Of a stretch of DNA of 64,000 bases, positions 1 to 64,000 are shown in pieces. The notes beneath the pieces were generated by a model that searched no databases, was not told the origin of the DNA, and worked only from the letters and a program-made list of their open reading frames with translations. Within the stretch, counting starts at the first letter, position 1, and every line of letters begins with the position of its first letter. Origin of the DNA: Melieria omissa (taxonomy: Eukaryota; Arthropoda; Insecta; Diptera; Ulidiidae); contig OZ020269.1 of NCBI GenBank assembly GCA_963971225.1, forward strand, positions 28,437,783 to 28,501,782, read 5' to 3'. A program made the position numbers and the translations under genes.

Positions 1-1440
1 GCCAGCAACGGCAGCAACAGGAGGCCAACACGATGCGAACAGGCAGAGCACAGCAACGAGCGGCAACGACGTGTTGCTGGCCTGTCGCCGTTGCCAACTC
101 CAACGCCACATACCTACTTGTCATCAACATGGGTGCTGGGTAGCGATGGCCGGGACATATGTACCGCATGTCTGCATGGCGCACGTACCGGAAGGCGAGC
201 AAAACGAACGACGTTTTCAGAAGTGCAAAAACAACACCCGGATGTCTGTATTTTCACGCGGCACTCGGTCGACGACGGCAAGTGACCGGCGTGCAATGTG
301 CAGTGGTGCGTTCGCATTGCCGCCAGCAGCACAACGTATGTGCCGCAATAGTTGCTGGAGGGCGCACTCGGAGCGTCGTGTGACTTGATTTGGTTGTTGT
401 TGTTGGTTGGATGCGCTGCAACTGGGGCAAATGGGTTGTGAGTAGATTTTACACTTTGAACAGCAACAGATGCCCGAGGAGTCGTAACTGGCTGCCGGGG
501 CGCAAAGGTGAAGTCAAACGGAAATGCTGGCGCCGAGTTGCTGCCGCCCGAACATGGAGAAGCTCAAAAGTCAAACGACACACACGCGCCGCATGGCTGT
601 TGGCAGATGGTGGCTGCCAGCTGGCGCCGAGCAGAGCAGCAACAGAAACAGCTCGAAAGAGCGCCGAGCCTCGGCTCAGTTGGCCGCGGCTCGTGCAATG
701 TTGGGCGGCGCGGCATTTTCGGGTTGTGTGACGCGTCGTTGGGGCTCGTGTTGTCGCGGAAAGAGAACATGTGTTACTTGTTGCTTTGATTTTATGGCGG
801 TTCGCCAGACGATTGCGGTGCAAGACAGTGTGACAATTTGGCTTGGCGCAGACATTTGGCCCACTTTTATTGCGCGTCTGTCTGCGGAGTGCGGCCGAGG
901 CGCTGCGCGGCTGGCTGTGCGGCGCATTAGTTCGACGTCCGACGGGCTGTTGTATGGAGAAACGCCGTGCGTCGATACCGTGTCGGGTGTAGACTTTAAA
1001 ACCTATTTGCACAAACACACAAACACAGATTACAGATTACACGGCCATGCTGAGCAATGTGCGGACCAAAGTCGGCGACATAATGCGCAAAGGACGAGAA
1101 GCGATGAAAGAAAGTGCCGAGAAAACAGGATCAGGAAGCAACGTTCAAGGCGAATGCGAATGCGAAGGCCCAGTGGGGAAAGTACATACGTGTGTGCAAG
1201 GAGCGAAATGCAAAGCACGAAAGGAAAAATTTATACTTTTATGCAGTCGCTACTTGTGGTCATGCGGTCGCCTTGTATGCTGTGCACCGTTATCCGCATG
1301 CTTACACACATATAATGCGCGTCGAGTTCGTTAGTTGCCTACACTCGACTACCACAACAACCGCCGCCAATATCGATGGGAACGACGACAGCAGCAGCGC
1401 ACAGTGGGCATTTTTGATTGCATTTCTTGAAATTAGTGAT
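1..1440. other. GC-rich single-copy island, no recognised gene
   Basis: This stretch is richer in G+C than the DNA around it and has many CAGCAA/GCAACA runs. Several overlapping open frames occur on both strands (the longest about 524-1315 plus and 449-1018 minus), but they overlap each other, lack family motifs and are what GC-rich DNA gives by chance. It could be regulatory or UTR/intron sequence of a gene outside the window. Confidence 0.4.
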
Positions 1441-3230
1441 GATTTCTAATTATTCACAAAAGTTTCCAATAGAAAAATTATGCATCGTCAACGTTGGAAC
1501 AATGTTCCAAGAGATCAATAAAGCTGGAGTAGAGTTGCGTAAACTGTCAGCTGTTAGTTTTATAGACACGATTCCTGGATGTGGTCAAGAGCGCCAGATG
1601 TGATTGTGAGGATTCTGCCCACAAGTGCAAATTGAACTGCACTTTAGGACGATGTGTCGATCAGGCGAATATTAAATGGAGTGAAGTATTTTTTACACCA
1701 CTTTAGGAAGCTGTCTCTTTCAACGAAGATCATAAGTAATAGACATGACCAGCCGATCAAGAGCTTCCGAATCAGCAAATTCAAAAATATCTAAATGTAG
1801 ATAGAGATTGGAGAGTTGGAAAGCTTGTCTGTGAGACAACAAATAACACTGAGTTTTACGAGCACTGCGATCAATGCTATTCGCTTGATCCCACTCTGAG
1901 AGATCGCTGTTCAGTGTTTCATTCATTAATTCATTCTACCTTTAACTTCCCACGATGTGTGTTACTTTTCTTGTGCTGAATTGAAATGAATAGATTACTT
2001 AATTCCTCAAAAGCGTGTTCCGGTGAATTAAAAAGCGCAACAAGTGGAACACAGGGAGGGTTCTGACTATGGAAAAGGTTCCCAGCAAATATTTGTCCTG
2101 AAACTTATAACACCGTGCAACAGTACAATTGCCCCATCCAAAAGATGATATGGGCGTAAAACTGATAGACAACCACCACAAATCTATATACAGAGTGGGC
2201 GGAAAGTTTCTGCGGCCGATTGAGCTAAATCTTTCACGGAATGCTCGACTTGACTAAATCGCGGTAAACCAGAAAGTGCCTATACGATCTGACAGGTAGG
2301 CGTGGCTCCTTCCAACAATCTAAATTTTTAGTATGAAATATCTTCGGATCGATAGGTCGCACAACATGGAAATTTAGTGCAGGGTCACCGTTTAGATGTG
2401 TCGTTTCACTGGTCAAGCTTTGGAACAACAGGTCATACATCAATGACATTTGGCACAAACATACGATTAAGTTGTGTCCTTCGATAAGAGGAATGGGGTG
2501 AGTATTGGACGAGGGAGCATGGCCCATACAATCCAAATTTTCAATGTGGAGTAGCTTTGGATTAATAAGTTCGACAGCATTGCAATTGTTTATACCGTCG
2601 TCCCATAGATATGCTCTACTCGTAAAATTACATGGGTGTTGGACAAGAGGCGTGGCATATATTTTGTGACTCAAATTTCCCGCGTAACCTTGAAATGAAA
2701 CTCATACATGCAACTAAAATTTATGAACCTCCACTAACACATAATCGTTTTTAAATTTGAGGTCTAGCAAAAACATAGGTTTATGTGTGGTATGAAAAAA
2801 CATGATTCATTGGGCCTATTGACTACAAACTTGCGTGGAAAGCCGCGGGACTCTACTAGTATTTAAATATACTTCTTAAAACATATAAATATGTACGTTC
2901 TTGAAATTTTAAAAGCACATTGGATTAAAAAATGAAAAACCGAGTATGCTATATTACTATGAATGATCTCTTATTTCACGTCTACATAATAATGGAGGAC
3001 TCCCGGCCAAAGTATTTTTTTGTTGCAGGATATAATCTCGAAAAATTCAAACGCGCCAGTTCAAAGTTTCTGCTGCAATTTTCTTAAGAATCAATTATTC
3101 ATTCGCTACTGGAAAATGCAACGGATTTCAAAATCAATTGCTTTGATTTTTTTTATCAGAAACTAAATTTAAAACTTCTTAAATTGCCATTTCTCGGTTA
3201 CTGACCAACTGTGTCCACTGTGCACCATGT
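1441..3230. other. AT-rich intergenic DNA with a diverged internal duplication
   Basis: No gene is visible. Around 2270-2620 two diverged copies of a segment of about 180 bp lie in tandem: on the minus strand both translate to a similar stretch containing NLDC (near 2505-2545 and 2305-2340). I read this as a dispersed intergenic repeat rather than a protein. Confidence 0.3.
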
Positions 3231-3865
3231 CGTTGCTGGTGTCGACGTTAGTGGCGGCGGCGACGATGATGGCAACTCTCAGCGGGCACAATTCATACCG
3301 CAACGGAAATAGAGAACGGAAATGAATTGCACTTCAAGTCAACGAGCAGCAAAACAGCATCAGCCTAAGCTGAGGCAGCAACAGCAACAGCAGCAGCAGC
3401 GATGGCAGCCAAGTGCCGGAATACGAGCAACGCCGGCTCTTGAGCCAATTTAACAAGTTTACTGCCAGCATTTGCCTAGCATTTGTACTTTCACCACACC
3501 GCAAACCGCACACTCGACTGCTGCTCGACTTGTGTCCGCCTGCGCCGCCGGCCGAGCGTCGAGCATCGAGCATCGACCGGCGCTGGTGCCACATTTGTGC
3601 GGCGCACTGTCTGTGTGCATGTTGTGGGACACAATGCGCCACCGTCTAGGATTACACATGGTTTTCTTTGTGCCGCACACCATATGCCCGGCGCTGTTGT
3701 AAATTGCTCCAATGACATTCATAGCGCTGCTTTAAGTGCAATTGTACACCCTTTCGACGGCGTCTCAGCGCCTCAGCACCATTCGAAACGAGCCGCAAGT
3801 CAGCCGACTGGGCCGCAACATTCAACGAAAGTATTAGCCGGGTTTTACCATTCCCCATAACGCGC
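3231..3865. other. GC-rich island, no recognised gene
   Basis: CAG/GCC-rich sequence with CAGCAACAG runs near 3370-3400. There are open frames on both strands but none with recognisable domains. It is flanked on the right by a CA microsatellite. Confidence 0.3.
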
Positions 3866-3867
3866 CT

Positions 3868-3885
3868 CACACACACACACACACA
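3868..3885. repeat. (CA)n microsatellite
   Basis: About nine CA units, followed by an ACGC-rich stretch. Confidence 0.9.
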
Positions 3886-3914
3886 AGTGCACGCACGCAC
3901 GTGTATGTGTAGAC

Positions 3915-4877
3915 TAGGGATCGCAATTTTTGGCCATTTTGCGATCCCGGGATTTTCGGGATTGAAAAGTCAAATCCCGGGATCCCGGGATTTAATCCCG
4001 GGATTCAAATAACAAATTTTTTAAATAAAACAATTTTACCAAATTGCATAAATACTTGTTTATAATATATTTACCATAAAAATGGACACAGTTTAATCAC
4101 ATTTGGGGTAGTTTTAAGATTTTTTATCTTGAATTTAATCACATTGTAAGGCGGAAAGGGAGGCAGTCGGTGTTGAGTCGTGGAAGTGGTTGGTTGTGCG
4201 CGGCACATCACCAAAATCCAGATGTCATTTACAATCAGTTGTCAATTACATTCAAAATTGTCAGTTTAAATTTAAATCAAATAAATAAACATAGTCATCC
4301 TTGACAACATTTTGTTTAACTTAAAAGTTTTTCATTTGACATTTAACTTCAGTTTGATAACATTTTGTTTTATCCAAAAATGACACTTAAACATAACTTA
4401 TTGCTTTGCATCAAATGTATCATAAAGAACATATATACGCATATTTGATAAAAAAAAATAAAATAGTTAATTTGTTAGTACTTTTAGTTTTACTTCGATT
4501 ATTTCGATAAAAAATTTAAGCGTTGTGATTAACTAAAAACTGAGATCTTAAAAATACTAAGGCATTAAATGTTTTGCCCTCTAATCTATAGCGAGATTTA
4601 TTGCAAATAAACCCTGCTGAGAGAAAACATCTTTCAGATTCAACACTTGCTGGTTGAATGCTTAGTAAATAATTATAAGCCTTTTGCAAAAGACGCCCTC
4701 TATCCCCTCCCTCCTCCTTCAGATAAGGAAGTGGGTTTTTGTGCTTTTAAATTTATTTCATTTGAACTTTGAAGCATCTTTTGCAATCCCGAAAATCCCG
4801 GGATTAAAAGATTTGAATCCCGGGATTTTCGGGACTGGAAAAAGTCCGGGATCGCAATCCCGGGATTGCGATGCCTA
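3915..4877. mobile_element. Non-autonomous hAT transposon, 963 bp
   Basis: The ends are inverted: the left starts TAGGGATCGCAAT and the right end, read inward, TAGGCATCGCAAT. An 8-bp direct repeat GTGTAGAC flanks it (3907-3914 and 4878-4885), as expected for hAT insertions. Subterminal sequence is full of the self-complementary motif ATCCCGGGAT on both sides, plausibly transposase-binding repeats. The interior keeps only the C-terminal part of a transposase on the minus strand, so it is an internally deleted copy that cannot move by itself. Confidence 0.88.
4540..4682 (-). pseudogene. hAT transposase C-terminal dimerisation domain remnant
   Basis: The minus strand reads through a typical hATC signature, including PASVESERCFLSAGFICNK followed by the usual RxRL...KT.NALVFLR pattern. 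This is the C-terminal dimerisation region of hAT transposases; the BED zinc finger and the catalytic DDE core are missing. It lies inside the 3915-4877 element, in the position expected for the 3' end of a transposase gene. Confidence 0.85.
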
Positions 4878-4885
4878 GTGTAGAC

Positions 4886-5514
4886 GTAACATATGCATGT
4901 ACTACATGTAACTGCGACAGCGACTGCGACATTGTATATGGATATTCTATATGTTTTGAGGCGTGTGCACTTATATCATCTCCCCAAGATAGACGCACGC
5001 ATGTGTGAATGTATGTGTGTATGTATGTATGGGCGGCTGTGTATGGCGTAGTGCCGCCATAAGCAGGACACGTAATTATTTATGTAATTGTCATCCGAAC
5101 TCTGCAAGGCTTCATTTTATGGGCCATGCTAAATATAAATTGATTATGTTGATTTATTTCGACAAGTCATCGGAATACGCATTCATCGCATCATATGACT
5201 CACAGCATGTGTGTGTGTGTGTGTGTGCGTGTGGCATTTTTTAGGCATCTTTTTTCATGAATTTATTCGAGTTTATATAAATCTACTAGTTGCTTCCTGC
5301 AGCTTCGATGAAATTAATTTCTTTTAAGTATGTAAAAAGGCTATGAGTACTGCACGATTTAAATTTTGTATTAAAATTAGTAAAATTATTAAACTGTAAC
5401 TTTTATAAGAGACCAGCAGGGCCTCGCGGCTTTGGACACCAGTTTGAAGTCAATGTCAACCCTCCTTTTATCTCGTCAGATTTTTATGAAAAAAACCTAC
5501 CTTATTCTTCCCAT
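4886..5514. other. Intergenic DNA with GT microsatellite
   Basis: No gene seen. A (GT)n run lies at about 5206-5230 and ATGT-type runs near 5000-5030. Confidence 0.4.
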
Positions 5515-5758
5515 TTAACCCTTTCGGGACGGAGTTTAAGTTTTAAATCCCAAATACTCTCATTAGAAATATTATCATGCCATGAATGTTGGGGTTAGAA
5601 AATTGTATTGGATGCTCATAAATTCTGAAATCATTCTTTTATGCGGGAACATTGAAATCGAGAAAATTTTTTGCGTGGGTCGTAAGATTGAATAAAAGGT
5701 TTGAGGGGCATTAAAAACTTGCTGGGACGTATTATCCCAGTAGTCCCGAAAGGGTTAA
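5515..5758. mobile_element. TTAA-flanked MITE (TTAACCCTTTCGGGAC ends), 244 bp
   Basis: The left end reads TTAACCCTTTCGGGAC and the right end is its exact reverse complement, GTCCCGAAAGGGTTAA. A duplicated TTAA target with CCC-starting ends is typical of piggyBac-type elements, but no transposase is present. A related lone end occurs near 7508-7530. Confidence 0.8.
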
Positions 5759-6430
5759 AGTGCATTCACCATATTTAAAATCAATTGGTGCACTAAATCA
5801 TGTTTCTCCATACAAACTCTTAACCAATCGTTGACCCCATCAGATTTCGATTTTCAAAAAGTGAAAAACACGTATCGAGTTATTTCGCTTGTTAAGTGCT
5901 TTCACCGAGTTTTAAACCAAAACGCGTAAAAAATCATGTTTGTTCATACAAACTTTTAACTCTTGGTTTAGCCCTTTAATTTCTGATTTTCAAAAAAATG
6001 AGAAACACGTGTCGAATTATTTCTCACTAAGAGTTCTTTTACCAAGTTTGAACTCAAATGGCCCAATAATTCATTTTTTCACAGTTTCTCTGCATGAATT
6101 TTTAACCCGTCCTTGATCACAGATTTTGATTTTAGAAAAAATAAAAAACACGTATCAAATGATTTTATATTTGAAGTACTTTCACCAAAATTTGAACTCA
6201 AAAAGCGTAAAAATGCATGTTTCTTTGTACACATTTTTAACCCTTGGTTTACCCCCTAAGTTTTAATGTTCAAAAAATGAGAAACACGTGTCGACTTATT
6301 TTTTATTTGAAATGTTTTCACCAAATTTGAAATCAAAAGGCCCATTAAATCGCGTTTCTTCATATAACACCTTAACCCATGTTATGCCCTTTTAGACCCC
6401 GAATTTCAAAAATTCCGTCTTAGCAGAAAT
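5759..6430. repeat. Degenerate tandem array, about 140-bp monomer, 4-5 copies
   Basis: A block containing 'gaaacacgtgtcga' recurs near 5865, 6003, 6145 and 6283, spaced about 138-142 bp. Each copy also carries a 'ttcaccaaatttgaactcaaa' type block, a 'tgtttcttcatacaaa' type block and an 'aacccttggttta' type block in the same order. The array starts immediately after one TTAA MITE and ends about 55 bp before the next. Confidence 0.8.
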
Positions 6431-6484
6431 TAATTTTTCAAGTTGTACCTACAATTTAGATTTCATGTTTGGAGTTTCAGTGGT

Positions 6485-7210
6485 TTAAGGGGGGGGCTCG
6501 TCTACGTGCGGCCCGATTTTCGAGCCTTTTTTTCAAAATTTATTACGAAGGAACGAAAAAATATATTCACTCATTTTGTTGTTTTTTGTTTATTTAATCG
6601 TAATCTTTCAAGAAGCAAGAGCATAAAAATTATATTTCTACATATTCGAGTGCGGGATGACCTTGAACCTGCCCTCATCAGAATTTTGATATCAATTTCC
6701 CTGCACGATTTTGGGCCAACCGCGTAACCTACAACAAAAAATGAAACTAATCTATAATTGACATTACATCAGCTATGCTTAGACACGAGCTTTTTGTAAA
6801 ATTCAAAAATCTCTCGAAATGGGAAAAGGAAATTTTTTCTCCTTTTTTTCAAATGTTTATTGCCTGTTATAAAAAAAAAAACAATATTTTGTCAAAAGCT
6901 CGTGTCTAATCATAGCGACATGTTTTCCGAGCAAGTAAAAAAAGAAATGGGATCGATGCGTGTAAAATTTTTCTTAAAATCGTGCAAGTAAGTTAGAAAA
7001 ATACGACTTTCGGGAAAACGCGTTTAAAGTTCACAGGGAGCATGCGGAAACACCGTGAGCGAGCGTGCTCAATGCTCTACAGCTCAATAACCGTGAAGAC
7101 TTTACCCAAATTCTTTGGAAATAACATTCCTCACGTCTTCCAAATGAAAATTATGTAAAAACAAAAAAAAAACGATTTTTTAAAACTTTTCACGTAGACG
7201 ACCCCCTTAA
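6485..7210. mobile_element. TTAA-flanked MITE with TTAAGGGGG ends, 726 bp
   Basis: The left end is TTAAGGGGGGGGCTCGTCTACGTG-like and the right end is CACGTAGACGACCCCCTTAA, forming an inverted repeat of about 20 bp with a length difference in the G run. Inside is a second inverted repeat (about 6780-6803 against 6891-6910, core GACACGAGCTTTT). There is no transposase frame. It resembles the elements at 18444 and 55445 in its terminal TTAAGGGGG. Confidence 0.72.
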
Positions 7211-7289
7211 GGTGGGCGATGATGAATCAGTCAGTCATCAGTCAGGACAAACAATAATACTTACAAGTATAATGATGAATCCTTATCAC

Positions 7290-7480
7290 TAGGGATCGGA
7301 ATTATATGCAAGTGCATATTTTTTTGGAGCTTCCGATTTGGACGGGACCAAGACAGAAACTAATTTTATAGAAAAATATTAAGAATGATCTAACATATGC
7401 ATTGCATATTTGCATGTGTTTGCATATTTTGCATATTTTTGCATTTTTGGAATAGTTTTTGCATATAAATCCGATACCTA
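7290..7480. mobile_element. hAT-like MITE, 191 bp, TAGGGATCGG ends
   Basis: Left end TAGGGATCGGAATTATATG; the right end read inward is TAGGTATCGGATTTATATG. A perfect 8-bp target duplication CTTATCAC flanks it (7282-7289 and 7481-7488). The interior is rich in TGCATA. The TAGG.ATCG ends match the larger hAT at 3915-4877, so it may be a short relative. Confidence 0.85.
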
Positions 7481-7489
7481 CTTATCACC

Positions 7490-8160
7490 TTTCGAACTGA
7501 AAAACTTTCAATGCACATAAACTCCGTCCCGAAAAGGTTAAGGGAAGCAATTTTTCTTAACTTTTCCCAGTTGGACCTTGACCAGCGCATCTTTTTCCCA
7601 CTACGACCTAACAACAGTTCCATCTGATTGTCGATTCGCATCCCAGCTGATAGTAATATTGATTTAAGTTTTAAGATGCTCGCAATGTTTATTGCATCTT
7701 CAAATGTAACTATTCAAGGGTTAAATATGAGCAGGCAACCCTTTCTTCGTAACTGGCCAAAAGTCTGAAAATCAAAATGTTTACAAGCTGCCAAATCACA
7801 GTTTGAAAGCGACACAAAACCGTCGATGCTTTTTATTCGTGCACCAAGTCGCAGGCACAACACGGTCGGTTGTGGAAAGTTCGGCCTCAAAGGAACGGAC
7901 GCCAACTGTATACGTTATGACTCACCCCGTGAGTAGTGTCAACAGTCGGTGTCAGTCGGTATGGACGCAACTTTAGCCACTCAATTCACCGCTTGTCAAC
8001 GTGTGCCGGCATCCTTCACACAAAACTTCACTTTCGGTTCGTATGTGTGTGTGTGTGTGAGTAGGTTTTTTTTTGTGTGGTCTGTATTATTATTAAATTC
8101 ACGCTCAGGCATACAGATTGAGCTTGCAGTTTATTTGAATAAGGAAATTGTACGCACACA
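7490..8160. other. Intergenic, lone MITE end and GT microsatellite
   Basis: A single end resembling the 5515-5758 MITE (CTCCGTCCCGAAAAGGTTAA) is at 7508-7530 with no partner seen. A (GT)n run is at about 8043-8060. No gene recognised. Confidence 0.4.
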
Positions 8161-9480
8161 GCATTGAGAAATTCCATAAGGAATTTTCAAGACGACGCGC
8201 CCCAACCCGCCCAATATGACCTCATTTTAAATCGAAAGTCAGCAACCGGAAACCCCCAAAGGATTTCCTACGAAATTATATTTAATAAAAAGAGCATAGT
8301 TTACAAGCGCTGCGACAGCGCCAGCACAGCGGTGCACCGGCAAAGCGGCGAAGCGTTGGGGCTGCAGCGCACAACGAGAACATTAAAACTAAAGCAGCGA
8401 TAATTGGAAAAAACAAGCGGCGAAGAAGTGGCATCGAGCACGCGCCCTGAATTTCTACGCTTAGCATCAACGCAATTTCCAGCATCACAGGATGTGAATC
8501 GATGGGTGGCTGCGACTAAGTACATAACCTACCTACATGCATATATATGTAGGTATAAGTAGTACATACATACGGGTGTGATTGAGGTGGCTGTATGTGT
8601 GTGTGTTAATATGTACGAAATTAAAATGAAGGATTGCGGGCGCTGCTATATGCCGGCGGCACAGCGCCGCCTCGCATCGCCGCCCCCCTCTGCACGCTCC
8701 TGGAGCTGAGTGGCAAATATTTTCACTCACTCACTATGTGCACAGCTGGCTAGAAAGCCGTCTGGCGCCAAAAGTGTGGCTGACTTAACAGATTTCCATG
8801 GCGCGGCTCGGCGGCAGGGGATGTCGAGTGTTGTGTGCGGGGCAGCCAGCCGTGCAGGCGGGCAGCCAGGCTGGCTGGCAACAGGCAAATACCGCCACAG
8901 GCAAATTGTCTGAAAATAGGTGACATGTCGTGACATGAATGACGCCGACTAGCAAGGCGCCAAATCAACTCCGTTCAGCTTCAAATGTGCAGCCACCCGC
9001 CTCCGAGCGCCCGACACAACACAACAACAACAACCCACCCACCACCACCAACGCACACGCAAGCCATCAAAGACGAATGCACAGACACCGAAACGAATAC
9101 AAAACAAAATGCTTGGCCAAAGATAAAGAACCAAGAAAGAAATCAACAAGTAAACAGCAAACAGAAACAACAACAACAGCAACAGCTTAAGAAACAAGTT
9201 GTAGATGAAAGTTACAACGAAAGCTGTCGATAGCCCGAAAAGCTGCGAAGCCTTGTACATATTTAGCTTCTGTAGATGAGCGAGCGCGGCGCTTCACGTG
9301 GCGACGGGGTGGGGGGGGGGGGGGAATGCTTTGGCACATCGCCTGCAAGTATAATCGGGCGGTAATTGTACACCAATTTGGTTTATGAATATAAATTAAC
9401 TCGCAGCAGCCGAGTTCAAAGATTATAAACATGATTACGTTATTACGGTTGACAGTTGCCGGCGCCCGCAGCCGTTGCGA
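8161..9480. other. GC-rich island with CAA and poly-G tracts, no recognised gene
   Basis: GC-rich sequence with CAACAA/ACCACC runs at 9020-9060 and 9165-9190 and a long G tract at about 9309-9323. Frames on both strands overlap and lack domains. The island type recurs through the window and may be regulatory or UTR sequence. Confidence 0.35.
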
Positions 9481-9671
9481 CAGCCGAAAGCGAACAACAG
9501 CAGATTGCTACAGTTGGCAGTAAATTTGCATTAGCAATAAATGACACAAGAAAAGCTACGGAACCATATCGACCGTCGGTTGTATCCCGATGCCGCAATC
9601 TCTGGATAATGCTTCACTTGGAAGATATCATTGTTTGAGTACATTTGCAAAAATTGGATCGAGGCCGAAAC

Positions 9672-9795
9672 CAGTGGCCGAAATATAAGGATCGACTTTA
9701 AAACTACATGCAATTCAAAAGGCATTTTATAAATATTAAAGAGTTACTTTTTGAAACCCCCCGAAATATTTTTCTGAAATCCCCCTGAGACGAAC
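9672..9795. repeat. Dispersed repeat (CAGTGGC-start), copy 1
   Basis: From CAGTGGCC onwards this matches 55268-55443: shared blocks include TCGACTTTAAAACTA, TTTATRAATATTAAAGARTTACTTTTT and AACCCCC. The CAGTGGC start is typical of hAT-type MITEs, but no clean right end or target duplication is visible here. Confidence 0.6.
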
Positions 9796-9831
9796 GGATT
9801 TTGCGAGTTTTGGTTATTCGACAGAATTATA

Positions 9832-10533
9832 TCAGGTGTACAACTTTGCTTCCGCCGTTTTTTTCCAAAATTAAAAGCTTAATTGCGAAAAAGTGCTTAC
9901 AGATGTATTATTCAAAGTATTGTCCGTCGCTAGCGACAACTTTCTCCCATCTTTCCGGCAATTTTCGGATCCCGGCTCGAAAAAAGGAGTCCTCTTTTGA
10001 CGCTATCCATGAAGCAATGCCAGGCCGTGTGCCATCGAACGGAATAGGTGGAAGTCAGAAGGGGCGACATCTGGGGAATACGGCGGGTGGGGCAAGACTT
10101 CCCATTTCAGCGTTTCCAGGTACTTTTTGACCACTTTTGCGACGTGAGGCCGAGCATTGTCGTGTTGGAGGATGACTTTGTCATGTCAAAATCACCATTT
10201 TTAAAACGTTGAAACCACTCCCGACACGTTCTTTCACTCAGAGCAGCATCACCGTAAGTTTCTGAGAGCATTCGATGCGCTTCAGCTGCATTTTTTTTCG
10301 AATTGTAACAGAAAAGTAAAACTTCCCGCAAATGGCGAGAATTGGGCACATAAACGGACATTTTCGAGCGTGAATAATACGAAAACAAGAACAACTGTCA
10401 CTGAAACGGCGATGACAATTCGTTAGGCACTGTCCACACTCACTTTAAAGGCATTACCATCTATGTATTTCAACCAGCCTCAGCCGGTACAGCCACCTAT
10501 CGGAAAACGGCGGAAGCAAAGTTGTACACCTGA
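9832..10533 (-). mobile_element. Deleted mariner element with perfect 30-bp inverted ends, 702 bp
   Basis: The first and last 30 bp are exact inverted repeats starting TCAGGTGTACAACTTTGC, and TA dinucleotides flank both sides (9830-9831, 10534-10535), as in mariner insertions. The coding remnant is on the minus strand: the N-terminal helix-turn-helix region is joined directly to the C-terminal catalytic region, so the middle of the transposase (including the first catalytic Asp) has been deleted. Perfect ends suggest it could still be mobilised in trans. Confidence 0.92.
9880..10394 (-). pseudogene. mariner transposase, internally deleted
   Basis: The minus strand begins with a mariner N-terminus (HLREVLLFCYNSKKNAAEAHR, then TCREWFQRFKNGDFD), a DNA-binding helix-turn-helix region. 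Near 10183 it jumps into the C-terminal half in another frame, which reads HDNARPHVAKVVKKYLETLKW, then PYSPDVAPSDFHLF, holding the second and third catalytic Asp positions of a DD34D transposase. The deletion and frame change make it non-functional. Confidence 0.85.
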
Positions 10534-10914
10534 TACGTGTACAAACAGTCAACATTTGACGGAACGAAATATACGAAAGACGGATCTGAAATTTAGAGAA
10601 CATGAGCACAAAAGAAGAAGGAAAGGATGGGACTAGTTATGGGATCGACATATCACTAAATACAGCACAGCATTGGAACAACATTCTTTTCAATAAGCGC
10701 GAGAAAATTTCACTCTTAGTATCAAAGTCAGTGGAAGAAAGATGTCAATGGAAGGATTGGGTTTCTTAGAGAAGTTGATAACAATCACAGCTCATATTGA
10801 ACTAGTTCTGCCTTTATAATTCTTTGAAACGCCTAAATTCTTTACTCTTCATGTTCATTACATTAAAAAAAAGGATAAGCCAAGTCAATCAATTCAACTA
10901 CAGAAATGGCGTTT
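10534..10914. other. Intergenic, nothing recognised
   Basis: AT-rich sequence between a mariner and a tandem repeat. No open frame of note. Confidence 0.4.
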
Positions 10915-11425
10915 CGAGAAAATTTGATCTAAATCAGCGATTCCGATAATCGACCAACGCCTTTGACATTCCATACAAGCATTGAAACCCTTGAAATTTA
11001 GATACATATTAACCTCAAGATTTCAGAAAATGATTCTCAAAACGTTAAACAAAGAGTTTTAACTTTCCAAAAAAGTTTCAGCACCATAGGCCTTCCGAGA
11101 AAATTTGATATAAATCAGCGATTCCGATAACCGACCAAAATGTTTGACATTCCAAATAAGAATTGAAACACTTGAAATTTAGAGATTAAGTTCCAGTTTT
11201 TAGAGATGGTTTTAAAAACGTTGAAAATTATTATTTTCAACCCTTCGAGAAAAATGTTTCTAAATTATCGATTCCGATAGCCGACCAAGTAACATTGACA
11301 TTCCAAGTAAACATTGAAACCCTTGGAATTGAGATATTAAGTTCCAGTTTCTTGAGAAGATTATCAAACCTTTGAACAAAACATTTTGATTTTCCCAAAA
11401 AGTTTCAGCACCATAGATCCTTGAA
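10915..11425. repeat. Three diverged tandem copies of a 150-180 bp unit
   Basis: The block 'cgagaaaatttgat...aaatcagcgattccgataa.cgaccaa...tttgacattcca' begins at 10915, 11096 and 11246, and each copy continues with an 'attgaaacccttgaaattt' type block and an 'aaaagtttcagcaccata' type block. The spacing is 181 then 150 bp. Confidence 0.8.
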
Positions 11426-11775
11426 AATTTATTTTTCTTTATTCTAAACCTTTCCCAACGAGCAAACACGCTTTTCTAAGCAGTGTGAAAGCATTCAATA
11501 TTCTCAACCAATTTTCTTGTTGTTTGGCTTAATCGCTCTTCATCGAACTCTTCTGGACCACCAGATCGAGGTGCATCGTTGTGGTCAACATTTTTTAGTT
11601 TTTTACTTGAACGAACGGTTCTTTCAGCAGTTTTTGTGGCTTTGGAACCTTTTATGTAAGCAAGAAAAAGGTGTAGTAAAGGTTAACTCTTCTCAACTTG
11701 ACATTTCATTTTAATGATCTGAAGATTAGCATTAATAACTCCAATAAAAAGAAAAACAAAAATTCCAGAAGAAAG
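11426..11775. other. Intergenic, nothing recognised
   Basis: AT-rich DNA without a supported gene. Confidence 0.35.
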
Positions 11776-12540
11776 ACTTAAAACAATTTGTTAAAACCAT
11801 TTACAGACACGCGGAATGTCAAAATTAGGTTAAAAAAACACTGAAACTTACTATAGTTGACAGCTATCTAATAGTTAAAATAGAATAGCAACAATTGAAG
11901 GTACAAATAAGTTTTGAGATTATTTGTTTTTGTAACTTTTAAGTTTTTTACAGAGAAATTGCTAGAACATATTTTATTTAAAGTATTGTCCATCATTAGG
12001 GGGAATGATAAAAAAACATGTTTGATGTTCTGACGGGTTCCGGCGTAGTTGTATAGACAAGGAAGAAGAAGAAGATCCACTGTACTGTTTTTTTTCTTTA
12101 GAACAATAAATAATCACCAGGACAACTTCTTCTTCAACAATCTAGGACGGGGGTGCCCAAAACCTTCTTATAGAAAAGCAAACATCAATACATAAAAATT
12201 AATTCATACGCTAAACAACAACAAAACCTACGTGGAAGACGACTGTCGCCAATTTGCACAACAAAGCATACTGTGCTGTGTGTGTATACTAAAATGATCG
12301 AATATCAACCTATGCTGAAGAGCATTTACAAAAACAAAGAAGCAACGAGAGCATAGGGCATGGGCACCTCTGGTCCAGGAGATCTAGCCGACAAGACTAT
12401 TCAAAGTCAACTTAGTTTAGTTTAGTGAGAAGTTCAAGCTGGTTCAATGGTATTAAAATGGACCTAAGTGGGCTCTGCCGTGGAGTCGCTACTACTACAT
12501 ACCTTCCTACCTATCTACCTACTTACCTCCTACCAGATAT
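11776..12540. repeat. Dispersed repeat, interrupted copy
   Basis: Two blocks match 19442-19670: 11776-11845 ('atttgttaaaaccatttacagacac...ggaatgtcaaaatt') and about 12418-12540 ('gttcaa.ctggttcaatg ... tacctacctacttacctcc'). In this copy they are separated by about 570 bp of unrelated sequence, presumably an insertion. The tail is a run of ACCT/TACC units. Confidence 0.65.
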
Positions 12541-12747
12541 GGGCGTTTTGCACTAAAATCCACTACCACTACCACTGGGAAATTTTCCACTGCCACTAAA
12601 TAAATTTTAGTCATAGCTTAATTTTTTTCACTAATCAAATAAAGATTTAGTGGTTGTGCAGTTTTCTTTCACAAACATTTTTTAGTGGTACTTTTTACCA
12701 CTGTCACTAAATAAAGATTAGTGATAGTTGAAAATTCCTCCACTATC
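12541..12747. other. CACTA-rich spacer
   Basis: Repeated CCACTACCACTA and CACTAAATAAA words; no gene. It ends where the duplicated segment starts. Confidence 0.4.
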
Positions 12748-12786
12748 AAAAGAAACTTTTGGCGGAAGCCGTAGGGTTGTTATGGT

Positions 12787-13080
12787 CAGTTAAGAAAGTA
12801 AATAGACTAAAGAAGGTTATTGAAGGGATCCGTGGGACATGCTCTTTCACCCGTAGATCCTATTGGATCCATTGTGTCATTTAAGAATCCGGTACCCCGT
12901 TCTATGTGTTGGGTTCCCTGTAGATCCAGACGGCATCATTTGGAAACTATTTGGTCCTGGCGAGAAAAAAAGCAGTTTGTCTCATTTCAGCTGGTTCCAT
13001 TCTGCCAACAGAGGCACCAACGTAAATGAAATCACGTTCTTTCCAGGAGTTCACCTGTGGGAAAATGGCCAATAAAGCAA
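12787..13080. repeat. Dispersed repeat also at 24496-24870 and 39225-39400
   Basis: The words 'GGGACATGCTCTTTCACCC', 'GATCC.ATTGGATCCATTGTG', 'GTTGGGTTCCCT.TAGATCCAGACG' and 'TTTGG.AACTAT.TGGTC' recur in the same order at 39225-39400 in a more diverged form. It looks like non-coding LINE or MITE debris. Confidence 0.65.
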
Positions 13081-13629
13081 TATTTTCAATTCATTTAATG
13101 TACCATTTTGCTTAGTAAACATAATTTATGTTTCTTTTTGAAAGCAAATTACTAAAAGAAAGCCACTTTGAAAAAAATTTAATAAATACTAGCAAATTCT
13201 TTGAATTAATTGGAAGTTTGAAAAAATTATATGGGGGTTTAATTTACTGATAAATATGTGCATATGTCAGCTGGACCTATGCATTTGAGGATTTAAGAAA
13301 AAAGTGAAATTGTTTACTTTAAATTAAAGAAAAAGAGTAATCGATGTATGAAATGAGAGCTGACTTATGTATGATTGTACAACAATTTGTGAGTTTCTTC
13401 GACAATTTTAAGTTTTATGTTTAAATCGTTAAGCTTGCATTGTTTAGTGAACTTTATTGAACATTTTTGAAAAGGATTTAAATACTGAAAAGTCCTTGCA
13501 AGCACAACTTTGAAACAATGTTCGAAGAAATGTGGAAAATCTTGCTGAGTTTTAAGAATATTTTCAACCACTAGAATTTTTTGCAGATCGTTGAATTTAA
13601 CTGAATCATTGGCAAAATATTCTTGGAGC

Positions 13630-13768
13630 CAGTGGCGCACGCAGTGGTTCGGTGTTCTCACTCCCAACACAAAAATTACTTGCACAAAATATGGTTTCGA
13701 ACGGTATTCGGCTCAGAATTTGTACGCACAACCGCCTCCCCCAATATGAAATCGTGTGTGCGCCCTTG
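13630..13768. mobile_element. hAT-like MITE, 139 bp, CAGTGGCGCAC ends
   Basis: Starts CAGTGGCGCACGCAG; the right end read inward is CAAGGGCGCACACACG. A perfect 8-bp duplication CTTGGAGC flanks it (13622-13629, 13769-13776). The same insertion is present at 25412-25543 in copy 2, so it is older than the segmental duplication. Confidence 0.85.
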
Positions 13769-14322
13769 CTTGGAGCATATTATATTTCTAAAAAAATCTT
13801 TGGAACCCTTTGATTTGTGGAACATTTGTGAACAAATTCTTGCAAACCTAATGAGTTGATTAATCCCAATGGGTTAAGAAGTTGCAAGATCCATTGTACA
13901 ACTTGATTATTGGTCTTTGGACATAAGAAGATTCCAACAAAAAAACGAATTTTTACATTTCTTATGTAAAAAAGTGTATTTTTTAAGCACGCAGCAACAT
14001 AACTGAACCAAATGGTTGAGAATGCATTTTTTAAGTTTTTTGGACTTATGCAAATTATTTTGAAAAACACTGGAACTTGTTTCACAGTGTTTTTTTGTAT
14101 GAGACGGCATTTGAAACGTAATCTTGCTATGATGTATTTTTATGAATACATTTCATTGCATAAACAATTTGCGTTCTATTGCAAATATTCTCATCTGTAT
14201 TGTCTTTTTTACTTGTTACACTAATCTCTTTAATTGGGTACGAATTTGAGTCTAAGCATTGAGCAATGTCTAATCCAAATTGAAATCGAATAGCAACTGA
14301 AATCGTGAGCTTATCGCTGCCA

Positions 14323-14592
14323 TTAATCCTTCACGTCTGACGTGGGGTCACTTGTGCCCTACCAAAACTGACATATTAAACGTTTTTATTTGTTTAAGCA
14401 ATTATACTGTTTAAATAAATTAAAAAATCGATAATATAGCAACTGGTCCTTAAAATAGAATCTGCAATAAAGTATCGTGAATTTTTTCAAATATTTCTGA
14501 GCATTTTTACGTACTTTTTTATGAGTCGGACACAAGTGACGCGACGTTACACAGAAGAGGTGCGAAAAACAACGTTACATGCCAAGGGTTAA
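14323..14592. mobile_element. TTAA-flanked MITE, 270 bp (copy 1)
   Basis: Left end TTAATCCTTCACG...GGTCACTTGTG, right end CACAAGTGAC...CCAAGGGTTAA. TTAA lies at both edges, and the subterminal CACAAGTGAC/GTCACTTGTG words are inverted. The same insertion sits at 26101-26370. Its TTAACCCTT-type end matches the elements at 5515 and 41757. Confidence 0.7.
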
Positions 14593-14746
14593 TAATGCGA
14601 AACCGCATGAAATTGGCGTAAAATTGTCCAGCCACAACAGCTGGTGGAGATCAAAACACCCTGATTTTTGGTTTTGCCCAATGTTGACATTGCTCACATA
14701 CAGAAGCAACATATACATGCACCGGCCGCTGTGTTTCTCGTTGATT

Positions 14747-14783
14747 TATAAATTTTTCGCTCAGTTATTCAGCTATCAGTTGA
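14747..14783 (+). promoter_or_regulatory. Core promoter of coiled-coil gene copy 1
   Basis: A TATAAAT box at 14747-14753 is followed by TCAGTT at 14776-14781, the arthropod initiator consensus. The initiator A (14778) is 31 bp after the first T of the TATA box, the standard spacing. This would give a 97-nt leader before the ATG at 14875. Copy 2 keeps both elements with the same spacing. Confidence 0.7.
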
Positions 14784-14874
14784 TTCGCTGATGAATATCG
14801 CACAGAATTAGATTATGAAATAAACTTTGGCTATAGCACAGAGCACAGTTTCAGTCTAGCGACGATAGTACACG

Positions 14875-17800
14875 ATGCCACAGCAGCGCCTCGTTGAGTT
14901 CACCTCGCTTGTTCTTCTTACGCTAATCCTTGGCGCAGCCGCTTCACAGTTCGACGCTGATAACGATGGCCTCAGCGATGCTGAGGTAGAAAACATTCGG
15001 ATATGAAATCTACATTTCGCGAACGAATCCCTAACGAATTGCGCTGCTCTCGTTTTCAGACAATGAGCATTATTTTCTGCAACGAGGAGCTGATCAAGAG
15101 CGTGCCGAGCCAGCTGCAATTGCTGCAGTCGCTGCAAACCCAGATGACCAGCTCTAGCAGGGAGTATGTAGGCCGCAATTTCCAAACGAGCCAATAATCT
15201 CAATTCACTGTTTCAGAATGGGCGAATTGAAAACCACAATCGCAGCACTTGATACGAAGGCCAACAGTCAGAATTCAAAGTAAGTTCGACTTGTGTTGGG
15301 TTTGAATAAATTTGAAAGTCCAGAATTCGACAGCAAAGTTCATGGACTTCCACCTACAAGCACTGAACCCGCCACTAATAATCCCTCATTCTATGGTTTC
15401 AGAATGGGTGAATTGAAAACCACAATCGCAGCACTTGATACGAAGGTCAACAGTCAGGATTCAAAGTAAGTTCGACTTGTGTTGGGTTTGAATAAATTTG
15501 AAAGTCCAGAATTCGACAGCAAAGTTCATGGACTTCCACCTACAAGCACTGAACCCGCCGCTAATAATCCCTCATTCTATGGTTTCAGAATGGGTGAATT
15601 GAAAACCACAATCGCAGCACTTGATACGAAGGTCAACAGTCAGGATTCAAAGTAAGTTCGACTTGTGTTGGGTTTGAATAAATTTGAAAGTCCAGAATTC
15701 GCAAGCAAAGTTCATGGACTTCCACCTACAAGCACTGAACCCGCCGCTAATAATCCCTCATTCAATGGTTTCAGAATGGGCGAATTGAAAACCACAATCG
15801 CAGCACTTGATACGAAGGCCAACAGTCAGAATTCAAAGTAAGTTCGACTTGTGTTGGGTTTGAATAAATTTGAAAGTCCAGAATTCGATAGCAAAGTTCA
15901 TGGACTTCCACCTACAAGCACTGAACCCGCCGCTAATAATCCCTCATTCTATGGTTTCAGAATGGGTGAATTGAAAACCACAATCGCAGCACTTGATACG
16001 AAGGTCAACAGTCAGGATTCAAAGTAAGTTCGACTTGTGTTGGGTTTGAATAAATTTGAAAGTCCAGAATTCGCAATCAAAGTTCATGGACTTCCACCTA
16101 CAAGCACTGAACCCGCCGCTAATAATCCCTCATTCAATGGTTTCAGAATGGGCGAATTGAAAACCACAATCGCAGCACTTGATACGAAGGTCAATTCAAA
16201 GTAAGTTCGACTTTTGTTTGGTTCGGATAAATTTGAAAATCGAGAATTTTCAAAGTTCATGGACTTCCACCTACAAGCACTGAACCCACCGCTAATAATC
16301 CCTCATTCAATGGTTTCAGAATGGGCGAATTGAAAACCACAATCGCAGCACTTGATACGAAGGCCAACAGTCAGAATTCAAAGTAAGTTCGACTTGTGTT
16401 GGGTTTGAATAAATTTGAAAGTCCAGAATTCGACAGCAAAGTTCATGGACTTCCACCTACAAGCACTGAACCCGCCGCTAATAATCCCTCATTCTATGGT
16501 TTCAGAATGGGCGAATTGAAAACCACAATCGCAGCACTTGATACGAAGGTCAACAGTCAGGATTCAAAGTAAGTTCGACTTTTGTTTGGTTCGGATAAAT
16601 TTGAAAATCGAGAATTTTCAAAGTTCATGGACTTCCACCTACAAGCACTGAACCCACCGCTAATAATCCCTCATTCAATGGTTTCAGAATGGGCGAATTG
16701 AAAACCACAATCGCAGCACTTGATACGAAGGTCAACAGTCAGAATTCAAAGTAAGTTCGACTTGTGTTGGGTTTGAATAAATTTGAAAGTCCAGAATTCG
16801 ACAGCAAAGTTCATGGACTTCCACCTACAAGCACTGAACCCGCCGCTAATAATCCCTCATTCTATGGTTTCAGAATGGGCGAATTGAAAACCACAATCGC
16901 AGCACTTGATACGAAGGTCAACAGTCAGGATTCAAAGTAAGTTCGACTTTTGTTTGGTTCGGATAAATTTGAAAATCGAGAATTTTCAAAGTTCATGGAC
17001 TTCCACCTACAAGCACTGAACCCACCGCTAATAATCCCTCATTCAATGGTTTCAGAATGGGCGAATTGAAAACCACAATCGCAGCACTTGATACGAAGGC
17101 CAACAGTCAGAATTCAAAGTAAGTTCGACTTGTGTTGGGTTTGAATAAATTTGAAAGTCCAGAATTCGACAGCAAAGTTCATGGACTTCCACCTACAAGC
17201 ACTGAACCCGCCGCTAATAATCCCTCATTCTATGGTTTCAGAATGGGCGAATTGAAAACCACAATCGCAGCACTTGATACGAAGGTCAACAGTCAGGATT
17301 CAAAGTAAGTTCGACTTTTGTTTGGTTCGGATAAATTTGAAAATCGAGAATTTTCAAAGTTCATGGACTTCCACCTACAAGCACTGAACCCACCGCTAAT
17401 AATCCCTCATTCAATGGTTTCAGAATGGGCGAATTGAAAACCACAATCGCAGCACTTGATACGAAGGCCAACAGTCAGAATTCAAAGTAAGTTCGACTTG
17501 TGTTGGGTTTGAATAAATTTGAAAGTCCAGAATTCGACAGCAAAGTTCATGGACTTCCACCTACAAGCACTAATCCCTCATTCTATGGTTTCAGAATGGG
17601 CGAATTGAAAATCAAAGTCGCAGCACTTGAGGCAAAGGTCACCAGGCAGAGTTCAATGTAATTAAATCCAATCTTTACAATAGTGCAATTTCGATTCTTC
17701 AGTTTAAAATGGTTTGTGTTTGTTGTATTTGAATTTCAGCATGGAGCGAGTATTGCAACTGCTGAACCAAATCAGCGAGTCGAACGCGAGGCTCAACTCG

Positions 17801-17969
17801 AAAGTAGATAATTTGCACTCGAAGTAAGTTAGTTCTCATCTTTGCGAACTTCAATCAAGACACGTTTACTTGCAGGTGTTCTTTCGAACCTGCAGTGAAT
17901 TCAATTAACAGTAATTTGAAGTTCATCAAGAAGCCTCAAGTTACGACTTATATTAAAACAAATATTTAA
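14875..17969 (+). CDS. Secreted coiled-coil protein built from tandem 63-nt mini-exons (copy 1)
   Basis: Predicted exons: 14875-14985, 15060-15163, fourteen mini-exons 15217-17657, 17740-17823 and 17876-17969. Joined they give 1266 nt, one open frame of 421 codons plus stop. Exon 1 encodes a signal peptide (hydrophobic core about residues 11-24, ending GAAAS) followed by DADNDGLSDAE, a DxDxDG loop of the kind seen in calcium-binding repeats. Exon 2 has one Cys (in IIFCNEE) and a Leu/Gln-rich helix. Each mini-exon adds 21 residues (MGELKTTIAALDTK then a polar heptad), with hydrophobic residues at heptad a/d positions; one adds only 18. The 84-nt exon adds 28 residues (MERVLQLLNQI...). The terminal exon encodes KCSFEPAVNS... 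and stops after 30 residues. All introns from exon 2 on are phase 2. I infer a long secreted parallel coiled coil, perhaps a stalk like those of fibrinogen-related lectins. The terminal exon is the least certain part; a missing downstream domain is possible. Confidence 0.75.
15217..17657 (+). repeat. Tandem mini-exon/intron array, 14 units
   Basis: Mini-exons start at 15217, 15403, 15589, 15775, 15961, 16147 (54 nt), 16320, 16506, 16688, 16874, 17056, 17242, 17424 and 17595; all others are 63 nt. Each is preceded by TTTCAG and followed by GTAAGT (GTAATT for the last). The first six starts are spaced exactly 186 bp. Later units alternate 186 and 182 bp because two intron types alternate: type A (123 nt, GACTTGTGTTGGGTTTGAA) and type B (119 nt, GACTTTTGTTTGGTTCGGA). 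The last mini-exon is diverged (KIKVAALEAKVTRQSS). Confidence 0.97.
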
Positions 17970-18443
17970 ACCTAAGCTTGCGATGATTGAAATGAGGAGG
18001 TCCATAACAAAACGCAATCATTCCACTTCTGAAGTTTTTCGTTTTTTTGCCTAAATCCAATTCTACATGTTAAAATCTATGTAAAAATTGTTGTAAAACA
18101 TACCAAAGGTCAATAATTTCACTGTAATTCAAAACCAAAAATAATGGTTCAGACCAAAATGCAACATTTCCATATCTATGCAATAAATAACTTCGAGATA
18201 TTAGATAAAAATATGCATATCATACATGTATTAATGCATTGGATGTTAAAAAGTGCACCAAAACAGCTATAACAAGTAGAATTATATTTTCCTGTCCGAG
18301 GGCATAGTTTTTTGCCAGCTGATCGAATTTTTGAGCGTGTTGAAAAAGATTTGCGAAAAATACTAAATTTTTTTTTAAGAAAGGTTATCACAACGTTTAT
18401 TCTGCGCATGGGCAAGTTAAGATTTTAGGAAAGGATTGGCACC
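17970..18443. other. AT-rich DNA downstream of coil gene copy 1
   Basis: No fibrinogen or other domain exon could be found after the stop at 17967-17969. No clear AATAAA close to the stop was identified, which leaves the 3' end of the gene uncertain. Confidence 0.4.
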
Positions 18444-19445
18444 TTAAGGGGTCTAGTTCTAGTTCTAAGTTTTGAAAAAAAATCGATTTTTTTTATTTCA
18501 TATTTTTATAGTATAACTATCACAGAAAAGGTATACGAACTGATTATGTCAAATTCGTAAACGTCTCTGAGATACAGAGCTTCAAATCCGTCTCGTTCAC
18601 TACGCCACGTACACGGTTTTAAAAATTTAAACTCGTTTTTCTCGAAAGCAAATTTTTTGACCATCGCGCCATGATTCCGTCGAAACTAATTGGCCGATTC
18701 ACTTGATTCTTGTTTTGTTATATTCAAAACTTTTTGCTCTACAGGTTAACCTACGGAGATTGCGCTCCATTGACTAGCCGATTTTTGGGGGGAGTTTTTA
18801 GAGCAAAAAAAGGGCGAATTTCGAAAAAAAAGCCGCGGGTCCAATTTTGATCAGATAGGGTTCATTATAGGTCATCCCTTACTTGGAGTAATGCTTTTTA
18901 AGAGACAATTTTTGGATTACATGTGAGAAATGGAATGCGACCCTGAAACACGGACAACACGGACTGGACGAAAGTACGTAAAAAAAATAACTGAGCGGAC
19001 GGACATTTGACGAGACGCGGGAAAATAACGGGACCATCGGACGAGAAACAAGGGAAAGAGGCAACGGAAAGCGGACGACTCGGCAGTTGAGCAAGGAACA
19101 CGGACGACAACGGACGGAATATTTAACGTAAGATTTAACTTGTTTAATGAAGAAAAGAACTGAAATGAACTAAAACTATTGAAATAAAGGAAACTTAAAT
19201 AAAAAATCCTACATACATTTCAGACGAACAGGGGTTAGGATGGCGCAAAAAAACCATGGCCGGTACTCAGCTGGCGGACCCCAACAGTGTTCGCGGTAGC
19301 ACGTGGAAAAAAATTCAATTTTTTATAATTCAATATGTAAAGAATAAATACACGAAGAATTATCCCATTATCATTTGTAGTTTCTGAAAACAAAATCCCC
19401 AAAAAAGTTTAAAAAAAAACCGTTTGTACTAGAGGACCCCCTTAA
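18444..19445. mobile_element. TTAAGGGG-ended MITE-like element, 1002 bp
   Basis: Left end TTAAGGGGTCTAGTTCTAG, right end CTAGAGGACCCCCTTAA, inverted with small differences, TTAA at each edge. It resembles the 6485 and 55445 elements in the terminal bases only. The interior includes an unusual stretch at about 18940-19125 rich in CGGAC words, possibly a nested insertion. No transposase. Confidence 0.55.
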
Positions 19446-19675
19446 AACGATTTGTTAAAACCATTTACAGACACGTGGAATGTCAAAATTGGGTTAAAAA
19501 AACAACAGGTTAAAAAGTTCAAACTGGTTCAATGAGTGAACGTCCTCAAGATCGATTGTTTTGTGGTATCAAAATAGACCTAAGTCGGCTCTTCCGTAGG
19601 GCCGCCACTACTACAACATACCTTCCTTCTTACCTACCTAGTTACCTCCCTACCTATTGTTCATCATTAGCTTCG
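19442..19675. repeat. Dispersed repeat (partner 11776-12540)
   Basis: Carries the same ordered blocks as 11776-11845 and 12418-12540, here without the 570-bp interruption, and ends in a run of TACC/ACCT units typical of non-LTR element tails. Confidence 0.6.
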
Positions 19676-19900
19676 GCTTTTCTCCAATTTTCAAGCGATA
19701 TACGGATTCCGCGTTGAAAAAACCAAAGCCGAAAAAAACATTCCTGGTCTTTTGAGGCTATCCAAGAATCGATCCAACTTTTGGTTTCTTCGTAAAGGTA
19801 TGCAGCTCTCAATAAAAGCAAAATTGTATGAATTCCCTAAACAAAAGATAATTTTTGACATGTTTTCAAAAGCATCGAAAAACATTAAAAAACAATAATA
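19676..19900. other. Intergenic, nothing recognised
   Basis: AT-rich DNA between a dispersed repeat and the mariner at 19901. Confidence 0.4.
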
Positions 19901-21187
19901 CCAGGTATGCGCCGGTAAATGAAACCGGTAATTATTTTTGAAAAACACGTTTATTGTGAGGAAATGATTACAATTTTATTCTTCAAAGTAATGGCCATCG
20001 CTAGCTACACATTTTTCCCATCTCTCAGGCAATTTATGGATGCCTCGCCAAAAAAATGTTTCGTCTTTTGCCTGAAACCAATCATCGATCCATTTTTTGG
20101 CTTCTGCGTGAGAATTGAAGCGCCGTTCCGTTAATGCGTGGCCCACCGATGCGAACATGTGATAATCCGAAGGCGCCAAGTCTGGTGAGTAAGCCGCATG
20201 AGCAAGAGCTTCCCAGTTGTACGATGCAACCAATTCTTTGGTGGCTCTAGTGCGGTGTGGTGGTGCGTTGTCATCGAGGAAAATCACTTTGTGTTGCCTG
20301 GCTTCATATTCTGGGCGTTTTTGGCGTATAGCACGGTTCAAATCGGCCAATTGTTGTTGGTAACGTTCACCGTTAACCGTTTCACCATGTTTTAGAAGGT
20401 CATACACATGACACCACGCTGGTCCCAGAAAACACATAGCATGGCCTTCTTTCCGAAGCGATCTGGCCTTGCGGTCGATTGCGCACTTTCGCCGCGGTTA
20501 ACATACGATCTTTTTCATTTTGGATTCTTGAAATAGACCCACTTTTCATCACCAGTTACGATTCGATGCAAAAACGACTTTCTTTTGTACCGGGCGAGCA
20601 GCATTTCACAAGTGGTTTTTCGGTTTTCTTGCTGCCTTTCAGTCAGTTCATGTGGCACCCATCTACCGACCTTTAAAATTTTTCCCATTGCTTTTAAACG
20701 TTTTCCGACGGTCCGACGGTCAACACCCAATTGTTCTGCGAGCTGTTCTTGCGTTTGGCCATCATCTTCATCGAGCAATGCTTGCAATTCGGCGTCTTCA
20801 AACTTTTTTGGTGGCCGGCCACGCTCCTCGTTTCTCACATCAAAATCACCACTTTTAAATTTATTGAACCACTCGTTACACTGTGTGCGACCAAGAGCAT
20901 GCTCGCCGTAAGCTTCCACAAGCATTCGATGCGATTCAGAAGCGTTTTTCTTCAAATGGTAACACAAAATTAACTGTGTCCGCAAATCGTAATTTGTAGG
21001 CACGTAATCCGACATTTTCCGGAGCGTCAAACAATGCGTGTTGGATGAAACTTGACAAATTGTGAACTGAATATTGTTGACATATGACAGAAGAAGTAAA
21101 CATGACATTTGGTACGGTTCCGAAGTTTATAAATATTCGGCTATTTACCGCTAGATGTCGTTACCGGTTTCATAGGCGCATACCTGG
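19901..21187 (-). mobile_element. Near full-length mariner, 1287 bp
   Basis: Bounded by inverted ends CCAGGTATGCGCC...GAAACCGGTAA (the left end has a few extra bases relative to the right) and flanked by TA (19899-19900, 21188-21189). The length fits a complete mariner. The transposase is on the minus strand and is broken (see its entry). A deleted relative with the same ends is at 58118-58863. Confidence 0.93.
19976..21108 (-). pseudogene. mariner transposase, one stop and one frameshift
   Basis: Reading right to left: a mariner N-terminal helix-turn-helix (DLRTQLILCYHLKKNASESH, then CNEWFNKFKSGDFD), a second HTH (QEQLAEQLGVDRRTVGKRLK), then the DD34D catalytic core with VTGDEKW (first Asp), FLDDNAPPHRT (second) and YSPDLAPSDYHMF (third), and the usual C-terminus LPERWEKCVASDGHYFEE. 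An in-frame TGA stop interrupts it at 20512-20514 and a single-base deletion shifts the frame near 20425. Everything else is well preserved, so the inactivation appears recent. It is probably not active but can be recognised as an almost whole gene. Confidence 0.93.
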
Positions 21188-21214
21188 TATTTAAAAAAAG
21201 TAACTATGCTTACT

Positions 21215-22064
21215 TCTTACTTAACTGGCCATAACAACCCGTTATCAGGTTACGGCCTGCCGCAAAACTTCTCTCCAAGCGCCTCTGCTTTACGCGCGCC
21301 TTCTCCAGTTCGTCACACCAAGAGATGGCAGGGCCTCTACAACTTGGTCCTTCCACCGGAGACACGGCCTCCCTCTTCAGACATGACCGAGCCAGCGTAG
21401 CCGCTGGATGTCAATTCGCTGCGCTACGTCCATGTCTTCATACAGCTCATGCAGCTTATTATTGGTTCGTATACGATAGTCGTCACCAACACGTACAGGG
21501 CCGAAGATTGTGCGAAGTATCTTCCTCTCGAACACTCCAAGAGCCGCTATGTCGTTTCGTGTCATTGTCCATGCTTCAGCGCCATAAAGGAGCACGGGCA
21601 AGATAAGCGTCCTAGAGAGTGCAAGTTTTGTCGGTCGAGAGAGGTCTCTACTTCTCAATTGCCTACCGAGACCGTAGTAGCACCTGTTGGCAAGAGTAAT
21701 CCTTCGCTTTATCTCCAGGCTGACATCATTGCTGCTGTTGATGGCGATGCCAAGGTAAACGAATTCCTTGACAACTTCAAAGGTATACCCTAGTCCCTGC
21801 GTGTAGACAGTATATACTTCGTCTTGCCCTCATTTACCACCAGACCCATTTTGGCAGATTCTCTTTCGATAGCCGAAAATGCAGCGGTGACATCTCGCTT
21901 GTTACGTCCGATGACATCAATGTCATCAGCGTGGGCAAGGAGCTGGATACTTTTGTTGAAAATTGTGCCATTGCGATGTACACCGGACTTGCGCAGAACA
22001 CTCTCCATGGTGAAGTTGAAGAGGTCGTAGGACAAAGGATCGCCCTGTCTGAAACCTGACAAAA
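21215..22064 (-). pseudogene. LINE reverse transcriptase fragment (non-LTR, RT thumb and C-terminus)
   Basis: The minus strand reads GFRQGDPLSYDLFNF, then LLAHADDIDVIGR (the catalytic box, normally YADD/HADD), KMGLVVNEGKTKY, and after a stop near 21792 RDLSRPTKLALSRTLILPVL, LYGAEAW, FERKILRTIFGPV and IQRLRWLGHV. These are conserved landmarks of an insect non-LTR reverse transcriptase of the type often annotated from endonuclease-RT elements. It is cut off at its 5' side near 22064 and broken by at least one stop or frameshift. The last 100 bp match the remnant at 24330-24505. Confidence 0.88.
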
Positions 22065-22740
22065 AAATCGCTGGGCTTATATGAGTTAAGAAGTAAAATG
22101 CTGCTCGACCAGGACACGAGTCATTGAACGGAACAAGAAGGAGCTACATAAGTCTGGTAAGGACTGCAAGTGGGGTAGGACATCCTATTGAAACGCCTAC
22201 AAAGTATCCTTGATGTCATTTGCAACAAGGAAAAAAGCGTTGAGATGCAGAAAGATCAGCACTTGTCGCAAATTGTTTTATGCGAACAGAGGTCAACATG
22301 ACACATAGGGATTTTTAGAGGAGAATGGTGACATTTTAACATGAATACAGATACAAATTGAAAATCCCTCAAAACCTATTTGTATCCCCAATAAGGTTTT
22401 GCTAATATTCGCTGCAGCCGAAACCAAAACTTTCCAACAAACCGAGTTTTTTATGTTTGAGGCCGAACCGAAACCGAATACTCGGTCGAGCATTAGTTAA
22501 TGCACATTTTCGATTCCTGTTAAATATAGCACGCAGACTTGATGCCGTCAGTTTGGCAATGAACCAATCCATTAGTACAGCGATATAAGCTCGGTTTAGT
22601 TGTGAGCTGAAGTATATAGATTAATATGCAAATATACCAACAGGTGCGTGGAGCGCTGCTACTCGACTAAAATCGAATTAGGCAGACCAGACCAATAGAC
22701 CTGGTTAGTAGGGCCAACAGCAGCAAATAACCGTTTCAAA
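22065..22740. other. Intergenic, nothing recognised
   Basis: No supported gene or element. Confidence 0.35.
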
Positions 22741-23900
22741 CTTTGCTCGCTCGACGGTCGTTTCGTTTCGTTTCGTTTATTTTTATTTTTTATTTTTGTT
22801 TAATCCTTTTGACTTATGCAAAGTAATTGCGATACACCGTTGCGTTGGCTACGAAGTCTTGTGTGGAAAGTTGCAAAGCGGCAACAGGGGCAGGCGCGCA
22901 GTCAAAGCTTGAATGAAATCACTTCAAATATGCGCGCTCACAAAAACTGTTGTTGTTTGTTGCTGTTTTTTGCCTTTTACAGTATTTGAACGTAGGAATG
23001 TGTTGGTGCGCTGTCGATGACAGTCGCTGTAAGCGAGCAGCCGTCAACAATCAACAGCAACATCAACATCAACAGTAGCAGCAACAACAACAACAACGAA
23101 AACAACCTTATCCTTTGCCTCTTTGTCGGAGTTTTCATGTTGTTTGACAGGAGCAAAGGACAAACAAACAAAAAACAAAATCGCGTCAACACTTGTCCCC
23201 CGAACACATTGCAATGAATGCAGTGCGGCTGCTAAAAATAATCCAAAGAAATATAGTATTTTTAGTCATGTTTGACTCTTTTTATTTGCTGGTGTTGTTG
23301 TTGTTTTTGTTGTAGTTTAAAGTGCGCGACTGCCAGCCAATCGTCAGCTTAAACATCAGCTTTGATATAAGCGGCACTTTGCCATTTTTTTTTGTTGTAT
23401 TTGCTGTAACTACTGCCCAACTCATCAGTGATGCTGCGTACGTAGAAGATTGCTGCATGGCGCACAGGACACGAGCCAGCGACCAGCAACGGCTGTCGTC
23501 GGTAATATGATAGCCCACAAAACAGCCTCGCTCTGGTCTGGCGCGCAGTCAGTCGCAGGCCACGAGCAACGAGCCCACGTCACCCAGTCGGCGTGGAATA
23601 AGCTGTGAGTTCAGTAGTTGGCAACTATATTAGCTGCCTGGAGAGCGAGAGCCCGACGCCGTTCCAAGCAGCTGGCAATTTAATCCTCCAACGTGATGGC
23701 AAATTGTGGCGCTTCCGCCTTAAAGCTGGCCGCGCCCTTCGTCTTGCCGCGCTGGTGTGGCTGTGGCAGCGAGAAAGCTTATCGCGTGGATAGTCCATAT
23801 GGACGCACAATGCCTTTAAAGTTCCAGATGTACCACACTTTAAAGCGCAAAATAAGCGCAGTTAATGTTGTTGCACTGTAGTTGCGGTGAATTAAAAGTG
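22741..23900. other. GC-rich island with CAA and poly-T/TTGTTG tracts
   Basis: Contains CAACAACAACAA near 23040-23105 and TTGTTGTTG near 23290-23315. Frames occur on both strands but none is recognisable. Character matches the other single-copy islands. Confidence 0.35.
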
Positions 23901-23964
23901 CACCAATTCCGGGCGAAGCAAATGCCAACTGAACGATGAATAAACTATTTTTTTTACACGTTGA

Positions 23965-24135
23965 CTTTTATGTCTCGAGATCCACTAAACTGAATGGCTT
24001 TTAATTTGGTACCTACTTAAATTTTATATTCAATTCGAAACTAATATATATTTTTTGATATCTCGAGATCTACTAAACGTTGGCTTTAAATTAGGTACTT
24101 AAAATTTATATTTAAATTGTATGTTTAAAGCCAAT
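23965..24135. repeat. Diverged direct duplication of about 90 bp
   Basis: The block 'tctcgagatc.actaaac...ggctttaaatta/tttggtac' occurs at about 23973 and again at about 24060, with moderate divergence. Confidence 0.6.
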
Positions 24136-24329
24136 TCAGTCACCAGTGCATAACCACTTTTAAGTTCCTAAAAGAAATACAACAAACGATTACGCCGTCC
24201 AATTCGGATGATGTCACCAAAGTTGCAATGTCAACCAACAGATGATATAAGTGTCTGTTCCAAGTACAATAAAAATTTAACGTACTCTATTGAAAGGTTG
24301 AAAAACAAGCTGTATGGGCCGTTTAAAAA

Positions 24330-24505
24330 TGCCTGCCGTATGGACGATGAAGCTTCGGCGAAAAAGGTGTTCGACATGGCAGTTACAAGTCGACAGTGAA
24401 GAGGGAGACCATGTCTCCGGTGAAAGGGCCAAGTTGAGAGCGCTCTGTCATCTTTTAAAAGAAACTTTTGGCGGAGGCCGTAGGGTTGTTATGGTCAGTT
24501 AAGAA
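24330..24505 (+). pseudogene. LINE 3'-terminal coding remnant
   Basis: In pieces the plus strand reads RMDDEASAKKVFDMA, RGRPCLR and KETFGGGRRVVMV, the C-terminal tail of the same LINE class as the fragment at 21215-22064 (its tail has the matching GGAGGCCGTGTCTCCGGTGG and GTTGTTATGGCCAG words). The left edge of the segmental duplication falls inside this remnant; only the last ~50 bp are present in copy 1 (12748-12800). Confidence 0.7.
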
Positions 24506-25411
24506 AGTAAATAGACTAAAGAAGGTTATTGAAGGGATCCGTGGGACATGCTCTTTCACCCGTAGATCCTATTGGATCCATTGTGTCATTTAAGAATCCG
24601 GTACCCCGTTCTATGTGTTGGGTTCCCTGTAGATCCAGACGGCATCATTTGGAAACTATTTGGTCTTGGCGAGAAATTTAAATAAGTATTGAAAGGTTCG
24701 ACTTTGGGTTTGATAAGCAGTTTTTCTGACTTCGGCTGGTTCCAACATAGGCAGCAACATGTGATCCCACCAACGTAAATGAGATCACGTTCTTTACAGG
24801 AGTCCACCTGTGGGAACATCTTGTAGACCTGCCGTCTTTGCAGTATCGATCACATGGCCAATAAAGCAATATTTTCAATTCATTCAATGTACCATTTTGC
24901 TTAGTAAACATAATTTTTGTTTCTTTTTTAAAGCAAATTACTAAAAGAAAGCCAAAAAATTTAATAAATACTAGCAAATTCTTTGAATTAATTGGAAGTT
25001 TGAAAAAATTATATGGGGGTTTAATTTACTGATAAATATGTGCATATGTCAGCTGGACCTATGCATTTGAGGATTAAAGAAAAAAGTGCAATTTTTTACT
25101 TTAAATTAAAGAAAAAAAGTAATCGATGTATGAAATGAGAGCTGACTTATGTATGATTGTACAACAATTTGTGAGTTTCTTCGACAATTTTAAGTTTTAT
25201 GTTTAAATCGTTAATCTTGCATTGTTTAGTGAACTTTATTGAACATTTTTGAAAAGGATTTAAATACTGAAAAGTCCTTGCAAGCACAACTTTGAAACAA
25301 TGTTCGAAGAAATGTGGAAAATCTTGCTGAATTTTAAGAATATTTTCAACCACTCGAATTTTTTGCAGATCGTTGAATTTAACTGAATCATTGGCAAAAT
25401 ATTCTTGGAGC

Positions 25412-25543
25412 CAGTGGCGCACGCAGTGGTTCGGTGTTCTCACTCCCAACGGTATTCTATGAACGGTATTCCCGAATGGTATTCGGCTCAGAATTTGTAC
25501 GCACAACCGCCTCCCCCAATATGAAATCGTGTGTGCGCCCTTG
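25412..25543. mobile_element. hAT-like MITE, 132 bp (copy 2 of 13630-13768)
   Basis: Same ends and the same flanking CTTGGAGC duplication (25404-25411, 25544-25551). It has a small internal difference near 25451-25480. Confidence 0.82.
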
Positions 25544-26100
25544 CTTGGAGCTTATTATATTTCTAAAAAAATCTTTGGAACCCTTTGATTTGTGGAACAT
25601 AAGTATGTGAACAAATTCTTGCAAGCCTAATGAGTTGATTAATCCCAATGGGTTAAGAAGTTGCAAGATCCATTGTACAACTTTATTATTGGTCTTTGGA
25701 CATAAGAAGATTCCAACAAAATAACGAATTTTTACATTTCTTATGTAAAAAGTGTATTTTTTAAGCACACAGCAACATTACTGAACCAAATGGTTGAGAA
25801 TGCATTTTTTAAGTTTTTTGGACTTATGCAAATTATTTTGAAAAACACTGGAACTTGTTTCACAGTGTTTTTTTGTATGAGACGGCATTTGAAACGTAAT
25901 CTTGCTATGATGTATTTTTATGAATACATTTCATTGCATAAACAATTTGCGTTGTATTGCAAATATTCTCATCTGTATTGTCTTTTTTACTTGTTACACT
26001 AATCTCTTTAATTGGGTACGAATTTGAGTCTAAGCATTGAGCAATGTCTAATCCAAATTGAAATCGAATAGCAACTGAAATCGTGAGCTTATCGCTGCCA

Positions 26101-26370
26101 TTAATCCTTCACGTCTGACGTGGGGTCACTTGTGCCCTACCAAAACTGACATATTAAACGTTTTTATTTGTTTAAGCAATTATACTGTTTAAATAAATTA
26201 AAAAATCGATAATATAGCAACTGATCCTTAAAATAGAATCTGCAATAAAGTATCGTGAATTTTTTCAAATATTTTTGAGCATTTTTACGTACTTTTTTAT
26301 GAGTCGGACACAAGTGACGCGACATTACACATAAGAGGTGCGAAAAACAACGTTACATGCCAAGGGTTAA
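26101..26370. mobile_element. TTAA-flanked MITE, 270 bp (copy 2)
   Basis: Orthologous position and ends to 14323-14592, with a few substitutions. Confidence 0.7.
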
Positions 26371-26523
26371 TAGTGCAAAACCGCATGAAATTGGCGTAAA
26401 ATTTTCCAGCCACAACAGCTGGTGGAGATCAAAAACCCTGATTTTTGGTTTTGCCCAATGTTGACATTGCTCACATACAGAAGCAACATATACATGCACC
26501 GGACGCTGTGTTTCTCGTTGATT

Positions 26524-26560
26524 TATAAATTGCTCGCTCAGTTATTCAGCTATCAGTTGA
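26524..26560 (+). promoter_or_regulatory. Core promoter of coiled-coil gene copy 2
   Basis: TATAAAT at 26524-26530 and TCAGTT at 26553-26558, the same 31-bp spacing as in copy 1. The promoter is therefore intact even though the gene body is broken downstream. Confidence 0.65.
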
Positions 26561-26651
26561 TTCGCTGATGAATATCGCACAGAATTAGATTATGAAATAA
26601 ACTTTGGCTATAGCACAGAGCACAGTTTCAGTCCAGCGACGATAGTACACG

Positions 26652-28698
26652 ATGCCACAGCAGCGCCTCGTTGAGTTCACCTCGCTTGTTCTTCTTACAC
26701 TAATCCTTGGCGCAGCCGCTTCACAGTTCGACGCTGATAACGATGGCCTCAGCGATGCTGAGGTACAAAACATTCGGATATGAAATCTGCATTTCGCGAA
26801 CGAATCCCTAACGAATTGCGCTGCTCTCGTTTTCAGACAATGAGCATTATTTTCTGCAACGAGGAGCTGATCAAGAGCGTGCCGAGCCAGCTGCAATTGC
26901 TGCAGTCGCTGCAAACCCAGATGACCAGCTCTAGCAGGGAGTATGTAGGCCGCAATTTCCAAACGAGCCAATAATCTCAATTCACTGTTTCAGAATGGGC
27001 GAATTGAAAACCACAATCGCAGCACTTGATACGAAGGTCAACAGTCAGGATTCAAAGTAAGTTCGACTTGTGTTGGGTTTGAATAAATTTGAAAATCGAG
27101 AATTTTCAAAGTTCATGGACTTCCACCTACAAGCACTGAACCCGCCGCTAATAATCCCTCATTCTATGGTTTCAGAATGGGTGAATTGAAAACCACAATC
27201 GCAGCACTTGATACGAAGGTCAACAGTCAGGATTCAAAGTAAGTTCGACGTTTGTTTGGTTCGGATAAATTTTAAAATCGAGAATTTTCAAAGTTCATGG
27301 ACTTCCACCTACAAGCACTGAACCCGCCGCTAATAATCCCTCATTCTATGGTTTCAGAATGGGTGAATTGAAAACCACAATCGCAGCACTTGATACGAAG
27401 GTCAACAGTCAGAATTCAAAGTAAGTTCGACTTGTGTTGGGTTTGAATAAATTTGAAATTCCAGAATTCGCAAGCAAAGTTCATAGACTTCCACCTACAA
27501 GCACTGAACCCGCCGCTAATAATCCCTCATTCTATGGTTTCAGAATGGGTGAATTGAAAACCACAATCGCAGCACTTGATACGAAGGTCAACAGTCAGAA
27601 TTCAAAGTAAGTTCGACTTGTGTTGGGTTTGAATAAATTTGAAATTTCAGAATTCGCAAGCAAAGTTCATGGACATCCACCTGCAAGCACTGAACCCGCC
27701 ACTAATAATCCCTCATTCTATGGTTTCAGAATGGGCGAATTGAAAACCACAATCGCAGCACTTGATACGAAGGTCAACAGTCAGAATTCAAAGTAAGTTC
27801 GACTTGTGTTGGGTTTGAATAAATTTGAAAGTCCAGAATTCGCAAGCAAAGTTCATGGACTTCCACCTACAAGCACTGAACCCGCCGCTAATAATCCCTC
27901 ATTCTATGGTTTCAGAATGGGCGAATTGAAAACCACAATCGCAGCACTTGATACGAAGGTCAACAGTCAGGATTCAAAGTAAGTTCGACTTTTGTTTGGT
28001 TCGGATAAATTTGAACATCGAGAATTTTCAAAGTTCATGGACTTGCACCTACAAGCACTGAACCCGCCGCTAATAATCCCTCATTCTATGGTTTCAGAAT
28101 GGGCGAATTGAAAACCACAATCGCAGCACTTGTTACGAAGGTCAACAATCAGAATTCAAAGTAAGTTCGACTTGTGTTGGGTTTGAATAAATTTGAAAGT
28201 CCAGAATTCGCAAGCAAAGTTCATGGACTTCCACCTACAAGCACTGAACCCGCCGCTAATAATCCCCAATTCAATGGTTTCAGAATGGGCGAATTGAAAA
28301 CCACAATCGCAGCACTTGATACGAAGGTCAACAGTCAGAATTCAAAGTAAGTTCGACTTATGTTGGGTTTGAATAAATTTGAAAGTCCAGAATTCGCAAG
28401 CAAAGTTCATGGACTTCTACCTACAAGCACTGAACCCGCCGCTAATAATCCCTCATTCTATGGTTTCAGAATGGACGAATTGAAAATCAAAGTCGCAGCA
28501 CTTGAGGCAAAGGTCACCAGGCAGAGTTCAAAGTAATTAAATGCAATCTTTACAGTAGTGCAATTTCGATTCTTCAGTCTAAAATGGTTTGTGTTTGTTG
28601 TATTTGAATTGCAGCATGGAGCGAGTATTGCAACTGCTGAACCAAATCATCAAGTCGAACGCGAACCTCAACTCGAAAGTAGATAAGTTGCCCTCGAC
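26652..28698 (+). pseudogene. Coiled-coil mini-exon gene copy 2, 3' end lost
   Basis: Exon 1 (26652-26762) and exon 2 (26837-26940) have the same lengths and phases as copy 1. Nine 63-nt mini-exons start at 26994, 27176, 27358, 27544, 27730, 27916, 28098, 28284 and 28470; the ninth is the diverged type (MDELKIKVAALEAK). The 28-residue coil exon starts at 28615. Its donor is destroyed: copy 1 has TCGAA|GTAAGT, whereas here the sequence is TCGACGGTTTTC, and reading on gives a stop within a few codons (THR-VAL-PHE-THR-PHE-stop). An inverted LTR begins 76 bp later. The upstream frame is otherwise open, so a truncated secreted coiled coil could still be made. The gene may once have continued into the fibrinogen-type domain at 36627-37163. 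Confidence 0.8.
26994..28532 (+). repeat. Tandem mini-exon/intron array, 9 units
   Basis: Units as in copy 1 but without the regular A/B alternation: introns in order are hybrid (119 nt, A-type start joined to B-type end), B, A, A, A, B, A, A. Splice sites GTAAGT/TTTCAG are kept in every unit. Four mini-exons read GGTGAA and the others GGCGAA (GACGAA in the last), a marker that also varies in copy 1. Confidence 0.95.
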
Positions 28699-28773
28699 GG
28701 TTTTCACTTTTTGATCAACCGTAGCTCGAAAACGGTTTAAGTTACGAATCTGGTTCCCCATGACTTTTAATAT

Positions 28774-29240
28774 TGTTACGAAAATCTCAAGTTTGTTTTC
28801 CAAGGTTCGTTTGATTGTGTTTGAAAATAAAACAAGTTCAAGTACTCAGCGCAAAAACGCAGTCAGATATCACTTTATTTACAATCACTTTATTTACAGA
28901 TTTACACTTCCTTGTATATACACTTGTTACCACTTTTCTTGCTCAACACAGACTCGACCCCTTGCGCTGCCACTGCTGCTTTTATACCAGTTTTTTTATC
29001 GCGCCGAAGTTTCTTGCAACTTCCAATTGGAAAGCGCTCGACCATTCTCGCACAGCCCATTTCTTCGAGAACCATCCATGTCATATCGGACTATCCAAGC
29101 GAATTATACCAAATTTGCCATACTTCAAAGTGCATGCCTAAAAGTATGCTTGGAAAAGCGTTCATGCACAGCACAGAGTGCCTCTTCGTTTCAATATTCT
29201 AAAATTTTGCAATCACTGCGCCGATCTGTTCTCTTTATAT
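28774..29240 (-). mobile_element. Older inverted LTR related to the adjacent gypsy element
   Basis: It begins TGTTACGAAA, the reverse complement of the gypsy LTR end, and contains the inverted, diverged LTR body (for example the AGACTCGACCCCTTGCGCTGCC block). On the opposite strand its translation-like similarity to the 29241 LTR is clear until about 29160, after which it diverges. The final CA of its terminal TATCA appears to be at 35242-35243, on the far side of the gypsy insertion. ATAT precedes it at 28770-28773, but no matching duplication is seen after 35243. Confidence 0.75.
29237..29240. repeat. Gypsy target site duplication ATAT (left; right copy 35238-35241)
   Basis: ATAT immediately precedes the 5' LTR and immediately follows the 3' LTR, a 4-bp duplication as expected for Ty3/gypsy integrase. 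Confidence 0.88.
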
Positions 29241-29669
29241 TGATACGATGAGAAATTCCGTGCCGCAGTGTACGGGAATGCCTTCTCCGCACGAATGTTT
29301 TCCAAGCATACTTTTAGGCATGCACTGTGAAGTACAGCAAAACTGTTATAAATTCGCTTGGTATAGTCCGATATGGCAGGGATGGTTCTCGAAATGGGCT
29401 GTGCGAGAATGGTCGAGCGCTTTCCAATTAGAAGTTGCAAGAAACTTCGGCGCGATAAGAAAAGTAGTATAAAAGCAGCAGTGGCAGCGCAAGGGGTCGA
29501 GTCTGTGTTAAGCAAGCAAAGTGGTAACAAGTGTAGATACAAGCGAAGTGTAAATTCCGTAAATAAAGTTAGTTTCTGATTGTTGATTTTTGCTGAGTAA
29601 CTGAAGTTGTTTTATTTTCAAATACAATCAAAACGAACCGTCGATAACGAACTGTGGAATTTCGTAACA
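29241..29669 (+). repeat. Gypsy 5' LTR
   Basis: 429 bp, starts TG and ends CA. A TATAAAA box is at 29469-29475 and an AATAAA polyadenylation signal near 29561-29566, so U3, R and U5 can be placed. The following GTGTCAG-containing sequence is the primer-binding region. Confidence 0.95.
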
Positions 29670-29671
29670 TT

Positions 29672-29690
29672 TGGTGTCAGAAATTGGGGA
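29672..29690 (+). promoter_or_regulatory. Putative primer-binding site
   Basis: Two bases after the LTR the sequence reads TGGTGTCAGAAATTGGGGA. The leading TGG is what a tRNA 3' CCA would pair with. I cannot identify the tRNA from sequence alone. Confidence 0.6.
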
Positions 29691-29731
29691 TTGTATTACT
29701 GAAAGTAAAATAAAATTATAAAAACGGAAAC

Positions 29732-31204
29732 ATGGTTAAACTGGAGCTGCTGAAGGTTGACCAGCTGAAGAAGGAGCTGGCTGCCTGGAATTTGCCGACT
29801 GCTGGCGGTAAGGTGGAGTTGCAGCTGCGTTTGCGAGAGGCGTGTGAATCAAGAGGCATTGATTGGGCTGCACACGAGTTCGGAACGCAGGAACAAGAGG
29901 CGTCGGCCAAGGTGGAGGAATCGCCTGCTGGTGCTGCGTCGATGCAAAGTACGGCTGCACCGGCTGGACCACTACAAGCATTAGACATGAGCCAGCTAAT
30001 GAGTGCAATAAAAGGCATGTTCGAGACTTCCAATCGTGAAAATCGTGAAATGTCGGCGCAGATGGCAACGAAACTGGAAACCGCGAATCAGGAACTTTCG
30101 GCGCAAATGGCAGCGAAACTGGAAACCACGAATCAGGAACTTTCAGCGCAAATAGCAGAGCGAATGGAAACAAAACTCCAGGAAAATGCGGAAAAATTTG
30201 AAAATGCGAATCGCGAGTTGTCCAGCAAGCTTCAGGAAAATTCTGAGCGCTTGGAGCAGAAAGTGGAAGAGATTTCAGACAGGATTAATGTGAAAGTTGA
30301 GCACCTGGAGACGCGAGTAGAACATTTAGACAAACGAGTTGACAGTCTGGAGGATTCGGTAAACAGCAAAATCGACGAGCGGCTTAGAGAGGTACAGCCA
30401 CGAGAATGTTTGCCGCCGATTCCGGAAAGTTTCGCCACCCGAACAGAAGTGCCTACTTATGATGGTGCTACGCCGTTCGATACATTCAAACTGCAATTCG
30501 ACTTAGCTGCTTTGGAAAATCAGTGGACCGATATCAGGAAGGGTCGGAGATTGGCACTGGCGCTGAAAGGTCCTGCGGCTGAGGTAATGAAATCAGTTCC
30601 GGAATGCTCGAGAAGTGATTATGAGGCCGTCATGAGAGCGTTGGCAGCGAAGTACAGCAACGAGCACAACCATACGCTGTACTATTGTGAGCTGAAGAAC
30701 CGCAGGCAAAGAGCCAGCGAGGCGCTGCAGACATATGCAGCAGACATTGAGCGGCTCGTACAGTTGTGCTACCCAAAATTCGGCGCTGATGATCTCGAAA
30801 GGATGAAGATTGAGTCGTTCATTGAAGGTCTTCATGATCCCGAGACACGTCGCAGTGCGTTGATGATGGGCAAGCCGACATTTAAGGAGACGGTGACCAG
30901 CGCGATGACATATGAAGCGACATGGATTGGAGGCAATCGGTATGCATCTGCAAGGATACGTCAAATCCAGCCGGACAGCGACATTTCGATCCAGGCCATA
31001 AGCTCTGAGACACCGGGCAGGCCACGGGTTGTCTCCTCTAAAGTTGTTTGCTGGACATGTGGCAAGCAGGGTCACATATCACGAGACTGCCGCCAACGAA
31101 AGAGACGTTCCCGTTCTCGATCGCAATCGCCTGAAGCGAGGAATACTGACGATCGAGGCCCGGCCAACAAGCGCAGGGCTGAGGACGACGAGTCGTTAAA
31201 CTAA
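29732..31204 (+). CDS. Gypsy gag polyprotein with SAP-like N-terminus
   Basis: 490 residues. Residues about 6-40 (VDQLKKELAAWNLPT.GGK.ELQ.RL) fit a SAP DNA-binding motif. Residues about 95-230 form a long coiled coil with internal repeats (ELSAQMA.KLET..Q, then HLETRVEHLDKRVDSLE). A capsid-like region follows (about 240-410, beginning VPTYDGATPFDTFKLQF). Near the C-terminus is a CCHC zinc knuckle, CWTCGKQGHISRDC, then an Arg/Ser-rich basic tail. Gag packages element RNA into particles. The frame ends TTA AAC TAA; GTTAAAC at 31195-31201 directly before the stop is a possible -1 slippery site, because the pol frame is already open there. Confidence 0.9.
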   Translation: MVKLELLKVDQLKKELAAWNLPTAGGKVELQLRLREACESRGIDWAAHEFGTQEQEASAKVEESPAGAASMQSTAAPAGPLQALDMSQLMSAIKGMFETSNRENREMSAQMATKLETANQELSAQMAAKLETTNQELSAQIAERMETKLQENAEKFENANRELSSKLQENSERLEQKVEEISDRINVKVEHLETRVEHLDKRVDSLEDSVNSKIDERLREVQPRECLPPIPESFATRTEVPTYDGATPFDTFKLQFDLAALENQWTDIRKGRRLALALKGPAAEVMKSVPECSRSDYEAVMRALAAKYSNEHNHTLYYCELKNRRQRASEALQTYAADIERLVQLCYPKFGADDLERMKIESFIEGLHDPETRRSALMMGKPTFKETVTSAMTYEATWIGGNRYASARIRQIQPDSDISIQAISSETPGRPRVVSSKVVCWTCGKQGHISRDCRQRKRRSRSRSQSPEARNTDDRGPANKRRAEDDESLN

Positions 31205-31272
31205 AACGGATCAGCCCAAAGGGGCGTGAGCTGATCCCCACAACCTGCTGCCCCACCGTCCTTGTCTCACAG

Positions 31273-34200
31273 TTGAAACGACAACCCAGCAGCTTGACGA
31301 TTGAAGGAAAGATAGATGGAAAGTTGTTCGTGTTGACACTGGATACTGGAGCGTCATATTCGATCATAAAAAGGAAGCTTCTGAAGAACTGGGAACCACT
31401 GCATGGCATACAGCTGAGGACTGCGACTGGCGAGCGTGCGCCGGTAAGAGGGAAAGTAACAAAAACAATTGCTATCGGCACCAGCAGCCTGGAACATGAG
31501 TTCATCGTCGCGGACATAGTGGACGACGTGATTATCGGCGTCGATTTCATGATTAGGCATGGTTTTACGCTGGACCTGAAAGAAAATGTGCTGAAGTATG
31601 CCAACGTTGAATTCCCCCTGCACACTGGCTATGAGCGAAGCGTGGCCGTAAGGAGAGTTGTCTCGTGTCAACATCAGAAGATACCAGCGAATTCCGAGGC
31701 GATCGTGTGGGCGAAAGTGGACGAGGACGATGGGACAAGCCGGCTGTGGGTTGTAGAAGCGCCAAAACAAGGATACGACAACATAGTAATCGGACGTACA
31801 TTAGTGGAACCCAAAAATGGCAAAATACCAGTAAGGATACTCAACCCACTGAACACACCCAGATATGTCGAAAAAGATGCGGTCATTGGCGAGTGTAGAG
31901 AGGCTGAAGCAGTTGTCAATTGCGAAAGCAGTCCACCCGGAGGAAGTAAGAAAAGCGGTTCTAACATGGACGCCATACCGCAGAACCAGTGGAGCAGCGA
32001 ATTGACAGCCGAGCAGAAACAGAAGGCGCGGTCACTCCTGCAGCACTATGGGTCAATATTTGCGACGGAAGCGGACGGAAGAACAGCCATAGTGAAGCAC
32101 AACATCGACACTGGAAATGCGAAACCAATCCGCCAACCGCCAAGACGAGTTCCTCTGGCCAAGAGGGAAGAGGTCGCAAATTTGATTGAAAACATGCATA
32201 CAGAAAAGGTCATAGAGCCTTCGTCAGGTCCTTGGTGCTCGCCGGTCGTGCTAGTCAAGAAAAAGGATGGCAGTACCCGATTCTGTGTGGACTATCGGAA
32301 GCTCAATGACGTGACCAAGAAGGACAGCTATCCACTACCTCGGATCGATGACACCCTGGACACACTGTCAGGCACACAGTGGTTTTCCACACTCGACTTA
32401 CGCAGCGGCTATTGGCAGGTGGAACTTGCAGACCAGGACAAGGAGAAAACGGCTTTTAGTGTTGGCGACGGTTTGTGGCAGTTCACCGTCATGCCGTTTG
32501 GACTCTGCAACGCACCAGCAACATTCGAGCGGCTAATGGAGCGTGTGCTGAAAGGGCTGCATTGGCGGACGTGTCTGGTATACCTCGACGACATAATCGT
32601 GATGGGCAAAAGCTTCGACGACCACCTGGAAAAGCTGAAGGAGGTATTTGAGCGAATACAGAAAGCCGGGCTTAAACTCAACCCAAAGAAGTGCTCGCTG
32701 TTCCAAAAAGAGGTCAAGTATTTGAGTCACACGGTTTCCGCTCGCGGAGTACATACGGACGAAGGCAAGATCACGGCGGTGAAGGAGTGGCCCCGGCCAC
32801 GCAATCTACACGAACTCCGCAGTTTCCTGGGCCTGTGCACATACTACCGAAGATTCGTTCCAGGATTTGCGAACATAGCTGGCAGCTTGCACAAACTGAC
32901 GAAAAAGAATCAAGCCTTCAAGTGGGGTGAAGAGCAGGAGCAGGCTTTTGCACGACTGAAGGAAAAACTGTGCACTGCTCCAATTCTGGCCTTCCCCGTT
33001 CCTGGAGAGATGTTTGTGCTGGATACAGATGCAAGTGGGCATAGTATTGGCGGTGTGCTGTCACAGATAATAGATGGCCAAGAACAAGTGATAGCGTACT
33101 ACAGCAAAATTTTGTCAAAGCCTGAACGCAACTACTGTGTGACCCGAAGGGAGTTGCTCGCAGTACTGGAATGCGTGAAACACTTCCATAAATACCTGTA
33201 TGGGCAAAAGTTTCGCCTGCGCACAGATCATGCGGCATTGAAATGGCTACTGAACTTTAAAGATCCGGAAGGCCAATTGGCGCGGTGGATCGAGCGGCTG
33301 CAGAGCTACGACTACACGGTAGAGCATCGCAAGGGTAGCAGCCATGGAAATGCCGATGCCTTGTCACGCCGTCCGTGCAAAACCGAATGCAGGCATTGTT
33401 CGCGAGCCGAAAGCAAAGAGCAGATAGTGGACGTACGATTGGTCAGCGTTCTGCCAGAGGAGGAGTGGTCTGCGGAGAGGATACAAAAGGACCAGCGCGA
33501 GGATACGGATCTTAAAAAAATCATTGAAGGCAAGGAGCAAGGCGCACGTCCAGACTGGCAGGAGATGGCCGGTGAGAGCCCGATCGCGAAGGCTTACTGG
33601 GCGCAGTGGCAAAGTCTGCGGCTGTCTGATGGTTGCCTATACCGCGAGTGGGAGAGTGAGGATGGCCGGACCAGTAATTCCCTAATTTTAGTCCCGAAAT
33701 GCAGGATCAACGAGGTGATCGAGGCATACCATAACGACTCTAGCGGAGGGCACCTAGGCATCACAAAAACTGTCGCCAAAATAAAAAGGCGATTCTACTG
33801 GGTAGGATGCCAGGAGTCTGTCGCCGATTGGATTAAGAGCTGTGATCGATGTTCGGCTGCGAAAGGGCCAACAAGAAGATCTCGGGGCCGCATGCAGCAG
33901 TACAACATGGGAGCGCCCTTTGAGCGAATTGCCATGGACGTCGCCGGGCCATTCCCACTTAGCACTCAAGGCAACAAATATGTGCTGGTGGTGATGGACT
34001 ATTTCAGCAAATGGCCCGAAGTGTATCCTATTCCTAACCAGGAGGCCACCACGGTCGCGGAAATGTTGGTAAACAACTGGGTGGCCAGATTTGGAGTTCC
34101 ACTGGAGTTGCACTCGGATCAAGGCCGGAATTTCGAGTCTCTTGTATTAAAAGAAGTGTGTGAGCTACTAGGAATAAGGAAAACTCGCACCTGTCCTTTG

Positions 34201-34797
34201 CATCCCCAGTCCGACGGCATGGTGGAACGATTCAATCGAACACTGGAGGAATATCTGCGGAAAGTAGTAGGCAGGAACCAAAAGGATTGGGACACGCATA
34301 TTCCGCTGTTCTTGATGGCGTATAGGTCAGCCCCGCACGATACGACATCACTCACTCCAGCCCGAGCAGTGTTCGGCACAGAGCTGAGATTGCCTGCTGA
34401 CTTGAAGTTCGGAGTGGTCAGCACGACGGAAGGCGCTAAGACTGATTACGCAGTTAATAAGCGATCGGAGCTGGAAGAAATCCACCAGTTTATAAGGGAC
34501 CGTATCCAACTGGTCAGCGATAAGATGAAAGCCAGATATGATCTACGAGCTAACACAGCGGGGTTCCAAGAAGGCGATCTGGTAATGCTTTACAACCCGC
34601 AGCGCAGGAAAGGTTTGTCTCCAAAGCTTCAAACGTCATGGGAAGGACCGTACAAAGTCGTGACCAGGATTAATGACGTGGTGTACAGGGTTCAACGCTG
34701 CTGCAACGGAAACGCCAGGCTGAAAGTAGTCCATTTGGAGCGCCTGGCGTCTTACTCCGGCGGAGCCTCGGTACTTGTTCGGGACGAACAAGTCTAA
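31273..34797 (+). CDS. Gypsy pol polyprotein (protease-RT-RNase H-integrase)
   Basis: The uninterrupted frame given here is 1174 residues, but the first codon is TTG and the same frame is open upstream into gag, so it is probably made as a gag-pol fusion by -1 frameshifting. In order: aspartic protease (LDTGASYS, about residue 22); reverse transcriptase (FCVDYRKLN, MPFGLCNAPATFE and the catalytic YLDD at about 437-440); RNase H (LDTDASGHSIGG); integrase HHCC zinc finger (HNDSSGGHLG...CDRCSAAKG) and DDE core (MDVAGPF, HSDQGRNFES, MVERFNRTLEEYLRK), then a C-terminal GPY-containing region. The RT-RH-IN order defines Ty3/gypsy. All catalytic residues I can check are present. Confidence 0.95.
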   Translation: MKRQPSSLTIEGKIDGKLFVLTLDTGASYSIIKRKLLKNWEPLHGIQLRTATGERAPVRGKVTKTIAIGTSSLEHEFIVADIVDDVIIGVDFMIRHGFTLDLKENVLKYANVEFPLHTGYERSVAVRRVVSCQHQKIPANSEAIVWAKVDEDDGTSRLWVVEAPKQGYDNIVIGRTLVEPKNGKIPVRILNPLNTPRYVEKDAVIGECREAEAVVNCESSPPGGSKKSGSNMDAIPQNQWSSELTAEQKQKARSLLQHYGSIFATEADGRTAIVKHNIDTGNAKPIRQPPRRVPLAKREEVANLIENMHTEKVIEPSSGPWCSPVVLVKKKDGSTRFCVDYRKLNDVTKKDSYPLPRIDDTLDTLSGTQWFSTLDLRSGYWQVELADQDKEKTAFSVGDGLWQFTVMPFGLCNAPATFERLMERVLKGLHWRTCLVYLDDIIVMGKSFDDHLEKLKEVFERIQKAGLKLNPKKCSLFQKEVKYLSHTVSARGVHTDEGKITAVKEWPRPRNLHELRSFLGLCTYYRRFVPGFANIAGSLHKLTKKNQAFKWGEEQEQAFARLKEKLCTAPILAFPVPGEMFVLDTDASGHSIGGVLSQIIDGQEQVIAYYSKILSKPERNYCVTRRELLAVLECVKHFHKYLYGQKFRLRTDHAALKWLLNFKDPEGQLARWIERLQSYDYTVEHRKGSSHGNADALSRRPCKTECRHCSRAESKEQIVDVRLVSVLPEEEWSAERIQKDQREDTDLKKIIEGKEQGARPDWQEMAGESPIAKAYWAQWQSLRLSDGCLYREWESEDGRTSNSLILVPKCRINEVIEAYHNDSSGGHLGITKTVAKIKRRFYWVGCQESVADWIKSCDRCSAAKGPTRRSRGRMQQYNMGAPFERIAMDVAGPFPLSTQGNKYVLVVMDYFSKWPEVYPIPNQEATTVAEMLVNNWVARFGVPLELHSDQGRNFESLVLKEVCELLGIRKTRTCPLHPQSDGMVERFNRTLEEYLRKVVGRNQKDWDTHIPLFLMAYRSAPHDTTSLTPARAVFGTELRLPADLKFGVVSTTEGAKTDYAVNKRSELEEIHQFIRDRIQLVSDKMKARYDLRANTAGFQEGDLVMLYNPQRRKGLSPKLQTSWEGPYKVVTRINDVVYRVQRCCNGNARLKVVHLERLASYSGGASVLVRDEQV

Positions 34798-34808
34798 GTG
34801 ATGGGCAG

Positions 34809-35237
34809 TGATACGATGAGAAATTCCGTGCCGCAGTGTACGGGAATGCCTTCTCCGCACGAATGTTTTCCAAGCATACTTTTAGGCATGCACTGTGAAG
34901 TACAGCAAAACTGTTATAAATTCGCTTGGTATAGTCCGATATGGCAGGGATGGTTCTCGAAATGGGCTGTGCGAGAATGGTCGAGCGCTTTCCAATTAGA
35001 AGTTGCAAGAAACTTCGGCGCGATAAGAAAAGTAGTATAAAAGCAGCAGTGGCAGCGCAAGGGGTCGAGTCTGTGTTAAGCAAGCAAAGTGGTAACAAGT
35101 GTAGATACAAGCGAAGTGTAAATTCCGTAAATAAAGTTAGTTTCTGATTGTTGATTTTTGCTGAGTAACTGAAGTTGTTTTATTTTCAAATACAATCAAA
35201 ACGAACCGTCGATAACGAACTGTGGAATTTCGTAACA
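34809..35237 (+). repeat. Gypsy 3' LTR
   Basis: 429 bp and apparently identical to the 5' LTR. It starts 12 bp after the pol stop; only a weak purine run (AAGTGATGGGCAG) precedes it as a polypurine tract. Confidence 0.95.
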
Positions 35238-35243
35238 ATATCA

Positions 35244-36626
35244 TCGATTTTACCTACTATCATTACAAGCGGTCAAATGACGATTAACTACGTAGCCATG
35301 AAAATAAAATTATAAGATTCACAAAAAAGTCAAAGATGGTACAAATTTTACAAGAACCTATGTCTTGCCTTCTGTTTTATATTAAATTTACGACCGATTT
35401 TTATATATTTATGAATTTCAATGTAAAAACAAAAATGCATTATTTTACGTGTTGTGTTTGGAAGAAAAAAAAATCCAGAGACATACGCAACATTTTCCAT
35501 CACCATCAAAAAAAGTCCACAAATGTTGCCCTAGTTGAATTAAGTTTCTCCGCAAACCCTCCATTCCTCTCCCAAACCCACATTCCTTTTCCCCTCATAT
35601 CCATGTGGATTTCAATCCCATAAACATGTGTAAAGCCGAATTTTCCAATTAAACATGTACAAACAGCAACAAATCATCGACTCAACCAACACAGCAGCAT
35701 GGAAGGCCTTTCAGCGCGAATGTGGATGTAAAGGAAAATGTGAGTAAAACCGAAATTGTTTTGTTGTTTATTGCTGTCACGTTTCTTTCGCTCATATCTG
35801 AGTTGCTAAACAAAATACACCCACAAAAAATTGATTGATACCTAATTAACATTATAATTCAAAACGCCAAAACAGCCAAAAATTCCGACTATGCTATATA
35901 AAAAAAAAAAAACAATGCCAATGCTAAACAAACTACCTAAATTGTGCTAAAAACAAAATAATTATGCTAAAACTTAACTTAAAACTCCGCCAAGTATATA
36001 TAAAACTATTTATAAACTATAAATATGAAGCTGACGAAAATAAAGACGAATATTGCTGCTGCCCGGAAATACTGCCGAGAATGCCGAGAATGAGGGTTTC
36101 CAGTCATCGTTGGACCTCGAAAAGCTGCGCTAATCCTGCCAGGTGGTTCGCTAAGAGTTGCTGAATTATTTTTTTTTTTATAATAAAAACTAATTAAAAT
36201 GTTTAAACAAATATGTGCGTCATATTACTAATTTTTGTTTTGGGGAAAACATTTTTTGCCTAATTAAAATTTTCATACAAAATTTATTAATTAATGAATT
36301 AATTACTTACAAAACAAAAAAAAAAGGTAAAATGAAAATTGTTGCTAAAAGAGTATTTTTTTCTTATTTTATTAATACGATTTTTTTTTCTAGTTAAAAC
36401 TAACTATAAAAAGTTAACTGCCATTTTTTTTCCAAAAAAAAAAAAAAAAATGAAAATTTTGTCAAAAAGGTTATTTCTTCTTACTATGTTTTTTTCAAAG
36501 GGGTTTTTTTTTGTAATTAGAAATTATAACAAAAACATGAATTTATCCTACGAAAAATTAAAAATTACGTTAACGAAAAGTTGGCTAAAGAAAAAAAAAA
36601 AAGAGATGATTTTAAAGACGAAATAG
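35244..36626. other. AT-rich, slippage-prone DNA
   Basis: Very AT-rich with many A and T homopolymers (especially 36160-36610). One short frame (about 36100-36165) ends SKSCANPARWFAKSC, faintly like the Cys start of a fibrinogen domain, but too short and unsupported to call. No GGGWT...QRR block of an N-terminal fibrinogen subdomain was found. Confidence 0.4.
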
Positions 36627-37163
36627 TTAAAAGAAAGAAAAGCCAAAGCCAAAGCCAAGCCAAGAATCGCCAAAACCCTCCTGTACAAGGAGGATTTTGG
36701 CGATGTGCATGCTGAGTACTTTATCCGATTGGACAGGCTGCATGCGCTCATGAACCCACCGCAGCGGTTGTGGGTTAGCCTGAAGGATTTCAATGAAACG
36801 GCCTCTGCCTTCTACCGCCGGTTTTCCATTGGTAGCGAGAACGAAAAGTACACATTGCTAGAGTTGGGTGACTATTGGGGCACTGCGGGCAATTCATTAC
36901 GATACCAACTTCTACAGAAGTTCAGTATGTGGGATAACGACAACGACAACAGAGTTAATGGCAACTGTGCGGCGACGTTCAAAGGCGACGATTCGATTGC
37001 ATACGAAAGTAATTGTTACAGCAATCTGAACGGTATGTATTTGCCCGGAAGACTGAGTAACGATCAGTATGACATAGGGATTACCTGGAGGGCGTTCCGG
37101 GGCAAGTACTATGGACTGCATTATGCACACATGGCAATACGTCTACGCAAATCTGATAATTGA
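36627..37163 (+). pseudogene. C-terminal fibrinogen-related domain (FReD), 5' truncated
   Basis: The frame is open from 36627 but is domain-like only from about 36684: YKEDFGDVHAEYFIRLDRLH matches the YK.GFGD..GEF.IGL..LH core. Then come FSIGSENEKYTL, GTAGNSLRYQ, the calcium-site motif MWDNDNDNRVNGNCA, SNLNGMYLPG, and the end WRAFRGKYYGLHYAHMAIR. The usual GAWWY..CH pocket is altered (GDDSIAYESNC), losing the aromatic pair and the His. The first 80-90 residues of a normal FReD are absent and no good 3' splice site precedes it. FReDs are extracellular recognition domains often carried on coiled-coil stalks, which links it to the broken coil gene upstream on the same strand. TGA stop at 37161-37163. 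Confidence 0.85.
36666..36704. repeat. Foldback hairpin at the FReD 5' edge
   Basis: ATCGCCAAAACCCTCCTGT and its near-perfect inverted partner ACAAGGAGGATTTTGGCGAT abut with almost no loop. The right arm is part of the conserved FReD frame (YKEDFGD), so the left arm looks copied from it. Confidence 0.85.
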
Positions 37164-37250
37164 TGATTTGGTGATAGCAATTTTGAACGAGTTTTCATAT
37201 GAAATGGAATTCGTTTTTTAAACAGCGCGATGCTCCCAAATAGTTACATA

Positions 37251-37256
37251 AATAAA
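37251..37256 (+). terminator. Polyadenylation signal AATAAA after the FReD
   Basis: AATAAA lies 88 nt after the FReD stop codon, a normal distance for a eukaryotic 3' UTR, supporting that this was once a true gene end. Confidence 0.55.
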
Positions 37257-38102
37257 TAGTTACAAAAAATGGTTTCTCAAAGATGTTTTTTAGATTCATG
37301 CAATGTAAAGTTTGACTTTTTTATGGCTGAATACGAAATATAATAAGAAATTGCTTTAGTGCATTTTTGAATTTGTTAATTTGTTCTTATAGGCATTTAC
37401 ACAATCGATTTTGCGAACGAAAAACTATTCGACATAAATAATACTCAATATGCCAATAAGTTTTGATCGACGTTAGAGAATTAACGGAGAAGTTGCTTCG
37501 TTTAAACTGATTACTCAAATTGCTTTGGTCTTTGGAAATTTGTAAAATTCAAAGCGTTCACATTAGATCGTAGCTCAACGTTAAACAATCTGTGGATTTT
37601 TATTATACGTACATGCAATGCGTTCCAAGAAGAATGTATGCGTCCTACTCCCCAACCTCATAAACCTAAGGCCTAAGCAATGTAATATCAAAGCTTCAAA
37701 TTCCTCAAAGTTGCAAACGACCCTTTCACCCTCAAGAAAAGATCTCTTAACTTAAGGGGGTGACTTTTTAAAATAATCCAAATTTTTTCAATATCGACAG
37801 GACTCATATATCTAGAATGGGCTGTTCAACTATTAATAACCGAAAATTTAAAAAATTCAGTTTTTGCCTGATTCAGACAAGAACGTTTTTCTGGTACGGT
37901 GAAGCATAGAGTCAAAACATCGATATCGTAGAAGTAATAATATCGGTCCCAGCACCATTGTCCAGTGACAGACCTTCGTCATAACAATGGCCACTGTGTT
38001 TCAAATTTCATATGGCCTTGAAGATGGAACTACATTCACCATGTCATCTAGCGCCGGGCCCGAAGTTATCGGAAAAGCTTCTGGACAACATATGGCCGCA
38101 GA
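37257..38102. other. Intergenic; lone TTAAGGGGG end
   Basis: TTAAGGGGGTGACTTTTT at about 37753-37770 resembles one end of the TTAAGGGGG MITE group, but no partner end was seen. No gene. Confidence 0.4.
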
Positions 38103-38224
38103 CAGTGGCGCACACAGGAGGGGTTAGAGGGGGTTCGCGTATACCTTTTGATCTCAATTTCATTTGACACTATGTTTTGCAGTAGTCAGAGGGTTTCAAC
38201 CCTCTCCCCCTGTGTGCGGCACTG
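38103..38224. mobile_element. hAT-like MITE, 122 bp, CAGTGGCGCAC ends
   Basis: Left CAGTGGCGCACACAGGAGGGG; right CCCCCTGTGTGCGGCACTG. The flanks GCCGCAGA (38095-38102) and GCCACAGT (38225-38232) match at six of eight positions, an eroded 8-bp duplication. Confidence 0.75.
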
Positions 38225-38454
38225 GCCACAGTACACTGCAGTGTGGATAGGGTCCTCCTGGCACTGCTAGAGATAGTCGGCTCATCCAGCCCATGGATGC
38301 GTCAGAAATAATGCGTCTTATCATAGCTGCTTAGAACTCATATCATAGATCCTTAGAACTTTGCTGGGAAAAGTCCCCAAGTTTTCCTAAAAACGCTTTT
38401 ACACTGTCAAAAAGCTGCTTTGATAGTGCCTTGAAGTTTGTCATTTACGTTGAC

Positions 38455-38692
38455 AAATTCGTACGCTGGGGCAAGAATCATGGCATAGCTGCCTGCGCGA
38501 CAAAAGTTGCAATATCGAATCTGATGTACTTTATTAAGAGGTTAAACTGGTTTTTCCCGGATTGAGATTGATTGGTTAGCTCCAGAACAATTTAAGAAGG
38601 GATTCACAATGGACCACTTTGGCTTCCGAATGGAAGTGCGGTCCGTGCCGCACTCACCCTTCCCTACCTAAACTAACCTATGACTCCAAGAT
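38455..38692 (+). repeat. LINE 3'-end repeat (partner 52420-52640)
   Basis: Shares with 52420-52640 an ordered set of words: GTACGCTGGGGCAAG, CCGGATTGAGA, CAGAACAATTTAAGAAGGG (partner CATTTAAGAAGGG), CCTTCCCTACCTAA. The CCTAACCTA tail is typical of insect LINE 3' ends. Confidence 0.65.
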
Positions 38693-38935
38693 ATTTGTGC
38701 TCTACTTGGATAGCTAAATAGTGATTCCTTTTAAGTGTCGGTAAGATGTGTCTAGCAAGCTTCCTTCTTCTGGCAAAGAGAATCATATCATTCTAAGCAG
38801 GTTTCTCAGAGAGCCCATTTGCACTACACCGAGTGTCAAGCATATCCAGAGTTCTCTGAACCTTTGTGCAAAACTGCAAACTGAGTTGCGACTTCATCCG
38901 CATAGACTCGGGAATTGTTTAGTGTGGTAGGCAGA
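38693..38935 (-). pseudogene. LINE reverse transcriptase remnant
   Basis: In broken frames the minus strand reads RVYADEVATQF (a degraded YADD box), then NGLSEKPA and DMILFARRRKLA, and finally KYLGV near 38695: the order of landmarks in a non-LTR RT after the catalytic box. It is heavily decayed and in the opposite orientation to the neighbouring LINE 3' end. Confidence 0.55.
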
Positions 38936-39224
38936 GGATCAATCACCCATGCACCCGAGCAACGGAGACAATGCCTCACCTTGGAGACAGCTCCAGATGT
39001 CACTCTGCTCGCACAGTCATGATTCTCTGGGCTGGCATTTCATGTATTCAATTTACTAGAACCCGGTCTGTGCCGTGACGACTAGCAGAGTAATACATAC
39101 ATACTGAAAACAGGAGCATTACCAATATCCCTGTATAAGATGCACTTTCGATGGCTGCCTCAAATCCTTCTGAGAATCCCGGGTTCGGGAATACGACAGT
39201 TCAGCTTCCTTTGGTTAGGTAAGG
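38936..39224. other. Intergenic, nothing recognised
   Basis: No supported feature. Confidence 0.3.
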
Positions 39225-39420
39225 TTAAAGAAGGGGATTGTGTGGCATGCACTTTCACCCGGAGATCTCATTGGGTCCATTGTGAATACCTTCATTCATA
39301 AAAATACTGGTGTCCTTCGCTATCTGTTGGGATCCCTCTAGTTCCAGACGATATCTTTTGGGAACTATGTAGTCTTGGCGAGGAAATTGTATAGATCGGT
39401 TATCCGTGCATAAGTTTTTT
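39225..39420. repeat. Diverged copy of the 12787-13080 repeat
   Basis: GGCATGCACTTTCACCCGGAGATC, TTGGGTCCATTGTG, TGTTGGGATCCCTCTAG and TTTTGGGAACTATGTAGTCTTGGCGAG-like words follow the order seen at 12830-12965. Confidence 0.6.
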
Positions 39421-39639
39421 TCGTAAGCTCATCGAAGAATCTGGCTCCAAGAGTCAGCTTTCCTATCTATCCACGTCTTTTTTACTCGTTGCACAAAAAT
39501 CAATAAACAAAAAATCGATTTTGTGTCACTTCTAGAAAGTACTACGCACTTAAGTCTGACTTGTTTTGTTTTTGCACTACCAGCCATTTCGAATTTCACT
39601 TTGTAATAAAGCATATTTCAGTTATTTTTTGTATGTAGA

Positions 39640-40700
39640 GCCAGTCGAGCCGCTTCGAGGTGTGCATTAAAGCCATCTGCTGGCCAAATGCGACCATAAA
39701 CAATCCGCACACTGGAACATTGCGCCACCAGACCGCATCAAAATCGTTCTGAACCGCAACACTTGCGCTCGCATTGATTTCGCTGACCAGGTCGCTTTTC
39801 AAAGATACCTGCACAACTAGTCGAACACGCCGACCACACACAAAAAACGTGAACACTCGGCGCGCCGCCATTATCTGGACGGACCGAAATGGCTAAAAGC
39901 CCAGTGTTAAGCTGCAGCACATAAAGCGAAAGCTGATGAGTGAAAAACGCAAAGCCCACAACAACAAAATATCGCAAAAACACATCATTTCATCAGCGAA
40001 ACGAAACGAAAAAAACGGCACGAAATTAATGAAAAGATTTTACGCAACAGCAGTTATTTTACATTAAAATCACGTGTCGAACAGTTGGCATGATGCGGAT
40101 TTTATATCAAAGATTGTAAAGCGCCGAAAGTAAAAAAATGTACAGAGCAAAGTGCAAAGGCATCGGCGGCAGGAGGACCAAAGTCGGCCTGCAGGTTACG
40201 CTGCAGCCGGGAATGAGTGAAATGAAGCGAGCACGCTGTGTGCCGTCCTGTTGACACTCTTCGCTGACAACTGCGTGCGTGGGCGTGTGCGTGCGTGTGT
40301 GTGTGCGTGTGCCGCTCCGGCCATACATTGCCACAACAGCAACGGTCGCATTCGCATTCGCGTTCACGTACGCTGCGGCCCGCGTTGCGTTCGGGCGCCC
40401 AATCGCCCTCGGATTTGCCGGCAAGGCAAACTCAAATTAATCTTGATTATTTGCATTTAATTTATATTTGACCAAGAGAATCCCGCTAAGCTTAATTTGT
40501 ATACATTTTTTACACGGCCAGCGCCGCGCAAGCAGGTGCCGGCCGAGGCTAAGCCGAACCTGAAAATTACGCAAAATTAATGGACTGCACGCATTGGCAC
40601 GTCGCACAGTGTCGCAAAAGTGAGCAAAAGCACACACACACATACAACAACAAGAAATTAGTGGCACTAATCTGAAAAATTTGTATAACATTTTCATGTG
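39640..40700. other. GC-rich island with GT-rich tract, no recognised gene
   Basis: Includes a GCGTGTGCGTGCGTGTGTGTGTG tract at about 40278-40312. Short frames on both strands have no domains. Confidence 0.35.
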
Positions 40701-41360
40701 TATGTTTCAAATTGTTCAACACCAATCAGGTTTCAAAGCGTGCGAATTGAGGCTAAAATCGGTTTCAATGATTTCGAGCAAAATATATGTGGTTTTGCGA
40801 CGCTGACAAAAAAAGAGATTTCATTTTCACAGCTTGACTACTTGAGAATGTCTTCACCAAAATTCACCTAATTCAACTACTTTAATATATTTTTGCACCA
40901 TTTTCGTCTGGTTTGGGGACACTGTACTTCATATGTATTTATTTGCTTAACGCCTAAGTAAATAGATTTATGTGTGTGTGTGTATGTTGTATGTTCATAA
41001 AGTGAATTCTATTGGTCTTATTTATACCCATATTACATGCATACATAAATACATATAAGAGCATGTATAAACATATGTTTGAAAGCATTTTGGAAAAATG
41101 TACCAAAATCTTTAGTGTTCACCTAAATGTAGATTAAGTTCCACGAAAAGGCAAAACGATTTAAGGATTCTTTTTATAAGCGTTTTCTTTTCTAAACATG
41201 GTATGACTTTGCAAAAGATTTTTGCCTATTTTGCAAACCATTTACAAAACAACTTTGGGGAAAAGTCGTAGCCATTTCATGAACATTAGCAGCAATTCAA
41301 GAGATCTTAATTCATTTCACATTTACAAAAAGTTGTTCCCATTCAATTCTGTCCATACAG
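40701..41360. other. AT-rich intergenic DNA
   Basis: ATGT/TGTGTG runs near 40970-40995 and no gene. Confidence 0.35.
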
Positions 41361-41730
41361 GTTAGGTTGTTGTATTGGCTGCCTCTGTATGAGACACACT
41401 TAGGCCTCTTCATGGGCCTATAGTGATACCACAAATTGTACCCGTTTGAAATGTGTATGCAACACTGTTTTTTTCAACATGTATTACAACACACATTTCA
41501 AACGGATAGGAGAAGGGAGGGAGGGGACCTACAGTTTAACGCCGAATCCGAACGGCGGTTGTTTTTTTAAACTTTTCCTTTGACTCTTGGAGGTTTGATT
41601 CTTGTAATTCTCATCTGCTTCATGTGGATAGCGATAGAAGTAGACGAGTTTTTTACCAGCCCGAGCCAGGAATCGAACCTGGGGCCTCGGTATGAGAAGC
41701 CAGCGCACTACTCGCTACTCCATACAACTA
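41361..41730 (-). mobile_element. tRNA-derived SINE, copy A
   Basis: Reverse-strand copy of the element at 51381-51772. It carries the tail (GGTTAGGTTGTTGTATTGG read on the plus strand), the TTTGAAATGTGTATGCAACACTG block, the GGATAGCGATAGAAGTAGA block and the tRNA-like head (CCGAGCCAGGAATCGAACCTGGGGCC, which contains the complement of a B box). The outer part of the tRNA head has diverged. Confidence 0.82.
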
Positions 41731-41756
41731 AGTAGAAAAACATCTCAAAGAAGTCA

Positions 41757-42017
41757 TTAACCCTTATTCTCATACCCGGGTACCCGGGTGCCCACTGCGA
41801 TGTATTTTCGTGAAAAAAACTGACAAATAATGAAAATTTTTTGTTTACCTTCCGGATCCTCGTTATTTAGGTGAAAAGCGAACAAATCATATCAAAATTT
41901 TATAAACACTTTTTAATTAACAAAATATTGAAAACTTAAAAATTTCATGAAATGTGTACCCGGGTACCCCGGGTGCCAAACGACGTTAGTAAGTTTGGGT
42001 ATGAGAATAAGGGTTAA
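41757..42017. mobile_element. TTAA-flanked MITE with perfect 21-bp ends, 261 bp
   Basis: Left TTAACCCTTATTCTCATACC(C); right is its exact reverse complement, (G)GGTATGAGAATAAGGGTTAA. Near each end is a palindromic ACCCGGGTACCCGGGT-type motif. The TTAACCC ends suggest a piggyBac-type family; no transposase. Confidence 0.85.
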
Positions 42018-42659
42018 AGAGGGACTGGCATTCCTGTAAGCTGAATACCCTATCCACACTTTAAGCTATTTTTTTTAAGTACATAACTTCATGCGTTTAT
42101 TAATTTCATCGATTTTGCACAAGTTGCCAAAGTCAATCTAACCTTCAGGCCCGGTCTACGTATGTCTTTTATCTTTGTATGAATAAAGCAAAACTGAAAC
42201 CCCTGTTTTGAAGGTTTTTAAAATTAAAGAAAGTTAAGTTTTCACTTGGCGAACTGTAAGTTTTCTTCTAACCGAAACGGAGTCCTGATTAATATTATCT
42301 ATGAGGAATAATACAAGATTGTCTGATTTCAATGACGCTTCTGGCTCATAATTAAATAGACCAGATATAATAGATTAGATAGAATAGAAAGTAGTATTTA
42401 AACCAATGTTGGCAGGAGTAGTGTTGGATTTTAAGTTGCTACGGGGGAACTCAAAAAGACACTAACTTGAAAAACTACCCTCGTATTTAAGCGTCCAAGT
42501 TCATCTGTTTGCTAAATTTAATATTTTTATAGATAAAAACAATCATAAAATGATTTATTTTTTTGAATAAATTTTAAAATTTATAGAAATTCTTAGATTG
42601 TTTGATTTTATTGTAATACTTTGCGTGTCTAATTCTATTTAAATAGTTCTAGTTCCATT
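42018..42659. other. AT-rich intergenic DNA
   Basis: Nothing recognised. Confidence 0.35.
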
Positions 42660-44430
42660 TAAAGCATTCAGAATCTGATATCAGATGTATCCAGTCATTA
42701 TTGACGAATTTTGCACCAACTGACTTAACTGTCATACCATGAGAATCTAGTCTTGTTTTAGATTGCATTCTTCTAGAATTTGACATCAAACTCCTCCAGT
42801 TATACACAGATGTATATTTTTGGCAGAAGTGATTTTCTTCAACGAATTCAATTTATTCAACCTTTAGTTGCATTTTATATTCGATTCCTTCAGAACTTTA
42901 TGCCAATCATATCCAGTCATCGATGTTCATTTTTGGTAGAATTGACTAATTTTGTTCATTGTTTCATGTCAAGTATCAAGTTGCAGTTAAACTTCGATCC
43001 GTTCAGAACTTGATATCAAAAATTGCCATTGCCATCATCGATGTCGATTACACAGCGCAACAAAAAAACACTTTTTTTCTGTTGCATGGAGTTTTTCTAC
43101 TGTTTCTTACTAATTTGGGTGCGCTGATTCCGAATCCAGCCTCCGATTTTTTTCTAGCAGCTCTAGTTTGTGAGATATAGGTACCCTGTCATTTTTTCAG
43201 TTTTTCCTCTACTTTTTTCATATTTTTGATCGTAGTTTCTAAACCAAAAAACCGATTGACATGATTTTCGCCTTATCGCATTAACAACACCGCACGGCTT
43301 CTTTTTCGATGCAACTTATTTTTATAAATGTTAAAATGCCGCGGTAATTGGACCTCAAAGTTGGAAAAAGTTGAATTTTAAGGCGTTTTCTTTGATGGTC
43401 AAAAACATCCACATTTTTTGTAAAAAAGTTAACGAGTTAGGTGTATAATGAAAGTCGACACATCAAGCAATACAACACAGCTAAATTATTTGGCGGAATA
43501 CACATTCGCATCGAAATAACAGGAAAAATGTATCATCGCGATTTTCGTCACTTTTCATACTTTTTCCTTAAAAAATTAGGGGCCTGAAAATATGCAAAGT
43601 TTTTAATTTGTTTTTGTTTCGAGAAATTCAAAATCTTTTTGGTTTTTGCTTGTACTCTAAACTATAAATAGAACATATAAAAGAGCATATTTTGAGGCTC
43701 CAAATTTTTTTAGGAAAAAGTATGAAAAGAGATGAAAATCGCTATGGTACAGTTTTGTTATTATTTCGATGCGAATGTGTATTCCGCCAAATAATTTGGC
43801 TGTGTTGTCTTGCTTGATGTTTCTTCTTAAGATATTCATATACTTCGAAACTTGATTTATGAAACAACTGTACAATTTTGGCCATAAGAAAAAACGCCTT
43901 GAAATTCAATATTTTCTTACTTTGAAACCTTATTACCACGCCCATTTAGAACGCATAAAATTGATTAATGTCAGGAAAGATGGCGTGAAATGTTGTAAGT
44001 GCAACGATATGAAAATCATGTCGATAGGATTATTGGTTCAGAAATAACAGTCGGAAACGAGAAAAAAGCCGAGGAAAATTCGAAAAAGTGACACGCCCAT
44101 TTTTTGCAAAAACTAGAGCTGTTACATAAAAACGGAGTATGGTTTTGAAAACAGCGTGGAAAAACGATTCAGATTCATGTAAAAAACTCCATGCAACAGA
44201 CATGCTGTTGTGCAGTGTTATCGGAAGTACTCACGCACTTCCGCCAACTTGATTAATTTTCTTTAGTTTAATTTTATATTCGATCGCTCAAAAATTTTAT
44301 GTCAGACGTATCCAGTCATCGATGTTCATTTTTGGTAGAATTGACATAGTTCAACTAAGTTGTATCATTGTCTCATGTCAAGTATCTAGTTGCAGTTAAG
44401 TTTCGATTCTTTCAAAATTTGATATCATGA
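42660..44430. repeat. Degenerate tandem repeat (about 120-165 bp) split by a foldback element
   Basis: The block 'catatccagtcatcgatgttcatttttggtagaattgac...tcatgtcaagtatc.agttgcagttaa.cttcgat' recurs: diverged versions near 42660-42780 and 42780-42900, a clear one at 42905-43018 and another at 44305-44430. The last two are now about 1.3 kb apart because of the insertion at 43051-44217. Confidence 0.65.
43051..44217. mobile_element. Foldback/palindromic transposon, 1167 bp
   Basis: Ends CACAGCGCAACA and (inverted) CACTGCACAACA, flanked by TTA on both sides (43048-43050, 44218-44220). The two halves are inverted copies almost throughout: TGTTGCATGGAGTTTTT near both ends, CGACATGATTTTC-type words mid-arm, and ATTATTTGGCGGAATACAC and TTCATACTTTTTCCT toward the centre, with arms of about 540-550 bp around a spacer near 43610-43675. 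The CACTG-type ends with a 3-bp TWA duplication resemble Chapaev3-like elements; that assignment is inference. No transposase frame. Confidence 0.82.
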
Positions 44431-44489
44431 CGGAAAACTCTGCTCAAATTGTCAGCAAAAGCTTGCAAATTATTTTTTCATTAAAAACT

Positions 44490-44503
44490 TATTGTATATT
44501 GAA
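44490..44503. repeat. LINE target site duplication (left; right copy 46873-46886)
   Basis: TATTGTATATTGAA, 14 bp, is identical on both sides of the LINE insertion. Confidence 0.92.
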
Positions 44504-46872
44504 GGGATCCCTTCAAATCCCCGGGTCCGGACGGCATTTTTCCCGCGCTTCTGCAAAAGGGAAGTGCTGTTCTGATACCGTGGCTCAAGGACGTTTTCAG
44601 GAGCTGTCTGAGACTGAACTATGTACCGATGGACTGGCGATTATCAAGGGTTGTATTTTTGCCGAAATCAAGTAAAAGCAGCCATTTGTATCCGAAGGAC
44701 TACCGGCCCATCAGCCTCACCTCGTTTATACTGAAGACCTTTGAAAGACTGCTAGACTCGTTTATTAAGGAAAGGGTTCCACCTGGCCTGATATCAACGA
44801 ACCAACACGCCTATATGAAAGGCAAGTCAACGGAGACAGCACTTCATCAGGTGGTTTTTCAGATAGAAAAAGCTTTTCACTACGGAGAATACGCGCTGGG
44901 AGCCTTCCTCGACATATCAGGGGCTTTCAACAATGTCTCCACAGAGGCATTGTTGGAAGGCCTTGCATCAATTGGGGTGCACCCACCCATACAGGACTGG
45001 ATTGGTAATCTGTTGAATTGCCGTACAGTGGTAGCGGAGTGGGGCGCAACAACCATGACGAGGAAGGCGAACAGGGGCACCCCCCAGGGGGGTGTGCTCT
45101 CTCCGTTACTATGGAATCTAGTCGTTAACAAGATCCTTTTAAAGTTGAGGGACGGGGGGCCAAGGCTAACCGCATATGCGGATGACCTCGCCGTTGTCGT
45201 CTCAGGCAGGTGTCTCACCTCAATGAGCCAAGTACTCGAGAGGACACTGAAAGTGATTAACAACTGGGCAAAGACTGTGGGACTGGAAACAAACCCAGAC
45301 AAGACGGACTTAGTTCTTTTTACAACAAAGTACAAGATCCCAACCTGGCTTCCTCCCAAACTGAACAACACCACACTCACCCCCAAAACATCTACTAAGT
45401 ACCTAGGAGTCATCTTGGATAATAAACTGTCGTGGAAATTGAATGTGGAAGACAGGAAAAGGAAAGCCTTGAACGCCTTATACGCTTGCAGGAAAATGCT
45501 CGGTAAGACTTGGGGCTTATCCCCCCGTCTCACACATTGGATTTACACTGCAGTGATTAGACCCATTATGCTCTACGGGATCATAGTATGGTGGACTGCG
45601 GTGGATAAGAAGACCTATGCCAAAAGACTCGAGACTGTACAGAGAGCCGCTGGGTTGTGTATAACAGGCGCAATGCGCACCACTCCGACAGCGGCACTGG
45701 ACAAAATCTTGGGATTTTATCCAATTGGTCTGACTGCGAAAAGCGTCGCTAAAAAGGCGGCGCTTAGACTTAAGGTAACTGGACAGCTCACGCTACGACA
45801 TTACGGCCACAGCAGGTTACACGCAGGGGTGAGCGAAAGCTCAGACTACGCCGTACCTCAAGCCAATTTCAACTTCAAACCCCACGTGATCCTAGAACCG
45901 GATGGGTGGCGACAGGGGCTCGAGCCCGGCCGTCAATCCTATAACCTGTTCACGGATGGATCCAAGATGACAGAGGGAGTGGGATCTGCAGTTTTCTGTC
46001 CGGAACTTGACCTTCAACAGTCTTTCCGGCTCCCGGACTACTGCAGCATCTTCCAAGCAGAGGTACACGCTGCCACAAGAGCGGCGCAACTAGCAATGGG
46101 TCGCACCCCTCCAGACTCTCGAATAAACATCTATATCGACAGCCAAGCAGCCATAAAAGCAGCAGCTGGGGTATTGTCAAACTCGATATGCGTACGGAAC
46201 TGCAAAACCAAATTGGACGAACTCTGTCGCAACAGAGTGGTCACTATCTATTGGGTACCGGGTCACAAAGGAGTTGAGGGAAATGAGAAGGCTGATGCGC
46301 TCGCCAAAGCCGGGGCACGACTGCCTACGGTTAGCGAGCCAGACATCCATCCACCCCTCTCCACGCTCAAGACGGAAATAGAAGAGAATATGATTCGTGA
46401 AGCGGCGTCCATGTGGGAGAGATCTACATCTCACAGGACAGCAAAAATCATGCTTCGCGAACATAATGTCAACAACACAGAGTTTGTACTATCACTCCGA
46501 AGAGATGATTGCAAACTATTGACCGGGATACTCACGGGACACTGTCTCACACCGTCCCACGCTGCCAAACTTGGCTTGGTACCAAGTGATGCATGCACAA
46601 GATGTGGTGAAGACAGTGCCAAGGGTACCCTGGAGCATGCTGTGCCACTGCCCTGCTCTCTACAGATCACGGGTCAGCTGCCTCGGATCCGCGTCGTTCC
46701 CTTCCTTGGAAAGAGTCGCGGAACAAAAAAGCAGCGACTTACTTAGATTTGGCAAAACGTTTTTGACTAACTACATACAGGTCTGAAGCTCCAGAACCTT
46801 TCTGGTACCACTATGGACCAACATGGTCTATGTGAGACCCCCCCGAGGGTCAGCCAGCCTAACCTACCTACC
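44504..46872 (+). mobile_element. 5'-truncated LINE (RT + RNase H), 2369 bp
   Basis: Bounded by the 14-bp duplication. The 5' edge cuts into the reverse transcriptase just before KSPGPDGI, which is usual for target-primed reverse transcription that stopped early. The 3' end is CCTAACCTACCTAC, a short repeat tail instead of poly-A. Encodes RT followed by RNase H, as in I/LOA-like clades. Confidence 0.93.
44507..46786 (+). pseudogene. LINE ORF2: reverse transcriptase-RNase H, truncated and frameshifted
   Basis: The frame is open from the truncation point (PFKSPGPDGIFPALL) to 46746. From the internal Met at 44629: DYRPISLTS at about 24, FLDISGAFNNVS at 93, RGTPQGGVLSPLLWN at 149, the catalytic AYADD at 182-186, LGVILDNKLSW at 259. 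RNase H follows: FTDGSKM (441), a conserved Glu (about 478), YIDSQAA (about 504) and WVPGHKGVEGNEKAD (about 545). Close to the end a zinc-knuckle-like CTRCGEDS..GTLEH runs out of frame; the expected CHCP continuation is found in another frame, so one base has been gained near 46640. The endonuclease part is missing. Not able to move itself. Confidence 0.93.
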
Positions 46873-46886
46873 TATTGTATATTGAA

Positions 46887-47021
46887 TTGTTTCAACATTG
46901 TTGATAACACTAGGATGTGCGACTAACTGGGAGGCGGTAAGAAAGCCTACTGGGACTCGCGAGGACTATAAGCGATGCTCAAATGAGCTTACGATTTCCG
47001 TACTGTAATATTGTAGGACAC
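46887..47021. other. Spacer between LINE and hAT-like MITE
   Basis: Nothing recognised. Confidence 0.3.
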
Positions 47022-47972
47022 CTGTGGCGCACACAGGGGAGGGTTTTTGGGGTTTAAAACCCTCGAAATATCTTTAAGTTAGCACAGAAATTTAATTTAT
47101 AACCGTCATATATATATTCAATCATCAATCACACTACTGGACACAAAAAAATTCAACTTAAAATCAAAATTTAAAAATCTTCGAAAAACTAGTTTTTTCC
47201 CTGTTGTTTTAGTTATGAGCACATATCTCGTAAACGAATCTTTAACTAACACGAGCTGCCCATCGGTAACAAGATACCTTAGCCTTTCCAGCGATACACA
47301 GATCGTTCAAATCAGATGAGATTTAGGGAAGTTACTGACGGTGAAAGTTGTAAAAAGGTGCATTTTCCGACCATTTTCAAATATCATAAAATTTTGAATG
47401 CTTTTTTGCTATCAATAAAATAAATTAAAAAAAAAGAAAATAAATTGGGTTTAAAATCTAAGATGAAAGATTATATGTGCAAATATTAAGCATATAGAAT
47501 CGAAAGAAAAATGACAAAGTTATGATGCACACCATATGAAAACACCAACTTGACCTTTTTTACACCGTGCGAAAAAATTTTTTTTTTGCCGAGACCCATC
47601 CAAATGTTGATATAGGCGTGAAACTAAAGGTAATTTCATAGTTCGTAGTCAAAGTCAAAGTCAGTTTTTGTATTTTCTGGCTCAAAATAAAATTTGTGTA
47701 TTTGTATTTAAAAAAAATTTTAAGGACACACATATTTCAAATATTTTTTTAAACATTTGCGGTTGAGCAATTATGAAGATATGAGCATCAAATGAAAGAG
47801 AAAATTGTCTTCTTTTAACTAAATTTTCTATTTTGAACTTTTAGGACCAAAACATGCATGTTGGATTTCAGTTTGCAGATACACACATCTAAATTTTATT
47901 CTATTTCAAAGTTCTCAACAAAGTTACACAAACCCTCCTTCCCCTCAAAAGAAAATCCTGCGTGCGCCACTG
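47022..47972. mobile_element. hAT-like MITE, 951 bp, C(A/T)GTGGCGCAC ends
   Basis: Left CTGTGGCGCACACAGGGGAGG; right, inverted, CAGTGGCGCACGCAGG. The flanks TAGGACAC (47014-47021) and TATGACAC (47973-47980) match at seven of eight positions. Its ends match the 122-bp element at 38103 and the 139-bp element at 13630. No transposase frame. Confidence 0.8.
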
Positions 47973-48780
47973 TATGACACTATAGTTGTATGTGGAAAAA
48001 GTCTATATACTTGCGAAACAAGGGGCCAAATGTAGTAAAACTGCGTTTTTCGTTTTTCTCTCTGACGTCAGCATTTTTTTTAAGGATTTTGAAATTTCAA
48101 GGACATGTTTATTTCAAACAATTATTTAAAAAATTGAGCGTATTGTCGAATAACAATATGGGTATCAAATGAAAGGGAAAAATCCTTAGAATCTTAGAGA
48201 ATTTAATGCTTTGGTGAAAAAAGACGAAGAGGTATTGAAAATGTCATTTTATTTTATTGTATTATTATTATTATTATTATTATTTTTTATTGTATTATTA
48301 TTTGAACTTTATCCTTGAATATCCTTGGAAATTTCCAATAGTTTTTTTTTTTTTGATTGATTGCACAAATTACCAAACTACTTAAAAAATCGGTGCTTAT
48401 CTTGTAAAAATTGGCTTTCATTGGCATCGATCTTAAGAAATTACTCTATGTCTGTAAGTGTCGCTGAATTGTCTCAGCGCTCATATATATCACAAATCAA
48501 GTAAGTAAATACTTAGTGTCTATAATTGTCGAGTACGTTGGCGTACGATGCCACTTGCCGCATTCTAACGCGTTCGCCACTAAGCATCAATTAGTGCATT
48601 TTTCCGCTAAAAATGCCGCACTTTCATATTTGATATTGTAAGAAAGGCCCTTCACGCTAAGCGCTAAAGCTCTCAACACTTTCCAAACGCCATAAAAATA
48701 ATTACCTACTTAAAACTGTGCAGAAAAACAAAATACTTCAATTAGCGAATAAACCCTCAATGAAATAATAATAATAACAC
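47973..48780. other. AT-rich DNA with (ATT)n microsatellite
   Basis: An ATT/TTA run at about 48259-48285 and no gene. Confidence 0.4.
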
Positions 48781-48897
48781 GAACTGCAGCTCGAGCTCGA
48801 GAACCAGACCGAGAACACTTCGCCGGAAGAACGCTGACAGCGTGGAGTGTGCTTACGCGCAAAGCGGAAAACTTAAAGGAAACAAACATTTTGCGTC

Positions 48898-48972
48898 GCC
48901 ACCGTCACCGTCACCGTCATCGTCATCGACATCGACATCGGCGTCGGCGTCAGTGTCTGCGTCGGCGTCGCT
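48898..48972. repeat. Hexanucleotide minisatellite
   Basis: CCGTCA/TCGTCA/TCGACA/TCGGCG-type 6-bp steps repeated about 12 times with gradual substitution. Confidence 0.8.
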
Positions 48973-49268
48973 GCCACTTTGACGAAGTACGCGTACGCGA
49001 ACGCGTACTCTGGCGATAATCCGGCTTATTGCCTGCTAGCGCCGCGCGGCTCACCTGCAGCCCAAAGCACTAATACCTTTGCACCAAATATCTGCTAGAC
49101 AGCCTTTTCGACGGTGCGCATTTAAAATGTGCACAATGTGAATTTAAAGTTTTCCGGCCGAAGCTCGGCCGACGCGGAAAGCTTTGGCGTATGGAAATTT
49201 TTCAACTGGACAACAATTGGAATTTTAGGGTTCGATTGTTGCGTTCGCTCAACAAGCCACCAATCATC

Positions 49269-49278
49269 AAGACACACT

Positions 49279-49309
<31 letters not shown>

Positions 49310-49325
49310 GCACGCACGCACACAC
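49269..49325. repeat. (CA)n and (ACGC)n microsatellite
   Basis: CACACA for about 35 bp, then ACGC units, then CACA again. Confidence 0.9.
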
Positions 49326-50200
49326 ATGCATGAAGTGGCTAAAAATAGAGGCAGCAAAACAAACAGTAAAAAGTGGATTATGAAAGTTGTAGGCGGCAGC
49401 GAGAGGGCGCTGCAGTCCGCCACCCGCCACGTTCAGGCGGCTGTGCATTAGCACAGCGGGACAACATCTTCATCAGTGTCCTTTGTGCTGCGACGACGAC
49501 TGACTCATGCCGTCACAGCCCCTGCCACCCGGCACCCAGCGTCCAGCCTCCAGCGGCGAAAAGTGGCGCGCTACGACCGAGTGATTATTTTTATTATTTT
49601 ACTTGCTCGAATTCAACAACAACAACAACAATAACAGTCAAACGCCCATGCAGCCCCCCGTACACAGCGCTGACCTCATCGGCGCTGCCATTAGCATTAC
49701 CACCACCGCACGACAAAACGTCCCCTTCCACCTTCCACGCTCCACGCTCCCTTTTGTCAACCACCCGGCCGGCCCGTGAGTGCAATACGAGGAAGAGGTC
49801 TCCAGCGGGCAAGTCGTCTGCGCAACAAATTCAATTGTACTTCGGCATATTACACATCCGACACAGTGTGCGTTCGTGGGTGTTTGTGTGTGTGTGTGTG
49901 TTTCTGCACTCGTATTTATTGTATTTGTTTGATTCTCAAATGTTTACCTTTTTTTAAATTACATTATTTTATTCCATTTTCTATGCCTTCGATACGCACT
50001 CAGCGCCGTTGTTGGTACTCATAGCGCTGCGCTGCTGGCCGCACTGGCCGCCCACTTTGGCTGCGCCGTAAAACTGGGTATAAATCTTAATTTGCCATGG
50101 CAACAAAATGAATGGCACGACACGGCAATATCGAACTCCAATTCCACTTAAAGTGAGCAGCAGCAACAGTTCAGCAGTTGAAGCGCCACTCTGTGTAGGC

Positions 50201-50640
50201 ATGTGAATTTAGTATGTGTACATACATACATACTTACATACATACATATGTACTTGTACAAACATATATTCACAATTGTTCGCCTAGGAGTTTGTTTGTG
50301 TGTCGTGCCCCATAAGGAAAAACTGGTCAATGATTTTCGACTCATTCAATATAGAAAGGTGACTAACAAAAAGTTAGTTAGCCACAACAAAATTTACAAA
50401 AATTTTTTTACATTGCATAGTTCAATATGTTTTCAACATATTTTCCATGAATTTCTATAAATTTTTTAATTTTTTCAATTCAACATGTTTCAACATAATT
50501 TCCATTAATTTCTATACATTTTTGAGGCCGATGTACCGACTTTTTGAAACAGTTCTCAAAATTTTAAGTCTATTTCAGGATTGAAATTTAAAGATTTACT
50601 TCACTAACTATTAGGTGTCAGCTAATTGATTTTAACATAT
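50201..50640. other. AT-rich DNA with CATA runs
   Basis: CATACATACATA-type runs at 50219-50250 and TTCAACAT-type words repeated at 50420-50500; no gene. Confidence 0.35.
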
Positions 50641-50689
50641 CGAAAGTATCATGAACCAAGCTTAAACATGTGGTAGACAAACCGCTTTG

Positions 50690-51369
50690 ACACATACGAA
50701 ACTTTATTTTTGATGTCTGGTTTTGTGCCAAATAATCTTCAATCTTTCATTCAAAGAAAACGGTGGCTGAAGCGCATCGAGAGTTCCAAAAACTTTACGG
50801 AGATGCAGCTCTGATGATGATGCAGCTTGGTTTTGTCGCTTCGTTGATGACCAAAAACCTTTGAAGACGCCGAATTGAAGGCATTGCTCGATGAGGATAC
50901 GCTAGAAGAGCGCGCTTCAGTTTCAGAAGTTACGCGTCAAACCCATCCAAGCGATTGGATGCGTTGGGAAAGATTATAAAGCAAGGAACTTGAGTTCCAT
51001 ATGATTTGAAGCCAAGACATGTTGAGCGTCGTTTTTCGCCTCTAAATAACTGCTCCAGCGGCAAAAAAGCGGTCATGAAAAATGGATTCACTACAGCAAC
51101 CCAAAGAAAAAAAGCTTGGGGCTGCCTGATCAAGCTTCTACGTTGTCGACTCGGCCGAATATTTATGCTGCGTAGATTGTTTATTATGTATGTAGGTGAT
51201 TTTATTATGAGCTGTTAAAACTATCACTGGGGAACGGTGTGGAACTCAACTGATGCGGAGAAAAACGGCCACAACACGAGCAGAGACACGAAAAAGTGAT
51301 TCTACTGCATAAATCTACCAGTTAAAACCTACTTGGAAACGCTCAAATGGGTCCTACCCTTCTCAAAGT
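50690..51369 (+). pseudogene. Decayed mariner, 5' part
   Basis: In several frames the plus strand reads GDAAL, then EDAELKALLDEDTLEE, PYDLKPRHVERRF and KAWGCLIKL, ending TYLETLKW, all in the order of a mariner transposase. There are numerous stops and deletions. The transposase continues after the SINE at 51784 with PPYSPDL. Both halves were one element before the SINE inserted. Confidence 0.75.
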
Positions 51370-51380
51370 CCTACCCCAGC
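51370..51380. repeat. SINE target site duplication (left; right copy 51773-51783)
   Basis: CCTACCCCAGC, 11 bp, is identical on both sides of the SINE; the host sequence is the mariner. Confidence 0.88.
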
Positions 51381-51772
51381 TGGCCTCGATAGTCCAGCGG
51401 GTAGCACGCTGGCTTCTCATACCGAGTGCCCCACGTTCGATTCCTGGCTCGGGCTGGTTTTTCACCTTCTACTTCTATCGCTATTCACATGAAGCAGATA
51501 AGAATTACAAGAATCGCACAAGTGCGCTCCTGGCAGGCAATGGCAAAACGTCCAAGTGTGAAAGAAAAACTGCCAATCACCGTTCGGATTCGTAAACTGT
51601 AGGTCCCCTCCCTTTCTTTCCCCCATGCGTTTGAAATGTGTGTTGTATCACATGTTGAAAAAAAAACAGTATTGCATACACATTTCAAACGGGTGAAATT
51701 TGCGGTATCACATCGGGCCAATAGGCCTAAGTGTGTCTCATACAGAGGCACCCACTACAACCAACCAACCAA
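51381..51772 (+). mobile_element. tRNA-derived SINE, full copy B, 392 bp
   Basis: The head (51381-51452) resembles a tRNA: TGGCCTCGATAGTCCAGCGGGTAGC (A-box side), an anticodon-arm-like GGCTTCTCATACC, and CGTTCGATTCCTGGC (B-box side), which would form an internal RNA polymerase III promoter. The body carries blocks shared with copies A and C, and the tail is CAACCAACCAACCAA. It lies inside a mariner with a perfect 11-bp duplication. I cannot assign the parent tRNA with certainty; the anticodon arm resembles Met or Glu types. Confidence 0.9.
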
Positions 51773-51783
51773 CCTACCCCAGC

Positions 51784-51910
51784 CGCCATATTCTCCAGAT
51801 CTGATCCGTTTGGCACATGGTTTGGCTGATTAGCAGTTTCGCTCAAATGAAGAATGAAAAATGGCTTGATTCGTGGATAGCCTTAGAAGACAAACACTTT
51901 TAGTGCCAAG
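51784..51910 (+). pseudogene. Decayed mariner, 3' part
   Basis: Reads PPYSPDLIRLAHGLAD, then after a stop QFRSNEE and DSWIALEDK, i.e. the region following the second catalytic Asp of a mariner transposase. It is the continuation of 50690-51369 across the SINE. Confidence 0.75.
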
Positions 51911-52419
51911 GTATATAGCGTCAGTGCCAGAAAAATGGAAAAAAGTTTTAAACCATTTTTGAAAGTTGAATTTTCATAAAAAAAAACGCACCTAATATTT
52001 CGTCATTATTGGTGAAGGCACTTAAGCCCTCAACAAGATTCACACGGCACTAGGTCCGAGAAGGGAGATGAAGCAAAGCTTCAATCTGAACAGGACGAGT
52101 CAACTGCTTGGAAACACCAGGAGGAATATTATAAGACCCACTGCGGCTCTAACGGGTACTTTGCCGATGGTGGAACACAAATCATTGTGACAACTGAGGC
52201 TTGGAAGACCAGAGGAAAATACTTTCAAACTTTCTGTGTGCATGACCAAGTTAAGCAAGAAGCAGGCATCGTTCGTCATTTCACTTCTACACTTCCTGGA
52301 TCTCACAAAGTGGATTTAAAATAAATACTACCCAAAACCGACACAAAATGAGAATGTGGCACCAAAACGACGCTGTAACGATTAAATACTTCCTCTGACA
52401 CTGCCCCGTTCTGCAGATA
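51911..52419. other. Probable LINE debris
   Basis: The plus strand in broken frames (52070-52310) has LNRTSQL and ALTGTLPMVEH-like words that could be the C-terminal part of a LINE ORF2 (where LTGH often occurs), leading into the LINE 3' end at 52420. This is a weak call. Confidence 0.3.
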
Positions 52420-52640
52420 CGCTGACTCCGTACCCTGGGGGCAAGATTCCTCCGCTTCGATATTTGAAATTTCGGATCTGCTTTCCTTTATCAAAAGTTC
52501 GAACTGGTTGGCCCCGGATTGAGACTGTTTGTTTAGCTTCAGAACCATTTAAGAAGGGATTCACAATAGGCCAATTTGGCCTCCGAGTGGAATTACGGTC
52601 TCTTTGCTGCACGTACCCTTCCCTACCTAACCCAACCTAG
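52420..52640 (+). repeat. LINE 3'-end repeat (partner 38455-38692)
   Basis: Shared words as listed at the partner; ends CCCTTCCCTACCTAACCCAACC. It is immediately followed by the 5' region of another LINE. Confidence 0.65.
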
Positions 52641-53596
52641 GGTGGTCTGCCACCTGCTTTTCTCAACCAGTAATCAGACCCGCATACCGGTTGGTGGGGG
52701 GGGGAGAAGGACTAGAGCGGAAACTAGACTAGACCTCCGCGTGGTAGCCGCCGGTAACAGCCACTTAGGGTCCTGTCTGTGTCTGATAGTGGCTGACTAG
52801 CTAGTCGATTAGCCATTAATTTCCTGTATCCCGCTACTTTTTTTATAGTTATTACCCTTTTCCCCTTTCCGATTAGACGGCTAGACGTACTGTTTCTGGA
52901 AAATTTAGCGTCAAAACTGGCAAATTTGGGCCAAAGCCAGAACGGACAGCGACAAGGGACCAACGGAAGAAAAGTCGGGCGATAGTGGGGTCTGCAGGCG
53001 CTTTGACTCCCAAGGACACGATAACACAACCCTCGACCGGTACTGGTCTGAATTTCGGACAGACTTTCAGACGCTAGGTAAACTTGTAGAGGCCAGGAGA
53101 GAGACGGGGTTGAGTGGCACAGTTGCAAAGTGGTATCTGCGCTATCTCAATGACGGCTTAAGGCCGGAGCAGCCCAAACGAAAGATCTTGGACCACACGA
53201 AACGCTCTTCACTTGATTCCAAGAAGAGGGGCGCAACCGAGATCAGTCCTCAGGAGGGCAATATAGCCAAAAAGTCCAAAACTGAGGACGTGGACGTTTC
53301 CGACGCAGAGAAGGGGATTCAGAAGGCCAGGTAGCACGTATGCCAGTGCTGCCAAGGGCGTAAGGTTGGAGATACTCCCGGCATCGTTTCCTGTTGGCAT
53401 ACTCTAGAGAGGAACAGGGACAAATCGAAGACGCACTCATAGCGGAGATAGCAAGGGCTGGAGGTCTATACTTCAGTTCGATGGCATCCACTTTCGACCA
53501 CGCCTCATACTGGTAGACTGTGCGACACTGTGGACACTGCAGAATGGCTGAAAAGCCTAGTTCCCATTCTAGGCTGGAAGGGGAAGGCGTTGACTA
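52641..53596 (+). pseudogene. LINE 5' region with ORF1 remnant
   Basis: From about 52960 the plus strand encodes, with breaks, TGLSGTVAKWYLRYLNDGL, KKSKTEDVDVSDAEK, then after a stop KGVRLEILPASFPVG, ILSREEQGQIEDALI, a region with HFRPRLILVDC (in a shifted frame) and PILGWKGKALTTCDG. This order (ILP..FP, LS.EQ...ED.L, FRP..LIV.C, W L..LVP.LG.WKG) is that of insect non-LTR ORF1/gag-like proteins (DUF4780 type, recalled, not searched). It stops at about 53596, where a SINE begins. It may be the ORF1 of the family whose ORF2 lies at 44504. Confidence 0.65.
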
Positions 53597-53599
53597 CGT

Positions 53600-53790
53600 G
53601 CGACGGGTTTCACACTTGAAGGTTTGCCATTGCCTACCAAGAGCGCACTTGTGCGATTCAGGTAATACTCATCTGCTTCATGTGGATAGCGATAGAAGTA
53701 GGCGGGTTTTTCACCAGACCGAGCTAGGATTCGAACCTAGGACCTCGGTATGAGAGTCCAGCGCGCTACCCGCTGAACTATCGAGGCCTG
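53600..53790 (-). mobile_element. tRNA-derived SINE, partial copy C
   Basis: Reverse-strand tRNA-like head (CCTCGATAGTTCAGCGGGTAGC read on the minus strand, with GGTTCGAATCCTAGC as a good B box) plus the adjoining body block GGATAGCGATAGAAGTAGGCGG. The 3' body and tail are absent. The B box here is closer to the tRNA consensus than in copy B. Confidence 0.82.
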
Positions 53791-54930
53791 CCGCTGGATG
53801 TGAATGTGGTACACTGCGGGGCGGCTATGAGATCCGCTAACCAAATGCGAATATTTTCTGCTGGGTAATGTGCACTGTGGTGTGTTGGTGTGTGTGCGTT
53901 TATTTGTTTTTGTTTACCTATTGCCAATCCGTGGAACTGCAATCTTCGAACAAGCGCTGTTTCGCTGCGCTTGCCTCCAGCCGTCGCTGCCGCGGCCATT
54001 GTCAGGTCTGCTGTTGTGTTCTAACGAAACGCTTTAACTGTCCAGCCGTGTGCGATAAGTAAAAATCACAATACACACAAGAAAAAACAAAAACAATAGT
54101 TGTGGAAAATACATTCGCATTGGAAACGTACGGTGCGCGGTTGCTGATGGTAAGTGTGAGCTATCAATGCTGAGAGGGCGGGGAGGGGGATGAAGATGGG
54201 GGCAAGCAGCAACACAGCGCACAGTTGACACTTTTGCACTCGGACTATGAATGTTAAATGAAAACGTTATTGTGCTACGCTGCAGCAATGAACGATAAAA
54301 CCAAAAAACAAATAGTATGTATAAAGGTTTACAAAAAACAATAATAACAACAACAATTACAAACTAGACACAATAATACAAATAATAACCGACTACGACA
54401 TGCCGCTTGCAACCCCAATCGACAGCAGAACGAACTGGCGACCCCCTCACCCCTCATTCCTACCCACACGAACATGTGTGTTCGAATTCAATGATGTTGA
54501 TTTAATAGAATAAAATTGTATACAATTTTTCACACTGTGCATATCAAATTTGTTATCACTTCCTTTTTGCTCGCACCGCATCGTCTCGTCGCCCGCGCGC
54601 GCCGATTCCTTCGGCCGGACTGGCTCGAGTGCGCTCTTTCTGCCGCAGTGCCCGGCCGGTGGTGGCCTCCTTTTCGCGCTCCTGTCCGGTTCATGTGTTT
54701 TTCTACGCTGCCAGCCAGTTGGTGTTGGTGTTGCTGGTACAGTTGTGGCTGTTGTTGTTGTTGTAATCGTTGACAATAACATGCGCAACAAAGGAATTTG
54801 TGTATTTTGATGTGATACGAGATACCGATACCGATGATGGCGATAGCCATAGCTATGGCCATGTTCCCTTCGCTGTTCCGCCCAGTGTGTGTGTGTGTGT
54901 GTATGTGTGTGAATGTTGCCGTGTGACATA
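53791..54930. other. GC-rich island with GT tract, no recognised gene
   Basis: Includes a TGTTGTTGTTGTTG tract at 54749-54763 and (GT)n at 54885-54910. Frames on both strands lack domains. Confidence 0.35.
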
Positions 54931-55267
54931 ATACGAACATATGGTAGACATTTTCGAAAGAGTTTTAATTACTCGAGTTATTTAACATGACATTTGATTT
55001 ATTACACAATACAACAAAAGAAATTAATACGTCGGCGTTGCCAGCGTGACAAAAAAACTAATTTATATACATAATATATATACATATATACTATTATCTA
55101 TTTAATTTTTGGAAACATACACCCGACACGTGCGCTTTTTGTTAAAAAGGCAAAACGCATATTAAGTTTTTATCGGCCAATGAAATAATTTGGTATGAAA
55201 AGGACGTTTCGAGTAAGAAAAATAACACCCACACAGCTCGTAGCCTGTCATTTTCAAAAGTTGTTGA
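54931..55267. other. AT-rich DNA
   Basis: TATATACATA runs at 55060-55095; nothing else. Confidence 0.35.
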
Positions 55268-55444
55268 CACAGTGGCGGATTCAGGGGTAGTTTTGGAGGT
55301 AGAGACCGCCCCCTCCCCCGAAATATGTATTAAGGTCGACTTTAAAACTATATAAAAATGAAATGGAATATACATAACCATTTATGAATATTAAAGAATT
55401 ACTTTTTAAAACCCCCTAACAAATTTTTCCAAATCCTTCCCTGG
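55268..55444. repeat. Dispersed repeat (CAGTGGCGGATTC-start), copy 2
   Basis: Starts CAGTGGCGGATTCAGGGG, a hAT-type terminus, and matches 9672-9795 over its right two thirds. It ends exactly where the TTAA MITE begins. Confidence 0.6.
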
Positions 55445-56184
55445 TTAAGGGGGGAGTACACTTTGATTTTTCAAAAAAATGTATTTTTTTTTTTTTGGCT
55501 TAAAATGTTCCTTGGGATGTATACTTTAATTTAGAAAAGACTCCAAGTCCGCCAGAATATTCCTTACCGCTTTACGAAGCGATTTCCTAAAACATGTACC
55601 GGCGCGCTGAGAGAGCATTTTATCTTTAAACGCGTTTATCTCGAAACGGGGCTTTTCAAACTGGCGTGGGAAATAACTCTAACCAGTTATTATTAAATTT
55701 GGATATCGCCTAGGTTTTCTTGTTTAGAATTAAATTCTGCTTAGAAATACGTATCCACATTTTCGATTTTGTCAAAAATGGATTTTTAATCCACGATTTT
55801 GTAAGCATTTTTAGGGTTAAAAAATGGACTTTTTCTCCTAAGGCCACAACTTTTGAAAACAATTAATTTAAAAAAAATCGGAATACGTATTTCTAACCCG
55901 AATTTCATTACTTATCAGGATTTTGTTCGATTTATGTTCCAGGATCACATGGGAAGGAGTATTTTCTCACGCCGTTTTCCGACTTCCGCGCGAGGACGCC
56001 CGCGCGACCTGGTGCACCGGCCACGGGGGGACGCCAATCGAGTTCAAAAAAATACAAATTGTAGTTCGAAGGATGAGTAATAAATGGGTTATAACATATT
56101 TGCCCTCCCTGAGTGTTTTATTGCTTAAAAAAATTAACGAAAATGCCTTACTTTTTGGACGTTCAAAGTGTACTCCCCCCTTAA
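55445..56184. mobile_element. TTAA-flanked MITE, 740 bp, perfect 22-bp ends
   Basis: Left TTAAGGGGGGAGTACACTTT(GA); right is the exact reverse complement. A GC-rich segment lies at about 55965-56040 inside an otherwise AT-rich body. No transposase. Terminal TTAAGGGGG is shared with 6485 and 18444. Confidence 0.82.
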
Positions 56185-56287
56185 AGCCACTAAGTACAAC
56201 GCGAGCTACAAATATCACTTACAAGAAGCTCGTTAGCTCAGAGCACTGCTCAGCCGAAGTCTAGTTTTAGGTTGGCCTAGCCCTCAT

Positions 56288-56310
56288 CAGTGTTGCCAGA
56301 AAACTTTGAA
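56288..56310. repeat. Lone CAGTGTTGCCAGA element end
   Basis: CAGTGTTGCCAGAAAAC matches the terminus of the element at 57708. No inverted partner was found within about 1.4 kb other than the ends of that element. Confidence 0.5.
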
Positions 56311-56519
56311 AGTTATAGTTCTAACTTTCGACTTAGACTTCGACCTCAGATCAGTCAACATCAGATACTTGCTTGATTTTCCACAAGCAAACTGGCTTTT
56401 GTAGGCACTCCGACTTGCAGTAAAGCAGATCACTTTCTCCTATTGGGCTCTTTTTGCAGCCTAAGTGTGTCTTACGGCAAGTCCCGTGCCCACGCAGCCA
56501 TTTTAACGTATTCTAATCT

Positions 56520-57380
56520 AATCTTCATTGCAAGCAATACACATATTGCAACGCTTTCTCCAATCTTGGAAATAGTATTCATAAGCTGATTTTGGGATAA
56601 TCTTCATATACTTTTGCGAACTCTCCTTTATCGTCCTAATTGTCTCAAAATGCTTTCTGCGCAGTGGTAACTTGAGTCGTGGCAATAGGAAAAATGTTGA
56701 TATGTATGAGGCGGTGCGTTGTCGTGGTGAAAAAAAATCACGAGTAGTTGTCGTGAACAAAATACCGACAAACGACGTTCAAAAAAAATTTGAGCACCAG
56801 AGGAGAGATGTGCCAACCCAGAAAGAGAGACAGAAGAGTTTGATAATATCTCAAGCGCGGTTCATTTGAATGAGAATTACATTGTTTATTACACAGTGGG
56901 AAACTAAAAAAAGGAACAAAGTCTGACATACCGCATTCAATAGAGGACCTCAGCACATGAAAAAGTGCCAAGAAATTCCAGTATGTTTTTTGAAGAAGTG
57001 CGGATCGAAGACCATCCTTGACTGCCTGTCGCTTATATGAAGCCTACAGTGTCTTCTGTCTATGATATGGCAGTTCATTCGCTAAAATAGGGAGGTAACG
57101 CTGACGTCCTAATCTTGAGAATAAACCTATTAATAACGAAACATTAATTATGCCTTGGATCAATAATAACGGCTCGATGATTCCGCTAGCACAAGGTTTG
57201 GTTTTTGGTGCTGGTTTTTGTATAGATCGAAGAACCTGGCTTCAAGGGTCCGGAGACGTGGTGCTAGTGTATCTCGTATCGATTAGTGTTGCCCCAAAGC
57301 CAGCAATTCGACTTCTTCATACTTATATCTATTCATAAAAAATTGGGTTTCGTCGCTAAGATAATGAAAATCACACTTTG
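56520..57380 (-). pseudogene. Decayed mariner/Tc1-like transposase
   Basis: On the minus strand 56640-56760 reads FHHDNAPPHTYQHF (second catalytic Asp region) and 56520-56640 reads HFETIRTIKESSQKYMKIIPKSAYEYYFQDWRKRCNMCIACNEDY-like sequence, the standard C-terminus. Further upstream (57290-57360) FLWIDISMKKSNCWLWGN resembles the FWLNGYVNKQN..W region of such transposases. It has many stops, and the order suggests more than one relic may be merged here. Confidence 0.6.
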
Positions 57381-58117
57381 TACAAAACATTTCTCAAACA
57401 GAGCAGTGACTTTGATGATAAAATTTATTACAAAGTGACCAAAGTAACAACAGCTGCTTTTAATTTTTAGCCAACAAAATAGCTAAATTCTGTTCAGCTA
57501 CCTCAAGTCTGCGCCTTATTTACTTATGGGTGCGTTTTTCTTTGGGCTAGATGGGGTTCCCAAGTATTGACATCAAGTTGCTGCTGAACTTCGCTGGGAA
57601 AACATTATCTCCGATCACTTTTACGTTGACCCACATTACTATGGAGCTCTAACTGGTACTGCTGGGGATTCAACGGGGTCTTTGCGCGGCTGACTTGATC
57701 AGTCGGCCAGTGTTGCCAGATCAGGAGATTTCCTCCTAGATGTAGGAGATTCTTGACCTTTTAGGAGGAAGAATTGTTTAGAAGAAAGTTTGGGAGATTT
57801 ATATTTTATATTAACGGATTTTTCGGATGCTTAGTAGATTTTTGGGAGATTTTTGGACAACGAAGTATGATGTATTGGGAACACTGGCAAGAAAACATAT
57901 TTTGGCAAATATTTTAATAGTGAAAGTATCCTATTGTGTTAAACATGTTTAAGCTTACAAAATGTTGGCTCGTTCTATCTGGTTCTCACTTGTTGCTGTT
58001 ACAATGAAATCAAGTCAAAAATTAAACTTTTTCTTTGTTTATATATTTTATTTGTTATATGTTATGTTTTTAAGCTGAAGTTGAATAAAACAGGCTGCAA
58101 TAAAAAAATTGTATGTA

Positions 58118-58863
58118 CCAGGTATGCGCCTATGAAACCGGTAATTATTTTTGAAAAAACACGTTTATTGTGAGGAAATGATTAAAATTTTATTCTTCAA
58201 AGTAATGGCCATCGCTAGCTACACATTTTTCCCATCTCTCAGGCAATTTATGGATGCCTCGCCAAAAAAATGTTTCGTCTTTTGCCTGAAACCAATCATA
58301 GATCCATTTTTTGGCTTCTGCGTGAGAATTGAAGCGCCGTTCCGTTAATGCGTGGCCCATCGATGCGAACATGTGATAATCCAAAGGCGCCAAGTCTGGT
58401 GAGTAAGCCGCATGAGCAAGAACTTCCCAGTTGTACGATGCAACCAATTCTTTGGTGGCTCTAGTGCGGTGTGGTGGTGCGTTGTCATCGAGGAAAATCA
58501 CTTTGTGTTGCCTGGCTTCATATTCTGGGCGTTTTTGGCGTATAGCACGGTTCAAATCGGCCAATTGTTGTTGGTAACGTTCACCGTTAACCGTTTCACC
58601 AGGTTTTAGAAGGTTTTTTTCTTCAAATGGTAACACAAAATTAACTGTGTCCACAAATCGTAATTTCTAGGCACGTAATCCGAAATTTTCCGGAGCGTCA
58701 AACAATGCGTTGTTGGATGAAACTTGACAAATTGTGAACTGAATATTGTTGACATATGACAGAAGAAGTAAACATGACATTTGGTACGGTTCCGAAGTTT
58801 ATAAATATTCGGCTATTTACCGCTAGATGTCGTTACCGGTTTCATAGGCGCATGGCGACCTGG
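58118..58863 (-). mobile_element. Internally deleted mariner, 746 bp
   Basis: Left end CCAGGTATGCGCCTATGAAA, TA on both sides (58116-58117, 58864-58865). The right end is the inverse but carries a small insertion (CGCATGGCGACCTGG in place of CGCATACCTGG). It is the same family as 19901-21187, with about 500 bp of the transposase removed. Confidence 0.92.
58190..58654 (-). pseudogene. mariner transposase, N-terminal and central part deleted
   Basis: On the minus strand a few residues of the N-terminus (VNFVLPFEEK, near the initial HTH) are joined to KPGETVNGERYQQQL and then an uninterrupted C-terminal half with FLDDNAPPHRT and YSPDLAPLDYHMF (the Ser before the third Asp is changed to Leu), ending LPERWEKCVASDGHYFEE. 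The first catalytic Asp is lost. A few substitutions separate it from the 19976-21108 copy. Confidence 0.9.
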
Positions 58864-59005
58864 TATATATTTTTTTTTATGAGAAGATTAATTCCTTTAA
58901 AAAATATTAAAAAAAATTGTAGGAGATTTTTTTAACTTTTGGTAGAAAATTTCAATATTTTTTTAGGATGTAGGAAAAAGGCATTTCAGGCATCTGGCAA
59001 CACTG

Positions 59006-60500
59006 CAGTCAGCTTACCTAACCTAACCTAACTTAACTTAAATAGCAATTTGATAAACACAAATTTTGAGTAAATTTCAACTCAACTCTGTATTGATTCT
59101 ATAAAATTTCTAACTTAACTTCTCACAGCGTTTGCGTAGTCTTATTTCACATAACTTTAACACAACAACAACAAATACTTTAAAAAGCCCAAATGCCAGC
59201 ACTAAACAATATTTTCGATCAATCCGAGCAGCATATTTTAATCCGCCCTAAATCGGATTACAAATCACACCACCAACGCAAAATAACAAATAACTCAACA
59301 CCGGCCATCGACTGAGCGATTTGCAAATATTTTCAATTAAGAAACTTTGAGAGCATTCGACATTATTCGTTGACGTTGCTTTGTTTTTCGGCTGTTATCG
59401 AAGATGATTTCAGGGATTTAACTCGCCGTTGCATAGCGCAGCGTATAAATTGGCCGCTGCTGTCGACGAATGCATTTGCAACATGCAACATGCGCAGCTT
59501 ATGTGACCGGCCCACAATGCCACAGCATTCGCATGCAGCGCCGCCGCTTTTAAAGGCTCAGCGGCAGCGCTCGAGACGGTGCCACCTTTTTGCACTTCGC
59601 TCCGCTAGTTCCTAGCTGCATATTGTATGAAGTTGTGTGCATAGATAAAAAATGCATGAGCCGGACGGACGCAAGCAGCAATAAGTGGTGCGCTGCCGGT
59701 GTGCATCGGTGTGTTGTTGTGTGCGATTTAATGCAGCTCGGTGGCGCATTCTGCCGCGCTGCAACCATAATAATCCTAGTGTAATGTACTTTTATTTTTT
59801 ATTTCAATTTTTTCGCAGCATACTGCCGCGAGTAGAATTGCGGCAACAGATGGGCGGGTGGTGTTGCACAGTGTTCTGTATCCATAAAAAAAATATACAA
59901 AAATCGACAGACTGTACTTGTTCATTTTTAAGAAGTTTGTGGCAAAGGAATGCATGGTCGGTGGGGGAAAAAGCAAAATATTTGTACCAAAGTTCAACAG
60001 AAGAATTGATTTAGCTTATAGGAGTTGATTCGTCTGATCGCATTTTGATTCATTATTCTCGACTCTTTATTAATCTTATTCAAGGTGAAAGCTTAAACTT
60101 GGTCCTAATAATTCTTTTCACATTTTTTCTACTAACTGAGCACTGTGCGTCGGCTGACACGACTGCGAGCGTCAACGTTCGCATTGGAAATTCGCAGACA
60201 GCACACAGCACGAATGCATTGTGTGAAAATAATCTTCTGTTTGGCATTATTGAGTTTGTATCGATATGCAGGCACTCGAATTGCAACCAAATGCGACAAT
60301 ACATATGAGAAATATTGGCACTATTACATATATGTACTGTATGTATGTATGTATGTATAGACAACTACAAGCGCCCACTCTGCTCTCTATTCGAGCAGCA
60401 ATAATACTGCAGTGTGCAACATACAAGTGTGTATGTATGTGAGTGCAAGTTTGTTATTGTAGTTGTAGCCAACACCAAAAGAAAACAAATAAAAATTTTA
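59006..60500. other. Mixed intergenic and GC-rich island
   Basis: A short CCTAACCTAACCTAAC run is at 59017-59033, a GC-rich patch at 59450-59760 and (TATG)n at 60340-60358. No gene recognised. Confidence 0.35.
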
Positions 60501-60849
60501 ATTTTGGTTTTTGCGCTCTGAGAAAAATTAACTGCTGTAAAAATTTACTGTAAAAATTTACACCCATAACAAGAACGATTATCAATTTTGTATGTAGGAA
60601 ACAAGAAAATATAGATTGATATTATTGCTCAGTTCAAGTGGATTGAATATGGACCCAGTAAGAGGTATGGATCGTCCATGCACCAGTGAAAGTAAAAGAA
60701 ATTCGGAAAAACCTTACTAACGCCTAATGTGACAAACTTAAGAACGACTAAATTTTGAACAGGAAAGTACTCCGATTTCGTTTTTATTATTACTATTTAT
60801 TTATGTATTATAATTTAAATTACAATAAATTATCAGCACTAGCTACCAG
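60501..60849. other. AT-rich DNA
   Basis: Nothing recognised. Confidence 0.35.
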
Positions 60850-62930
60850 GGATCAGATTTCAATTGAAGAAGTTTTTCCTGAAAAACTACTCAAACTTTA
60901 ACAGAAAACTATTTAATCCTCTTTTCAAGTACTATTTAATCTTTAACTGACGAACTACTCAGCCTTCAATTAAAAACTATTCAATCTTTAATTAAAGGCT
61001 TCTGAAGTTTTTAATTGAATATAACGCAATCTCTAGCTCAACACTCACTCAATTTTTCATTAAAGAACTATATATTCTTTAATAAAAAATAATAATAATA
61101 CAAAAAATACAATTCTTAAATTTCAACCAAAGACTACTTAATTTTGTAACTACTCAAATTTTAACGGGGAAAAACACAGTTTATAACTAAACAACTGCTC
61201 AATCTTTAACTAAAAAATTACTTAATTTTTAACTGAAAAACTACTAATTTTTAACTGAAACACTACTTAATCTTTAACTAAAAAACTACTCAATTTGTAA
61301 TTAAAGAACTACTCGTTGTTTAACTCAAAATTTACTCCATCTTTACAGCCATTTCAGACAACTAAAAATTACCCAATTTATGACTAAAGAAGTGTTTAAT
61401 CTTTAACTGAATTTCTTACTCAGTAACTATTCTATTTATAACTAAAGAATACCGACCTATAACTCCAGAATTACTCAATCTTTACAGCCATTTCAGACAA
61501 CTAAAAAAATTACTCAATTTATGACTAAAAAACTGCTTGATCTTTAACTCAATTTCTAGCTAGGAAACTATTCAATTTATAACTAAAAAATAACGCTCTT
61601 AAACTCAAGGTTTACTCAATCTTTACAGCCTTTTCAGACAACTGAAAAGATATTCAATTTATGACTAAAGGAGCGCTTAATCTGTAGCTCAATTTCTAAC
61701 TTGGAAACTATTCAATTTATAAATACAGAATAACGCTCTACAACTCCAGAATCAGACAACTGAAAAATTGCTAAATTTATGACTAAAGAACTTTTTAATC
61801 TTTAACTGAAAAACTACACAATCTTCAACCCAGAAACAATTCAATTCATAACTAAAGAACTGTTTAACCGAATGAACTGAACTGATTTGCAAAATTACTC
61901 AATAACTAAAAATTACTCAATTTATAATTAATGAACTACTCATTCCTTAAAAATTACTCAATCTTTAACTTAAATACTACTAAGCATTTAATTTAAAACT
62001 TTTTCAACTGAAAAACGCCAAAGCTTCAGGTTGCCAAAAAGAAAACTCGTCACGCCAGAAATCGTCAATAAATCCAAAGAATGATATTGGACGATAGAAA
62101 AATCAAAGTGCATGAGGTGACCGAGGCTTTAGGCAACCGTGTGACCACTTCAAAGGAGTGTAAATACGAACGAAAGTTCGCACCGTTTCGTGACACTGGA
62201 CAAAAAATTAATCCATCAAAACACATCAGAGACCAAGGAACACAAACAATGGACTTTTCAAAGTGAACATGCACCAAAGTGAGCCAAGGTGGGTCTGTGG
62301 GCCAATCAGGTAATAGCCACTGCTGTTTTGAAAAAAATTGATATTGATTACGATTGAAATTGTTAGAACGAACAACGGCCAATATTATTCTGAGATTTTG
62401 AACTGATTCGACATTGATTTGAAACAACATCGAGAGTATTTGATGAGGGAAAAGATATGCTTTCATTTAACTATAAACCTTTTCTTTTTTATATTCTCCA
62501 GATTCAGCTCTATTCCTGTTTCTCAACTTGAAGAATTGGCTCGACAGTAAGAAATTTGGGTTGAATAAAGAGGTCATCAGTTAAGCCTCGTTTGAGGACC
62601 TTGAAAACCCCCATTATTTGGAAGGGATACAAAAATTGGAAAAAAGCTGGACTGAATGAATCAAGCGCAAATATCGTTTACTCAAAAATTCCCTGTTTCC
62701 TCAAGCTACTCTCCAACAAACTGAAGATTTTTCAATTTATAATAGAAAATATCAATTTCTAGCTGAGGATATGCTTAGTTATTAAATAAAGAACTACTAA
62801 AATTTATCTAAAAAACTACAAATACTTTAATTCAAAACTAATCAATCTTTAACTAAAAAACTATTCACATTTTAATAGAAGAACAACACAATCTTCAACC
62901 GAAAACTACATAATTCTTAACTCAAACTGT
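60850..62930. repeat. Degenerate minisatellite, ACTACTCAATCTTTAACT-type, with ~140-bp higher-order unit
   Basis: Words of the form 'aactaaaaaactactcaatctttaact' recur dozens of times at 60890-62000 and again at 62720-62930. A larger unit containing CTTTACAGCC.TTTCAGACAACT starts at 61341, 61480 and 61621 (139 and 141 bp). A mariner relic (62078-62690) interrupts the array. Confidence 0.75.
62078..62690 (+). pseudogene. Decayed mariner-like transposase
   Basis: In broken frames: LDDRKIKVHEVTEALG (second helix-turn-helix region), QWTF-like GTQTMDFSK, then PDSALFLFLNLKNWL and KKFGLNKEV, YLEGIQKLEKSW, the order of a mariner C-terminal half (SPDLAP.D.FLFP.LK.WL...). Much of the catalytic region is lost. 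It lies inside the tandem array at 60850-62930. Confidence 0.65.
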
Positions 62931-62999
62931 ATCCAAGGAACTTTACACAATTAATTAAGTAATTGTGTTGATGTGAAACTGACATGGAAACTTAAGATT

Positions 63000-64000
63000 C
63001 CCAACGGGTCATATTTCAAGTCAATATTCTCCACAGAATTGTAAGAACCCCTAAAAAGCCAGACTGGATTTTCCTTTAGCAATTAAGAACAATTTTGCCG
63101 CAAACTCCATTCAACAATTGGCTCACTGTCGATACTTTATTGATTGAGTGGGAGAATTGTAATGTCTCCGTTTGATGTGGGCAGGACGGCGCTTAAATCG
63201 CATCGTCTCTAACTAATGACAGAGCGCTCCGACCATCGCCGCACTAAGACTATACAACTACTACAAAAGAGCACCATCGGCCAATTGTTTAAAACACAAA
63301 ATAATAAGCAATCATAATAAGCATTATAAATCCTTATAAAATCAATAGGAGCCGCCTAGCTTCGGCACTGACTCTGATTACTTTCGCTACAATCGCTTGA
63401 ACGCAAATTTCTGCAACGCACACAAATCGCCAGCAAACCAAAACCGCCCAAAAATCTGATTAAGACTCTGCGCCACAGTGATGTGAACTCTTATCGCAGC
63501 CGCCGATGCGGTTGGCAGGCAGCGCTGCGCGCCACCCAGCCGAAATATCAATGTCAACTTCAACTCGAAGCGCACAGCAGAGAACTCCGAAAATTCAAGC
63601 GGACAGCCGTCGCGCTTACGGGAGCTGACAAGCCACCCGCCCCGCCACCCCACCCACTGCCGGCAACTGTGTCGTCGCACAACAAACCACCAAGCAGTGG
63701 CGCGGCAGTGCTGCCAGGAAACTAGCTGCCGTGCCGTGCCGTGCCGCAGCAAAAACAGCCGCATTATGACAGATAATTGAGTTCTTATATTGTGCGAGTA
63801 TTTATTCAGCGCGCGAGACCTTATGAAAATATTTTCCATTCATTTGTCACCATTGGCAGTTGAAAGGCAGCGCAAAGTAATCGCTACAACAATAAAATAT
63901 TGTCGAATTAGGGCGCAAATATGGCGCAAAGGACTGTTACATCATCGTCAATTTGATGCGTCAAAGTTGGAGACGTAGTGGCCGTGCGGCATGTGTCGAC
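63000..64000. other. GC-richer island at the window end
   Basis: GC-rich with CCGTGCCGTGCCGTGCCGC at 63729-63747. Frames at 63387-63839 (minus) and 63483-63725 (plus) overlap and lack domains. It may be UTR or regulatory sequence of a gene beyond the window. Confidence 0.35.

Follow-up and report, generated by a model that had tools for sequence, protein, structure and literature searches.

The window, a stretch of 64,000 nucleotides from contig OZ020269.1 of the fly Melieria omissa, carries a predicted gene, gene A (model 14875-17969), in which 18 exons are separated by 17 introns, with intron 1 in phase 0 and the other 16 in phase 2. The model comprises 1266 nt including the stop and encodes 421 residues with no internal stops, fourteen of its exons forming an array of short, near-identical units. 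Further along the same strand lies a duplicate, copy B, comprising the 5′ half of the gene plus flank and carrying an array of its own. The features of the two copies are as follows:

14747-14781, plus strand: putative core promoter of gene A, read by eye, with TATAAA at 14747-14752 and TCAGTT at 14776-14781
14875-14985, plus strand: gene A exon 1, with a hydrophobic, signal-peptide-like start, read by eye
15060-15163, plus strand: gene A exon 2, which encodes the IIFCNEEL... segment and ends in phase 2 with a GTATGT donor
15217-17657, plus strand: array A, made up of 14 mini-exons in phase 2, all 63 nt long but for unit 6 (54 nt)
16147-16200, plus strand: gene A unit 6 (54 nt)
17595-17657, plus strand: gene A unit 14, donor GTAATT; of all array A units it comes closest to the one mini-exon of gene D
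17740-17823, plus strand: distal stalk exon of gene A, coding for MERVLQLL... and ending in phase 2
17876-17969, plus strand: gene A last exon, beginning as the gene C linker exon, the match being gone after 17934, then a stop
24854-28536, plus strand: copy B, tandem duplicate of 13065-16754 (95.9% identity over 3708 columns)
26652-26762, plus strand: gene B exon 1
26837-26940, plus strand: gene B exon 2
26994-28532, plus strand: array B, nine phase-2 mini-exons, all of 63 nt
28615-28697, plus strand: gene B distal stalk exon; the match to gene C stops at 28697 and the GTAAGT donor is absent
29241-35237, plus strand: LTR retrotransposon that separates array B from the head remnant, with identical LTRs at 29241-29669 and 34809-35237
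36683-37163, plus strand: copy B head remnant (fibrinogen C-terminal domain)

The array of 14 mini-exons in gene A, with unit starts running from 15217 to 17595, is real, and the unit count, acceptors and open 1266-nt model of the preliminary description were confirmed, with corrections to individual units. The acceptor is TTTCAG in all 14 mini-exons as had been claimed, while GTAAGT, claimed for every donor, is found in 13/14, with unit 14 carrying GTAATT. Likewise the figure of 21 residues per unit holds for 13 units, unit 6 coding for 18 residues with a shift in the heptad register. The introns of the array are 108-123 nt long (lengths 108, 109, 119 and 123), the 108-nt intron following unit 13, and Tandem Repeats Finder scores the array at 4108 for a period of 186 and 4330 for a period of 368. 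Unit 14 differs from units 1-13, and the last donor of each array is weak-looking, being GTAATT in A and B and GTAGCT in gene C, which lies on another contig. Several units are without differences where aligned, as might be expected if identical repeats had been collapsed or expanded, but it is highly improbable that the count of 14 is an assembly artefact of this kind given the private marks along array A (the 54-nt unit 6, the 108-nt intron after unit 13 and the distinct units 1-5) and the separate arrays of B and C; an artefact could change the count, not the array itself.

Neither the 9-unit array at 26994-28532 nor the fibrinogen C-terminal domain at 36627-37163 featured in the preliminary description. 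The latter is encoded by an open frame (Pfam E 1.8e-23, profile 63-219 of 221) that is missing roughly the first 60 positions of the profile as well as the WWYDSCH segment and has no counterpart of the intron in the gene C head. There is no stop or frameshift in any of the 18 exons of A or the first 11 exons of B. The whole B region (24057-39307) is a broken-up match to the gene C locus (L011 1480 to L012 390), indicating that behind the family lies a duplication of 8.8 kb or more between two contigs. The LTR element within this region has 429-bp LTRs and a pol frame with reverse transcriptase, RNase H and integrase domains, the identity of its LTRs pointing to a recent insertion, and an inverted LTR-like piece, approximately 86% alike, lies at 28770-29167. 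Elsewhere in the window, the minus strand carries fragments of Mos1-type mariner transposase (19976-21126 and 58116-58666), the stretches 19899-20400 and 58116-58614 being 97.8% alike. The frame of a non-LTR retrotransposon, encoding reverse transcriptase and RNase H domains, lies at 44503-46746, and at 61148-61752 there is an AT-rich stretch of overlapping tandem arrays of approximately 23, 68 and 141 bp (AACTACTCAA-type).

A search of the source assembly (490 Mb, 164 contigs) with one unit gave 28 matches, 14 in A, nine in B and five in gene C on contig C1, the diverged first unit of gene C lying outside the 28 and being read from the locus sequence. A fourth gene, gene D on contig C2, was found among the Fibrinogen_C matches, which number at least 29 in the genome (family search, a lower bound). 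The relevant exons of the two genes are:

L011 3878-3970, contig C1: gene C exon 1
L011 4045-4148: gene C exon 2
L011 4202-5180: gene C array, six 63-nt mini-exons
L011 5263-5346: gene C stalk exon
L011 from 5399: gene C linker exon
L042 6479-6541, contig C2: gene D single mini-exon, 63 nt, AG/GTAAGT, phase 2

The gene C model encodes 473 residues with a complete FReD (fibrinogen domain) in two exons. The first mini-exon of gene C (L011 4202-4264) differs from the common unit at 20/63 sites and is still hydrophobic at five a/d positions, and its intron looks ordinary. Gene D, predicted to encode 428 residues and likewise a complete FReD, has exactly one mini-exon between the same exons 1 and 2 and stalk and linker exons as gene C; aligned with protein D, protein C shows 105 additional residues. 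The first head exon of gene D is 67% identical to that of gene C, the Fibrinogen_C profile matching at 5-181 in C (5.8e-47) and 14-181 in D (2.7e-43) in this exon, with the last head exon read separately. The exon-2 peptide matches four genomic places, namely A, B, C and D, and inspection by eye shows a hydrophobic N-terminus in all four models. Among named fly proteins, the best matches to gene D come from tephritids, namely ficolin-2 or ficolin-2-like proteins of Rhagoletis zephyria, Ceratitis capitata and Bactrocera neohumeralis at 42-43% identity. Comparison of the four therefore defines a fibrinogen-related protein (FREP) subfamily in which the stalk exon is present in 14, 9, 6 and 1 copies, a series that can be read directly from the predicted genes. 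In arrays A, B and C the last unit is the one resembling that of gene D, with the extra copies lying 5′ of it, and the one-mini-exon layout would most simply be ancestral.

The match of gene A to gene C continues across the stalk exon and the intron after it and into the linker exon, where it ends at 17934, and the final residues of A and its stop at 17969 sit in DNA with no match to C. No Fibrinogen_C match was found between A and B in the genome family search, itself a lower bound. The C-terminal fibrinogen domain by which a FREP is recognised is absent in A, incomplete in B and complete in C and D. As the matches of A and B to C both end early, both window copies are 3′-broken. Predicted gene A is a headless, 3′-truncated copy of a FREP gene, and the earlier proposal of a novel kind of coiled-coil stalk standing on its own found no support.

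The reading of the units as exons was upheld, with the 63-nt length, phase 2 and a/d pattern all recurring in gene D between the same neighbouring exons and with an intact head, and a coding origin of the mini-exons is well supported. Between D and C, dN is 0.147 and dS 0.345 in the unique exons, and dN 0.117 and dS 0.36 in the mini-exon. Set beside A, B and C, gene D has 11-13 differing sites among the 104 of exon 2 but 21-22 among the 53 of intron 2. Where exons vary in length, they do so by multiples of three (from 63 to 54 nt in the array; 18 nt absent from gene C exon 1). A non-coding satellite was set aside as the frame, phase and splice sites recur in single-copy gene D. In the variation among the recent copies A and B, no clear selection on the protein was found: of the five exon sites that vary within arrays A and B, four are non-synonymous, the unique exons of A and B differ by eight non-synonymous and one synonymous changes, and when variable sites in exons were compared with those in introns, P was 0.27 for A and 0.04 for B. 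A homology search with the gene A protein returned only two weak matches (8.7e-6 and 2.3e-4), both to unnamed coiled-coil-like proteins.

Units A7, A11 and A13 are identical where aligned, and likewise A8, A10 and A12, which fits recent repetition of a two-unit 368-bp block, as unequal exchange would be expected to produce. In keeping with this, the suggestion in the preliminary description that stalk length evolves by unequal exchange is consistent with the two-unit blocks repeated without differences, and it is by this route that we infer the arrays to have grown. Having the same phase at both ends and coding for whole heptads, a unit gained or lost by unequal exchange adds or removes 21 residues with frame and register kept. 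The flanks of A and B differ at 14/907 positions, as against 40/900 for A and C, indicating that the arrays of 14 and nine parted recently, and the 130 bases 5′ of the ATG show three differences between A and B, three between A and C and four between B and C. A wider survey for arrays used Tandem Repeats Finder at periods of at least 30 on 30 loci (L013-L042, several overlapping), reaching approximately 1.5 kb into the 5′ flank at most of them and missing copies less than approximately 70% alike, together with self-blastn of the initial 1600 bases at 19 loci (the 3′ side for the seven on the minus strand). Arrays were found in two of the 30 loci, one being that of gene C (L016) and the other a 61-bp array 3′ of the gene in L025. 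The idea that such an array is a general trait of Melieria omissa FREPs was dropped, as among these 30 loci there was only the gene C array and the 3′-side array of L025.

In the common unit, five of the six a/d positions are large hydrophobic residues (M, L, I, L and V) and the sixth is Q, with no such residue at the 15 other positions, a pattern with a chance of approximately 0.002 (7 x 6 / 20349) of arising in any of the seven registers. This amends the a/d set of Met, Leu, Ile, Leu and Ala given previously, in that the fifth position is Val or Ala and the sixth Gln. A Fourier test of hydropathy for 3.5-residue periodicity found none of the five unit types to exceed shuffles (fractions 0.25 to 0.47). 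Assembly of the stalk as a coiled coil is what we infer from the heptad pattern. With a helical rise of approximately 0.149 nm per residue, each 21-residue unit would span approximately 3.1 nm.

Taken together, it is very probable that the locus is a 3′-truncated, headless tandem paralogue of a dipteran FREP gene in which the stalk exon has been multiplied by unequal exchange. An intact member consists of a signal-like exon, a short Cys-bearing exon, at least one symmetric 63-nt phase-2 mini-exon coding for three heptads, a distal stalk exon, a linker and a two-exon FReD. Unequal exchange of the symmetric exon would then lengthen the coiled-coil stalk by 21 residues at each step, and in the intact proteins the coiled coil would most likely gather the heads and set their reach, at approximately 3.1 nm per unit. 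In gene A, the promoter-like sequence, start, array and splice sites were kept and the head lost; the product, if made, would be a putatively secreted rod.

For gene A, the balance tips slightly towards a pseudogene or near-pseudogene. By this account, somewhat more likely than not, both A and B are pseudogenes whose arrays have grown by unequal exchange free of constraint, with only C and D working. In keeping with this, neither window copy has an intact head, the largest arrays (14 and nine) are in the headless copies and the smallest (six and one) in the intact genes, the donor of the B stalk exon is lost and the changes between A and B are mostly non-synonymous. Set against it are the 18 exons of A and first 11 of B with neither stop nor frameshift and the retained promoter-like sequence, but this weighs little since few changes would be expected in so short a time (14/907 in the A-B flank).

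It is unlikely, though a refinement of the preferred reading of a truncated paralogue, that gene A functions as a long, headless secreted rod assembling with itself or with gene C through shared heptads, the roles proposed being those of spacer, decoy or modulator. The 421-residue frame open across 18 exons and the restriction of exon indels to multiples of three would agree with such a function, as would the stretch from promoter to intron 2, where A differs from C at 10/454 positions compared with 40/900 in the flank. However, the excess of non-synonymous changes (eight to one in the A-B unique exons) and a protein end formed from unrelated DNA argue against function, while homogenised arrays keep a frame open even without selection. 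A bolder proposal, which we regard as decidedly speculative, is that the FREP subfamily tunes head reach through the number of its stalk exons, and perhaps through splicing too, the 63-nt unit being a module neutral to frame and heptads, while an expressed headless 14-unit A co-assembles with the intact protein and acts as a natural modulator. Given the matching phase-2 ends of the A stalk exon and the B mini-exons, read-through splicing could also join the two arrays, giving up to 23 units.

Genes C and D resemble dipteran FREPs in having a signal-like start, a helical region for the stalk and an FReD at the C-terminus. The ficolin-2 and ficolin-2-like fly matches differ in having no 21-residue stalk repeat in the alignment, and gene A differs from them in having no FReD. 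Stalks of repeats are found in other lectins, with the neck repeats of DC-SIGN and DC-SIGNR sharing one exon and varying in number. As described in PMC2971551, these necks are stalks of helical-type repeats bearing lectin heads, as in the intact FREPs here, but their repeats are of 23 residues with a helix-breaking proline and the heads are C-type lectins. The angiopoietin-2-like FREP of Musca vetustissima (P0004) is a fly FREP with a stalk repeat of approximately 26 residues present approximately four times, read by eye, which hints at stalk repeats elsewhere in fly FREPs, although 26 residues do not make whole heptads, unlike the 21-residue unit.

For heptad-coding mini-exons there is a precedent in the chicken BG genes, for which passages of PMC5938342 describe tandem short exons of whole coiled-coil heptads, mostly of 21 nt and 27 to 37 per gene, with exon number varying between genes and haplotypes. 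There, as those passages have it, the first codon is split 1+2 and the exons encode the cytoplasmic tail of an Ig-domain membrane protein, whereas here the protein is a secreted-type FREP and the exons, in place of many 21-nt exons of one heptad each, are of 63 nt, code for three heptads and are in phase 2. Schistosome micro-exon genes, as presented in parts of PMC10526429, likewise encode secreted proteins from strings of short exons, as in the gene A model, but in a trematode and with exons of 3-81 bp and introns of up to 5 kb, while the exons here are near-identical. Within a partial library judged by listings and passages, no account of such an exon array in a FREP was found, and nothing on point appeared for FREP or tephritid gene layout, Bactrocera ficolin or mini-exons with unequal crossing; the available passages of PMC2429915 make no mention of exon, intron or coiled, and those of PMC1242226 no mention of coiled.

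The mini-exon is at once a symmetric exon and an exact coiled-coil module, and with the series of 1, 6, 9 and 14 copies in one genome, the way stalk length evolves in a lectin family can be tested directly. Gene A carries a warning that a striking exon array may belong to a truncated copy, and the case shows how a duplicate can separate stalk from head.
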